Source of the DNA: Lunularia cruciata
Lineage: Eukaryota; Streptophyta; Marchantiopsida; Lunulariales; Lunulariaceae
NCBI GenBank assembly: GCA_948567375.1
Contig: OX419758.1
Coordinates: forward strand, 2,051,001 to 2,115,000
Direction: 5' to 3'
DNA length: 64,000 nucleotides
The notes under the pieces are model-generated. The model had not been told where the DNA came from. It did no database searches and was given only the letters and a program-made list of their open reading frames with translations. Position 1 is the first letter of the stretch. Each line of letters begins with the position of its first letter. A program made the position numbers and the translations under genes. Shown piece by piece: positions 1-64,000 of the stretch.

Positions 1-441
1 TGTCCTTCCCCTCGGCTTATTTCTTTGCTGCGGGCCCTCTGTACTATAGTCCGTTATAACACGATCCTGCTTTCCCTCCCACCTCCTGATCTTGTCGTCC
101 ACGCTCGACTCTAGGAAAGCTAGTTATTCTTCGCAGCAGACTCAGTCATCGATACACTGTGGTAACTTAACTCGGCAATGTTGGATCTCAGAAAACAAAT
201 TTCTCCTGCATAAGTCATCCATCGTATTCATGACTACGGCTATTGCACACAGACTCTCCTCTGCATGGTCTGTTGCCGCAGGCAGAGTTCCCCGAGAGCA
301 CGTGTCGGGTGGTGTGTCCCTTCATGTGTTCTGCTCTCGCCACGGAGCTACCATCCTCCTCCTCGAATGTGCTACGTGTCGGTACTTCTGCGATTGATCA
401 TTTTAAACTGTCGGAGCGGCTCACGAAACCCACCTCGTGAT
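1..441. other. No gene recognised
   Basis: Mixed-composition sequence downstream of the IDO-like gene. Short open frames exist on the plus strand but show no family motif and no convincing splice context. It may hold the 3' flank of the minus-strand gene or an unrelated exon. Confidence 0.4.
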
Positions 442-2142
442 TCAAGAGTGTGCGAGGACTAGGTTTTTGGATGTAGCATGAGCAAAGACATTATGGACAC
501 TCCGGAACCGAGCGAGTTCCAGCAAAACAATTATCGTAGGATTCCCCGAATTCAGAAATATTATCGATCACAAATTGACGAATGGCTGGACCAACTTCAA
601 ATCTCTTCAGCATAACCCTGTGAGAAGGAGCCATGTGGAGCCTCATAATCTGTAGAAAATGTAGTGATGGATTCAGATTGAAGCCATCAAGACGTATAAT
701 TTTGATGCATCTCGAATCTCTTGACGCGAGAAATCCCAGATTTCAACTCTCAAACTTACCTTGAGGTTGTGAGAGAGCCAGCAATCTTTGTGGACGATGC
801 CCAATCCAGCATCAAAGCACGGGATAATCGAGGACTGCGCACCTGTTTCTCCATAGTAATGCTTCATCTCGGTATCTACCCCTTCATACAGCATCCCATG
901 TGGTAGAGCAGGATTGTCTCTCCACCAGACAAACGCTCGGACTCTGTGGTAGTATATATACGGGTCGCATTTCTCGTCCATCCTACTGAGAGTTTGCTGC
1001 ATCCGTTTCAAGGTAGAAAGCCATGATTTCCAGATAGCCTTTTACCTGAACGGGGGAGGTGGCCCAGAAGAATCATTGCTCAATCCCATCAATTGAGAGT
1101 CTATATCAAAATTAGCTAATAACACCAAAAGATGTGAGGATACCGGATTTTGATTTCAAATTTTACAATTTACATATGTCTACAGGTACCTCTGTAGTTA
1201 GATTTTTGGATACTAAATCGCTGGGCCGAAGCAATGGCTAGTATCCCATCAACCGCCTTGGCTTCGATATCAACGTGAACCAAACGGAACCCCTCTTCGT
1301 CAACACCGCCACAGAAACTATGAAGGCAAACTGTGTTTTCCAGTTCAACAGGTTTGCTCGTGTCGATCCATCTCCAGTTTAGGGGATTATAAGTTGCGTA
1401 CACCAGCACGGTTACGTACACCAGGCGGAAGTTCACTTAACCGAGATTTGATTCGTCCAAGGTTCTGGCAAGTTCACTCCAGGGTTTTGAGAATTTGCTG
1501 GGTAGTCTGGAGGGAGGATTGGCTGCATCACTCCATATATATGCATGGCTTATGAACGAAAGCACAAGCATTGCTCGCCATATCTCTTCCCTGCAGTTAA
1601 ACCATCAGGACGTTTAACATTACTTGATGTTTTGCTCCACTGCTAATGCTTTTTAGGTGCAAAGGGTGAATTCATAAATGAACTACAAGACCTATTCCGT
1701 ACCAAAGATGTTCAATCCGCTGAGAGTAGATGCGGAGGGACACACGAAATGTAGTTGTAGTAAAAATATCTCCTGAAAAGACAGAGACTACTCTGAGTTG
1801 AGTAAAAACTTCAAATGCGATTTCGGGTACTAAAGCGCTCGTATCCCATCCTCATCTATTGTTTCACCTCAATTTCAACTGCAAGAACGAGTGAACTAAT
1901 TATCGGTTTTTTGTTTCGAGAAGGATTGTGGCATCGAATTCAGGAAGCTTTTCCTCCAAAAAATGCTGCAATTTCTCCCCCTGGAACGCGGCAAGCAAAC
2001 TTGGTAATTCTGACAAAGTATCCTCCCAACAGGAATAGTTTCCTGAAGAAAGTCTTTGTAGCGGGTCTTTCACACGGAGGAAGCCTCGTTCTAGAGCAGC
2101 AGCACACGGGAATTCGTCATATCCATCCGTCAAAGATTGCAT
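442..2142 (-). pseudogene. Indoleamine 2,3-dioxygenase-like gene, broken
   Basis: The IDO family are haem enzymes that open the indole ring of tryptophan to N-formylkynurenine. Four minus-strand coding blocks line up in family order. Block 1 (about 2142-1900) starts MQSLTDGYDEF and contains WEDTLSELPSLLAAF. Block 2 (1590 to about 1190, after a CAG acceptor) has LSFISHAYIWSD, then VYATYNPLNWRWID, then LVHVDIEAKAVDGILAIASAQ. Block 3 (1038-760) has CDPYIYYHRVR, NPALPHGMLYEGV and GETGAQSSIIPCFDAGLGI, and ends at a consensus CAAG|GTAAGT donor. Block 4 (649-491, after CTACAG) has MAPSHRVMLKRFEVGPAIRQFV in matching phase. Damage: an in-frame TAA near 1441 just before VYATY, and a one-base insertion near 515-525 that moves the haem-ligand region (RFRSVHN) into another frame ending about 442. 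The donor after block 1 and the junction of blocks 2 and 3 are not clean. Family assignment is strong; loss of function is inferred. Confidence 0.8.
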
Positions 2143-2367
2143 TGCACCAGGCACCTTAGTTGCAGGATTATGATTTGATTCGCAAATCTATAACCCACCA
2201 CTAATGCCTGATCAGGTTTCTGTCGTCTTTCAACTATCCCTAAGTAGCTCGACTGTTAAGATCATGTGGTGCCATACTTCAACTCTGCAGCATCTCTTTG
2301 TGGTATGTTTTGTGCTGAAATGTAGGGAGCCATCCTACTTCCTACCCTTCCTCCGAACTTCCATGGT

Positions 2368-2960
2368 GTTTTCCTCACTTGGTTAGTGGTTCTCTAGAGG
2401 TGAAATCATTGCACGTCAGTGTCCGCAACCAGTAACGGATGATATATAAATCATGGCAAAAGCCATCCTGAGTCTTCATAGTTTGTGGATAGAACAAATA
2501 ATCTTGCTATCAATTTATACCGTCTCATGCAGCAGGGCTTGATCTGTCCTACCAAGTCTCGTACTCTTCTGTTAAGTTTTCGTTAAGAGTTTCATGCATG
2601 GTGAAAGTTTTGCAGCTCATTTACTTCAAGCTGTTCCCTGATAAGCCTTTGCTCTCTGGTGTATATCGAATGCTCTGCTAAATCGTTAACGGATTGAAGG
2701 TAGTAGGGTGAATTCGTTCAAACAACGAAGACATTGTGTACAGACGGCAAAGCCTAGCACAGAGCGATCTCTGATATACTTCGACTCATTTCAATTAGCT
2801 GTCCTGATACTGGTTAGAGGACGGCTACTCAGTACTCTTCGTGTCTTGATAGGACATGAACCATGTGAGGTCCTATGAAGACACGGTTCATGTCCATAGA
2901 TCCACATTTTGTAGACTATCTACCGACAGTATCAGAATCAATGTAATCAATGTTTTGTAT
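2368..2960 (+). repeat. Duplicated non-coding block, left copy
   Basis: About 590 bp that aligns in the same orientation with 36063-36640. Long shared stretches include the run around TGTCCTACCAAGTCTC, the run around CTCTGGTGTATATCGAATG, and the end around TACCGACAGTATCAGAAT. There is no coding potential in common. In the right copy the block lies just upstream of the SERAC1-like gene, so it could be promoter or 5' flank duplicated with a gene, or a solo repeat. Confidence 0.75.
2852..2895. repeat. Short perfect-stem inverted repeat
   Basis: GGACATGAACC at 2852-2862 pairs with GGTTCATGTCC at 2885-2895 around a loop of about 22 bp. The homologous position in the right-hand block (about 36560) lacks it, so it arose after the duplication. 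Confidence 0.6.
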
Positions 2961-3483
2961 CATTGGCATATTCAGCTTAGTTGAAACAGTGGAACCATCC
3001 CCAGCAACAATTCCTACAGTTTTAGGGCGGCTTATCAATCTTTGTTTTCTGTTTAGAAATATTGTCTTCGAGATTCACGAGAGTTTTATCACCAACGTTC
3101 AAACTTTTATCAAACTTTTAGGGAAGAATATAGCTCTGTAACTTCGCTTAGTAGCTCAAGATGCAATAAATAATTAACATCTACTAGTACTGATATGAAT
3201 TGTAATTAGCAGAATGAATTGGCAACAAAAAGAAAAAAATGCATGGGCCTGCACAAGGTCTGCAATGAACTCTTACTTTCATGTGGATATGAATATCCGT
3301 GGCAAAATGTTGCGCACATCAACAATTGGTAGCAAAGAGGACCTTGCCCAGACTCGAATCTGGTGCATTTTCCGTTGCATATGCGTGCCGTCTAGGCAAT
3401 TCGCCCTTCTTTCCTTGTAATGAAACACCGCAAACCTCCGACCACTTCACCATTGCTTCTCTTTAGAACTACACGAGTCCAGG
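2961..3483. other. No gene recognised
   Basis: AT-rich intergenic sequence with only short open frames and no recognised domain. It bridges the duplicated block and the first tandem repeat. Confidence 0.4.
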
Positions 3484-3715
3484 TATGACACTTGAGTCCG
3501 CATACTAGTCCATTCCTCCAACCACTAGAGCGTATCTTTGATGTGGCTTTGGCAAGGATGCAAGCTCTTGGATAATAACTCAACCATGCATTAGGGTAGG
3601 TATGCTACTTGAGTCCGCATACTAGTCCATTCCTCAGCTACTAGAGCATGTTTTTGATGTGGCTTTGGCAAGGATGCAAGTTCTTGGATATTAACTCGAC
3701 CATGCATTAGGGTAG
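3484..3715 (+). repeat. 116-bp tandem duplication
   Basis: Two adjacent diverged copies (about 3484-3599 and 3600-3715), each running from GACACTTGAGTCCGCATAC or TGCTACTTGAGTCCGC to CATGCATTAGGGTAG. The unit is also present singly in the other R copies (about 5225-5330 and 34470-34580), so the duplication is local to this copy. Confidence 0.75.
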
Positions 3716-4440
3716 TTCCAACTCATTGGTAAATGAAAAATACAAGTTTCTTATATCAATATGAGTCAATTGAATAATTGCAAATTGTTCTGTATCAGCT
3801 AATTTCTCTACAATGACGAGGTTTTTGTCTAGGTTGGGTCCACCCATTTGCATTATTACTCACATGTGAATGTGATTCTACACTAGCTGCAACAATGGTC
3901 CATATGACACAACATCAATGCTACCCATGATGCCATCAAAGATAAAGTGCTTGTTATGGCACAAGAGAGTGGATACCTTGCTTGGAAGGAGCATTTGTAT
4001 GCTTTGCACACAACACATGCCAAGGTAGACTTGCATTTGGTTAGAGATAATCAGGTGACCATAGTGGATATTTGATTACACATCCTATGTGATGCAATTT
4101 TGGAGCTAGTGATTACTCATCCCCTTGGATAGTTGCCTAGCGTAGCAACATTATGCAAGGTCTTCAAATATCAAGGTATGAAGCAAGGTCACCTCTTTGT
4201 TCTTCCAACATTGGAGTTATATGGAGCGATGGACATGACATTCAACACATTTGTTAGGTAGTGCATGAGAGATTATCATATTAGATGTTAATGGGTACCC
4301 ATCTCACTCTCATACTTTGTAGGATATTTTAAACAACTTGTTTTCATTGCTCTACAAAGAGCGTTGGTTGGTGCAATCCATGAGAGAGCAATGGTCTAGT
4401 TTGATGGGGTCTTCTCATCCTTTGTATTTTTTATGCAATA
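3716..4440 (+). repeat. Interspersed repeat family R, copy 1
   Basis: Shares long stretches with 17571-18120 and 34640-35330, for example the TGCAACAATGGTCCA run, the GCACAAGAGAGTGGATACC run and the GTGATTACTCATCC run. The three copies are collinear and diverged. No reading frame is conserved between them, so the family's nature is unknown; it may be a non-autonomous element or decayed transposon sequence. Confidence 0.7.
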
Positions 4441-4534
4441 GCATTTCCTTCCATTGCATCATGTAGGCAAATTGGTCCTTTAACTTGTCAGAATACCATA
4501 ATAGTGTCAGGACACAATCTACTATGCAATTGAG

Positions 4535-4630
4535 ATTTTATTCAAAATCATAGCACAAAATGCATTGCACATTCATATAGTTTTGTATGTGAATGTGCAT
4601 TGTATTTGATGCTATGATTCTAAATAAAAA
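4535..4630. repeat. Foldback (MITE- or pre-miRNA-like hairpin)
   Basis: The left arm (4535-4579) is nearly complementary to the right arm (4585-4630) with a loop of about 6 nt; cores are CATAGCACAAAATGCATTG and its partner CAATGTATTTGATGCTATG read through the loop. Arms of about 45 nt with few mismatches could fold as an RNA hairpin. Such foldbacks in plants are usually MITE remnants and sometimes small-RNA precursors. Confidence 0.6.
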
Positions 4631-4959
4631 TGGATGTCACAATCAACCAAGATTTTAAAATTGTGACTTGCTTTTTTTTATGAAGTTTACATTGTGTGGT
4701 TTTTAAGAAGCCAAAGAGATCTTGGTTCTTCTGTTAGTTTACACATGGTAGTCAAGTTTTGTTAAGAATTAGTTTACATAAGGAAACTAGAAGATAGCCA
4801 TATGTTGTGGTCATACCTAAAAATCATCTTTTCTCTCAAAGATTTACTAGGTTCTCAATACACACCTTCAAGTATTGATATTTCCTACTTGGTTTTCATT
4901 GTACCATGTCCTTGATTGTGAGAGGAATAAATTTCAAATACCAAATAAGATCATTTTTG
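4631..4959. other. No gene recognised
   Basis: AT-rich sequence between the foldback and repeat R copy 2. No motif or open frame of note. Confidence 0.4.
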
Positions 4960-5399
4960 GGTAGTTGTGCTCTCTTGGCACCCCTACTCTCCTCTTGTTT
5001 TGTGGTTGTTGATAGTCCAATTTTGGAGACATATGTGACCAAGGTGGAAGAGGGATCCTTTTCTCTTCAGATATTACTATGACATACAAGAGATGGTCTA
5101 TCTATCCTTACATGTATGGGAGGACCTTCTATCCTTTGCTTCACCACTATTAGATTGGATCATAGGTTTGTAGTCTTCCTTGATGGAGCAATAATGTCAA
5201 CATATGCTACATTCTCTTTTAGTTGACTAATCCATTCCTCACGCTACTAGAGCACATCTTTGCTCTTGCTTTGGCAAGTGTGCAAGCTCTTGGATCCTAG
5301 CTTGATTATGCATTAGGACATTCTAGCTCACACCAACTACCTTCTCTACAAGGAGGATGTTCTACCTAGGTTTGGTCCACCTATTTGCATCTTCATTAT
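4960..5399 (+). repeat. Repeat family R, copy 2, left part
   Basis: Aligns with 34200-34650 (for example the TGTGGTTGTTGATAG run and the CTACTAGAGCACATCTT run). It is cut at 5399 by element A and resumes at 17571, so element A inserted into a pre-existing R copy. Confidence 0.75.
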
Positions 5400-5824
5400 T
5401 GTAACAATATGGAGTTAGCGACGAAGTTAGTAGAGCTAATGAAGTAACAAATAAGACAAATTAGCCTAGAATATTTTGGAAGTATCTAGGAAGCTTCTTG
5501 GGAAGCTTGCCAACTAGCTTAGCTTGCACCTCAAGTAAGTAGCTTCTAGAATGAAGTTTTTAGAAGCTTCTAACTAACTTAGCTTGCACACCAAGTGGGC
5601 GGCTTCTAGAAGGAAGCTTCTTGAGAAGCTTCCTGGTTAACTTGGCTTGCACTCTAAGAAAATGGCTCGAGGAAACTTCTTGAGAAGCTTCTCAAGGGCC
5701 TTGTATGCTACCTATAAATACCAAAGCTGAAGCTCATGCTAGGCATTTGGAGTTTTCTCTCATTCAAGTGTCCTAATGTGAGTTTCTATTCTCCTATTTC
5801 TCTCCCCAGTCTTGATCTTTTACA
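5400..5824 (+). repeat. 5' LTR of element A
   Basis: 425 bp beginning TGTAACAATATGG and ending TTTTACA. It is rich in copies of AGCTTCTTGAGAAGCTTC-like palindromic motifs. Related sequences occur at 17157-17570, 19641-19991 (minus) and 54526-55076. It differs from its 3' partner at many positions, so this is an old insertion. Confidence 0.9.
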
Positions 5825-5825
5825 T

Positions 5826-5837
5826 TGGTATCAGAGC
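5826..5837 (+). other. Primer binding site, tRNA-iMet type
   Basis: TGGTATCAGAGC lies one base after the 5' LTR end. This is the standard plant PBS complementary to the 3' end of initiator tRNA-Met and marks the start of minus-strand cDNA synthesis. Confidence 0.9.
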
Positions 5838-5849
5838 TTGAATGGGATG

Positions 5850-7020
5850 GATGGAGTTTATGGACCACCAAATCCACTTCCGCCAAACCATTAGGATTTT
5901 CATGTCCAAATATTACCCAAGCATCATTTCACACAATTCATCACCTCATGCTTTGGGTAGGATTTTCTACATATGATCATCTTGTTTGAGGAACCCTTGA
6001 TACTTTTGGTTGTAACTTATGGAGAATGGTGGACGTGTTGCATCTATTTGTTAATCAATTAGATAAATTGGGGGTAATGGGATAAAGTAGTAGCTATGGC
6101 GGCAATATCTGACGTTATCCTTGCGATGTAACAACAAATCGAAACACCTTACTTGATTGTTGGATGAATGAGACCAACAATGACGAGAATATATAGAGAG
6201 AGTGCCAGTTTGAGATGGAGAAGATTGCATTCATTTCCAAAACCCAAGGTGTTTGAAGGCAAGAATCTTCCGAGCACAGTGGAGAATTTTGTGTTTGATT
6301 GCAAACGTTACTTTGAAGCCACTAATCTTCAAGATGAATGGAAATAGATTCTCTTGGCTTCTAGCCAATTAGATGGTGTTGCAAAACTTTGGTGGCGATT
6401 CCAAGTGGAGTGAGCTGAATGACAAATTCTTGCACCAATTTTGGCATGGGTAGAATTCAAGGATGCAATACTCGGTCAATTTCAAACTATAGATGCCACC
6501 CAAGCTGCACAAGATAAATTGGTAGAGTTGAAGCAATTTGGCTTAGTAAGGAACTATATCACACAATTTTAGAACATCATCATGCAAATTCCAAATATAC
6601 AAGAAGGTGAAGTTTTGGATCAATTTGTGCAAGGATTGAAATCATGAACTAAATTCAAGGTGACCATGTGGGAACCACAAAACATAGAAGAAGTCAGAAA
6701 TTGGTTGAGCGCTTTGATTCCTTTGTTGCAACAACTTGGTCTCCACCTCAATCTACACAAAGCCTACCAATACATTACGCACGGGTGGAAGAACCAGCAC
6801 CAATGGAGATTGATGCTATCCAACGGAGACCACTTAGTACAGTGAATAGAGAAAGATTGTGACAAAATGGAGGTTGCTTTCATTGTCACCAAGTTGGACA
6901 TTGCATTACTGAATGTACACTTAAGAATGGGCGACCTCGACAAGTTGCCTAGATGGAGTTTGTAGAATAGAATGATCAGGGAAATGAGGAATCCCAATAG
7001 GAGATTTTGAGCCACCTATT
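5850..7020 (+). pseudogene. gag of element A, degenerate
   Basis: Gag-like coding sequence in broken frames. The retrotransposon Gag region is recognisable around 6230-6660. A CCHC zinc knuckle (C-x2-C-x4-H-x4-C, starting CFHCHQVGHC) lies at 6875-6916, and a stop precedes it in the same frame. Gag would package the RNA into virus-like particles; this copy cannot make an intact protein. Confidence 0.75.
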
Positions 7021-7026
7021 GGGAGC

Positions 7027-7300
7027 TTGATTAGTTCCAATGGGATTGAATGCTCAACCTATGCAAGTTTGCTTCACTTGCAAGGTATGATATCTAATCG
7101 AGGTTATAGGATTTTGGTTGATTTTGGAAGTTTAGAGAATTGCATGCCTATGCAAGTAGGAAAGGAATTGGGTATTCCTATCAAGCCAATGACTGGAAGT
7201 AGATTGATGATGGCGGGTGGTAGAAAGGGTCTGCATTCCATACCTCACATCCTATTACTTTTAAGATTGGGAAAGAGTATTTGGAGTGTATGAGGTTTGT
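7027..7300 (+). pseudogene. Aspartic protease region of element A
   Basis: The open frame contains ILVDFGSLENCMPMQVG, matching the retropepsin DSG/DTG site with the middle residue changed to Phe, followed by a LMMAGGRKG-like segment. It lies between the gag knuckle and the RT as expected for gypsy Pol, and is fragmentary. Confidence 0.7.
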
Positions 7301-7460
7301 AGTGGCACCTCTACACTATGATGTCATTCTAGGACTACCTTAGCTTGAACATCATAAGGTTCAATTTGATTGGACCCGACGACAAATTCAAATACAACAC
7401 CAAGGTAGGAATTTCCAATTAGGTTGTCTAGCACCTCTAAGTAAGACACCTAAGTATAGT

Positions 7461-7700
7461 CAGTCCCAAGATGGGAAGTTTGTCAAGGAGGTAGCCATAG
7501 AGCATGCTTTGAAGAGAGAGGAGCCCCAAGGTGGAAATTTTACAAAGAAGGCAACCATGGAGAAAGCTTTGAAGAGAGAGGAGCCCCAAGGTGGAAATTT
7601 TACAAAGAAGGCAACCATGGAGAAAGCTTTGAAGAGAGATGAGTCCATAGATGGGAAGTTTGTTAGTGAAGTAGCCATAGAGCAAGCTTTGGAGGAAGAT
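7461..7700 (+). repeat. Four tandem 60-bp units coding a 20-aa repeat
   Basis: Units 7461-7520, 7521-7580, 7581-7640 and 7641-7700. The middle two are essentially identical and the outer two diverged. The period is a multiple of three, so the frame is kept, giving repeats of the type EEPQGGNFTKKATMEKALKR. They lie in the linker between protease and RT. Confidence 0.9.
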
Positions 7701-7852
7701 AAGTCTGTTTTTGCGGTGTGGATCAAGCCAATTGCACAAGGACAATCTGAGGAGAGCCAAGAGCCTCATCAAGTAATGGTTGATCAGATGGTTCAAGAGT
7801 TTGCGGATGTGTTTCTAGATGATCTGCCAAAGGGATTACCTCCAATTGTGGT

Positions 7853-8755
7853 ATGCCCTTCAAGATTGAGTTATTGCCAGGGAGTACTTTAGTGAGTAGA
7901 CCAATCTATCGGCTCTCACCAAAGGAGTTGGAGGAGTTGCAAACAACACTTATGGAGTTGTTGGAGAAGGACTTCATACAACATAATACCTCTCCTTGGG
8001 GAGCACCGGTACTATTTGTTCCAAAGAAGGATAGAGGACTTTGGTTCTGTATTGATTATCATGGGCTCAATAAGCAAACAATGAAGAATGCATATCCCTT
8101 GCCTCAGATTGATGACTTGCTTGATCAATTGAGTGGAACACAATACTTTTCCAAGTTGGATCTTTGTAGCGGCTATTGGCAAATCTCCATTGATAGGGAG
8201 GATGTGAAAAAGATGGTCTTTTGCACAAGGTATGGGCATTTTGAGTGGAGAGTTCTACCTTTCGGGCTCACTAATGCTCCAATAGTCTTCATGGATCAGA
8301 TGCATCGGGTGTTGGATGGACTATTGGACCGATACATGGTGGTGTTCTTGGATGATATCTTGATCTATAGCAAGACAAAGGCAAAACATGTGAAACGCAT
8401 GTGAGAAGTCCTAAGACGACTACGACAATGGAAATTTTACTACAAGAAGTCAAAGTGTACTTTTTGGCAAAAGGAAGTTACCTTCTTGGAGCACAAGATC
8501 TCATCAAGGGGGATCAAGATGGAAGATGAGAAAATCAAGGCCATTATTGATTGGCCTACCCCAAAAGATACTACAAAGGTACGAGCATTTAATGGATTGG
8601 CCAATTTTTACCGATGGTTCATCCATTATTATGCTCATGTAGCTGCACCATTGACTGACCTCTTGGGGAAGGACTCAAGCTTCCAGTGGACTACCAAGCA
8701 CAAAGAAGCGTTCTAGAAGTTGAAACATATGGTGTCTTCAAGGCCCATTCTTCAA
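7853..8755 (+). pseudogene. Reverse transcriptase and start of RNase H of element A
   Basis: Chromovirus-type RT: SPWGAPVLFVPKKDRG, NAYPLPQIDDLLDQL, FSKLDLCSGYWQI and the catalytic VVFLDDILIYS (Asp-Asp codons at 8351-8356). A TGA at 8402 interrupts it. The same frame resumes with the connection domain (IDWPTPKDTTKVRAF, GLANFYRWFIHYYAHVAAPL), has another stop near 8714, and ends after SSRPIL where the nested insertion begins. The missing RNase H continues at about 15270. Confidence 0.9.
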
Positions 8756-9689
8756 TCATTGTCATGGGGAATGTTTGGTCTTGAGGGTGCGTTGGGCACA
8801 TGGCTGCTTGTGCTTAGTAGTCCCTATTGTCTTCTTTTAGAATCTTTCCATTGTTCCGGGGTGGTCGGTCTCGAGGTTGCACTGGCGCCTGGCTGCTTGT
8901 GACTAAATGGCTCTATTTATCACTGGCTCACACCTTGTTATTCAAGGACCTATTTTTGCACTCCTATCTGGTCAATAGTCCTCTTGTTATGGTTCTCAAG
9001 TTGGTCTTGCCCAGAATTATTGTTTGTCCAGGTTCACTAGCTAATATTTGAGCTAGTTAGAGATGGGTTTATATTTAATGGGGCAACAATGAATTTTTGT
9101 CTAACAAGTCATAACCCATAAGCCAATTTCAGATCAGCGCGACTAGATAGTGGGAAGGATCTCCCTATGTAGCATGACTGGGAGCTCTTAGAATAGAGTC
9201 CTCCCTTACACTTTCATAGGTTGATATGTACACATTTAATCATAAAGAACCACAAATACATCACATCACCAGCCTTGCAATTTATAACATTGGAGAGAAA
9301 TACCCAACTCCAGACCAAACAAGGATCACCTAAGTTCCAACTGTCCAAGCAAAACAGAAAGACAGAATCAACCAAGACCCATTCCCTATCTCTTACAATC
9401 CATTGCCTTCCTGTCTTGTTGCAGCTGTCTCATGAGCCACCTTAGGTCCTCCCTCTGTCCGGTCTCTCCTTCGGGAGTTCTCCTCTATCCTGCCTCTCCT
9501 TCAAGAGTTCTCCTCTGCCAACACTCTCCACAATCAAATCTAGCATAAACTTGAAATTTCATTTCCTGTCAAAGGACAAGTTCCTCCTCTCGAACTCATT
9601 CTACAACCTCTAAAGGACCAAGCCAATCTAATTTGAATTTTCTTCCTCTCTTCTCATAGTGTCGTCGGGAAAATGATTCATGGAGAGTT

Positions 9690-12250
<2,561 letters not shown>

Positions 12251-12829
12251 GAATAGGACATAGATGTTTCCTATTCTGTATATAATTGATTAGACAATGT
12301 GCTTGATGCAAAACTATTTAGTCTTAGTTTTGATCATCCTAAAGAATTTATGAATTTTAGAGAACTTGGTGTACTGATGGAAGTGGCATTCCTTGTGAAT
12401 GAACGTGTATGTAAAAGATAAGAAAATAGTGATAAGAAAAGAATGAAACTTAGGCGCTCAGTCTGGTCCACGGAAATGAGTCAGGGTTTGGACAAAATCC
12501 CGGGGTCAAATTGGTTGCATGATTTGTGGACTAGTCCATGAATCCCACCAAGTTTGTGCTTTGGGCTAGGCTTGACTCACACCAAAAAATGATAGACTAA
12601 GAAAAAGGTCTGGAATTACAGATCAGGAATAGTAGCTAGAGAACAAGCAAGAAAAATTAACCTAAGCCTATGCAAGTATTCATTGACAAGGATCAACACC
12701 CAGAATAGCAATAGAAAACCTCCTGAGAAAAGTTGTTGTCATAAAGCCAGAGAACATAACCAGTGCCAGACTACGGATTAACTGCCGAGTCTATGACAAA
12801 CAAGACAGCCTAAGCACATGCAGCCAGGT

Positions 12830-15240
12830 GCCTGGAGCAATCTCAAGACCTTACAATCCCCATGACAACGGTCATTCACCAAACTGTACAGAAAATCCTC
12901 TAAATCTCCTTGCTCTCCTTCTTGCTCCTGACCAGTGCAAGGCAAAGCCAGACTCTCAAATTCTCTCTCCTATCACTGTCCAAGGCAAGCAAAACCAATT
13001 CAAATTTACCCCTCTCTTCTCACTGTCATTCACCAAGCTGAACAGAAATCCTTTGAAAGCTCCCTTCTATTTCAAAAACACAATGAACTTCTTCTCTCCT
13101 TCTGTTTGACACTAGTCAGGCCACTTTGAATTTTTCTATCCAAATTTCACACTCTCCTTTTAACATTCAAAAATAGTCTCTATTCAGCCCTCTATCTCCT
13201 TTCTCAGTCCAAACTCTTCCTTGGTGGAAAAGACCTCTCCTGTCTTGCACTCTCAAGACATGCTTCCTGCAAAATTTTTCTCTCCTCTGGCCTACACACT
13301 CTCAAGGCATACTCCTTGTGAAATTTTCTCCTACAAAATTGTTCCTCTGGCCACTGTTCTGCACAAGAGCACTTCAAAAGTTTTTCCTTCTCTCCTCTTG
13401 TCATAGACCAAGGCCTAGCCTTCAAAAATTCTCCCACTCACTTCCTCTAGTCTAGTTCAAGGCAAATCCTCTTGATCTCACTCTCTTGCTCCTGCCACAA
13501 TTCAAGGAAAAAAAACTCTTCAAAAGTTTCTTCACATCTCCTTGTCTTGTCACAAGCCATGACCAAGCCTTCAAAAATCCCCTCCCTCCTCTCTTCTCTT
13601 CCTCTTGTCCTGGCCAAACCCTCAAATGTCCTTCCCTTCTTTCCTGTCCTCCTGTCCAAAACACTTCAAGCCAAACCTCAAAAATTTCCTCTCAGCTCTT
13701 CAGTTGGTCACTCTTGTCCAGAACAAACTTTTGAACCCCTTACTCCTTCCTTGTTGTTTCCTCCCCAGCCCATTTCCTGCAAAATTACACTCCTTCAGCC
13801 AATTCCCATAAGGCTTTACACTCGAGAAAAAAATCCTTGCCCCTGTACTGTCCAAACCCTACCATCCCTTCTTGAGAAAAACTCCTTCTCCTCTTTCTTG
13901 TCATAGACCAAGGCCATCCAAACTCTCAAAAATTGTCTTTGCTCACTTCTATCACTGACAAGCCCTTTGTCAACTCAAAAAATCCTCTCAAGCTCTTTGT
14001 TGTCATGTCAATGGTTCACTGATTTCTCCTCAAGCATCTCATCAGTCCCACTTTTCTCTCTCAAAGTATTACTGTCTATTCCTCATTAGCCAAATTCTTT
14101 CACTACAAATAGAGCATCTTCTTGAAATTTCTCTTCATGCTCTCAACAATCACACTTTCCTCTCTCGGAGTACTACTCTCTATTCCTCAAGCCTAGTTCC
14201 TGCTAAGCATCTCCTCAATATCCTTCATTAAAATCCAACAGAGCATCTCTCTTGAAATTTCTCCTCAGCATTCCCCTCAAGCCCTGTCACTTCAAAACCC
14301 TTCCTTAAGTCCTCATTCCCAGCTCACCTTAACACCTTCCATGACATTCCTCCTTGGCAACCTTCAGCACATCTCATGAAAATATACCATACTCCTGCCT
14401 TTCAACTCAAGCCCCATAGAGCCTGCAAAGATGTTCTCTCCTCTGACTGTCCATCCTCTCCTTCAACATTTCTTTCTCAACAGCCTTACCTTTGCATAAC
14501 CTTCCCTCAGTCCTCCCCAAAGCTCAAAATTTTTTCCTTCCTCTCCCGTGTCCTCTCTCAACCATCCCTAACATTAAAATTGTCTCCCTCTCCAGCTCTC
14601 CTAGTCCAACCCTCAGGCCTTCCCTAAACCTCCAAGAAATGATCCCCTTTCTCTCATGTCCAGCCCTTAGTCCTTCAAAATCCTCCCTAAGTCTTTCTTA
14701 TGTCCTGTCCAGCAAGCAAACCCTTTGAAATCCTCCCTAAGTCTTTCCTCTGTCCTCTCCAGCAAGCAAGCCCTTAGAGAGAATTGTCCCTAAGTCTTTC
14801 CTCTGTCCTCTCTAGCAAGCAAGCCCTTTGAGAGAATTTTCCCTAAGTCTTTTCGTTGTCCTCTCCAGCAAGCAAGCCCTTTGAGAGAATTTCTTAAGCT
14901 CTTCCCTATGTCCTTTCATTAAACAGCCCTCTCACCCTTTTCTTCTTCTTTTCTCATTACTCAACATAAGTTTCCCACAAGCTCATTTGATCAAAAGCAC
15001 CAAATAAAACTTCCGAGACTTTTTGGCTCAAGAAAAAAGAAAATGTCCTAACTAAAATAACTCTCACATGCCTTATCAATTCAAATGACACTCAAATCAT
15101 ATTCTCAAGATTCTAGTACCATAAAAAAAGCCACGGTTTGGTGTATCACAAAATTGAGCTCCAAGTGTTGAGTAACACAAAGAGATTCTTGAGCTAAGGT
15201 CTCATAGAAGGAAACTCTAGCTCTCACCAAATTGCACCAA
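12830..15240 (-). repeat. Pyrimidine-rich right arm of the giant inverted repeat
   Basis: The reverse complement of the left arm in organisation: CT-rich on the plus strand, minisatellite-like units such as TCCCTAAGTCTTTCCTCTGTCC repeated around 14680-14890, and a well-conserved outer end (14930-15240). The best-conserved part is the outer 300 bp; inward the two arms have diverged and expanded separately. Confidence 0.75.
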
Positions 15241-15270
15241 CAATAGCCGTGAACCTTTTTCTCAATGACA

Positions 15271-17127
15271 CCGTTTGATCCTCAACTACCGTGTGTGGTT
15301 GATTTTGATGCTTCTAACTTTGCAATTGGAGCCATGTTGCAACAAGAATTCCCATATGGACTACATCCTATTGCCTTGGTGTCTTGCTGACTCAATACGG
15401 CTGAAAGAAACTACTCTACTTGAGATTGAGAAAAAATTGCAATGGTATATGCCACCAAGGGATGGAGGCATTACCTTTGGAGACCTTACACTTGGAATAC
15501 ATGAAGAGCCGACATCATCGATGGGAGGAACAACTCTAATTGTTTGACATCAAACTTGAGTACAAACCAAGTCGGTTCCATGTCATCCTTGATGCTTTAT
15601 CACGATGACCTGATTTGAAGTCTCTTCCTCTCATCACAACTGCAATTACGACGGTGTCAATTGACTCCAAGGTCCCAAATGAGTTTTAGTCAACTCTACA
15701 ACAAGATCACTTCTTCCAAATGGTACATGGTTGCCTTATTGCATGCAACAAGGAGTACAACACCTTCTCTATCAAGGAGGGCCTTCTATTCCATGAGGAC
15801 CGGATCTATGTTCCAACCATAGGTGATCTTTGACTTGTGTGCCTTCAAGAAGCTAATGATTTACACATAATTGGTCACATGGGTGTGGACAAGACCTTGG
15901 GTACCCTCCAACGCCTATGGTGGTGGCCCAACATGACACGAGATGTTTGAGAATTTGTCTGATTGTGTGAGAGCTACCAACATAACAAGGCCAACAACCA
16001 AAAGCCGAGTGGACTCCTTCAACCACTCGCCATTCCATCCGCTTGATAGGAGCATGTGAGCTTGGATCTCATCACATCCTTGCCCAAGATAAATCAAGGA
16101 CACATAGCAATCATGGTGTATGTGGATAAGCTTAGTAAGCAAATCCACTTGGCACCAACCTATGATACCATGGATGCTCCAACCTTAGTGCAAATTTACT
16201 TCAACAATGTCTTCAAACGTCATAGGATGCCATGTGTATTCATCTCTAACCACAATCCTTGATTTACCAAGAAGTTTTGGCAAGCACTCTTCTAGATACT
16301 CGACACCACGCTTGCTTTGTCCACAGCCTATCATCCTCAAATTGATGGACAAACCAAACGTGCAAATCGTACATTGGAGGATATGTTGCGTTTCTTTGTC
16401 AATGTACACCATATCAATTGGGATGAATGTTTAGTAGATGTAGAATTTGCCTACAACAATTCCAAATAGGCAAGCACCATATTTTTTCCTTTCTTTCTCA
16501 ATTTTGGCCAAGATCCGCTTGTTCCAAATTCTCTTCTTGCTCCCCCTCCATCTCAAGTTCCTCATACTTCAACATTCTTGACCACTATATCTTGATCTCT
16601 CCAACAAGCCAAATTTCACCTCCTTGTTGCTCAGAATTGTCAAAAACAATATGCGGACCACCATCGCTATGATCTCACCTTTGAAGTCGGTGGTAAAGTC
16701 ATGCTATCCTCTAGTAACTTCCTTCTCCCACTTGATACCCAAGTTTGTAAACTTGCCCCTAATTGGATAGGACCCATTGATGTCACCCAAATTGTCTCTC
16801 TTGTTGCTTATCAACTTGCCTTGCCTTGTCATATGCGTATCCATCTGGTCTTTCATATTTCCAAGTTGATACCCTTTGTTCCTAACCCCTCTTCCTTTTC
16901 CTCTTGAGTCCAACCTCCCCCTCCTCTTGTCCCTATCAATGATCATGAAGAGTACAAAGTTGATCGTATCCTTGCATGTTGCCATATTCAACAAGGTCGT
17001 CGACAACATACAAAGTACAAGGTCCTTTGCAAAGGGAATCCCCTTCATGATGCCACATGGGAACCTCTTTTGCACCTCCAAAATGCACCGATGGCCATCC
17101 AGGAGTTCAAAGATTCACAAGCAATGA
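15271..17127 (+). pseudogene. RNase H, integrase and chromodomain of element A
   Basis: Continuation of Pol after the insertion. RNase H: VVDFDASNFAIGAMLQQE. Integrase zinc region: HIIGHMGVDKTLGTLQRLWW (about 15865). Integrase core: SLDLITSLPK, VYVDKLSKQIHLAPTYDTMD, then an Asp-to-Asn change (FISNHNP for the second catalytic Asp) and [13 protein letters not shown]. The C-terminal chromodomain (16945-17127) has EYKVDRILACC, KYKVLCKGNPLHDATWEP and IQEFKDSQ. There are several in-frame stops. The chromodomain would target integration to particular histone marks in active relatives. Confidence 0.85.
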
Positions 17128-17156
17128 GGACATCACCAATTAGCTGTGGGGAAATA

Positions 17157-17570
17157 TGTAACAATATGGAGTTAGCAACAAAGTTAGTAAGGCTAACAAA
17201 GTAGCAAATAAGATAAATTAGCCTAGAATATTTTGGAAGTATCTAGAAAGCTTTTTGGGAAGCTTCCTAGCTAGCTTAGCTTGCACCTCAAGTAAGTAGC
17301 TTCTAGAAGGAGGCTTCTTACTAGCTTAGCTTGCATGCCAAGTAGGCGGTTTCTAGAAGGAAGCTTGTTGAGAAGCTTCCTAGTTAACTTGGCTTGCATT
17401 CTAAGAAAGCAACTTGAGGAAACATCTTGAGAAGCTTCTCAAGGGCCTTGTATGCTACCTATAAATACCAAAGCCAAAGCTCATGCTAGGCATTTGGAGT
17501 TTTCTCTCATCAAGTGTCCCAATGTGAGCTTCCATTGTCCTATTTCTCTCCTCGGTCTTGATCTTTTACA
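17157..17570 (+). repeat. 3' LTR of element A
   Basis: 414 bp, TGTAACAATATGG to TTTTACA, preceded by the purine tract GTGGGGAAATA (polypurine tract). It is followed by the ATTAT target duplication and then by the resumed R repeat. Confidence 0.9.
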
Positions 17571-18120
17571 ATTATTCACTTGTGAGTGTGGTTTTATACT
17601 AGATGCAACAATGGTCCACATGACATAGTGTTCTTTTGGAGGATAAAGGGTAGCTACCCATGATGGTATCAGAGAAAAAGTGTTTGCTATGGCACAAGAG
17701 AGTGTATACCTTGCTTGAAGGGACCATTTTTATGCTTTGTAGACAACACATATCAAGGTAGACTTATACTTAGTTAGAGATGATTAGATGAGAGTAGTAG
17801 GTGTTGTGATTATAGACCCTACACATGATGCAATTTTGGAAGAAGTGATTACTCATCCTCTTGGATGAGCGGCAAGTGGAGCAACAACATGCAAGGTCTC
17901 TAAATATAGTAATATGTACCAAGGTCACCTCTTTGTTCTTCTAGCCTTGGATTTATATGGAGCAATGGACATGACATAAAACACATTTATCAAGGAGAGC
18001 ATGGGAGCTTATCATATTAGATGCCAATGTGTACCACTCTCATTCTCATGCTTTGTAACATATTTTAGACAACTTGTGTCTATTGCTCAATAGAAAGCAT
18101 TGGCTGGTGCAATCCATTGG
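17571..18120 (+). repeat. Repeat family R, copy 2, right part
   Basis: Continues copy 2 after element A, aligning with 3860-4400 and 34655-35240. Together with 4960-5399 it reconstructs a single R copy with one ATTAT. Confidence 0.75.
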
Positions 18121-18170
18121 AGAACAATCACACTAGCTATAGTACCATTAGCTAGAAAATTAGCTAGAGG

Positions 18171-18747
18171 TGAGAATTGGCCTGGTAATATCTTGAAGGA
18201 TGTCATATATGATGGTCAAAGTAGATTAGATAGAAGGGTCACCAAAAGAGGACTTCCACAAATAGAGTAGAGGCCAAGAACACACTAAAACCTTTAAAGC
18301 AAATTTTGGAAGCCTAAATGAAGGAATTAGGCCAAGAACAAATGTGGTGTTTTCCCCGAATGGATAAAAGGTTAGCCTCCTTCCTTCTTTACTTTCTTTT
18401 TTCAAGAGCTTTCCAGTAGTAGCATTTCCATACTATATTGACCTTTCTATAGGAACATTACCAAACGATTCCATATAGCCTAATTGATTTGATCCACCAA
18501 ATGGGACCCAAATTGACATATCACCAACCCCTAGACCTAATCCAAGGGTGTAGCTTGGAGACATGTTACCAATCCATATATCTGATCTAAAGGTGTAGAT
18601 TCCTTGGAAGGGATCTTCTTCACTATATAATAAAATCAAAATGCTCTTTTGGGGCATCGGAGTATTGAGGAATTCAGTCTTGCATTTTCTCTTGTGTTTC
18701 TTCTTCTATGTTTATCTTAGGGTGTCTCTTGTCCTTGAAGTTTTACA
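18171..18747 (+). repeat. LTR-like repeat family Q, copy 1
   Basis: Begins TGAGAATTGG, ends TTTTACA, and contains a TATA-like CTATATAATAAAATC. It aligns along its length with 19090-19638, with shared marks GGACTTC, CCAAGGGTG/GGAGCTT and CTTTTGGGGCATC. The TG...CA ends and the paired arrangement suggest LTRs of an otherwise deleted element. Confidence 0.6.
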
Positions 18748-19089
18748 CTAGGTGATGCTTCTTTGGATGCTCTTGTAGTTTGTAGACCTTATGACTTGTA
18801 TAGCTCAAATATCTTAGGTGTGGTAGGATAGATTTCTCATATTGATACTATTGTGTCTTAGTCCCATTTTACATCTTTTGTCTCACCCTTGTGGTGCAAT
18901 TGTAATACCAAGAGCTAGCCATATGATCTAGATGTGAAATTTGGTTTGGTAACATCTAGAATGATGTTATACATGATGGTCAAAATAGATAAGATAGAAG
19001 TATCACCAATAGAGTACTCTACTAATAGGGCAGAAACCAAAATAGACTTGAGAACCTTAGAACCAATAGCTAGATATATGATTTAAAGG
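18748..19089 (+). other. Spacer between the Q copies
   Basis: 342 bp with a third partial match to the start of Q (around 18925-19000, TTTGGTTTGGTAACATCTAG). No coding motif. Probably the remains of the internal region or a fragmentary third Q copy. Confidence 0.5.
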
Positions 19090-19638
19090 TGAGAATTAGT
19101 TTGGTAACATCTGGAAGGATGTTACACATGATGGACTAAAAAGATCAGAAAGATGTATCACCAAAAGGGGACTTCTACTAATAGAGTAGGAACCAAAATA
19201 TGCTTGAAATCTTTGAAGGCAATTTTGGAGGCCTAAACGGATGAATTAGGCCTCGAAAATGTGTAGTTGCCCCCCCTCCTCAATGGAGTAAAGGTTGGCC
19301 TTCCCTCCCCCCTGCTTTGTCTCATCAAGAGCTTTCCAACGGTACCTTACGTGATTCTGAGATTCCTACATGAAGATTCCCTAAAAGATTCTCTCCGGTC
19401 AAAGCTTGTTTGGCCAACCAGATAGGACCTAGACCAGACATGTCACCCATCCAAGTAAGTAATCCAAGGGTGGAGCTTGCTGACATATCACCTATCTGTG
19501 TCCCTAATCCTAGGGTGGAGCTTCCTTGGAGTAGATCCTCTTTGTCTATATGATAAAGAGAAGGTGCTCCCTTGGGGCATCAATTGTTTGAGTGTGCAAT
19601 CTGTGTTTTCTCTCTTCTCTTGTCCTCAGAGTATTACA
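19090..19638 (+). repeat. LTR-like repeat family Q, copy 2
   Basis: 549 bp, TGAGAATTAG to GTATTACA. Its 3' part (about 19470-19638) is the inverted partner of 57366-57550, including GGGGCATC and the terminal GAGTATTACA. Confidence 0.6.
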
Positions 19639-19640
19639 AT

Positions 19641-21115
19641 GAGGGAAACTTCTAAATGCCTAGCATGAGCTTTGGCTTTGGTATTTATAAATAGCATACA
19701 AGGCCCTTGAAAAGCTTCTCAAGAAGCTTCCTCGAGCCGCTCTCTTTAGAGTGCAAGCCAAGTTAACCAAGAAGCTTCTCAAGAAGTTTCCTTCTAGAAG
19801 CTGCCTACTTGGCGTGCAAGCTAAGTTAGTTAGAAGCTTCTAGAAGCTTCCTTCTAGAAGCTACTTACTTGAGGTGCAAGCTAAACTAGCCGGGAAGCTT
19901 CTTAGATACGTCCAAAATATTCTAGACTAATTTTTCTTATTGCTACTTCATTGGCCCTACTAACTTTGTTAGTAAACTCCATATTGTTACATATTCCCCC
20001 ACCACTAGTTGGTGATGTCTTCATCGCCAGTGAAGCTTCAAACTCCTAAATGGCCATCTATGCATTTTGGAGGTGAGAAAGAGGTTCCCATGTGGCATCA
20101 TGAAGGGGATACCCTTTCCAAAGGACCTTGTACTCCATTTGTTGTCGACGGCCTTGTTGAATATGGTGACACGCAAGGATAAGATCAACTTCATACTCCT
20201 CATGATCATTGATAGGGACATGAGGAGGAGGAGGTTGGACTTAAGACAAAAAGGAAGAAGTGTCAGGAAAAAAAAGGTTTCAACTTGGAAACAGGAAAGA
20301 CAAGATGGATATGCATATGACAAGGCAAGGCAAGTCGATAAGCAAAAGGAGAGATAATTTGGGTGACATCAAAGGGTCATGTCCAATAAGGGGCAAGTTT
20401 ACGAACTTAGGTATCAAGTGGGAGAAGGAGGTTGCTAGAGGATAGCATGACTTTATCATCGACTTCAAAGGTGATATCACAATGATGGTGGTTTGCATAT
20501 TTTTTTGACAATCTGAGCAACAAGGAGGTGAGATTTGGCTTGTAGGAGAGATTGGGATATAGTGGTCAAGAATGATGAAGTATGAGGAACTTGAGATGGA
20601 GGAGGAGCAAGTAGAGAATCTGGAACAAGTAGATCTTGGCCAAAATTGAGAAAGAAAGGAGAAAATGTGGTGCTTGCTTGTCTGGAATTGTTGTAGGTAA
20701 ATTTTGCAACTACAAGACATTCATCTCAATTGGTATGGTGTACATTGACAAAGGCATGCAACATATCCTCCAATGTATGGTTTGCACGTTTGGTATGTCG
20801 ATCAGTTTGAGGGTGATAGACCATGGACAAAGCAAGCTTGGTGTTGAGTATCTAGAAGAGTGCTTGCCAAAACTTCCTAGTAAATTGAGGATCACGGTCG
20901 GAGATGAGTACATGTGGCATCCCATGATGTTTGAAGACATTGTCAAAGTGGATTTGCGCTAAGGTTGGAGCATCCATGGTATCATAGGGTGGTGCCAAGT
21001 GGATCTTTTTACTAAGTTTACCCACAAACAACACAATTGTTGTGTGTCCTTTCTTTGTCAATGTGAAAGAAGTCTGAAGTTTTTCATGCAAGACATAAAT
21101 GACACATAAAAACAT
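19641..21115 (-). mobile_element. Copy B: truncated chromovirus related to element A
   Basis: On the minus strand. From the right: integrase core (21115 to about 20850) with GKLSKKIHLAPPYDTMDAP and VLISDRDPQFTRKFW, where the second catalytic Asp is kept. The Pol C-terminus follows, then a chromodomain at about 20210-20030 (YKVLWKG, DATWEP), then the start of the 3' LTR at 19991 (TGTAACAATATGG read on minus). The LTR is truncated at about 19641, next to the end of Q. Gag, protease, RT and the 5' LTR are missing. Frames are interrupted. Confidence 0.85.
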
Positions 21116-21238
21116 TTTCTAGAGAAGATTTTGTTTTGGGTGTGAATCATAAATGGATGATACTCTTTTGAATTAATGCACTTGATTAGAAAGGTGTGAC
21201 AATGGAAAGGGTTTGCTCAAAAGTGTCAAGGTTTGATC

Positions 21239-21930
21239 TGTAACACCCATTTGTGCATGTGTGTGGTATTGTGATATTTAGCTTGGTATTACAAGTACTT
21301 AAGAGATATTATTTATATAGAGATAAAGGATGGTTCTATATTAGTCATGGTTAGCTAAAGTTAGTCATAGCTAAGATAGATGGGACCTTACTTTAGAGGA
21401 AGTAGAAAAGATGAGCACCACTATTTTGGATTTTAGTGTGTTAACTTGGTATTATTCCTAGGTGTTTGGCTTTGGGGAAAGAGTTGAGAACTCTTGGGCC
21501 CGCAAGCCTTTTTGTTTTGGATTCTTCTTTAGTCCAAGGATAGCCCATGTGAAGGAATCCTTGCTTTAGTGGTTGGGTCAAGATAAGACCACATGCTTAG
21601 GGGAATATGCCCATGTGAATGGATATTCCTTTCTACTTTTTGACTTTACTTGACTTTTAGTCTAGTAACTTGAGTTACTACGGTAATTAGTAACTTTGAT
21701 ACGTAACTATTTCACAAGTATATAAACAAGGAGTGAGGAGGTACTCATCATCCTTTCATTTGCAACTATCTCTCTCTCATTGAGTTCTCTAGTGAGCAAT
21801 GTCTTGAGTCTTGGAGTGTTAGCCTTGGAGGAGTATGATGGAGTTGGGGTTCCTTGCCTTCTTAGTCCATGGTGCGCTACCATAATAGCCATCAGAGGTT
21901 CATCCTGAGTGAGAGACAGGCCGGCTCACA
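21239..21930 (+). repeat. LTR1 of the young gypsy element
   Basis: 692 bp, TG...CA ends. Same sequence by eye as LTR2. Preceded by GATC. Confidence 0.95.
21719..21727 (+). promoter_or_regulatory. Putative TATA box in LTR1
   Basis: TATATAAAC, followed at a plausible distance by the ATCATCCTTTCATTTGCAAC region as a candidate transcription start. Identical sites exist in LTR2 (about 28860) and LTR3 (about 29760). An alternative TATA-like ATTTATATAG occurs at about 21311. Inferred only. Confidence 0.5.
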
Positions 21931-21934
21931 TTTT

Positions 21935-21952
21935 TGGTTCCGTTACCGGGAC
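21935..21952 (+). other. Putative primer binding site
   Basis: TGGTTCCGTTACCGGGAC begins with TGG (complement of tRNA CCA) four bases after LTR1. It resembles the GGCGCCGTTGCCGGGG-type site of Athila-like plant elements but is not identical, so the tRNA is not assigned. The copy after LTR2 (about 29076-29093) has G where this one has A (21945). Confidence 0.6.
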
Positions 21953-21971
21953 CTCTCTAGAAGGCAAGATA

Positions 21972-22142
21972 ATGTTCCGCGTCCAATTCTACATTAGGCA
22001 GAAGGAGGCTATGAGAGCTCACTTGGAGAGAACATTAGGAGAGGAGAGGGCTGAACTTATGTTAGAGAACCAAGATCCATTTGTATACCCTGTAGTTCAT
22101 TATGATGTCTTTGAGGTGATTTTGTACATCTTGTACACATGA
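21972..22142 (+). CDS. Leader ORFa, 56 aa, paralogous to ORFb
   Basis: ATG-initiated small ORF between the PBS and Gag. It aligns without gaps to the small ORF at 23267-23431: MRAHLERTLG against MRVRLICTLG, PFVYP against PFVFP, and LYILY against MYILY at the C-terminus. No known domain. It could be a remnant of a split protein, an exon of a spliced leader product, or a small accessory protein. Conservation of two copies in frame supports coding, but expression is unproven. Confidence 0.5.
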   Translation: MFRVQFYIRQKEAMRAHLERTLGEERAELMLENQDPFVYPVVHYDVFEVILYILYT

Positions 22143-22790
22143 GAGGAATTGGAGAGATTGTGTGAGGTGGATTGCAGATTTTGGGGATTAAGGTGATTTT
22201 GGGCAAAATCTCAAGTTTAAGATCTGGACTTGAGATTTCTACACATGATAGATTGGGTTATCTTTCAGTTAGCACACTTGAAATTATTGAGAGAGCTTCT
22301 ATGCGCACTGGGCTAGAATTTTTGAAAGTTGATAGGGTAAAGTGCTCCCGCAACTGCATGCTCTCTGGAAAATTGTACAGAGTCTGCCATTTCTTCAATG
22401 TTTAGTGAATTGTCCTGAAAATTTCCAAGAAAATTCAGTGCATTGTATCCTACCTGGTGCCACAAAAATTAGAGAGAGATCATTTTTGCGCAGTGCGTTA
22501 TGAGTTTTTGAAGTGAGGGGGGTGGTTTTCAGACCAAATCTGAAATATGGGTGCTGAATAGAAAGGTGTCTAGGCCAAATGGCTCGATGAAAAGATCTAA
22601 AATTTTGCAGGGAGGGACGCCCTAGAGTTGTGATCAAGTGTGGAAAATTTCAGAGGACTGTGACATATTAGTTGGGAGATTTGAGTGACATTGTGAGGAA
22701 GGGTCAATTCTGCAGAGTGGAGATCTCATGCATGAGAAGTTTGAGATCAACAAAAAGCATGTTTGAGTGTTTAGATTCATCTTGGGGAAC

Positions 22791-23264
22791 ATGGAGAGTC
22801 ATCAAGAGTGGAAATTGAGATTATGCAAGGTTCCCCAAGGGTTTGAGGTGATTGTAGGGGTGGATTTGAGGAAAAGAGAGTTTACAATAGAATTTGAAGA
22901 GAGTGTTGAGAGGATCCAAAAACCTACACCACTTGGAGGAAAGAGTGAGTCTAAGTGCTTTCTATGTGGAGAGAAGGGACATAAGGCAAGTTCATGTCCA
23001 TTGACCTTTGAGAGCAAGAGATTGAGGGAAAGGAGAGGCTTACTTGACTTGGGTTTGCATGTTGGACCTTCTTCACCAAGATTGGGAGGGAGAAGATCTA
23101 AGACCAAGGAGTTGTGTGAGGTTTGTGGAGTTGAAGGACTTCCAAAAGGACATGAGTGTAGTGGAGTAAAAGCACTTTTGGAAACTTTGGTGAAGGATCT
23201 TGGAGAGAGTCTTAGTACAGCTACAGAAATACTACCACCTTCATCAGCTAGTTCTCAAGATTAG
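22791..23264 (+). CDS. Leader ORF1, CCHC zinc-knuckle protein (157 aa)
   Basis: First ATG at 22791 (MESHQEWKLRL). It contains a retroviral-type zinc knuckle, CFLCGEKGHKASSC (C-x2-C-x4-H-x4-C), about residues 57-70, and a second cluster CEVCG...GHEC near residue 110, both typical of nucleic-acid binding. It lies upstream of Gag-Pol in a different position from the usual Gag knuckle, which is present separately in the main ORF. Some plant Tat/Ogre elements have an extra ORF upstream of gag; this may be the counterpart. The role (RNA packaging or chaperone) is inferred. It ends two bases before ORFb starts. Confidence 0.7.
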   Translation: MESHQEWKLRLCKVPQGFEVIVGVDLRKREFTIEFEESVERIQKPTPLGGKSESKCFLCGEKGHKASSCPLTFESKRLRERRGLLDLGLHVGPSSPRLGGRRSKTKELCEVCGVEGLPKGHECSGVKALLETLVKDLGESLSTATEILPPSSASSQD

Positions 23265-23266
23265 TG

Positions 23267-23431
23267 ATGGAGATAATCTTTCAACTTATGGATAAACTAT
23301 CCATGAGAGTTAGATTAATATGCACTCTAGGATTTGATGTTGCTATAGAAATCTTGGAGCAACCTGAACCTTTTGTGTTCCCTAGAGTGGATTATTCTCA
23401 GATGGTGTTAGTCATGTATATACTCTATTAG
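23267..23431 (+). CDS. Leader ORFb, 54 aa, paralogous to ORFa
   Basis: Starts with ATG two bases after the stop of ORF1 and ends at TAG 23429-23431. It is gaplessly alignable with ORFa (see there). It begins MEIIFQLMDK and ends in a hydrophobic LVMYILY. The duplication of a short protein motif on both sides of the zinc-knuckle ORF is unusual. Function unknown. Confidence 0.5.
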   Translation: MEIIFQLMDKLSMRVRLICTLGFDVAIEILEQPEPFVFPRVDYSQMVLVMYILY

Positions 23432-23504
23432 TAATAGAGTGAGAGAAAAGAAAAGAGGAAAAAAAAAAAAATTTGAGAGAAAAGAAAGATAGTGAGGGGT
23501 TAAG

Positions 23505-26500
23505 ATGGGGAAACTTCCGGTTTTCTTTGGCAAGGATGGAGAAGATGTGGAGGCCTTTGTGAGAGACTTCAAGAGAGCTTGCATAGGAAACAATGAGAGG
23601 AGGAAGAATGAGTGGGCCTCATTATTACCAGATTTCTTTGAGGATGCAGCACTTACATGGTATGAGTCAGAATACCAAAAGAGAGAGAGGAGAGAGGGGG
23701 AAGAGGAGTCTTGGGAGACTTTGACTTCAGCACTCATTGAGAACTTTCTTCCTGATGAGAGTTATGAGAGATTGATGAGTGAGGTTACATTTCTCAAGCA
23801 AGGAGATGGAGAGAAAGTGAGAGTCTATGTGGAAAGAGTGGAAAAATTGGAGTCCAGATTTCGCATAGTGTTGAGGAAGGGTGGGGATGATGTGGAGACT
23901 ACAATGATTGGCATAGGGGCCATGCTCACCAAGAATTTTGTGGGAGGATTGAGACCACAAATTAGAAGCAAGGTGAGATATGAGAAACCTTCTTCCAAGG
24001 TTGAAGCTATCAAGATCGCAATTCGTATGGAGGAGAGTTTGGAAGGGGATGAAAGTGATTTGGTGGTGAAGGAGGTTGTGCATCCTCCTCAAGGCTACAA
24101 GTATGGTGGAACTTCTGATACTTTGGTGACAAGGGTTGCACCACAAGTAGTAGTTGCTCCAGTTCTTGCACCTCCACCAAAAGATCCACTCCAAACCATC
24201 ACAGAACAACTTGCGGATCTCAAGATCAATGTGGTGCAATTATGGGAGAAGAGAGAGGTGGATCAGAATGTAGGGAGAGGGCCTAGGAGTTATGGAAACC
24301 ATCCATATAGAGGAGGCCAACCAGCCAACAATTTCAATGATAGAAATTGTTTTGGTTGTGGGGGAAGAGGCCATATCCAAAGGAATTGCCCAAATTCCAC
24401 TTACCATGGAGGAAGGGGTTATGAGGGAGCCAATAGAGGGAAAGAGGGAGGTAGTGAAACCCAAGTGGCTCCTAATCCCAACAAAGGTAAGGGGATAGCA
24501 TCCATAGATGTGGTTGAGAGCAAGTATGAGAAGGGAGAGTGCTCAAACTCCAAGGGTCCTAATTTGGAGCTTTTGGCACAAGAGAAGAAGAGAGCTCGTT
24601 TTGCAGAGGATGTTCACTCTTCTCAAGGATTTACTTCAAGCAAGGATACTCCTATGTCTACTAGGAGCACTCGCACCTCAACACCATCAACAACAAAGAC
24701 TCCAAGGAAGAAGTTGGGGATGGAGGACTTCTTGATCTCCAAGCAACAATGGAACTACAATGTGTTGGAGGATGTTGGTAGTCACAAGGCTAACATCACA
24801 GTGGGCCAATTAATTGCTTTGAACCCTACCTTGAGAAAGGAGCTTAGAGGTGGTTTGAGTTCTACAAGGAGCAAGAAGAAGAAGAAGGCAAAAGTTCCAA
24901 TATCAATGGGGGTGGTGGATGCCAAGCCAGCACCATGGGAAGCTTGTGAATATGCCTCCAAGATTGATGTGAGAGTGAATGGTCACAACATCAAGGATGC
25001 ATTGGTTGATGGAGGATCAGCAGTGAATGCCATGTCAGAAAGGTTGATGAAGAAGTTGGGTATGATACCCTCAAGAGCTTCAACATTTGTGGTGAGCATG
25101 GCAAACAAGCAACAAGTTCGACCAGTAGGAGTGATGGATAAGGTGGTAGTTTCAGTTATGGGGGTTCAAAATCTCATGACTTTCCAAGTCTTGAAGGATT
25201 CAAGCTATGACTTACTTCTTGGGAGGCCATGGTTGAGAGCAGCACGCACAACTGATCGATGGCACAAAGGGTACTTAAGGATTGGGCCATCAAACCATAG
25301 AGTCACTGTTCCTGTGACTAACACCACCAACACCTCACATTCAGATACCCCATCTTCTGATTATTGGGAATCTGATTCTGAAGGAGGAGCTTCAGGTGTG
25401 GACACAAGCATGGAAGAGGAGACTTCCACGGAGGAGGATGAATCTGAATCTGATTCAGATGTGTATCCTTTGTGTGCTATGGATTTTGCACCTAAGCCAG
25501 AGGTTTTGAAGGACCCAGATAAATCACCATTGACACTTGAGGAGGTAGAGAGAAGGTTATCTACCCTCAAGTATGGCCCAAATGTTACCAAGGAGGAGAA
25601 GGTGAGATTTGAGGAGATTTTCCGCAAGTTCATCCATGTGTTTGCTTTTAGTTACAAGGATTTGAAGGAAGTCACCTTGGAGGAGCACAAGATAGAGGTG
25701 GAGTCACATGCAAGACCAATCCGCCAAAAGCAACGTCGCATTAGCCCACCAATATCTTTGGTTGTGAAGGAGGAGATTGATAAGCTCAAGGAGGCTGGAT
25801 TTATCTTTGAGGTGGAGAATTCAGAATGGGTGTCTCCAATTGTCATTGTGAAGAAAAAGAATGGCAAGCTTCGGGTATGTGTGGATTACAAGAAGCTCAA
25901 TGCTGTTACCAAGAAGGACTACTACCCATTGCCATTCATTGATGAGATCTTGGAGGAGGTTGCAGGTCATGAGAGGTATAGTTTTGGAGATGGTTATAGT
26001 GGATATAACCAAATCAAGATTGCACCAGAGCATCAACAACTCACCACATTCACCACACCTTGGGGAACTTACGCTTTCAAGGTCATGCCTTTTGGGCTTT
26101 GCAATGCTCCAGCCACATTCCAACGGTTCATGAACAAGGTATTTGAACCTTTCATTGGGAAATTTGTGAGAGATTTCATTGATGACTTTTGTGTCTATGG
26201 GAGCAAGGAGGAGCACTTTGAGCACCTAATCAAAGTCTTGCAACGCTTGGATGAGGCAAATGCATCACTCAACCCAGAGAAGTGCATTTTTGGATGTGAA
26301 GAAGGTCTACTTTTGGGGCACATCATCTCCAAGGATGGAATAGCAGTTGATCCTGAGAAGGTGAGGAAAATCTCAGACCTTCCATTCCCTTCAAGCTTGA
26401 CAAAGTTACGCCAATTCTTGGGAATGGTTGGGTACTATAGGAGGTTCATCTTCTCATTTTCCAACAAGGCTTATGCATTGACCATCTACATGAAGAAGGG

Positions 26501-28331
26501 TGTAGATTACATGGTGATTTTGGAAGACAAGGAGGCTCTCAAAGCTTTTGAGGAGCTCAAGCAATCCCTTGTTGTAGCTCCAATTCTTGCTAAACCTGAT
26601 TGGAGTAAGCCTTTCATCCTCTACACTGATGCTTCTAATGTAGCTATAGGATGCACTCTTAGTCAATTAGACCAAGATGGGCATGATCATCCAATAGCTT
26701 ATGCTAGTAGGCAGATGGTTTCAGCAGAGAAGAACTACTCTGTCACAGAGAGAGAAGGGTTGGCAGTGATCTTTGGTCTCAAGAAGTTTAGACACTACTT
26801 GATTGGAGGGAAAGCCACAATTGTCACGGATCACAAGGCTTTGAAGTACATCTTCAACAAGCCTAATGTTGAAGGGAGACTAGCAAGGTGGATGATTCTC
26901 TTGTCTGAGTATGACTACACAATTGAGGATAGGCCAGGAAAGAAACATGCAAATGCTGATTTGTTATCTAGAGCCTATGATCATGATGGAGATGAGCCAG
27001 TAGATGATTCCTTCCCGGATGAGGAGCTCATGACAATCTCAGTCACTCAAGAGGTTCCAATGGAGTACAAGGAGATTGTGGATTTTGTGACAAGAGGTAA
27101 CTATCCAGAAGGGATGCATGCTAGGGAGAGGAAGGCCCTTGCAGCAAGATCTAGACCTTACACAATGGTGGATGATATTCTTTTTCACCAAGGAGCAGAT
27201 GGTCTACTTCGAAGAGCAGTGGGTAAGGAAGAGTCTATCCTACTCATAAAGGAGTTTCATGAAGGTTTAGTATGTGGAGGACACTTTGCAGGAAAGGTGA
27301 CTGCTTTCAAGATTCTAGATGCAGGTTACCATTGGAGAGGGATTTTCAAGGATTGTCTTGATTATTGCAAAACTTGTCATGTTTGTCAAGCTTTTGCTAG
27401 AAAGTCTACATCCACTCCACCACTTAGATCAATTCCATTGCTAGGACCCTTTGAGAAGTGGGGAATTGATTTTGTAGGACCTCTCAATAGAACCCCAAGG
27501 AACAATCGGTACATTGTGGTAGTTACTGATTACCTTACCAAGTGGGTTGAGGCTAGACCATTGAGGGACAAGAATGAAGATGAAGTGGGTAGATTTCTTT
27601 ATGAACGCATTATCACTAGGTTTGGATGCCCTTTGGAGTTGGTTTCTGATAGAGGAGGAGAGTTTACAGGAAGCATTACTACAGCCATGCTACGACATTT
27701 CTCTATCACACATCGAGTAACTACATCCTATAAGCCAAATTCCAATGGCTTGGCAGAGAGAACCAATCAGACCTTGTGCATGATGTTGGCCAAAGATGCA
27801 GAAATGGAGGGGGCTAAACATCATTGGGACAAGAGGATTCATGCAGTTTTGTGGGAGTATAGGACAACCATGAAGACTTCCACTGGATATTCTCCATTCC
27901 AATTGGTGTATGGTATTGAGTCTACCTTACCTATTCACTTTGATCTTCCTACCTTCCAAAGCATTCATAGGAGATTGAAGAAAGCACAAGGAAGTGATGC
28001 AGAGAAGTCAAGGAAGGATCAACTCATGGAGTTGGAAGAGGCAAGAGCAGTTGCTATGGTTCGAGTGGAGCAAGCCCAAAGGAAACAAAAGGAGAGCTAT
28101 GACAAGAGGCAAGGCAAGAAGAAGGTGGAGCCTTTCAAAGAAGGTGATTGGGTAATGTTGTTTGATTCCATTCGATTCAAGAGAGTACAAAAGAAGTTTT
28201 TGCCTAAGTACTTTGGACCTTTCATAGTAGAGAAGGTGTGGGGAAATTACACTTATGATCTCAAGGAGTTGGGAGGAAGACACTTTGATAGGATTAACCA
28301 TGATAAGTTGAAGATGTACCATAGAAGGTAG
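23505..28331 (+). CDS. Intact Gag-Pol polyprotein, 1608 aa
   Basis: Single uninterrupted frame, ATG at 23505 and TAG at 28329. It supplies all enzymes for reverse transcription in virus-like particles and integration into the genome. Order by residue: Gag (about 1-260), CCHC knuckle CFGCGGRGHIQRNC (282-295), aspartic protease VDGGSAVNAM (Asp 502; the DGG form is common in Tat/Athila elements), RT with FGDGYSGYNQI (Asp 829) and FIDDFCVYG (Asp-Asp 893-894), RNase H (Asp 1042 in YTDASN, Asp 1109 in VTDHKAL), integrase with HHCC finger (His 1252, His 1260, then CKTCHVC) and the D,D35,E triad Asp 1322, Asp 1382, Glu 1418. The C-terminus (KYFGPFIVEKVWG to YHRR) carries no chromodomain. All visible catalytic residues are present, so the element may be active. 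Confidence 0.97.
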   Translation: MGKLPVFFGKDGEDVEAFVRDFKRACIGNNERRKNEWASLLPDFFEDAALTWYESEYQKRERREGEEESWETLTSALIENFLPDESYERLMSEVTFLKQGDGEKVRVYVERVEKLESRFRIVLRKGGDDVETTMIGIGAMLTKNFVGGLRPQIRSKVRYEKPSSKVEAIKIAIRMEESLEGDESDLVVKEVVHPPQGYKYGGTSDTLVTRVAPQVVVAPVLAPPPKDPLQTITEQLADLKINVVQLWEKREVDQNVGRGPRSYGNHPYRGGQPANNFNDRNCFGCGGRGHIQRNCPNSTYHGGRGYEGANRGKEGGSETQVAPNPNKGKGIASIDVVESKYEKGECSNSKGPNLELLAQEKKRARFAEDVHSSQGFTSSKDTPMSTRSTRTSTPSTTKTPRKKLGMEDFLISKQQWNYNVLEDVGSHKANITVGQLIALNPTLRKELRGGLSSTRSKKKKKAKVPISMGVVDAKPAPWEACEYASKIDVRVNGHNIKDALVDGGSAVNAMSERLMKKLGMIPSRASTFVVSMANKQQVRPVGVMDKVVVSVMGVQNLMTFQVLKDSSYDLLLGRPWLRAARTTDRWHKGYLRIGPSNHRVTVPVTNTTNTSHSDTPSSDYWESDSEGGASGVDTSMEEETSTEEDESESDSDVYPLCAMDFAPKPEVLKDPDKSPLTLEEVERRLSTLKYGPNVTKEEKVRFEEIFRKFIHVFAFSYKDLKEVTLEEHKIEVESHARPIRQKQRRISPPISLVVKEEIDKLKEAGFIFEVENSEWVSPIVIVKKKNGKLRVCVDYKKLNAVTKKDYYPLPFIDEILEEVAGHERYSFGDGYSGYNQIKIAPEHQQLTTFTTPWGTYAFKVMPFGLCNAPATFQRFMNKVFEPFIGKFVRDFIDDFCVYGSKEEHFEHLIKVLQRLDEANASLNPEKCIFGCEEGLLLGHIISKDGIAVDPEKVRKISDLPFPSSLTKLRQFLGMVGYYRRFIFSFSNKAYALTIYMKKGVDYMVILEDKEALKAFEELKQSLVVAPILAKPDWSKPFILYTDASNVAIGCTLSQLDQDGHDHPIAYASRQMVSAEKNYSVTEREGLAVIFGLKKFRHYLIGGKATIVTDHKALKYIFNKPNVEGRLARWMILLSEYDYTIEDRPGKKHANADLLSRAYDHDGDEPVDDSFPDEELMTISVTQEVPMEYKEIVDFVTRGNYPEGMHARERKALAARSRPYTMVDDILFHQGADGLLRRAVGKEESILLIKEFHEGLVCGGHFAGKVTAFKILDAGYHWRGIFKDCLDYCKTCHVCQAFARKSTSTPPLRSIPLLGPFEKWGIDFVGPLNRTPRNNRYIVVVTDYLTKWVEARPLRDKNEDEVGRFLYERIITRFGCPLELVSDRGGEFTGSITTAMLRHFSITHRVTTSYKPNSNGLAERTNQTLCMMLAKDAEMEGAKHHWDKRIHAVLWEYRTTMKTSTGYSPFQLVYGIESTLPIHFDLPTFQSIHRRLKKAQGSDAEKSRKDQLMELEEARAVAMVRVEQAQRKQKESYDKRQGKKKVEPFKEGDWVMLFDSIRFKRVQKKFLPKYFGPFIVEKVWGNYTYDLKELGGRHFDRINHDKLKMYHRR

Positions 28332-28365
28332 AGAGACCTTCACTTTGAGGACAAAGTGAAAACTT

Positions 28366-28379
28366 AGTCCGGGGGTAAA
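28366..28379 (+). other. Polypurine tract region
   Basis: AGTCCGGGGGTAAA immediately before LTR2. The G-rich run is the likely plus-strand primer. It is repeated at 29266-29279 before LTR3. Confidence 0.6.
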
Positions 28380-29071
28380 TGTAACACCCATTTGTGCATG
28401 TGTGTGGTATTGTGATATTTAGCTTGGTATTACAAGTACTTAAGAGATATTATTTATATAGAGATAAAGGATGGTTCTATATTAGTCATGGTTAGCTAAA
28501 GTTAGTCATAGCTAAGATAGATGGGACCTTACTTTAGAGGAAGTAGAAAAGATGAGCACCACTATTTTGGATTTTAGTGTGTTAACTTGGTATTATTCCT
28601 AGGTGTTTGGCTTTGGGGAAAGAGTTGAGAACTCTTGGGCCCGCAAGCCTTTTTGTTTTGGATTCTTCTTTAGTCCAAGGATAGCCCATGTGAAGGAATC
28701 CTTGCTTTAGTGGTTGGGTCAAGATAAGACCACATGCTTAGGGGAATATGCCCATGTGAATGGATATTCCTTTCTACTTTTTGACTTTACTTGACTTTTA
28801 GTCTAGTAACTTGAGTTACTACGGTAATTAGTAACTTTGATACGTAACTATTTCACAAGTATATAAACAAGGAGTGAGGAGGTACTCATCATCCTTTCAT
28901 TTGCAACTATCTCTCTCTCATTGAGTTCTCTAGTGAGCAATGTCTTGAGTCTTGGAGTGTTAGCCTTGGAGGAGTATGATGGAGTTGGGGTTCCTTGCCT
29001 TCTTAGTCCATGGTGCGCTACCATAATAGCCATCAGAGGTTCATCCTGAGTGAGAGACAGGCCGGCTCACA
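28380..29071 (+). repeat. LTR2 (shared middle LTR)
   Basis: 692 bp. It serves as 3' LTR of the full copy and 5' LTR of the deleted copy. Confidence 0.95.
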
Positions 29072-29279
29072 TTTTTGGTTCCGTTGCCGGGACAAGTTTT
29101 TGCCTAAGTACTTTGGACCTTTCATAGTAGAGAAGGTGTGGGGAAATTACACTTATGATCTCAAGGAGTTGGGAGGAAGACACTTTGATAGGATTAACCA
29201 TGATAAGTTGAAGATGTACCATAGAAGGTAGAGAGACCTTCACTTTGAGGACAAAGTGAAAACTTAGTCCGGGGGTAAA
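29072..29279 (+). pseudogene. 208-bp internal remnant between LTR2 and LTR3
   Basis: The PBS segment (TGGTTCCGTTGCCGGGAC) is joined at about 29093 to sequence identical to 28194-28379, which codes the last 45 or so residues of Pol plus the polypurine tract. Almost the whole internal region of this second unit is deleted. The breakpoint GGGAC|AAGTTTT shows no obvious long homology to the parent at the left side. Confidence 0.9.
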
Positions 29280-29971
29280 TGTAACACCCATTTGTGCATG
29301 TGTGTGGTATTGTGATATTTAGCTTGGTATTACAAGTACTTAAGAGATATTATTTATATAGAGATAAAGGATGGTTCTATATTAGTCATGGTTAGCTAAA
29401 GTTAGTCATAGCTAAGATAGATGGGACCTTACTTTAGAGGAAGTAGAAAAGATGAGCACCACTATTTTGGATTTTAGTGTGTTAACTTGGTATTATTCCT
29501 AGGTGTTTGGCTTTGGGGAAAGAGTTGAGAACTCTTGGGCCCGCAAGCCTTTTTGTTTTGGATTCTTCTTTAGTCCAAGGATAGCCCATGTGAAGGAATC
29601 CTTGCTTTAGTGGTTGGGTCAAGATAAGACCACATGCTTAGGGGAATATGCCCATGTGAATGGATATTCCTTTCTACTTTTTGACTTTACTTGACTTTTA
29701 GTCTAGTAACTTGAGTTACTACGGTAATTAGTAACTTTGATACGTAACTATTTCACAAGTATATAAACAAGGAGTGAGGAGGTACTCATCATCCTTTCAT
29801 TTGCAACTATCTCTCTCTCATTGAGTTCTCTAGTGAGCAATGTCTTGAGTCTTGGAGTGTTAGCCTTGGAGGAGTATGATGGAGTTGGGGTTCCTTGCCT
29901 TCTTAGTCCATGGTGCGCTACCATAATAGCCATTAGAGGTTCATCCTGAGTGAGAGACAGGCCGGCTCACA
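29280..29971 (+). repeat. LTR3
   Basis: 692 bp, one noticed difference from LTR2 (29934, C to T). Followed by GATC, which matches the four bases before LTR1. Confidence 0.95.
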
Positions 29972-30972
29972 GATCACCATTCATGTTGATTCACTTGCAC
30001 AAACGACAAGATCCACTCATGCACTATTAGAGTCACTTGTAGCTTTATTGTTTGCCCACTTCATTATGGATATGCTTGTGTTTCTAATGGGTTTGCTTGC
30101 TGACTTTTGGAGTTGCTTGAGGCCAAAATGGGGTTGCTTGCCTCCTAGCTGCTACATGTGGGAGTTTGCTTGGGACAAAGTGGAGTTGCTTGTGCATATG
30201 GTTTTAGTTGCCTTGATGGGTTCCAAGGCTCCACTTGCTAGATGTTTGATAGTTTTACCTTTTATCCAAATATAATATTACTTCCCACATTGCTTTCTTT
30301 TGCACACCCACACATAAGAATAGAATGATTTTAATAGGAACTCTTGAAAACTATTTTTGTCTAAAACACTTACTATTGAAACTAATTCAAGAGTTGAAAC
30401 TTGTTTAGTTTGCTACTTCAAAGAAAATTAGACTTCAAATGTTTTCCATGAATTAGTTTCTTAATATCTCCACTTGGAAGTATCATCAGCACTTAAAAGA
30501 AGAACAAGAAAGTATCATCCGGACTCTAAAGAAAGTAGCATCTGCACACAAAGAGGTCTCTCTCACACATGAAATAAATTCCAAAAGAGGATTGTTTTCC
30601 AAAAGACCAACATGTTTTAAGATCTCCCAAAACTTAAAAGTATTATCAAGACTTTTAAAGTCCCAAAAGACTTTTAAAGAACTTCCCAGAATTCAAATGT
30701 CCCAAAACATAAAAGAACTTTCAACTTCAAATGATTTCCTTTAGATGACTTGTTTTAAGATCTCCCAAAATGTGAAAGTATCTTCAGGACTTAAAAGGAG
30801 TCTCAAAAACTAAAAGGACGGAGAACTAGGGTTTAGGGTATTGTCACTTTTCTTTGAAGGGTTTTATAAACTAGAATAGAAAATCTTGGCAAGGTTCTCC
30901 GTTTAAACACTTCTGTTTGAAGGGTTATATAAACTTGGGAAAAATGAAGACTTATGAAATTATTTGCTTAAA
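29972..30972. other. No gene recognised
   Basis: AT-rich flank of the young element. It has some internal repetition of TTTTAAGATCTCCCAAAA-type motifs (about 30617 and 30755) but no coding signal. The flanking sequence left of LTR1 (21116-21238) is likewise unassigned. Confidence 0.4.
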
Positions 30973-31580
30973 CATACCTTGCACTTGATCAGACCACAAA
31001 CCTAGGACAAGCTTCAGCCGCAAATTTTAAGCAGATCCAAGTCGGAGAAACTCCATAGAAATGTCAGTATTGATCTAACTTAAATATGAAGATGTGCACA
31101 AGTAATTATTTTGGTGATAGCGAGTTTAGTTGATGACACTTTCCATAAATTGAATAATTTTTCAGTTATTCACAAGAATATCATACTTTTCAGTTACTCA
31201 GAAGAATATCATACGATAATACTAAGAACTGAAAACTCATTTCTGTTAAATGAGTGAACTATAGACGTGTCCTTCATAAAAGATCATTTTTGTTAAAAAA
31301 GTGAACTATAGACATGAGAAAGATATTTTTTGTTAAACGAGTGAACTATAGACTTGTCCTTCAAAAAAGATAATTTTCGTAAAAAAGAGTGAACTATAGA
31401 TATCTTCAAAGGACACCGGTCCTACTAGATTATGAGTCATAAGTTATCAATATTTTCTACGGTGCTTCTGATCTCAAAGCTCAAATATGTTCATGTAGTG
31501 CGTACATTACTCTCTCATCGTCCTTAATGATCTTCACCTCTGGCTTGGATTATGAGCAGATGGCGAGGGGTGGAATTGAC
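30973..31580 (+). repeat. Repeat block S, copy 1
   Basis: Aligns over about 600 bp with 56700-57300 (for example CACAAGAATATCATACTTTTC and CCGGTCCTACTAGATTATGAG). After about 31580 the alignment jumps to 32462-32525, so copy 1 has an extra 880 bp (31580-32461) or copy 2 a deletion. No coding frame is conserved. Confidence 0.75.
31240..31410 (+). repeat. Iteron-like array: four GTGAACTATAGA units
   Basis: Units of about 40-50 bp, each with TTTTGTTAAA(C/T)GAGTGAACTATAGAC followed by a variable tail (31253, 31303, 31341 and 31389 region). The same array is kept in the second S copy (about 56985-57135), so it predates the duplication. Confidence 0.7.
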
Positions 31581-31730
31581 GGCGTTTTGTGGAAAACTGC
31601 AGTTGAGTAAGTAGTTGCTTTTCACAAGGACTTTGTGGTAGCATAACACGTGACACTGATTTTCTCACATTGGGTTACTTTTCTATTTTGTTATATGAGG
31701 TGACTCTTCATTTTCTGAGGGCGCATCTGT

Positions 31731-32360
31731 GGATGGATTCTCTACATGTAGTTATATGTGGTACGAAGTTTGATAATTCATGCTAATTATGAAGTTCATT
31801 TTATTTCCTTTTAGCATGAATGTTTTTTGTCAGTTCTAATTTCATTGTATTTCCTTTTCATCAACACTACTGATACATTTAATGAGTTCTGGATCAACCA
31901 TTCCTCAAATAGCTTATGTCCTCAGATATCTATATCCATGTTTTATTTTGCACACATATTTGCACTCACTGCATGGACCTCTATCAAGACATTGAAGATT
32001 TGAAAGCATATCAACTATATGTTTATTAGACAAAGTTGGTTGGTGTTGGTTCACAATAGATTCTCTACACGTGGTTATATGTGGTATGATGCTTGATAAT
32101 TCATGTAATTTATGAAGTTCATTTTATTTCCTTTTAGCATGGATGTTTTAAGTTAGTTCTACTTTCATTGTATTGCCATTTCATCGACACTGCTGATACA
32201 TTTAATGAGTTATGGATCAACGGTTCCTCAAATGGCTTCCGTCTTCATATATCTATATCCATGTTTTATTTTGCGCACATATTTGCACTCATCACAGACC
32301 TCACTGAAGATTTAAATGCATACTAACTACATGTTTATTAAACAAAATTGGTTTAGGTGG
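31731..32360 (+). repeat. Imperfect tandem duplication, about 320-bp unit
   Basis: Units about 31731-32049 and 32056-32360 share TTCTCTACA(T/C)GTAGTTATATGTGG, TTTATTTCCTTTTAGCATG, TGATACATTTAATGAGTT and the run ATATCTATATCCATGTTTTATTTTG. This lies in the segment missing from S copy 2. Non-coding. Confidence 0.8.
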
Positions 32361-32461
32361 GTAATAAGCAAACTTGCAGAATTAGACAGTGGATGCTGAT
32401 AAAATATTGACGATCTAATCTTTTAGAGTGGATGCAGTTGGGATCTAAACCTATTTGTATC

Positions 32462-32525
32462 GGATGCCTTTGCTTGAGAGATTGTATTTCTTAAAGATTG
32501 TCAAAATCTCTATCATATTGTTGAA
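32462..32525 (+). repeat. Repeat block S, copy 1, detached end
   Basis: Matches 57303-57366 (GCTTGAGAGATTGTATTTCTT, then CAAAATCTCTATCATATTG), the point where copy 2 is interrupted by a Q-family LTR. Confidence 0.75.
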
Positions 32526-33248
32526 GTGATCGTGACCGCAAAGGAATCCATCAACAACATGGAATGCGTCCCATCTGAAAGGAATATGGATAAGACTTGA
32601 ACAAGTTCAACTTATAAAAAGTGGCTAGAAGTTCTTAGTTTGGCTAGCTCTGCTAATCTTTTGCCATTCAAAACAGAGGCTGATTTTGTAAAAATTTTGG
32701 CTCTTGCTTATAAGCTGCCGAAGCCGAAGCCAAAAGGAGTAATCAGAAATTCAATCCGAGGGACATGAGAACTTTGTCAAATGCGAGTTCCTGTGTGAAG
32801 AAGGGGAAGTTTCACAACTTCTTTGGCTCATGCTTTTCCTATTATCTTGAAACCGCATGAGATGTTATATATACTAAAAGGCATGGTGTAGTACATATTC
32901 CTATCGGTCATTCTTCCCCTCCTTTGAGTTTGCTACGTGGTCGAGTGTCCCTCAATGTTTAGATATGTCATAATGACATGGTTTTAAATTTTGGTTTCAT
33001 CTTCGTAATAAAATATCCGAAAGAGAAGGTTCATCATGTTCAACAAACATATCCAGGTTTTCAGTCACTTTATTAAGTATAATTTTGGTTATCGTTTTGT
33101 GTTACTATGCTATTCACTTCTTAGTACTCTCTTCTTTACACTCTCTCGGTGGGAAGCCAGATCAAGATCAACAGCAAGCTCAATGTCCATGTATCTCTGC
33201 TCTGCTTTGCATTACAACATTATCCACAATCATCAAGGAGTTATACTA
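32526..33248. other. No gene recognised
   Basis: Mixed sequence. An 82-codon open frame at 33036-33284 lacks recognisable features. Confidence 0.4.
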
Positions 33249-33465
33249 GGGCCACAAGGCAAATCCATAACATATTACAACTAGTTACAAAGTTGAAGTG
33301 ATATGATATATTTCTGGTAATATAAAATAAAGTTAACCAACATGTCCTTATTTTACCAAGGTCACAAGGCAAAGCCTTAGCATATTACAATTGGTACAAA
33401 GTTGAAGTGATATGATAAATGTCAATTAGTATAAAACAAAGTTATAAGGCTTTTCCGTAGTACAC
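33249..33465 (+). repeat. Imperfect tandem duplication, about 108-bp unit
   Basis: Two units share the run GGTCACAAGGCAAA(G/T)CC, CATATTACAA(C/T)TGGTACAAAG and TTGAAGTGATATGATA (about 33249-33356 and 33357-33465). Confidence 0.75.
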
Positions 33466-34189
33466 GTGTTCTACTAGTAGTTTATAATGAAATAAGCGGA
33501 GTTCATTGAGGCATCTTGGTTGATTTCTCTCTCATTTGTTTTTTGCTAACCCTACATTCATTAGAGACGTGTCTCAAGACAGTCAGAAAACTACTCAGGA
33601 ATGCTTTGCAAAAGTTACAAGTCTACCAAAATGATCGGTTGAAGCCTCCATGTTGGACCATGTCATCCTAAGAATTTAACAGTAATCGGCCGGTCCACTT
33701 TTCTCTCCATTTCGCCTTGTGGGTTTGTTGACTTTGTTATACTAGTCAGATACCCACACTTGCTATGAATGAAACCACCCCTCGATGAATTCAAAATCTA
33801 TAATCTATAAGATAGCTAGTCTAGGATATTTGCTTGTTTGGCGAAGTTTCTCATGAAATATTTGTTGTGCTTGTTGGCACTATTTTGTCTCCTTTGTAAT
33901 TCTTGGTTTGCAACAATTTGCTATTGGTTGACCTTCCTTTACTAGGAGATCCATAGGTGGTATTTGGTATACTCTCTTTTAGTATTGCTCATGAATCCAC
34001 TAACCGTCTTTACACAATCCTCCCTCTTTGACCTGGCTATAATATTCGAGAGTTTTTGATAGGAGGATTATGGAAGTATTTGATAATATTATTGGACTAG
34101 GGACATTTGAGTGTATGATAGGGGATTTGGTACATAGATAGACATCTATACCGATTTCATGTGGAGGGGTAAGCTTGCTATATATGGAA
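33466..34189. other. No gene recognised
   Basis: AT-rich intergenic sequence leading into repeat R copy 3. No domain or structure supported. Confidence 0.4.
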
Positions 34190-35330
34190 GAGATGACACC
34201 TATAGCATTTTTGGGTAGTTGGGCTCTCTCGGCATCTCTACTTTCCTCTTATTTTGTGGTTGTTGATAGACCATTTTTGGAGACTTATGTGATAGAGGTG
34301 GCGGAAAGAGAGATCCTTTTCTCTCCAAAATGTTATTGTGGGAGACAAGAGATAGTTCTATCCCCATGGGCAAATGAGGACCTTCCATCTTTTGTTTCAC
34401 TTTCATCAAATTGGACTAGAGGTTTACAATCTTCCTTGATGGAATGATAGTGTCAGCATACGCTACTTCTCTCTTAATTGACTCATCCATTTCCTCAAGC
34501 TACTAGAGCACATCTTCACTCTTGCTCCGGAAAGGTGCAGGCTCTTGGATCCCAGCTCGACCATGCATTAGAGCATTCTAACTAGCTACTTTCTCTCGTA
34601 TGATGAGGTTTTGCCTAGGTTTGATCCATCAATTTGCATCTTCATTACTCACTTGTGATTGTGGTTCTACACTAGATGCAAGAATGGTCCATATGAAACG
34701 ATGTCCTTTTGGAGGATAGAGGGTAGCTACCCATGATGTTATCAAAGACATAGTGTTTGCTATGGCACAAGAGAGTGGATACTTGGCTTGAAGGGAGGGT
34801 TTGTATGCTTTGTAGACCACAAGTGTTAAGGCAGACTTATACTTGGTATCATATAATCAAATGACAAGGGAAAATATTATGGTTACCGACCCTATAGGTG
34901 ATGTAATTTCAGAGGGAGTGATTACCCATCTCGTTAGACAAAAAAAGGCGACCGCGTAGGAAAAATGAAGGATGGGAAGACCCCACCAAGCCGTACAAGG
35001 GAGAGACAAAAAAGGTAACATGGGGCTAAGCCCCAATAGAGTCTGTATGAGAAAGGGTTTAGGGTTGCTGCCCATCTCGTTAGATGGGCAGCAAGTGGAG
35101 CGGCAACATGCAAAGTTTCCAAGTATAGAGGTATGCATCGAGATCACCTCTTATTCCTCTAGCCTAGAAGTTATATGGATCTACATACACAACATTTAAC
35201 ACATTTGTCAAATAATGCATAAAAGCTTATCATGTCGCACCCTTGTATGGTTTGATGTGGTCTTGCCATCCTTTGTGTTTTCTACGCGGTCTCCCTTCCT
35301 CTCGTTTGCGAGAAGTAGTGGATATCCCGA
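34190..35330 (+). repeat. Repeat family R, copy 3
   Basis: Collinear with copy 2 (4960-5399 plus 17571-18120) and copy 1. It is the only copy not broken by an LTR element, and carries a small insertion at 34939-35070. Confidence 0.75.
34939..35070. mobile_element. 132-bp insertion flanked by 14-bp target duplications
   Basis: CCCATCTCGTTAGA occurs at 34925-34938 and again at 35071-35084. Copies 1 and 2 of repeat R have the site uninterrupted, so this is a clean insertion. A 14-bp duplication fits LINE-machinery (target-primed) retroposition. The insert has an A-run near its left end (CAAAAAAAGG) and a short palindrome GGGGCTAAGCCCC. Identity unknown; perhaps a SINE or a retrocopy fragment. 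Confidence 0.7.
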
Positions 35331-36062
35331 TATTATTCCACTGGGATTCCTTGCCACCTGGTTAGATAAAAACGAATCTGAAGTGCATATACCTTGGATC
35401 CACGCATCTACTACTCAATGCTCCTTCCATGTGTTCAACATGTATAGGGCGGAGCGCCGTATAAGAGTATCATCAGGGAGACTTGTTGACTCCGCTACTG
35501 TAGCTGCAACCAAGTGAGGGACATGAAAATCTTCACCGTTGACATTACCGTGGTTTACCAATTCCTTGAGAAACTCTTCACGGCTTCTCCCTGTTCGTTT
35601 CGCTCGCTGCACAGGCGTGCCACTCTACCCTCAGGCGTGCCACTCCGACCATGAAGTCATACTTATCGACCCGAAGAGGTGGAGTGAATGTGAATTGCGG
35701 AGGTGATTGAGGGAATATTGTTTGCTGCATGAAGGTGTGTCTCGCGCCTCGTTTCCAGAGCTTTCTGTTCATGACTTCAGTCTACACTCGGAACTCGTGC
35801 TCCTACGAAATTAGGGTGAGAATTCTCATTGTCATTTGTATTTGAAGCTTTGATACATGTGAGGTGCTCGATTTAAGACAGGACGAGACTTGTACTTTAA
35901 TGTGATGACTTCTGGAGCGCGTCTCTCAGTTATGCCTGCTAAATGGCGGAGATAGTGTGACTCTAGTTGAAATTGGTTGATCTACAGGAGCTGTTGGCTA
36001 GATTGGTGGTATCTAGTCAGTGCTCGCCCTTCCCGGACCTCGGTTGTTGTAGAGGATATCAA
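35331..36062. other. Unrecognised open frames, possible exon
   Basis: More balanced base composition than the repeats around it. On the minus strand, 35612-35418 reads REEFLKELVNHGNVNGEDF... to NTWKEH, preceded by 35772-35578. No family recognised and no clear splice pair. It could be an exon or chance. Confidence 0.25.
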
Positions 36063-36640
36063 GGGTGTTTTCCACATTTGGTTAATGGTTTTCTAGAGAT
36101 GAAATCAGTGCAGATCAGTTTCAGCAACCAGTAAAGGATGACATACAGATGATGGCGAAAACCATTCTAATTCCTCGCAGTTTGTGGATGGAACATAGAA
36201 TCTTGGTACCAATTTTTACCGCATCATGCAGCAGGACTTGGTCTGTCCTACCAAGTCTCTTAGCTTCTGTGAGGTTCTTTTTAGAATTTCATGCACGGTG
36301 AAGGTTTTGCAGTTAATTTACTTCAAGCTGTTTGAATAAACCCATTTTCTAATAAATGTTTGTTCTCTGGTGTATATCGAATGCTCTGCTAAATCGTTCA
36401 AGGATAGAAGTCAAGCATGCCAAAAATTTACAGGAAATCAACACATTTCTGCAGAGAGGGCAAAACGTAGAGACAGCGATCTTTTGTAATTCAATGCCGT
36501 TCAATTAACTGTCCTGACGCTGATTAGAGGATCGCTACTCTGCACTCTTCGTGTCTTTATATCACATCTACAAGTTTCATTTCCATAGGTCCAAATCTCG
36601 TAGACTATGTACCGACAGTATCAGAATGTATCATTGGCAT
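36063..36640 (+). repeat. Duplicated non-coding block, right copy
   Basis: Partner of 2368-2960, same orientation, about 33.7 kb away. It ends about 130 bp before the first recognised exon of the SERAC1-like gene. Confidence 0.75.
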
Positions 36641-36773
36641 ATGTATTCTATATATTCACCATCCATGATCCGTACAAGTTTTCGTCTCGGATTTCGCAAA
36701 GCATGTTGCGAAATTCATATGTTCTATCGAGTTCGGATTCTAAATTAACCTCATGGTTTTGCAGCAACCAATA

Positions 36774-39125
36774 TACAAGATGACGAAAATAAAGAATCTA
36801 TGGGGGCGATTCAGTTGAGATTGAGAAAGTCAGAAGAGTTTACGGAAGACATCACTCAAGATGGCGGAATATTTAGCCCCCAAAATCGCGGAAAATGTAG
36901 CAGTCGGGATGGAGGGAGTTGCAGCATACCAAGGGGAAGAAAATGTTCTACAGACTGCGGAGAGCTCGAACTTCAGCCTGCAAATGTGATCAAGGCATGC
37001 GAACGTTGGCGAAACTTTCTCGCCGAGTAAGTCTCCACATTTTCCTCTATCTCTACTGCAAACAAAGGAATCTAAAAACTTTCAGGCTCTGTACTACTCT
37101 TGCTCTTGCTGGTCGTGCATGCTTGTGTATGGTCCATGATGAGAACCTTTCTTCCTAGTCTTTCAAGGAGATGGTCTATCCTCAGTCATTCTGACCTCTG
37201 ATGTATCAGACATCCTAGCACTCAGCTTTCCTAGTCTCACCAGAGTAGACACTCCTGATTGCACTAAGCAATATTCAACTCACTCTCTCAGAGCCTTCAA
37301 AGATAATACACAGCAGCATTCACGAGACATCCTAGCACTCAGCTTTCCTAGTCTCACCAGAGTAGACACTCCTGATTGCACTAAGCAATATTCAACTCAC
37401 TCTCTCAGAGCCTTCAAAGATAATACACAGCAGCATTCACGCAGCATGAAAGGTACCCCAGTGGTAAGCAGCATAGAACACTCCTAAAACAAGGTACAAG
37501 GTGCTGGGAATGATCTTTGTATGAGAACTTACAGAAACAAGAGTAGAAAACACTCTTTTATACACTTAAGCAAACCCTAGGGGGTTGCTTTGCTGAGCCC
37601 TAATTAGGGCTGCCCCCCTTTACCCTAAGTAAAAGATATTTAGCAGAGTCTAGAAGATTCTAACAAAACCTTAAAAACAAAGAGAAGTCACTAAACTAGA
37701 GATTAACTAAACTAACAGTTCATTCTTTATATTCTTCAATTGGTTCGGTTGCTTCAATAAGGAAAAGGAGATCACAGGGACGAGTATCTGACCAGGGGCC
37801 ACATAGCTTGGATTTATTACAGAATTTGATCCAACATACTGTACTTACGTGACACATTATTATCCTCCTTTGTAAATGTACAGCGGAGTTACTCTATTTA
37901 TGTGGTGTATAAGCCCACCGGAGCTGAACCTGAAGTAGACCTCCTGTTCTTTCACGACCTCCACGAAGCGTGTGAACCCTTCCCTCACTTTTCTACTTGG
38001 ACATCTTCGGCGACTTCACCAGAAGTGGTAGTTTGGCCAGGAACTTGGATACCGGAGATGTTCCCGCTCGCCCGCGTTTTAATAGTAAGTTACGATGGTG
38101 CCCTGGAGCAAACAGACTTGTGTGGACAGGCGGACCTAAATATCATTCCCGAAAAGATCTATTGGGAAATGACTCGGGCAGATGTGGGGACTCGTCGCCC
38201 GATGATTTTGATCGGCCATGGTGTTGGCGGCCTTTTGATACAAGTTATATGTTGTTTGGTAGAAGGTGAAATTTTGCGAATTTCCTGTGACCGGTCATTG
38301 ATGTTTATTCAACAACTTATAGGTGTGTTTCTCTACGGAACTCCACACTGCGGAATGAACCACCCGTACAATGAGCCTGGCTTTGACAAACAACACCGAT
38401 TTACAAGAAGTTACTTGCTGACGGACGTGAAAATTATCAGCACTGGACTTGGTCGGCTAAGGGAACGTTTTGCATCTTTTCTCCAGCGATATCCAGATTG
38501 TCAAGCTTTTTCAGTTGGAGAAGGGCGAGAGACCATGCTGGTATGTATGCTCATGTGAGTCATCAACTTCCTATCCTTTCTTATCTTATGGACTTATTAC
38601 AGCAACGGTCCTCTGCCCTCTCGTGGCTATCGGAGAACTCAAAACCAGTCTATCCCTTGAGTTGTTAGGATGTATAAATTGCTTTGAAACATCGTGATTC
38701 TTGCTCCTCAATTCCTTTTGCCATGGAGGTAAATACTCATCCGTCATTTCCAATGCTGAATTGTATATTTGAACAAAAGAGCTGAGTATATCGCGTAGAG
38801 AACAGGGCAACATACATCTGTGGCATTTGAGACTACAGTCGTAACGATTACAGAGTACTCGCTCATGCAGAGGTTGAATCATTTTAAGCAACCAACTCTC
38901 CTGGTCCCAGAGGCTTCTTCAAGGAGGGGGAGTTTTCATTACGTCTATGAAGATCACGTCACTATTTGCAAATTGAACAGCCCATCATCTCCCAGTTTTT
39001 GTATTTTTAACGACCTTCATAAGAGAATGCCAGGAGCTAGAGGTACCGGTCCAACTAGTCACTTGAAACACTACTTAGTCGTGAATAACGATACAAATGT
39101 TTCCTTATCGCACTGTATCAAGTAA
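36774..39125 (+). CDS. SERAC1-like alpha/beta-hydrolase gene 1, spliced
   Basis: Gene model from splice signals. An exon runs 36774-37026 (acceptor GTTTTGCAG, donor GA|GTAAGT), then an 862-bp intron. Exon 37889-38540 follows (acceptor GGAG, donor CTG|GTATGT), joining in frame as FLAD-YSIYVVYKP, and the last exon starts about 38871 and ends at TAA 39123-39125. There may be an extra small exon between. Features: VDLLFFHDLH (oxyanion-loop region), WPGTWIPEMFPLARVLIVSYD, then ILIGHGVGGLLIQ at 38211-38240, then GVFLYGTPHCG, and a C-terminal LVPEASSR...EDHVTICK segment with the expected Asp-His. In SERAC1/PGAP1-like lipases the elbow is G-H-S-x-G; here Ser is Gly (codon 38220-38222), so catalysis is doubtful. 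A true upstream first exon was not identified. Confidence 0.65.
37130..37800 (-). mobile_element. Retroelement fragment in intron 1 of the SERAC1-like gene
   Basis: Read on the minus strand it has a TATA-like TGTATAAAAGAG, a long leader, and then an ATG opening MSDTSEVRMTEDRP near 37211-37170. The same leader and start occur on the plus strand at 40440-40925. It looks like an LTR-plus-gag-start fragment. Boundaries are approximate and the family is unassigned. Confidence 0.55.
37209..37442 (+). repeat. Perfect 117-bp tandem duplication
   Basis: Copies 37209-37325 and 37326-37442, identical by eye, from GACATCCTAGCACTC to CAGCAGCATTCACGA or CGC. The related fragment at 40780-40870 has a single unit, so this is a recent local duplication. 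Confidence 0.95.
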
Positions 39126-40439
39126 GATTTGAGATGTGGTGTATGACTTTGAATGTTGTTTTTATTAGAGAGATCAAGGAAGCGAAATCCTGTTTGGCAA
39201 TCAGAGGCTGGTCTTGAGCACGTCTATTTGGGGTTCCGACTGCAATGCAGCAGGGACAGTACCCTTTCCGGGAACTTTCCCCACAAAGTCCAGGTACCGC
39301 ACTAGAAGAAATCTCTTTCTTCATGATCCGTTCCTTTGGTTGATCTGTCGGCATAGATCAAATGATAGATGATGATTGAACCTCTTTGATGAATATGATC
39401 GTTACCTGGAAGGCTTATAAGAGAAATGTCCGAAGGATGTTAGCTCAAGGATGCTTGTGGTGTAAATCTCAAGTATTATTGTTCGCTTTCTATATGGTAG
39501 CAAAACTTGTAAACCCGTGAAGTGTGTAGTTCCGTGAAGTTGGCATCAAATGATTATGTAGAGTCTGTTCGAGGTGAACTGTGCATAATACAAAAAAAGT
39601 GCTCCTGAATTGGAACGGTGTGCAGGATAAATTAAGGACAAAGTTGACCTCCGACCTCAAGATTGTAGCCGAGAATTTCAGCTGTAGTGATAACCTTATT
39701 GTGGTTAGGCATGCTGGTCATGAAGTCTTTATTCTATGTGAAGTTCCATATCACATAGACATCTTAGTCAGAACAGTCCACAGTTGCTGTGCTGCGTAGT
39801 TCGTGAAACGACAAATCATTGAGGAGATCAAGTCCCTTAACCAGTCGGAGGATGATAACATTCAATAAAACCGCTCCCTAGGTCTTGGGTTCTTTCGCAA
39901 GGAGTGTGTAAAACAAGTATTTACACAGAGTTGACGAGAAACTCCTTAGGTCCTCGATTTTCTCGCGAGTGTGTAAAACAAGTGTTTACACATGAGTTGA
40001 GGGGAAAGTAAGCTGTGGTGTTGCTCAAAAATTTGGAAGAAAGTTTTCGTGCGGCCATCAACGAAAGGTGTAAGTCTGTATCGCCGAAACTTTGGAGTGA
40101 CTATAAGGATTTACTTCGTGGCATCGTCTTCCATACTTGGCCTTCGATGGAAAATAAGCAAGGTCAAGTCTTATTGCCCTGTACGCAGGAGAGTGTTTTC
40201 GACCCCGAAGCGCTGAACTGGATAGTAGCAGAGATTTGCACTACCCATGAGAATATCAAGGATCCTACGGTACGTGTCAAGCTTCATGTATTGGTGAATT
40301 ATTTCAGACGAAGCACTAGATCTTGTTGTTCCGAACCGGCATGTATGTGAAAGCTTGATGTATGGTGTCGGTTAACCCCATATATATTCTGTTAAATTAA
40401 GTAATCTCGAGTTTAGAGACTTTTTCTTAGAATCAGACA
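39126..40439 (+). other. Unassigned coding-like segments between the paralogs
   Basis: Two plus-strand stretches have balanced composition and open frames. One is about 39600-39799 (NWNGVQDKLRTKLTSDLK to VRTVHSCCAA). The other is 40015-40350 (SFRAAINERCKSV, LWSDYKDLLRGIVFHTWPSM, then FDPEALNWIVAEICTTHENI). I do not recognise the family. They may be upstream exons of paralog 2, exons of another gene, or decayed coding sequence. Confidence 0.3.
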
Positions 40440-40925
40440 AAATAGACACTGTTCATGGACTGTTCACATACTTTCCATGTGCTGCATGTGTTACATGAGC
40501 ACTATGGTAGCACACCATTCAGCACACCCTACAGCACACCTTTCAGTACACCCTTTAGCACACCTTTTAGTACACTCTTCTATCTATATAATCCCAGTCA
40601 GGAGTTTCTTCTACTGGAGTTGATTTCTACCACTTCCCTTTTGCATTTCGTGAAGTCCTGAGCTGCCTAACACCATCTCAGGAGTGTTCTGTATTGGAGT
40701 TCTGTATCTCAGTATTGGAGGTTATTTGTGCTGCGTGAGTGAACTGGCTGTACTGTCTTTGAAGGCTAGGAGAGAGTTAAGTACTTCTGTGTGCAATTAG
40801 GAGTGTCTACTCTTGTGTGACTAGGAAAGCTGAGTGAGTGCTAAGATGTCTGATACATCAGAAGTCAGAATGCCTGAGGATAGACCATCTACTTCAAAGA
40901 GCAGGAACAAAGGTTCTCATCATAT
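40440..40925 (+). mobile_element. Retroelement fragment, plus-strand relative of 37130-37800
   Basis: Shares GGAGTGTCTACTCT, GACTAGGAAAGCTGAGTG and the start codon context ATGTCTGATACATCAGA (40845 onward, MSDTSEVRMPEDRPSTSK). Only the leader and about 25 codons are present. It contains the minisatellite at 40509-40579. Confidence 0.55.
40509..40579 (+). repeat. Minisatellite, six units of about 12-13 bp
   Basis: Alternating AGCACACC(A/C/T)TTC and AGTACACCCTTT-type units. Confidence 0.9.
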
Positions 40926-41040
40926 TCAGTAGTGCTTGAGTGAACGACTTACGAACTTATTTTTAGTTTGCAATGAACGTCGTTGACCCATTGCTGTTTG
41001 AAAATCACCAATTGAGTAGAATGTACGTTTTCAACAGATT

Positions 41041-42395
41041 CAAAGGAAGAGTGACCAATTGTACGAACTACGCAACGTGGGAGATCCAAACATGACCATC
41101 ATTTTCTCCACGGTTTTTGCCCGGACGCCCGACGAGGCAGACTCAATTACACTTATCCACATGGATTACTCAGTCGGAGGAGTTCAATGAGTCATGGGCA
41201 CAACTTTGGCCCAAGACCTGGCTCGCAGATAGGTTTCCGAGAGCACGGATTTTTACCGCCAAGTATGACACCAGTCTAGAGGTTACATCGAGGGGCGGTA
41301 GATTGGATCTATATGTGTTGGGAGAGCAACTGGTTAAAGGTATTTATGATCCACCGCAGTGTGAACCCGGAATCTCGGAGCTGCCTGTTGTCTTGGTGGG
41401 GCATTGCATTGGAGGAATTATCATGAAACAATTTTTGCTATCCGCTCACCGAACGCGGGGTTCCGATTCACCTGAGAAAGCAACGGAGAAGAAGATAGAA
41501 GGATTCTTGAGAAACGTTGGACTTCTTTGCTACTATTCTACACCCCATAAAGGACTGAATGTTCTCACGACAACTGCGAATGACAAATCTCCAATGTTGG
41601 AGGTCGCTACATTAGTCAATAATGAAGTTGCAAGATTACATCAGGACCTTAACAAGATACTGCGGATGTCCGCAAATGGCGAGTAGCTGCAGTGGGTGCA
41701 ACTCTCCCTACAAATCGGGTAAATATTCCTTTCCATAGTTGAGATCTCCTGATAACAGAGTAATCCTTTAAACATCATTTGTGGCTCCTTAGAAATAACA
41801 ATTCTTTGAGGCCACTAGGAACAACGATTACTTGACAAAAATTGCATCGATTGATTCTTCAAAGCAGTTGAATTGTGGTGAACATGATGAAACATTTATC
41901 GTTAAGGTACGCAATGTTAAAAGAATGTTTTATACAAATCATATTGGACATGATACGGGGTAGTTTGTTCAGACAGAAACAGATGTGTTCATGTCTGGAA
42001 GTTCAACCGAAATCGTGCAAGCTTAGAACAGTGAGAATATAGATTGAACCTTCCGCGGAATCATTATGTAGTTATCTCTTAGTCCACAGGATCACAATTG
42101 AGATCAGGAAGACACGGAGTTGAATCCAATGCACATAGAGTTTACAGGGTGCATGTTATTTTATGTTACAACAAATTTGGTATCTGACTGTTACCATTTA
42201 AGTCATTTGTGGTCCTCTGTGCAGCCCCCAGTAGGATTCGACGATATTCTTGTTGAGGAAGTATCGTCCAGAGCAGGAGATTATGTTTCAGTGCATAAAG
42301 ATCACTTCTCAATCTGCCGACCAGAGAGCAGGACTTCCAACGCTTTTCTACATCTTGTAAATAGTATCAAAAGTACCATTGACGTCCAGCAGTAG
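41041..42395 (+). pseudogene. SERAC1-like hydrolase paralog 2, frameshifted
   Basis: After a CAACAG acceptor (41034-41039) come QLYELRNVGDPNMTIIF, then HGFCPDARRG in another frame, then STWITQSEEFNESWAQLWPKTWLADRFPRARIFTAKYD in a third, so at least two indels break the entry segment. The middle (VVLVGHCIGGIIMKQF at 41390-41440) has Cys in place of the nucleophilic Ser. Near 41660 the frame shifts again: VRKWRVAAVGATLPTN is out of frame with the TAG-ended SANGE and runs to a GG|GTAAAT donor near 41718. The last exon is 42225-42395 (acceptor GTGCAG), with EEVSSRAGDYVSVHKDHFSICRP, and ends at TAG 42393-42395. It is homologous to gene 1 along its length. Probably dead; sequencing error cannot be excluded. 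Confidence 0.7.
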
Positions 42396-43254
42396 GCTCC
42401 CAGCTCAGGTATGAGCAATTCAGGAGAACCTCCTCTTCATGCAACAGCATGAGGTGAAGACATGAAATAGAAATGGGTTGAATGAAATACCAATGAGCAT
42501 AGCAGATATATATATAATGTGGCTTCAAAAGGGACTGTAAATATGAGGTAAGTTCTTGCATGGTCAACCCAATTCAGATAACTCCGAAGTTCAATTTCCT
42601 ACTGACGAAGAATGAATCCGGCTTGACTGGACTTGCAGGCTTTCCCATACTCTCCCATTCTCTCTTGACAGTACTGGGGGTGATATGAGCGAAATATGAC
42701 ATTTGAAATGCAAAGGAAGAGCCAACGACATATAACGGTCCTGGAATCTCGGTTCATTTTGACATGGTTAACAAGAGGACAAGTCCTGAGTATGGCACCG
42801 AATGGCATTGATTAGAAGGATGCCAAGTATAAAAGCTTCCTTTGAAGAAGCTCACAGTCCTTCGTGTACAGGAGTGCACGAGTAGGAATAATATTCCTAA
42901 TCTGGTGCTAACGCAAGATTAAGCAAAAGTAATCACCGACTTTACAATTCGAAACTACTTGTGATATCGAATTCTGAAATCCTTTCCTCCAAAGTTGTAG
43001 TGCCTCTCCCTCGAGACACCACAGCTCTATTTGGAGGCAAAGCCAACAAGGGAATTGCAGCACTTTGAATTGTAGTCTCATTTCACATGAAGCTGTTTCG
43101 CTGCAATTCCTTGTCTCTAGAACATCTTGAGTAATTGCATTGTTGGTCACTGATTGAGGTGAAGGATTGCAAGCTGCCGCTGACGATTCCTGGAACTGAT
43201 GACGAAATTGGAAAACCTGATAGAAACCTGAGGAAAACCTGATAGAAAATGCAC
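42396..43254. other. No gene recognised
   Basis: Flank of paralog 2. An 80-codon minus-strand frame at 42908-43150 has no recognisable motif. Confidence 0.4.
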
Positions 43255-43461
43255 TGTGAGGAGGCGATAAACTTTTGGAATCCCTTAGATAGAGATTATA
43301 GAGTAACGAATGGGAGAGAGTTCTCGAGTATAGTTAGTGGTTTATTAAGTTAATTATAGTCCTCGGTTTCCACTAAGTAAACTAAGTCCATTGAGTCCAT
43401 TATAGTTCGCTAACTCCACTACATAGTGTGGATCACAAATGCATATTATATGAATCTAACA
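43255..43461 (-). repeat. 3' LTR of the copia element
   Basis: 207 bp, aligned with 47092-47297; shared CCATTGA(G/C)TCCATTATAG and ATATTATATGAATCTAACA ends. Confidence 0.8.
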
Positions 43462-43469
43462 ACCATTCT

Positions 43470-46400
43470 TAGTGGGTGTTTTGTAATTGTTTATTTATCG
43501 AAAACTCCTAGTGCATGACAAAACCTTGTATGCAATTCTCTAGTCAATCTTTTAGTGAAAATGTCAGCAGTATTATCTTTGGTGTCCACCTGGCAATCAG
43601 AGATCTCCTTGTCTTCAACTCCTTCTTTGATACAGTAGAATCTGATATCTATATGCTTCGTTTTCTCATACTACGTTGGAGTAGCAAGGTCAATTCCGAT
43701 GTGTTGCCAGAGTACAGTTTCATTGTTTCTCCAAGGAAACCCAGGTCACTTAATAATCCCGTATGCTATATTTCTTCAGTAATTGCCTTTGATAGAGCCA
43801 TGTATTCAACTTTGGTGCTAGATAGTGAAATAAAAGCTTGCTTTTGCTTGACCAACAGCTGGTGCATTATAGAGAATAAAGCAGTATCCTCCTTTAGATC
43901 TTCTTTTGTACTGATCTCCCCCCAATCTGAGTCGAAGTACCCATGAATGGGAATACTAGATGTAGTGTGACAGTGTATCGACCAATGTACCAGATAATCC
44001 TTTTAACAGGCTTCTAGTGGTTCAGGCCAGGATTTGCCATATACCTGGCAATGACCGTGATTGTTCTCCATGGATTGAAGGTCATCTTGAATAAGCTCAA
44101 GCCATTTATTGGAATGAAGTCCAGCAATAGCACCTTCATAAGTGTCAAGATTACAATTGGATGGAGAATAATGCATGCCTAGTGCACTAGCAAGTTCCAA
44201 TAGTGCATCATAGTTTCTATTTTGAGAGCGAATTCTGGTGCCTTGGTGTACATAAGTAGCAAAAGGCACTTGGATAGCATCTAGGGAAGAATGTTTAGGC
44301 CTCCTAGTGTAAACAATAGTAAAGGATCATGAGGACATGTGTGAAAGTGCATGAATTGGAAGATAATGACTTTAGTGATGAAGATAATGGAGAAGGAATT
44401 GATGGAACCGTAAAATTGTGATAGAAGGTGATGTAGATAGAGTAGGAGTTGGTGGAGATAGATTGGGATTGAGAACTAGAAGCAAGAGAGGAAATGAAAA
44501 TTTTGGATCACATGTGAAATCTAGTTGAACATATTGAGTGGTAGAACAATGTTTATGTTCATGAGCATAGGTATGTTCTTGAAACTAAGCATCTCTTAAT
44601 AGAAAAATGAAGTTATCATACATCTTCTTTAGTTTATAAGCTTTACTTTCCTAATCATAGCCAAGGAAACTTTGAAGTAACGAGAGATTAGGTTTACAAC
44701 CAAGTCAAAGTTGGAAGGGTGTAACTTCGGAGGAGATAGCTCTGGTAGGATTTAGATTTAGTAGAAAGTTGGCAGTTTGTAGTGCCTCTCCCCAATAAGG
44801 CTTGTGGAGTCCACAATCAAATAACATAGAGTGGATTGTTTCCACCAATGTTTTGTTCCTTTCTCTAAGCAACACCATTTTGTTAAGAAGTGTGTGGAGT
44901 ATTGAATTGGCACATGATGCCTTTTGTTTTGCTTAAAAGATGAAATCTATAGATGTGTATTCACCACCATTGTTAGAGTGTAGCACTTGGACCTTCTGAT
45001 TGAGTTGAGTCTATGCATAGTTCACATATTCTTGGAAACAAGTAAAAACTTAATGTTTGAACTTGATTAGATACAAGAATGTGTACCTTGTGTAATCATC
45101 AATGAATGTAACAAAATATTTATAACCAATACAAGTAGTAGAAGAGATGGACCACAAACATAATAATGGGTGAGAGCTAATAGATAGTAGCTCTAGTAGC
45201 TCTTTCCAAGGGAAAAGAAATTTGAGTTTGCGTGTCATGAAGACAAGGTAAATAGGTTAGGATAGATCCGATCCATCCGAGCAATCAGATTTTTGTCTTG
45301 TAGAAGTTGAAATAGATTCATGTTCATGTGCTTGAGATGTTTGTACCATAGGGAAGTAATTGCAAAAGATGTACCCTCAAAGGAATATACATTACAATTG
45401 CTTGAGATGATTGAGATTGAGTTGATGTAGAGACAACAACATCTTGAGGTTGTTCAATTGTCTCTCTAAGAAGCCAAAATTTGTCCAATTTAGGATAGGA
45501 TGCAATCATTTTTTGCAGATCATTATAAAGGAAAATGCATGTTTCCTTTAATTGAAATGGTCCATATGATTTGTTCAACTGAAGTGCTGAAAAGGGAATC
45601 TTGTTTAGCAAAGGAACATGTATAACATCTTCTAGCATGTATGAGTTCTTTGAACAAGCAAGCTTAATAGAAATTGTCCCATGACCTAGAATAAGAATGT
45701 TGGAACCATCAAGTAAACTTGTCTAGGTGGCGAGTATGTTCATAGACCAAGAAACAAGTTTGTTGATAGGTCATGTGTTGAGAAGCAACAATATCAATGT
45801 ACCATTACTTGTCCCGAGTGATTGAAGGAACAACATCAATGTTATACAAAGAGAGGTGAGTTGTAGAAGCGTTTGCATGATGGTGTTCATTGCCTGCTGT
45901 CTCGTTTGCATCAGCAATGCACTTGCAATAGTCTTTGATGTGATGTCCTTTCTTGAGCAATAGTGACAAATGAAAGAAGATCAAGAGGAACTTCCTCCAA
46001 AAGACCTAGAGAAAGAACTCTGGTATTGACCAAAAGATCTATTGAAAGAATTTTGACCAAAAAACCATGAGATTCATTGTTCTAACTCTCCTTGCCTTTG
46101 CCTTTGTTTGTATAAGAAGATGTAGAGCCTTGTGTGATTGTTAGAGCAGTTGCTTGCTCTGCAAGATCTTCATACCTCATATTGGTCTCTTCTTGAAGAA
46201 GCATAGCAATGACATCAAAGAGATGTATTTCCTTATGTGTTTATAATGATTGGAAAAAATACTCAAAACTAGAGGGCACAAATCTCATCAAATGGAGCTT
46301 AGCTTGCTGGTCATCAATTAGGTTGTTCATGGCAGCCAATTGGATGAGGACTCCATGAAAATTAGTAATGTATTTTGTTACAATGGTACTTTCATGCATC

Positions 46401-46700
46401 TTTTAATGTATCAAAGTGTCCAATAGATACATGAGTGTGACATCCTTTGTACCTTCGTATATGGTAGTTAAATCTATCCATTCTTCACTTGTGTGCTTTT
46501 GGGTGGTAGTAACAAAATGAGGAACTAATGCTGAATTTATTATTTCAAGAACAACAAGAATTCTTGTGCTCCCAATCAGATAGAATAGTTGCAAAAATAG
46601 GTTTGACTTCAATACCATAAAAATTGAACATACTTTCAACTTAAGAGCAAGATAATTTTTCCAAGATTTGAAATAATTATTGGTGAATTTGACAAAAGTG
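43470..46700 (-). pseudogene. Copia gag-pol remains
   Basis: Gag-like: DLTTIYEGTKDVTLMYLLD and KYITNFHGVLIQLAAMNNLIDDQQ (46500-46280). Integrase core: YKYFVTFIDDYTRYTFLY (45130-45070), then LHSNNGGEYTS, where the second Asp reads Asn. The RT start (SNKWLELIQDDLQSMENNH, about 44120-44060) runs directly into the post-RT segment (MANPGLNH, KPVKRIIWYIGRY, about 44030-43980). The YVDD core is therefore deleted. RNase H ends with DNTADIFTKRL-like sequence near 43540. Frames are broken. Confidence 0.8.
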
Positions 46701-47091
46701 GAGTCAAATCAAATAGATGGAGTAGCAAATATAGTAACAATGGAAGCACCAACACCAACACCAACAACATGACAATTACTAGCACCAACAACACCAACAG
46801 CACCAAAAATAGAGATAACTATTGATTCACAAAGAATAGTGAAAAATTTATATTCCAAAACCTAGATTAACAAAAAAAATAAAAGAGAAAGTTCTCACTC
46901 AAAGTCCAAAAAAAGAGATATTCTTCTCTCCATACATACTAAAGTTTTCTAGATATAATAAGGTTTAAGAGAATTAACTCTCTCAAACTTTCAAAATTAT
47001 GTACTAAACGTCCCTTGGCAACTAAGGAGAAATTATGAAGCTTATCATTCTATTGCCATGATAAAAAATGCAATGAGAGCAAGCAAGGTAT

Positions 47092-47297
47092 TGTGAGGAA
47101 AATGGCTAACTTAAGATATCCTTAAGATTTAGATAGAGATTATCTAAAAATAAATGTTGAAAGATCTCAATAATAGATTGTGGTCTAGTAAATCAATTAT
47201 AGTCCATTGACTCCATTGAATCCATTATAGTCCATTAACTCCAATATCTAATGACAAGATAGTGGTCACCACTAACGTATATTATATAAATCTAACA
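47092..47297 (-). repeat. 5' LTR of the copia element
   Basis: 206 bp; diverged from the 3' LTR at many positions, so the insertion is old. Confidence 0.8.
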
Positions 47298-47746
47298 AAA
47301 CCTAAATTCAGAGTAATTACATTCTCTTGTGATGTGGATTAATTAGCTAACCTAATAGAGTGCGCACATAAGACACGCTCTACTTTATAGAAGTTAGAGA
47401 GGTCACTTGACTTGGACTGGCCACTTCACATTGCTCAATAATGTGTGTCAATTTTGACATCCATAAGGCTTTAAAACATTGATGGAAAGAGTATCTTAAT
47501 GTGTCCATAGGAGAGCACAAGTCCGGCAATTAACTTGAACGTAAGTCAACCTCATATGTATACATGTGATGGCAGGTCAATTTGGATTATTGATTGGCAA
47601 TAACCAGCTCTTGAACTAGGGTATGTCAAGTAAGGAGTTTGGGGCTTGCAAATATCAATATCTTTTGACTCCCACATTTGTTTTGAACAAAAGAAGGCTC
47701 ATCAGATTCAAATTCCCTTCTAATAGTCATCCTTCATATATTCAAG

Positions 47747-48770
47747 ATGGATTTTTGTGATCTCATGTTTTTCTTATTAGTGGAGTCTGAAACAAAAAAT
47801 CTCATGGAGTTAGCCACATTGTTGAGGGGAGAAATAATTTATGAACAAGAAGAAGGTACTACATTGGAGTTTTGGAGCCGGTTCTTGATTATTTTTTGCT
47901 ATCTCAAAGAGGAATACCAAGAGATTTCCGGGTGATACCAAGATAGTACACATGGTGGGAGATTTTTCACAAGCAAGTATGGTCAATGGATTCAAACAAT
48001 CTAAACAATCATATGAGAAGCAAATACAAAATGTCATATTAGAGTTTTAAGAAATTGGTTGATGAGATTGAACCACATGTGCCTACTATATGTAAATGGC
48101 TATATGCTAGAAAAAGAGTGGAGTTAGAGAAATGTGTAGTTGTAGTTTACACAAATTTGCACAACAATTCACCATTGAGAACTCTTAGTGATCTATATTG
48201 CCTTGGTGAATTGGATATAGTGAAGTACATTATAATTATAGTCAAGATATTGATAAACAAAGACAAAATATACTCTAAATACATCTGATGGCCTACAGTA
48301 GTAGAATGTATTGAGAGCATGTCAAAATTTGCACAAATATATGGAATTCCACAAATCATTGGTTGTATAAATGGTACGCATATCAAACTAAGAATCAAAC
48401 CAGCTATGAGATTTTATCTTGAGCACTATAGGAATAGACACTCAGATTACCCTATTCTACTACAAGGTGTTTGTGATGCGGATCTTCAGTTTTGGTACTT
48501 GTGTTGTATAATGCCTGGATTTGCTCATGATGTTGCACACTTATGATAGTCCAACTTATATCAAGCAATGGAATCAAGGACAACTCTCATTCAACCAACA
48601 CTCATTTTGCCATAAGAAAACCATACAACACAAGTGATTCCACCATTGATCCTTGGAGATATAGCTTATCTATTACATCAATGGTTGTTGAAATGATGGC
48701 ATCAACATTCACATGAAGGAGAACCTATGTAGAATATATTTGACAACCACACATCAAAAAAATGTATAAT
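47747..48770 (+). pseudogene. Harbinger transposase remnant
   Basis: The segment MSKFAQIYGIPQIIGCINGTHIKL (48319 on) matches the family motif around the first catalytic Asp, here Asn (CINGTHI for IDGTHI). It is followed by HSDYPILLQGVCDADLQFWYLCCIMPGFAHD, where the second Asp is kept. After a stop at 48544 come NLYQAMES and PLILGDIAYLLHQWLLK (about 48640-48690). Stops and shifts break the frame; the Glu region is not identifiable. Confidence 0.8.
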
Positions 48771-48989
48771 AAATGTATTTTGAGAGTGAAGGTATTTACT
48801 TACTCAAGATAACATTCCACTTTGATTGTTTTTCAAGATTTCAAGCTCTATTTGTTTCAATTCAAGCATTTGGCTTATTAAATCCATCTTACATTGTTCT
48901 TGAACCATCATCAAGTCAAATTTATGATCTTCCTACAATGATCTCTTCTCATTTGCTTCCTTGACTACTTGAGTAAATTCAAGCATACA

Positions 48990-49869
48990 CTACTCAATTC
49001 CATCTCTAGCTTCCTTTGAGCCTCTTTGCTTTTTGTTAGGCCGTCCAACAACACCAGGTTGAGCACAAGCTTTTGTCTTGGGACTAATTGTGCTTTGATT
49101 ACTAATTGTCTCTATAGAAGATGTAGAGACTTGTGGTATCTCTTTCTCCTTGTCGGATATCATAGCATCCGTATATGATTGTTCGATTTGATTTATATGA
49201 AATGTTTCTTCACTCCCATCAATAGTTTCATCAATCAAGTCTACCAACCTTCTCTCACAAGTTATAGAAGTGTTGATACCACCATCACATGCTCCCAGAA
49301 TGCCTTGTTCTTTGGGTGAACCACCTCTAATTTTGTGCATCTGTTCATAGAACTCTCATGAACTTGGTTTTGTGCCTATGATTTGTTTCCCTTCTCAACT
49401 TTGCATTTTTTAACCATAGCATCAAGCTTGTTCCTTAGAATCTATGGCTCATAAGGTGGTGTTATACCAATACTTCATTGACCCAATTAGCAAACAACCT
49501 CCATTGAACTTGACTTACATTGCCTTGGTTACAATGATTAAAATAAATGTTTTCATACATATCCAAAAAAACTTCACATGACTAGAAATCCACTCCACTT
49601 TAGCTTTCTTCGGAATAGAGACACTTGTGAACATAATTGACAAAAAATCAACATAATGTTATTTTGGAGTAGTATCTCAATCTACATAATGAAATAGTCA
49701 AAATCATACCTCTCATAGGAGCATCCTTTGATGTTGATTTCTTCTTTTTTGCACCAAGATTCTTTTTGGATGGAGCCTTTGAATCTCTCACCAATATATT
49801 TGGTTCCATAGGTGAAAGAGCTCTTGAGGTATTCTCATTTTGTGCAATCTCTTCCATTCTTTGACACAA
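48990..49869 (-). pseudogene. Myb/SANT-like protein remnant of the Harbinger element
   Basis: The minus frame 49869-49648 has a lysine-rich KKNLGAKKKKSTSKDAPMRG segment. A broken SANT-like stretch follows (VEWISSHVKFF at about 49595, then SSNKLDAMVKK-like sequence near 49420). The C-terminal part 49340-48990 starts HKIRGGSPKEQGILG. It is opposite to the transposase, as in many plant PIF elements. Confidence 0.6.
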
Positions 49870-49880
49870 AATTCAAAAAT

Positions 49881-51633
49881 ATACATGAAGATTGACATTT
49901 AGTTTGACACAAAGCTTTCAGACCTAAAATGCCTTTAATTTTAAGTCACACATGACAAGCACTAAATAACATTCAATTCAAACTATAAAGTAGTACAATA
50001 GGTCCAAAAGTGAAAAGGTTAAAACACATTACATATGCATCCAATCTCAAAGGTCAAAAGTCAAAATCAAAGATGTATTTTCTTGGAAAGACGAATGACT
50101 CAATCTTGCAAAAACTGAAAGTTGGAAGGCTCATTCTTGAGAAAACTTAAACCTATCATTAAAAGGGAACTTTGATAGTTCTATTGCATGTTGTATCACA
50201 CGACCCATTAAACTAGAGAATTATCGGTTTGAAAGGGCTCAAACAAAGCTAAAGTTGAATGACATATAGGCTCCAGTAGAGGGTCTACACGTCAAGCAGA
50301 CCCAACGTGCATATGAGCTCCGATAGTGCTCCATCAAAATCATGGTTGCTAGACTTTGTCTTTTAGTGGGCTACCAGAGCTTGATAGATCCATGTGAATT
50401 GGGTAAGAGGAGTTGGAGATCACTCAACCCGGACTGAATTATAGTAAAGTTGAGTGAGCAAATAAAGGAGCATGCTGGTAGAAATGTCCTCTTTACCAAA
50501 CTGATTACAAAACATAAATTTCTTTTTTATTAAACGAACTATAATAGATAAAAGATAGTCACCACTTCAAAGTATTTCTCTAGTGATAAATGTATCATTG
50601 GGTATTGAGTTATTTGATGTATTGAATGACAAAAAAGGTGTCTATTTCAAATCTAGTTCTTACTTTTGGTCCTACCAATTAGAGTTTCATTTAACACATG
50701 ACCACACAAATTAGACAAGGAATGAGAGAACCATAACACAGAGGAGCACCATGAATTCCCAAGCATTTGACACAAAGAATATGAGGTGAAGATGGTAAAA
50801 GGAGTGGACTTGCTTGAGAGGCTATAAGAAGCTAGGCAAAATAAACATGTAGGTGGATATTACTGAATATACAAAACAACATGCAACCCAATTGTTGACT
50901 TGCTTGTACAATGTTTGGACTGGAACTAGAAGGAAAAATGTGGCACAAGACTTATAGTTATGATTTTGCCTAACGCAAGCATAGCTTGAAGTAAGGAATG
51001 AAATAAAAAATAATAGGAGTGAGGCAACTTTATTGAAATACCTTACCCAAAAAAAGCTTCACATTCTTGATCCAAAGCATGGTGGTTTAGAATACTACAA
51101 GTAACAAATGACCAAACTAGTAAGCATTGAAGACACTCTAAAGGGAAAAAAAGCAATAAACCATTCGTTCCTATTTAAGTGCTTGCCAAGTTTGAATCAT
51201 TCTTGCACTAGATGTTTATCGCAGTTAAAGGGTTGCTCTTGTCAAGTCATTTCCACCTTTGCATATGGCTTGACATACAACAAAACCAAGCTTCAAGGCA
51301 CTATACTCCATGCATGTGCATTTCTAGGTACCTTGGACAGCAGAAGTGCAAGATGACTTCAGGTGTGTATGTGCCGCGCAAAGGACAACACGAGCATTGG
51401 TCAGGTTGTGTTTAGGCTTGCATATGATAAGCTTGTAGGAGAGGCATTAATTTTTTTAATTTCTTTTAACAAAAGAAAATTGGTTCTTGTTGGGCAAGTT
51501 CAATGGCTTTGTATGAATTAGTTGGTGTGTACATGTCGCATGTCATAACACAAGCATTGCTAGGATTCACTTTCTACTACTCAAATATTGTTGGTTAGTT
51601 ATAGTATACTCCTCTGCTTGACTTAGGTCTCCA
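49881..51633. other. No gene recognised
   Basis: About 1.75 kb of AT-rich sequence. Open frames at 51108-51415 have no motif. No clear repeats with the rest of the window noticed. Confidence 0.35.
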
Positions 51634-51760
51634 ACCCTAATGATGTTGCTGATGGTCCACATAATGGTGCAAATGGTGCAAGTGATGGTAGGTCCTACCG
51701 TATGATTAGTTATCTTCACAAAAAATCTGGCCACCACCAAGTAGTCCTTGAGAAACTACC
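51634..51760 (-). repeat. Inverted LTR fragment of the C/D family
   Basis: Reads like the plus strand of 57897-58045 (AACCCTAATG, GGTGCAAATGGTGCAA, GTAGTC(C/T)(T/C)(T/A)GAGAAAC), that is, an LTR in minus orientation. It abuts the plus-oriented internal region of copy C, so a rearrangement removed the 5' LTR, gag, protease and methyltransferase of C. Confidence 0.65.
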
Positions 51761-54525
51761 AATATAACTATGGCTGCCAACACTACCACTCCAGCATGCA
51801 AGCAAGCTAGCTTCATGATAATGTGCCTAGAGAGGCAATTCAAGCACATGCTAAGAGTGATGGATTGAGTAGGCAAGGTATTCTTGGAACATAGCCGATG
51901 ACTACTAGTAAGAGTGATCTTCTTGGGGTACATCTAGGTGAACAAGGTCTATTTGGGATGCACCCTTGGTCTACTTGGGATGAAACTAGAGGATATTTGG
52001 AGTTTGTAGCAAGCATAGAGGGAGTTTTTTGCTCTAATATTGGAGACTCTAGTAGTTTGGAGCATGACAATATCTCTCCCAAAGGCCCATTGTAGTAGCC
52101 AATCAATGTGACTTCCACTTCTATATCAATTACAAAGGATACATGGGAGAGCCAAACATTGGACCCAAGCTTACAAGAGAAGAAAGATGTATAGTTTGGA
52201 GGTTCTTGAGGAGCTACATGAGTCGTTTTGTCTTCAATATGAAGGATTTGGGTGTTATGAAAGGACTTGGTATTTGGATTGAGTTGACTTGTGATACACC
52301 AATCTTTTGACGTCTCTACAAGTACAATGATATGCAAAGACCTTGATTCAAAGTCAAAGACCTCTTTGAGGTTGGTTTGGTGGATACATCATATGGAGAA
52401 TATGCTTCAACTACAATGATGCCAGCCAATGATATGCATGGCAACTACACAAATAGGCAGATGTGTGGAAATTATTTTCCTCTCAACCAATGGACTAGAA
52501 CAATATGCATGGCAACTACAAGGATATGTGGATGTGTGGAGATTACTGTCATATCAACCAACAAACTATGCTGATTGGTATGCCATGCCTACATTAGAGG
52601 ACATCTTTGATCCAATTGGGCATGCAAAGGTCTTCAATACTTTGGATCTTTGAGTAGGATATCATTAGTTGCCGATTAAGGAGGAGGATAAGTCCAAGAT
52701 AACATTTTGGGCTATTGATCCTCCCGGTAAGGATGTATTGCATCAATGGTGGTTCTTACCATTTGGTTTAAAGAACACTCTTGTCAAGTTCTAGAGGGTC
52801 ATGGATAGGATCTAAGTAGGATTGGATTTTGCTTGATGCTATATTGATGACATTTTGGTCTACAACACTACAATGGAGGAGCATGAGAAACATTTTTTGA
52901 AGGTGTTTGAGAGATTGAGATCTCATGGACTCAAATTACATCTTAGGGAGTGCAGATTTTTCCATGAGCAGGTTGAGTATTTAGGTCACATGATTCACCT
53001 TGGTGGACTTGGTGTTCAATAGACCAAGGTGGAAGCTCTTGCTTATATTTCTTAGCCTATAGATGTGAGCAGGCGTAAGCATTCCTTGGGTTGGCAAACT
53101 TTTATCTTTGATATATTAGAGGATTCAGCACTACGGCTAAAGCTGACCAAGCTTACATAAGAGTGGGGTTGGGGAGATGAGCAAGAGAGAGCTTTCTTGG
53201 AGCTCAAGGAAAGGTTGACATTGGCTCCTATTTTGAGGAGATTGATCAAAGGATGACCATTTCAGGTTCATACTGATTGGAGTACATTGGAGCTTGGAGC
53301 AGTGCTCACCCAACATGATGATGAGGAGAAGGAGTTTATGGTGGCCTATGCTAGTTGCTAAAATAATTGAAAGGAGGTGAAATATAGTTCATATGAGAGA
53401 GAGAATGCTTGGCAATAGTATGGGCAGCAAGACATTGTGGATTTTACCTATTTGATAACCCTTTACCCTCATCATTGATCATCAACCACCAAAGTGGTTG
53501 ATGGAGTCTAACAAGCATGCATGAAAGTTTGCATGATGGGCTCTAGTTTTACAAGAGTATGATTTGACAATTATTCACAAACCTAGAGTGGCAAATTGTG
53601 ATGATGATGGGTTGAGTAGAAATCCATGTACTAGCTAGCAAGATCAGACTAAAGCACATTGGTATGGTAAGACAAATGAAGAGATAATGCCAAATTAGCA
53701 TGCATTTTCTTTTCTATGTATTTTTTAAGGCTTCAATGGTATCTCTCTTAATACAGACAAGAGGAGTTGTTGAGGTCTTAGATCTATAGAGTGGAGATGG
53801 TGGTATAGAGCAGCAAGACATTCATGAGGATGTCTTGGTGATGGACTATCTTTGCACCAATGTTGTGGGTGGCAAAATTGGTGCCAAGGAGAAAGACCGT
53901 GTCCTTCAACAAGCCAAGTGGTTCAGATTGGAGTGTAGACACTTCTGTATGTGTGAGAGGATGGTAGAGTGCAAGTAGTACCTCTTCCATCTTAGAGATC
54001 ACAATTGGTGCGTCATGCTCATGAGGAGCTTGGACACTTTGGAGTAAAGAAGACATATAGCTTACTCCAAATTCATTATTGGTGGTGCAATATGCAAACA
54101 TGTGTTTAGTAGTTTTTTGCTAGATGCATGGTTTGTGATCAAGTTAGAGCATCATTTAATGCTCTTATGTCTTAAATACACCCACTACATATTATGGGTT
54201 GGATTACTGCTAGATTTTGGACTTTGTTGGACCTTTACCATTGAATATGGGACATCATTGGTATGTTTTGGTTATGGTGGAGCACTTCTCGAAGTGGATT
54301 GAGTTGGTGCAACTTTCTGATAAGTCTAGTGAAAGGACACCTTATTCATTCCTAGATTAAGTTCTTAATGATTTTGGTGCACATACTAAGGTTTTGATTA
54401 ATCAAGGTATAGAGTCCTTGGGGGAGTTTCAGGTCTTGGTGTGACAAAGCCTTGATTGATCATCATATTACTTCTTGAGATCACCAGGAGGCTAGATGGC
54501 TCAACATAGAGAGTGGTTAGATGAC

Positions 54526-55076
54526 TATAATAATATGGAATTTATAGAGGAGGTAATCAAGACTAAGGAAGTAACAAATAGGCCAAATTAACCAAGAGTT
54601 ATAAGAATATTCTAGAAGCATCTAGGAAGTTACTTGGTACCTTCCAAGTATTGAGTAGTATGCATGCCAAGTGGTGAGTTCTAGAAAGAAGTTTCTTGGG
54701 AAGCTTCTCATCTAGCTTAGCTTGCAAACCAAGTAGATAGCATCTAGAAAGAAGTTTCTTGAAAAGCTTCCAACTAGCTTAGCTAGCATGCCAAGTAGGT
54801 GGTTTCTGGGAGAAAGCTTCTTGGGAAGCATCCAACTAGCTTAGCTTGCATGCCATACAAAAAACTTCTAAAAGGAAGCTTCTTGATTAGCTTGGCTTGC
54901 ACTCCATGAAGACGGCTTTTAGATAGCTTCTTGAGAAGCTTCTCAAGAGCCTTGCATGCTCCTTTTAAATACCAAAGCCCAAGCCCATGCTAGGCATTTA
55001 GAGTTTCTCCCATTTAGGTGTCGCAATATTCCTCTCCAATCTTCCATTCTCCTATTTCTTCCCTTGGTCTTTTACA
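54526..55076 (+). mobile_element. Solo LTR of the element A family inside copy C
   Basis: 551 bp starting TATAATAATATGG and ending TTTTACA, with the AGCTTCTTGAGAAGCTTC-type repeats of the A LTR. It interrupts the integrase coding region between AGAGTGGTTAG and TGAAGAAAGG, which are contiguous in copy D. The flanking ATGAC (54521-54525) and ATGAT (55077-55081) fit a 5-bp target duplication with one change. Recombination between two LTRs is the usual origin. Confidence 0.8.
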
Positions 55077-55652
55077 ATGATGAAGAAAGGATTTCATAAA
55101 TTGGGTTTGTAGAGAGGCCACTTGGGAGATTGGAATCTCTAGTTACCTTGGTTGGCCATGGGTTATTAGTTCAGCCACCAAGCCTCCTTAGCATCCTTCT
55201 TTATGGACAAGATCCAGATTTACCTATAGCCATTTATCTTGATGCTAGTATAGTTTTGGACTTGGATGATCTAGACGTATAAGTAAGTGCATGTTCTCAA
55301 CATGCATGTTTGGAAAGTGATGTTTATGGGCTTTGAGAACTCATCTATTGCTTGGCATAGGGATACCTTATGCTATGCTACTATTTGAGGAGGTGGTTAT
55401 AGACCCTCTATCTATCAATTTCATCCAAGTGACTATGTATATTTACAATAGACTACACTAATGACACTTGACATTATGATGGGCCACACTATCTTGAGAG
55501 TGTGTGAGGTTTTGCCCTCTGGAGTCCTCATGTTGGAAGGACATGATGGTGTTGTTTGGAAGGATCATGTGTACAATTGTGCGCCAAGCCCCCTTCCAAA
55601 CATTGGTGGCATTATGGACCCAAGCTTGGTAGTTGTATGTATAGGCTTGCAG

Positions 55653-55787
55653 AGCATATTATGAGGCTCTTTTGGTGGAGCTGCTTCTATGTTGGTGTGT
55701 GATAGCTATTCAAGAGGATGGCATATGGAATGTTTGACACCTCCGCTCATGGCGGTTCCTCAAGGACAATGGCTATGTCCTAGATAT
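55653..55787 (+). pseudogene. PHD-type zinc finger at the end of copy C Pol, degenerate
   Basis: MLVCDSYSRGWHMECLTPPL and WLCPRY follow the integrase C-terminus. The spacing fits Cys-His-Cys-Cys of a PHD finger. The first Cys pair is lost (one Cys reads Ser, and the second position is a TGA) and two later Cys read Tyr. The ancestral finger is better kept in copy D (58376-58508). Confidence 0.75.
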
Positions 55788-55960
55788 ACTTGACCTATTG
55801 CTCGTTCTCCTTGATGTGATATAGATTGCAGATATGCAACTAACAATGGGGCTTGATAGCACTTGGTGTCTTGATCTTTGCACACCATAGGGCATATCAC
55901 ATACTTAGAGTAGATGACTATTTGGAGTTAGAGTGACATAATTGTAAGCTAGGAGACGAC

Positions 55961-56613
55961 TGTGGCACTTTAGAGTTTATGTATGACTTATGTGTGATCT
56001 GTGTTTCTATAGTGTGTGATGTTGACAACAATGTATGTTGTGTAGCAATGTATATATACACAACAACTATCATGATATTTGTAGTGCCAAAGCTAGTTTG
56101 TTCGGATGTTGGATTGGTAGAGCTGGCAGGCATAGTTATATCGATAGTCGCTTGGTGGTTGCCAGATTTCATGTTAGGGCTAAAAGTCACAAGGTGGGAT
56201 CCACCATCACTTGCACCATTCACACTATCATGTGGGATGTCAATAGTGCCATTAGGGTTGAGACCTAGGTCAAGCAAAGGGGTATACCTTTGAAGTGCAA
56301 CTCTAGAGAGCTCACTTCTTTGATGTTGAGCCTATGAGTTCTTGGCTATGGTGGATAGAGGCACACATGCGTCATGTGGATTCTCTCAACTAGAGTGGGT
56401 GTGGCTTGATTGTAATCAGTGCCTGATTGTTGGTAGAGTGTTGAGTGAAGGAGATCAAGTTCTTATTTGAGTTGAGTGCAATTTGATTGAACAAGTTTAT
56501 CTGATAATTGTAGCAATTTAGAATTTATGTATGACTTATGTGTGAGTTGTACTTCTATAGTGTGTAATGTTGATAGTGATGTATGTTGTGTAGCATTTTA
56601 TATATGCATAACA
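55961..56613 (+). repeat. 3' LTR of copy C
   Basis: 653 bp, TGTGGCACTTTAGAG to ATGCATAACA. It contains a direct repeat of about 105 bp at its two ends (55963-56068 and 56513-56613). It aligns with 57551-58200 read on minus. Confidence 0.8.
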
Positions 56614-56699
56614 GTAGGGACGTTGACATGTCAAGAATGGAGAAAGTTCCTATAGAGGATCATTGTTAGTAGTTAATTGTCAAGGTCCAACTGAACTCC

Positions 56700-57365
56700 A
56701 AGATTATACCTTGCAGTTGATCAGACCACATCCCAAGGAAAAGCTTCAATTGCAAATTCTAAGCAAATCCAAGTTGGAGAAACTCCACAGAAATGTCAGG
56801 ATCAATCTAACTTAAAGATGAAGATAGGCATAAGTATTTTTTTGGTGATAGTGAGTTTAGTTGATGGACCTTTCCATAAATTGACTAATTTTTCAATTAT
56901 TCACAAGAATATCATACTTTTCAATTACTCGGAAGAATATCATATGACAATAGTAAGAACTGAAAAAAAAACAATTTGTCAACTGAGTGAACTATAGTCA
57001 TGCCCTTCAAAGATAATCTTTGTTTAAAAAGTGAACTAAAGACTTAAAAAAGATATTTTTTTGTTAAACGAGTGAACTATAGACTTGTCCTTCAAAAAAG
57101 ATAATTTTCATCACAAAAAGTGAACTATAGATATCTCCAAAGGATACCGGTCCTACTAGATTATGAGTCATAAGTTATCAATACTTTTCTATGGTGCTTA
57201 TGATCTCAAAGCTCAGATATGTTCATGTAGTGCTTACATTACTCTCTCATCCTTGTGAATGATCTTCACCTCTATCTTGCATTATGTGTAAATGGCAAGG
57301 GGTGGACTGGTGTCCTTTGCTTGAGAGATTGTATTTCTTGAAGATTGTCAAAATCTCTATCATAT
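56700..57365 (+). repeat. Repeat block S, copy 2
   Basis: Aligned to 30973-31580 and then to 32462-32525. Interrupted at 57366 by a Q-family LTR fragment. Confidence 0.75.
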
Positions 57366-57550
57366 TGTAATACTCCAAGGGTAGGAGACCTAAAGGGAAA
57401 CACACCATGAGAAACACACAATTTCACACTCAAACCTCCGATGCCCCATAGGAGCACCTTCTCTTTATTATATAGACAAAGAGGATCTCCTCCAAGGAAG
57501 CTCCACCATAGGGTTAGGCACATAGATAGATGATATGTTAACAAGCTCTA
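57366..57550 (-). repeat. Q-family LTR fragment
   Basis: Read on minus it is the 3' part of Q (GGTGCTCC...GGGGCATC...GAGTATTACA). It inserted into S and is itself cut by copy D at 57551. Confidence 0.65.
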
Positions 57551-58200
57551 TGTCGTGCGTATATACATTGCTACACAACATACATTGCTGTCAACATCAT
57601 ACACTATAGAAGCACAACTCACACATAAGTCATACATAGACTCTAAAGTGTCACAATAATCAAATTGCTTACCACTCTCAACTCAACTCAACTCAGATCA
57701 GTACTTGATTTGTCACTCTATAAACTGCCAACAACTAGGCATTGATTACAGTCAAGCCACACCCACTCAAGCATAGAGAATCCAGGTGACACTCGCTGGC
57801 CTTTGTCCACCATAGCCAAGAACTCAAAGGCTCAACATTAGAGAAGTGAGCTCTCTGGAGCTCACTTCAAAACTATACCCCTGGATGCAAGCTAGCTCTA
57901 AAACCCTAATGGCCCCACTGATGGCACACTCGACGGTGCAAATGGTGCAAAGTGACGGTGGGCCTCACCGTGAAGTCAGTACCCCAAACATGAAATCTGA
58001 CCGTCGGAAAGTAGTCTCAAAGAAACTTGAGACTACTATCACTAGAACTCCAGTGTTTGAGCATCTAGATGCGGCACTACAAATGGCATGACAGTTGTCA
58101 TGCATATATACATTGCTACGCAACATACATTGATGTCAACATCATACACTATAGAAGCACAACTCACATATAAGTCATACATAGACTCTAAAGTGCCACA
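57551..58200 (-). repeat. 3' LTR of copy D
   Basis: 650 bp; on minus TGTGGCACTTTAGAG to GCACGACA. Terminal direct repeats of about 105 bp (58200-58095 and 57658-57551), as in copy C. Confidence 0.8.
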
Positions 58201-58375
58201 ATCGCCTCCCTAGCTGGTGGTTAGGTCCCTCTAACTCCAGATAGCCATCTACTCTAAGTATATGGTATACCCTCTAATGGGTAAAGATTAGGAGGCCGGG
58301 TGCTATGGAGCCCCATTGTTAGTCGCTTGTCTACAATCTATACCATATAAAGAATGAATTAATTATAGGTCAAGT

Positions 58376-58508
58376 ACATCTAGGACATAACCACTGTCCC
58401 TGAAGAACCACCATGAGGGGAGGAGTCATACATGCCATATGCCATCCTCTCAAACAACAATCACACTACCATAGTAGCAGCTCCACCAGAAGAGCCACAT
58501 AACATACA
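58376..58508 (-). pseudogene. PHD finger at the C-terminus of copy D Pol
   Basis: On minus: CMLCGSSGGAATMVV, then after a single-base deletion CDCCLRGWHMAC, then WLCPRC. The pattern C-x2-C-x11-C-x2-C-x4-H-x2-C-(x14)-C-x2-C with the conserved Trp before the last Cys pair is that of a C4HC3 PHD finger, a domain that commonly binds the histone H3 tail. It follows REVLPSGVLVLEGHDGIVW (an SH3-like integrase C-terminal segment), where chromoviruses carry a chromodomain. Ligand unknown. Confidence 0.8.
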
Positions 58509-59099
58509 CCTCAAGCATGCACGTACAAGTGCCAAGCTTAGGTCCATAGTACCATCAATTTTTGGAAGGTGGCATGGCGCACAATTGCGCACATGATCCT
58601 TCCAAACAATACCATCATGTCCTTCTAACACAAGGACTCCAGATGGCAAAACCTCACGCACTCTCAAAATAGTGCGGCCTGTAGAAACATCAAGTGTTGT
58701 TGGTGTTGTCTACTATAGATATACATAGTCGCTTGGATGAAATCAATGGATCGAGGGCCTATAACCTCCTCCTCAAATGGTAGCATAGCGTAAAGTATCT
58801 CTATGTTGAGCAATGGCTAAGTTCTCAAAGGCCATCACATCACTCTCCAAAAGATCTCTGCCCATTGAGAACATGCGCTCATCCATACACGGAGTCATCC
58901 AAGTCCAAAACAACAGTAGCATCTTGACGAATAGCTGTAGATAAATCTGGATCTCGTCCATAGAGTAGAAAGTATGGAGAGAAGGATGCTAAGGAGGCTT
59001 GCCGGCTAAACCGATAGCCCATGGCCAACAAGGTAATTGGAGATCCCAATCTCCCAAGTGGCCTCTTTGCAAACCATAATTTTGCAATCCTCTCTTCAC

Positions 59100-59890
59100 C
59101 GTCTAAACCACTCTCTCTGCTAAGCCATTTGCCTCAGGGTGATCTTGGGATGTAGTACAATGATCAATCAAAGCCTTGTCACACAAGACCTGAAACTCCC
59201 CCAGGGAGTTTAAACCGTCTAAACCACTCTCTCTGTTAAGCCATCTGCCTCAGGGTGATCTCGGGATGTAGTACAATGATCAATCAAAGCATTGTCACAC
59301 AAGACCTGAAACTCTATACCCTGATCAGTCAAAACCTCAACTGGTGCACCAAAATGACTAAGAACTCAATCCAAGAATGAGTAAGCTGTCCCTTCACTAG
59401 ACTTGTCAAGAAGTGCCACCAACTCAATCTATTTGGAGAAGTGCTCCACCATCACCAAAACATACCGATGATGTCTCATAGTCAACAAGGTCCAGCAAAG
59501 TCCAAACTCCAATGATAACCCAATCCCATGATAGGTAATGGGTGTAATTGTGGCGTAGGAGCATTGAATGATGCTCTAACTCGGTCACAAACCACACATC
59601 TAAAAACAAACTGTTGTACCTTGGTCTGCATACCGCGCCACCAATAATGACTCTGGAGTAAGTTATATGTACGCTTTACTCCAAAATGTCCTAGCTCCTC
59701 ATGAGCATGACGGACCAACTGTGGTCTTTGTGATGGAAATGGTACTACTTGCATTCTACCATCCTCCCATACATGCAAAAGGTGTCTACCCTCCAATCTG
59801 AACCGTCTGGCTCGCTGAAGAACACGGTCTCTCTCCTTGGCCCCAACTATGCCACTCACAACACCAGTGCAAAGATAGTCTATCACTAAG
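59100..59890 (-). pseudogene. Integrase of copy D
   Basis: Zinc region VRHAHEELGHFGVKRTYNLL, HYWWRG, FRCVVCDRVRA (HHCC) on 59886-59482, then core WSLDFAGP (first Asp), VEVLTDQGIEF (second Asp) and a LTER-type segment (Glu). Broken by a frameshift, stops and the tandem duplication. Confidence 0.85.
59101..59332 (-). repeat. 116-bp tandem duplication in the copy D integrase core
   Basis: Copies 59101-59216 and 59217-59332, over 90% alike by eye, covering the LCDNALIDH...SRDHPEADGL region. It disrupts the integrase active site. Confidence 0.85.
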
Positions 59891-60259
59891 ACATCATCAT
59901 GAATGTCTTGCTAAACTGTACCCATATCTTCACTCTCTAGATTTGTGACCTCAATAACTCCTCCTATATGCACTGAGAGAGATACCACCAAAGCCTTTGC
60001 AAATATACACAAAAAAGCCAATGCATGGCAACCTGGCACCATCTCCTCATCTGTCCCACCATGTCAACGTGCTCTGGTCTGATCTTGCTGGTTGGGACAT
60101 GGGTTTCTACTCAACCCATCTGCATCATGGTTCACCACTCCAGGTCTGTGAACAACCATGAAATCATACTCCTGTAAAATCAGAGCCCATCGTGCAAGCT
60201 TCCCTGAAAGCTTGTCGGACTCCATCAACCACTTCAGCGGCTGATGATCGTGATGAGAA

Positions 60260-61350
60260 TGAAGAGGTTACCAAATAGGTAACATCAGACATGTACTACT
60301 GCCCAAACTGCTGCTAAACACTCTTCCTCATATGAACTATACTTTGCCTCCACTGAATTGTTGAAGCGACTAGCATAAGCCACCACAAACTCCTTCTCCT
60401 CATCATCATGCTGGGTGAGCACCACTCCAAGCCCTAACATACTCCAATCAATGTGAACCTGAAATGGTCGTCCCTTGATTGGTCTCCTCAAAATAGGAAC
60501 AGATATCAACCTCTCCTTGAGCTTTACAAAAGCTCTCTCTTGCTCATCTCCCCAACACCACTCCTGTGTAAGCTTGGTCAGCTTTGTCAAGGCCTTGGCA
60601 ATGGCACTAAATCCTCTAACATAGCGGCAGTAGAAGTTTGCCAACCCAAGGAATGCTCGCACTCTGCTCACATCCGTAGGCCAAGGAATACGTGCAATAG
60701 CCTCCACCTTGGTCTGCTGAACACCAAGTCCTCCGGGGTAGATAGTGTGACCCAAATACTCAACCTGCTCATGGAAGAACCTACACTTCCCAGGATGTAA
60801 TTTGAGTTCATGAGATCTCAACCTCTCAAACACCTCCAACAACTATCTCTCATGCTCCTCCACAATAGTACTATAAACCAAAATGTCATCAATATAGCAC
60901 CGAGCAAAATCCAATCCAGCTAGGATCCTATACATGACCCTTTGGAACTCAGCAGGAGCGTTCTTTAACCCAAATGGTAAGAACCTCCACTAATATAACA
61001 CATCCTTGCCGTGAGGATCAATAGCCCAAAATGTTGTCTTGGACTTATCCTCCTCCCTGATTGGCAACTGATGATATCACGCTCGAAGATCCAAAGTACT
61101 GAAGACCTTTGCATGCCCAATCGCATCAAAAATCTTCTCCGGTGTAGGCATGGCATACCGATCAGCCCTGGTCTGTCGGTTGATAAGAGGGTAATCTCTA
61201 CACATCTGCCTATCTATATAGTTACCATGCATATCCTTCTTGGCTGGCATCATTGTCGCTGATGTATACTCTCTATGTGAAATCTCCACTAAACCAGCCT
61301 CAAAAAGATCACTACTTTGGCTCTGAATCAATGTCCTCTCCATATCACTA
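60260..61350 (-). pseudogene. RT and RNase H of copy D
   Basis: YAMPTPEKIFDAIGHAKVFSTLDLRA (first Asp), [29 protein letters not shown], then [10 protein letters not shown] (Asp-Asp at 60890-60885). The connection domain is IPWPTDVSRVRAFLGLANFY and RNase H is QVHIDWSMLGLGVVLTQHDDEEKEF with YSSYEEECLAAVWAV. A 185-codon stretch (60842-60285) is still open. It continues toward RNase H end signatures (PLKWLMESDKL) near 60200. Confidence 0.88.
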
Positions 61351-61899
61351 TATCAATAAGGACGTCGGAAAACTAGTGTGTCGCTAGTCAGCTCAATCCA
61401 TATACTAGGTCCCTTTAGAGCACCCAAAATCCTTCATATTGAATGCAAAACAACTCGTGTGACTCCTCAAGAACCTCCAAACCCTCCGTCTTTCCTCTCT
61501 AGTAAGCTTGGGTCCAAGATCTGGCCCCCAAGTATCCTCGTAATTGTAGTAGGAGTGGAAGACGTACTAACTGGCTGCTACATTGGGCCGTTGGGAGCAA
61601 TAGTGTCATGCTCCCAACCTCTATGTGAAAAATTCCATCCACTCTGGCTGCAAGCTCCATATGTCCTCTAGCTACATCCCATGTGGACCAAGGGTGTAAT
61701 CCAAGTAGCCCACGCTCACTTGGATGGACTCCAAGTAGACAACTCTCCCTAGTAGCTACTAGATGTGTCCCAAGGATACCATGTCCACTCGGTCCATTGC
61801 CCCCAGCATGTGCCTGAATTGTCTCGATAGGCACAAGGCTCACAAGTGTCCGAGTGGTGATGCCTATCAAGTGCATCCTATGCTGCTTTGCCAAGCCAA

Positions 61900-62848
61900 G
61901 GCTCACAATCCATGTCAAACAGTTCAGGTCCATAGCCTGACCTAACACTTGACGCTTGGATGCCTCTAACATTGCTGGAACAACGATAATACCAGTGCAA
62001 AAACCCATCACTCGCTCTTTGTCATCAGAGTTGGGCTCTACCAACTACTGTAATTGTGAGTCCCAAACAAGTCCAGGTCCTCCCTCTTGAAAAGCATGAG
62101 AGCTTGGGAAACTCATGAGTGTGGGAAATGCAGCTCTAGGCTGTCCAACTAGGTTCACCACTGCCATAGGTGACCTATCAGCCACTACCACTGTCTGAGA
62201 CTGACGCCCAACATCCAAGATATCATCAACAAGGATATGGTCAAGTTGTTGAATCCCATCATAAGTGCACTATAGAACCTCTCTGGGTAAGAGGTTCGTC
62301 CACCAAAGACAAAGACGATGAACCCGTGATCCCACTCTGGCTACATCTAACAATACAGCAAGTCCCATCCAAGAATGGACCTGATGTGTACTCGCCACCA
62401 CTCTAGTGCGAGAATCACCCATCAAAGGAACGTTCTCCAAAAGGTAAGCTCGAGAAACAGACTAATTAACCTAGAGATATCGTAGTATCCGTAACATCTC
62501 CCAAAACACACTTGAACAAGGATCCTAAAGACTCAAACCGTGGCCCGCATGTGTATGTCCCTAATATGGCCATCCATTAATCACCAAGTGAATAGGCCCA
62601 TGTCTCTCTAGCTCATGCGCCCCTAGTAAGGAAATGTCTCCTGGTAAGGCCTTATGGTAACCTCTGATTGCTGACATCGGTAATAACTCCAGATATCGAT
62701 AGGCCAAGTGTACCACATGATGTAGAGAGACTTACCTAGCAATCTCATCTCTCTCTACATACAAGTACCTCTGTACTTGTATACCCACCTGTAACACTAC
62801 AACTAGTCTGGTGCTGATCCCACCAAACAACTCCAATAGGCATATCCC
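61900..62848 (-). pseudogene. C5 cytosine-DNA methyltransferase domain inside Pol
   Basis: One continuous minus-strand frame, about 316 codons, with at least five stops. Motif I: GICLLELFGGIST (62848-62810; AdoMet loop). A middle segment gives LPGDISLLGAHELERHGPI. Motif IV: INGWPY-stop-GHTHAGHG at 62575-62546; the family has P-C-Q, so the catalytic Cys reads Tyr (62566-62564) and Gln reads TAG. Motif VI: LLENVPLMGD (ENV at 62437-62429). Motif VIII-like: GSRVHRLCLWWTNL. Motifs IX-X: ERVMGFCTG and RQVLGQAMDLNCLTWI (about 62015-61905). It is placed between protease and RT. Active relatives would methylate cytosines in DNA with S-adenosylmethionine. The order of motifs makes the family call strong; this copy cannot be active. 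Confidence 0.88.
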
Positions 62849-63479
62849 CTCTACTGGATACTACCAAGCAATGAGTGTGGTATCCAAAGGTGTCAAAGCA
62901 ATTGCCTGTAGAGGCTCATCCTCACACTCATCTCTTGATGGTACGAAGACTCTACTCCAAGCCTACTGCACCAACTGATCTGCATGCTACTGCAATGCCT
63001 CCTCTGAACTCCACCATGGAACATCCAAGGTGGATGGAACAATCCCACTCGTACTCTAAAGGCGAGTGATCTCCTCTGGTACTGGAGTATCCTCTGCATG
63101 GGCGTTCCCCTCCAACAAGTCACCAAGCCAAGTAACTGCACTACTGAAAGCTAAAATTGATGCTGCCATAGTCGCGGACTGTAGTGAGCCAAGACTGCCA
63201 CTACTGAAGCGTACTGGTAGGCGACATACCGGTCCCTCACCAAACTGTCAACCAAGTCTATAAGAGGTTGTCTCCTCCCAATAGTCAATGCTGAAACCCA
63301 TGGGGTATAACATTACTTCCCCAACTAGCACATCATATGACTTAGCTATCGTTGCAATAGCTTGAGCTCTCACCACCAAGCTATCAGTCAGATGACCAGG
63401 CTAAACCAAGACAACAAGCTCTCCACGTCTAATGTATTGTGTCGAACCACCACCTAGAGATGTCTAGATTTGAAATGGA

Positions 63480-63720
63480 CACCTCTCCACATCGGTCTTC
63501 TATAACTCCAAATTGACAATTGTAGCTTTCCCCAACATAAGAGGCTGCGCACCAGAGTCTAACAAGACTCTCTATGGTGTATAGACCTTCCTTGAAGGTC
63601 CCACCAAATGGAAAATCCCCCTCTGGTTATCCAATAGGACAACACCAGGTGTAAATTGCGCTCTCTCAAAGGCCGGTCTAGCTGGCAACTCCTCCAGTCT
63701 AGCCGGTGCTGCCTACCATA
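63480..63720 (-). pseudogene. Protease of copy D
   Basis: VLLDSGAQPLMLG with Asp-Ser-Gly at 63559-63551, the retropepsin active site, preceded by RGIFHLVGPSRKVYTP and followed by a stop after NLEL. It lies upstream of the methyltransferase. Confidence 0.75.
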
Positions 63721-64000
63721 AACCACTGGTCGTTGAACGGATCCCACGCTCCTCAACCAAGTCAGCTCTACTACCAACCACCTCTGCTCTAGTAGTAGGA
63801 ACTGCACCATCCCTACTCTCACACAACGTGGCAGCCAACAAGAATATTGGGGCTGGGTCAACTCCCAATGTAAACATATCACTGGCCAAAAACAAAGGAT
63901 GCCGCATAATCAGCTGAGCCGCCCCCAACATCATGCTAGACTCTGTCTGTGTAGTAGCAGGTGGTTGACTAGCAGGTAGTCCATCATGTACTCCATCACC
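63721..64000 (-). pseudogene. Gag-protease linker of copy D (cut by the window edge)
   Basis: Minus frame from 63934: MMLGAAQLIMRHPLFLASDMF to STTSGLW and a stop. No zinc knuckle seen within the window; the rest of Gag lies beyond base 64000. Confidence 0.5.

Follow-up and report, generated by a model that had tools for sequence, protein, structure and literature searches.

The window (the whole 64,000-nucleotide stretch that was analysed) holds on its minus strand a decayed copy, element A, of a retrotransposon family that, judged from sequence comparison, is almost certainly of Gypsy type and bears a cytosine DNA methyltransferase (DNMT). The coding order of the family is Gag-PR-DNMT, an in-frame UAG, and then RT-RNase H-integrase-PHD. 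The original prediction had described a methyltransferase frame between the protease and RT of a Gypsy retrotransposon, lacking the Cys of motif IV, in what looked like a land-plant genome. All of this held. The frame is real, with a full 335-residue alignment to a related copy and its motifs in order, and the Cys is missing in the window copy. The Gypsy-type setting was confirmed by an RT-RNase H-integrase pol. The methyltransferase identity was confirmed by a DNMT3A match of the window copy and by PF00145 in a longer-frame copy. The land-plant host was confirmed by the genome's own DNMT3 gene, which grouped with Marchantia and Riccia. Transposons are normally silenced by DNMTs, so one that maintains a DNMT under selection turns the customary relation around. 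The parts of element A and its insertion site are as follows.

57547..57550, no strand: target site duplication TAGA at the 3' end; its partner lies at 68329-68332, beyond the window
57551..64000, minus strand: element A, portion in the window; it continues to 68328 (L031:4328), 10,778 bp in total, with TGTC/GACA ends
57551..57657, minus strand: terminal repeat B2, 94% identical to B1
57657..58093, minus strand: repeat A2, 87% identical to A1 at 67889-68328
58096..58202, minus strand: internal repeat B1
58373..58450, minus strand: distal part of the PHD finger, decayed; 92% in tblastn against the INT-PHD frame of another copy, whose PHD scores E 6.5e-11
58464..59661, minus strand: integrase region with H2C2 and rve core, broken
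60079..61539, minus strand: reverse transcriptase and RNase H, broken
61578..61580, minus strand: family UAG stop between Gag-PR-DNMT and RT, here out of the DNMT frame
61856..62860, minus strand: C5-cytosine methyltransferase (DNMT) domain with 7 in-frame stops, catalytic Cys lost
62879..63748, minus strand: aspartic-protease-like region with DSGAQP, upstream of the DNMT, 84.8% to the region of a longer-frame copy

A longer-frame copy from the same genome has a DNMT domain to which the minus-strand frame 62860-61856 aligned over 335 of 335 residues, with 84.8% identity. Motif I, a damaged motif IV, ENV, an H-R segment, ERVMGF and GQAMDLN followed one another in this frame. A phmmer comparison with PDB chains gave DNMT3A at E 3.2e-6, and 64 homologous proteins were obtained at E<=1e-3 (best 2.3e-140), 34 of which carried PF00145. 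These matches between sequences exclude a chance resemblance of the motifs. The Pfam methylase check gave a divided result: the window frame, scanned in pieces and with X at the stops, showed 0 families at E<=1, because it is too decayed, and one longer-frame copy showed PF00145 at E 5.2e-7 (29.8 bits against a cut-off of 22). The profile of the DNMT family matched DNMT3A at 1.1e-23, far better than DNMT2 (about 8e-6), and the nearest solved structures of the element DNMT, by sequence and by fold, were DNMT3. The window copy itself is dead, because it has 7 stops and the motif-IV Cys is gone. For the protease-like region, PF13650 was detected in the relatives P0021, P0081 and P0084.

Element A inserted into a repeat, here called repeat X, copies of which were located at 2910-3644, 4329-4889 and 8530-9271 of L031 and at 57409-57548 of the window. 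An uninterrupted repeat X copy at 72530-73245 provides a paralogous empty site for element A, and another repeat X copy lies inside element A. The divergence between A1 and A2 was 13% in the window element and 0.6-2.8% in 7 other copies; the window copy is therefore old and the others are recent.

The architecture was read from 10 longer-frame copies. In all 10, protease and DNMT shared one frame up to the stop, and RT-RNase H followed the stop in the same frame. An integrase-region frame of at least 140 residues, again in the same frame, was listed for 9 of the 10. None of the 10 had a whole-length open frame, and several frames had further breaks. Pfam scores for the Pol of a longer-frame copy were 2.4e-32 for RVT_1, 1.4e-36 for RT_RNaseH and 9.9e-13 for rve, with H2C2 present, so the Ty3/Gypsy pol order of RT, RNase H and integrase with H2C2 and the rve DDE core is present. 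A PHD finger ended the Pol of a longer-frame copy (E 6.5e-11). In the 24 most distant relatives (P0089-P0112), rve was detected in 19 and PF00628 also in 16 of these 19. Three frames of a longer-frame copy scanned for a tyrosine recombinase showed no such family at E<=0.01, and rve was found instead.

All 10 longer-frame copies had TAG CAG CCA at the stop after the DNMT, and TAG was present in 29 of 30 sequences in the set L001-L030. TAG CAG CCA matches UAG-CAR-YYA, the tobamovirus-type readthrough context. The UAG of TMV is described as leaky (PMC8708638). The UAG after the DNMT is probably leaky as well, and expression of the downstream frame by UAG readthrough is likely.

The repeat order A1-interior-B1-A2-B2 was observed in the window element and in 7 of 10 fetched copies, with A1 of about 449 bp and B1 of about 107 bp; the remaining 3 fetched copies showed no such repeat pairs. 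Split direct repeats, a DIRS-like trait, are thus present. The elements end in TGTC...GACA, and 4-bp target duplications, determined by eye from the element end sequences, flanked 8 of 8 elements with both ends. The short, fixed-length, integrase-type target duplication that is a Ty3/Gypsy trait is thus present too. An ordinary LTR element was ruled out by the A1/B2 ends and the split-repeat order with target duplications. In copy c7 (L044/L045), repeat A2 extended about 91 bp further into the leader before B2, and the A2-B2 junction is variable because A2 is longer in this copy.

In each of the 7 longer-frame copies inspected, a purine-rich tract stood directly before B1. ATCAGAG directly followed A1 in 6 of 7 copies, with 1 change in the seventh; this motif resembles an initiator-Met primer site. 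The B-A junction read GACA-NN-TGTC in 5 of 7 copies, and one base was changed in the other 2. On the classical reading of the primer and purine sites, the cDNA would be BA-interior-BA, and the inserted A-interior-BA-B would be its circular permutation opened at the B-A junction. From this permutation we infer a circular or joined intermediate, which the integrase would cut at the B-A junction. How an element with split direct repeats and a DDE integrase replicates is a further puzzle, separate from that of the DNMT.

The family is abundant in this genome. In the 565,766,749 bases searched, a 24-mer over the DNMT catalytic motif matched at least 3,789 places with up to 2 mismatches (reversed-pattern control 0), and an RT 24-mer matched 5,185 places (control 0), so the DNMT 24-mer is the rarer of the two. 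The first look gave 12,840 candidates, and 150 of 150 scored genome candidates matched at E<=1.4e-76. If all 3,789 copies of about 10 kb were full length, which is unlikely, the family would occupy close to 38 Mb, or about 7% of the genome. Contig C1 was examined over its first 17.9 Mb: of 41 exact DNMT sites there, 31 were followed downstream on the same strand by an exact RT site, at a spacing of 1.81-1.84 kb in 30 cases and of 2.29 kb in one. Among the exact RT sites listed, 31 of 100 had an exact DNMT site upstream. This value and the rarer DNMT 24-mer indicate loss or mutation of the DNMT in some members of the family. The larger genome of Lunularia cruciata has been attributed to Ty3/Gypsy bursts in the main text of PMC9985172.

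Annotated relatives were found in Marchantia polymorpha, Calypogeia fissa, Riccia sorocarpa, four Sphagnum species and metagenome contigs. With thousands of copies and relatives in other genera, the expectation that the domain is a conserved part of the family, not a host fragment unique to one copy, was borne out. A tblastn search of plasmids gave no match. Viral contigs searched with the relative P0066 gave 2 pattern matches and 0 confirmed ones, and indicate no viral source there.

The search for intact copies was successful: the DNMT was stop-free in 10 of 10 copies picked for long frames. Among these, R-x-R was changed in 2, the motif-IV Pro was lost in 1 and RT-RNase H had one stop in 3. 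The suggested selection among copies was also observed, with a pN/pS of 0.38 for the DNMT and 0.35 for RT-RNase H, values which the choice of copies for long frames lowers somewhat. Judged by these ratios, the DNMT is shown to be under purifying selection similar to that of RT. A protease-region value of 0.84 was set aside, because at least one copy was out of register (lowest identity 0.385).

Compared with three longer-frame copies, the window copy showed C-to-T (or G-to-A) changes at 22-23% of CG, 18-19% of CHG and 4% of CHH sites. Its changes numbered 201-204 in the C-to-T/G-to-A direction and 38-55 in the opposite one; two longer-frame copies compared with each other gave 60 and 42 by direction. 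The CG/CHG preference was equally visible in repeat X, which has no match to element A apart from its nested copy. The elements thus resemble other repeats in looking methylated and silenced, and the mutation pattern was dropped as evidence of self-methylation, because repeat X has the same bias.

Other parts of the window were also inspected. Element B (51822-56613, plus strand) is related and heavily decayed, with RT, integrase, PHD and B1-A2-B2 repeats. It showed no DNMT match at E<1e-6, and is possibly truncated or DNMT-less. Two more Ty3-type RT regions, at 25566-27932 and 7823-8794 (both plus strand), were 36% and 34% identical to the family RT, with no DNMT match at E<1e-6 near them within the window. 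The GC skew reached +0.605 over 2 kb at 10001-12000, the highest of 32 bins.

For the phylogeny, 52 domains spanning most of the query length were aligned from 112 proteins, and nine near-duplicates were removed before the 72-row tree. In this quick tree, 43 of 43 element DNMTs fell on one side of a branch with SH-aLRT 100. The 35-row tree, made of 18 of the 52 element domains, 10 plant, 1 animal and 6 of 12 metagenome rows, placed 18 of 18 sampled element DNMTs in one clade (100/100). The proposed comparison of element and host enzymes was made in these trees with DNMT3 genes on the host side, to the exclusion of DNMT1, CMT and DRM. Elements and plant DNMT3 came together on one side of a branch at 70/53 only, in the 35-row tree with metagenome outgroup rows of unverified taxa; a position of the elements beside plant DNMT3 as a whole is thus neither supported nor rejected.

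The host DNMT3 gene of this genome (L053/L054, contig C7 at about 31.99 Mb) has DNMT exons and DUF3444, and its motif IV is PCQ, not the PCN of DNMT3A. It was closest to DNMT3b of Marchantia paleacea and M. polymorpha (58%) and grouped with Marchantia and Riccia (SH-aLRT 99), apart from Calypogeia and outside the element clade. By this gene the host is a liverwort, probably one of the Marchantiopsida. Capture from the liverwort's own DNMT3 was rejected, as the grouping of elements with liverwort DNMT3 gave p-AU 0.005.

The element DNMT clade has two deep parts. The DNMT preceded RT in 7 of 7 bryophyte proteins with both domains (Marchantia, Riccia, Sphagnum) and followed it in 17 of 18 such metagenome proteins (P0089-P0111; the exception is P0112). 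Pfam placed it between RNase H and integrase in P0089, P0092 and P0100. On these trees, the sampled element DNMTs share one origin that is older than the split between the two domain orders. Since a single clade spans both orders, the DNMT would have moved within Pol or been taken up twice from near relatives. The differing orders would also suit separate captures, with independent acquisition of a DNMT by the Klebsormidium element, by the bryophyte family and by the metagenome families. Such a history gains some room from the scope of the trees: they are made of sequences other than that of K. nitens (no K. nitens name among 64 + 45 matches), and the RT tree of 22 rows has only two DNMT-less outgroups, both on long branches, and so does not distinguish a single capture from several. 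However, the element DNMTs of both orders formed one clade in both trees, PHD ends Pol in both types, and DIRS-type repeats are stated for K. nitens in the main text of PMC5890265, so separate captures appear improbable. Within the bryophyte type, the element tree was at odds with the host tree, as the copies of this genome fell outside Calypogeia + Marchantia, with weak forks in the 72-row tree. Old subfamilies or horizontal transfer are therefore possible, and these trees do not fix the age of the family.

The explanation that we favour with moderate confidence is that the DNMT would be made at the Gag level, packed and used on the element's own DNA. As the domain is coded before the stop, it is expected at the level of Gag, above RT and integrase. 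Coded ahead of a leaky UAG, the DNMT would be made along with Gag in excess over the Pol enzymes, would enter the particles and would there methylate the double-stranded cDNA of the element itself. The DDE integrase would then insert this cDNA, circularised or joined at its ends, at the GACA/TGTC junction, and the PHD finger would perhaps steer insertion to particular histone marks. New copies arriving methylated might pass as resident heterochromatin. A role in the particle on its own DNA fits best, because the DNMT is coded before the stop and is conserved like RT. That the element's own DNA is the substrate seems slightly better than an even call, and camouflage as the benefit falls somewhat below even. 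The element may profit by camouflage, by protection from deamination or nucleases, or by self-restraint. The 2018 authors list options of this kind in the main text of PMC5890265, where a negative yeast test of the Klebsormidium enzyme was held inconclusive.

Under self-restraint, new insertions, or the genome as a whole, would be marked by the DNMT for rapid silencing by the host; this would hold damage, or superinfection by sister copies, in check, and the element would gain by sparing its host. The CG and CHG decay of the window copy is a sign of dense silencing methylation and agrees with this option, but another repeat of the region decayed with the same bias, and at least 3,789 places speak against strong restraint; we regard it as unlikely. 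The DNMT might instead act on a target other than element DNA (the element's own RNA, the primer tRNA or host genes in trans) or be a non-catalytic, structural part of Gag. The Gypsy-borne DNMT in the main text of PMC5890265 is without demonstrated activity, and GWECQD replaces GWPCQ as motif IV in 12 of 53 aligned rows, all metagenome, altering the Pro kept in most other rows. However, motifs IV, VI, VIII and X of the liverwort copies are as in DNA-acting DNMT3, and the family profile lies far nearer to DNMT3A than to DNMT2, which makes such a target or role distinctly improbable. A piece of a host DNMT without any role, inserted by chance into a single old element, would suit the dead window copy, but the thousands of copies, the constant place and frame and the purifying selection speak against it, and copies in other liverwort genera have already refuted it; its probability is negligible.

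The favoured reading, methylation of the element's own DNA in the particle, would extend to a broader picture, which we put forward as a tentative and rather doubtful one. One retrotransposon lineage predating land plants would carry a DNMT writer and a PHD reader, with the writer at the Gag level before a leaky UAG and a split-repeat cDNA circle inserted by a DDE integrase. It would write its own epigenetic state before insertion, and may thereby have become a major component of a liverwort genome, within the clade for which bursts of Gypsy elements are reported.

The 2018 report placed retrotransposon DNMTs in dinoflagellates and one alga. Liverworts and Sphagnum are now added, including Marchantia polymorpha, and thus genetically tractable land plants. 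The results also carry a warning, since bryophyte gene annotations and DNMT counts may include transposon genes. Among known systems, DIRS/PAT-type elements have A1-interior-B1-A2-B2 repeats and a tyrosine recombinase and are not known to make target duplications; the liverwort family shares their repeat order but carries rve together with PBS-like and PPT-like sites, and 4-bp duplications flank it. Chromoviruses are Ty3 elements with a chromodomain on the integrase. Both they and the liverwort family have a chromatin-reading module at the integrase C-terminus, which in the liverwort family is a PHD finger, not a chromodomain. Plant DNMT3 host genes (Yaari et al. 2019, main text of PMC6453930) share the DNMT3-type catalytic domain, but they have DUF3444 and, in this genome, several exons, and the host clade is separate from the element clade.

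No land-plant DNMT retrotransposon was found in the main texts of the literature searched, including PMC5890265, PMC6453930, PMC6338049, PMC5784723, PMC12344493, PMC8616336, PMC10952607 and PMC9985172. As far as these searches show, the new features are that the hosts are land plants, that the copies are so many, that an in-frame stop follows the DNMT, that a PHD is present, that 4-bp duplications surround split repeats and that there is a second domain order. The main text of PMC5890265 states retrotransposon-borne DNMTs for dinoflagellates and for a Klebsormidium Gypsy element, as the original prediction had said. Its Symbiodinium elements, SymbioDIRS-Dnmt3 and SymbioLINE-Dnmt, resemble the liverwort family in carrying a DNMT, but they have tyrosine-recombinase DIRS or LINE backbones, in contrast to the DDE (rve) integrase and 4-bp target duplications of the liverwort family. 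For KnitGypsy-Dnmt3 of Klebsormidium nitens, de Mendoza et al. 2018 (main text of PMC5890265) report Gypsy domains combined with DIRS-type repeats, and a Ka/Ks under 0.2; 'PHD' has 0 occurrences in that main text, figures and supplements apart. As in the KnitGypsy-Dnmt3 lineage, a DNMT3-type domain is present in the Gag-Pol coding frame of the liverwort family. The two share an unrearranged DNMT3-type domain in a Gypsy-type polyprotein, purifying selection and DIRS-like repeats with a Gypsy domain set. Judged by the published description of KnitGypsy-Dnmt3, not by its sequence, the liverwort family is set apart by its land-plant hosts, its thousands of copies, the DNMT upstream of the UAG and the PHD finger at the end of Pol.
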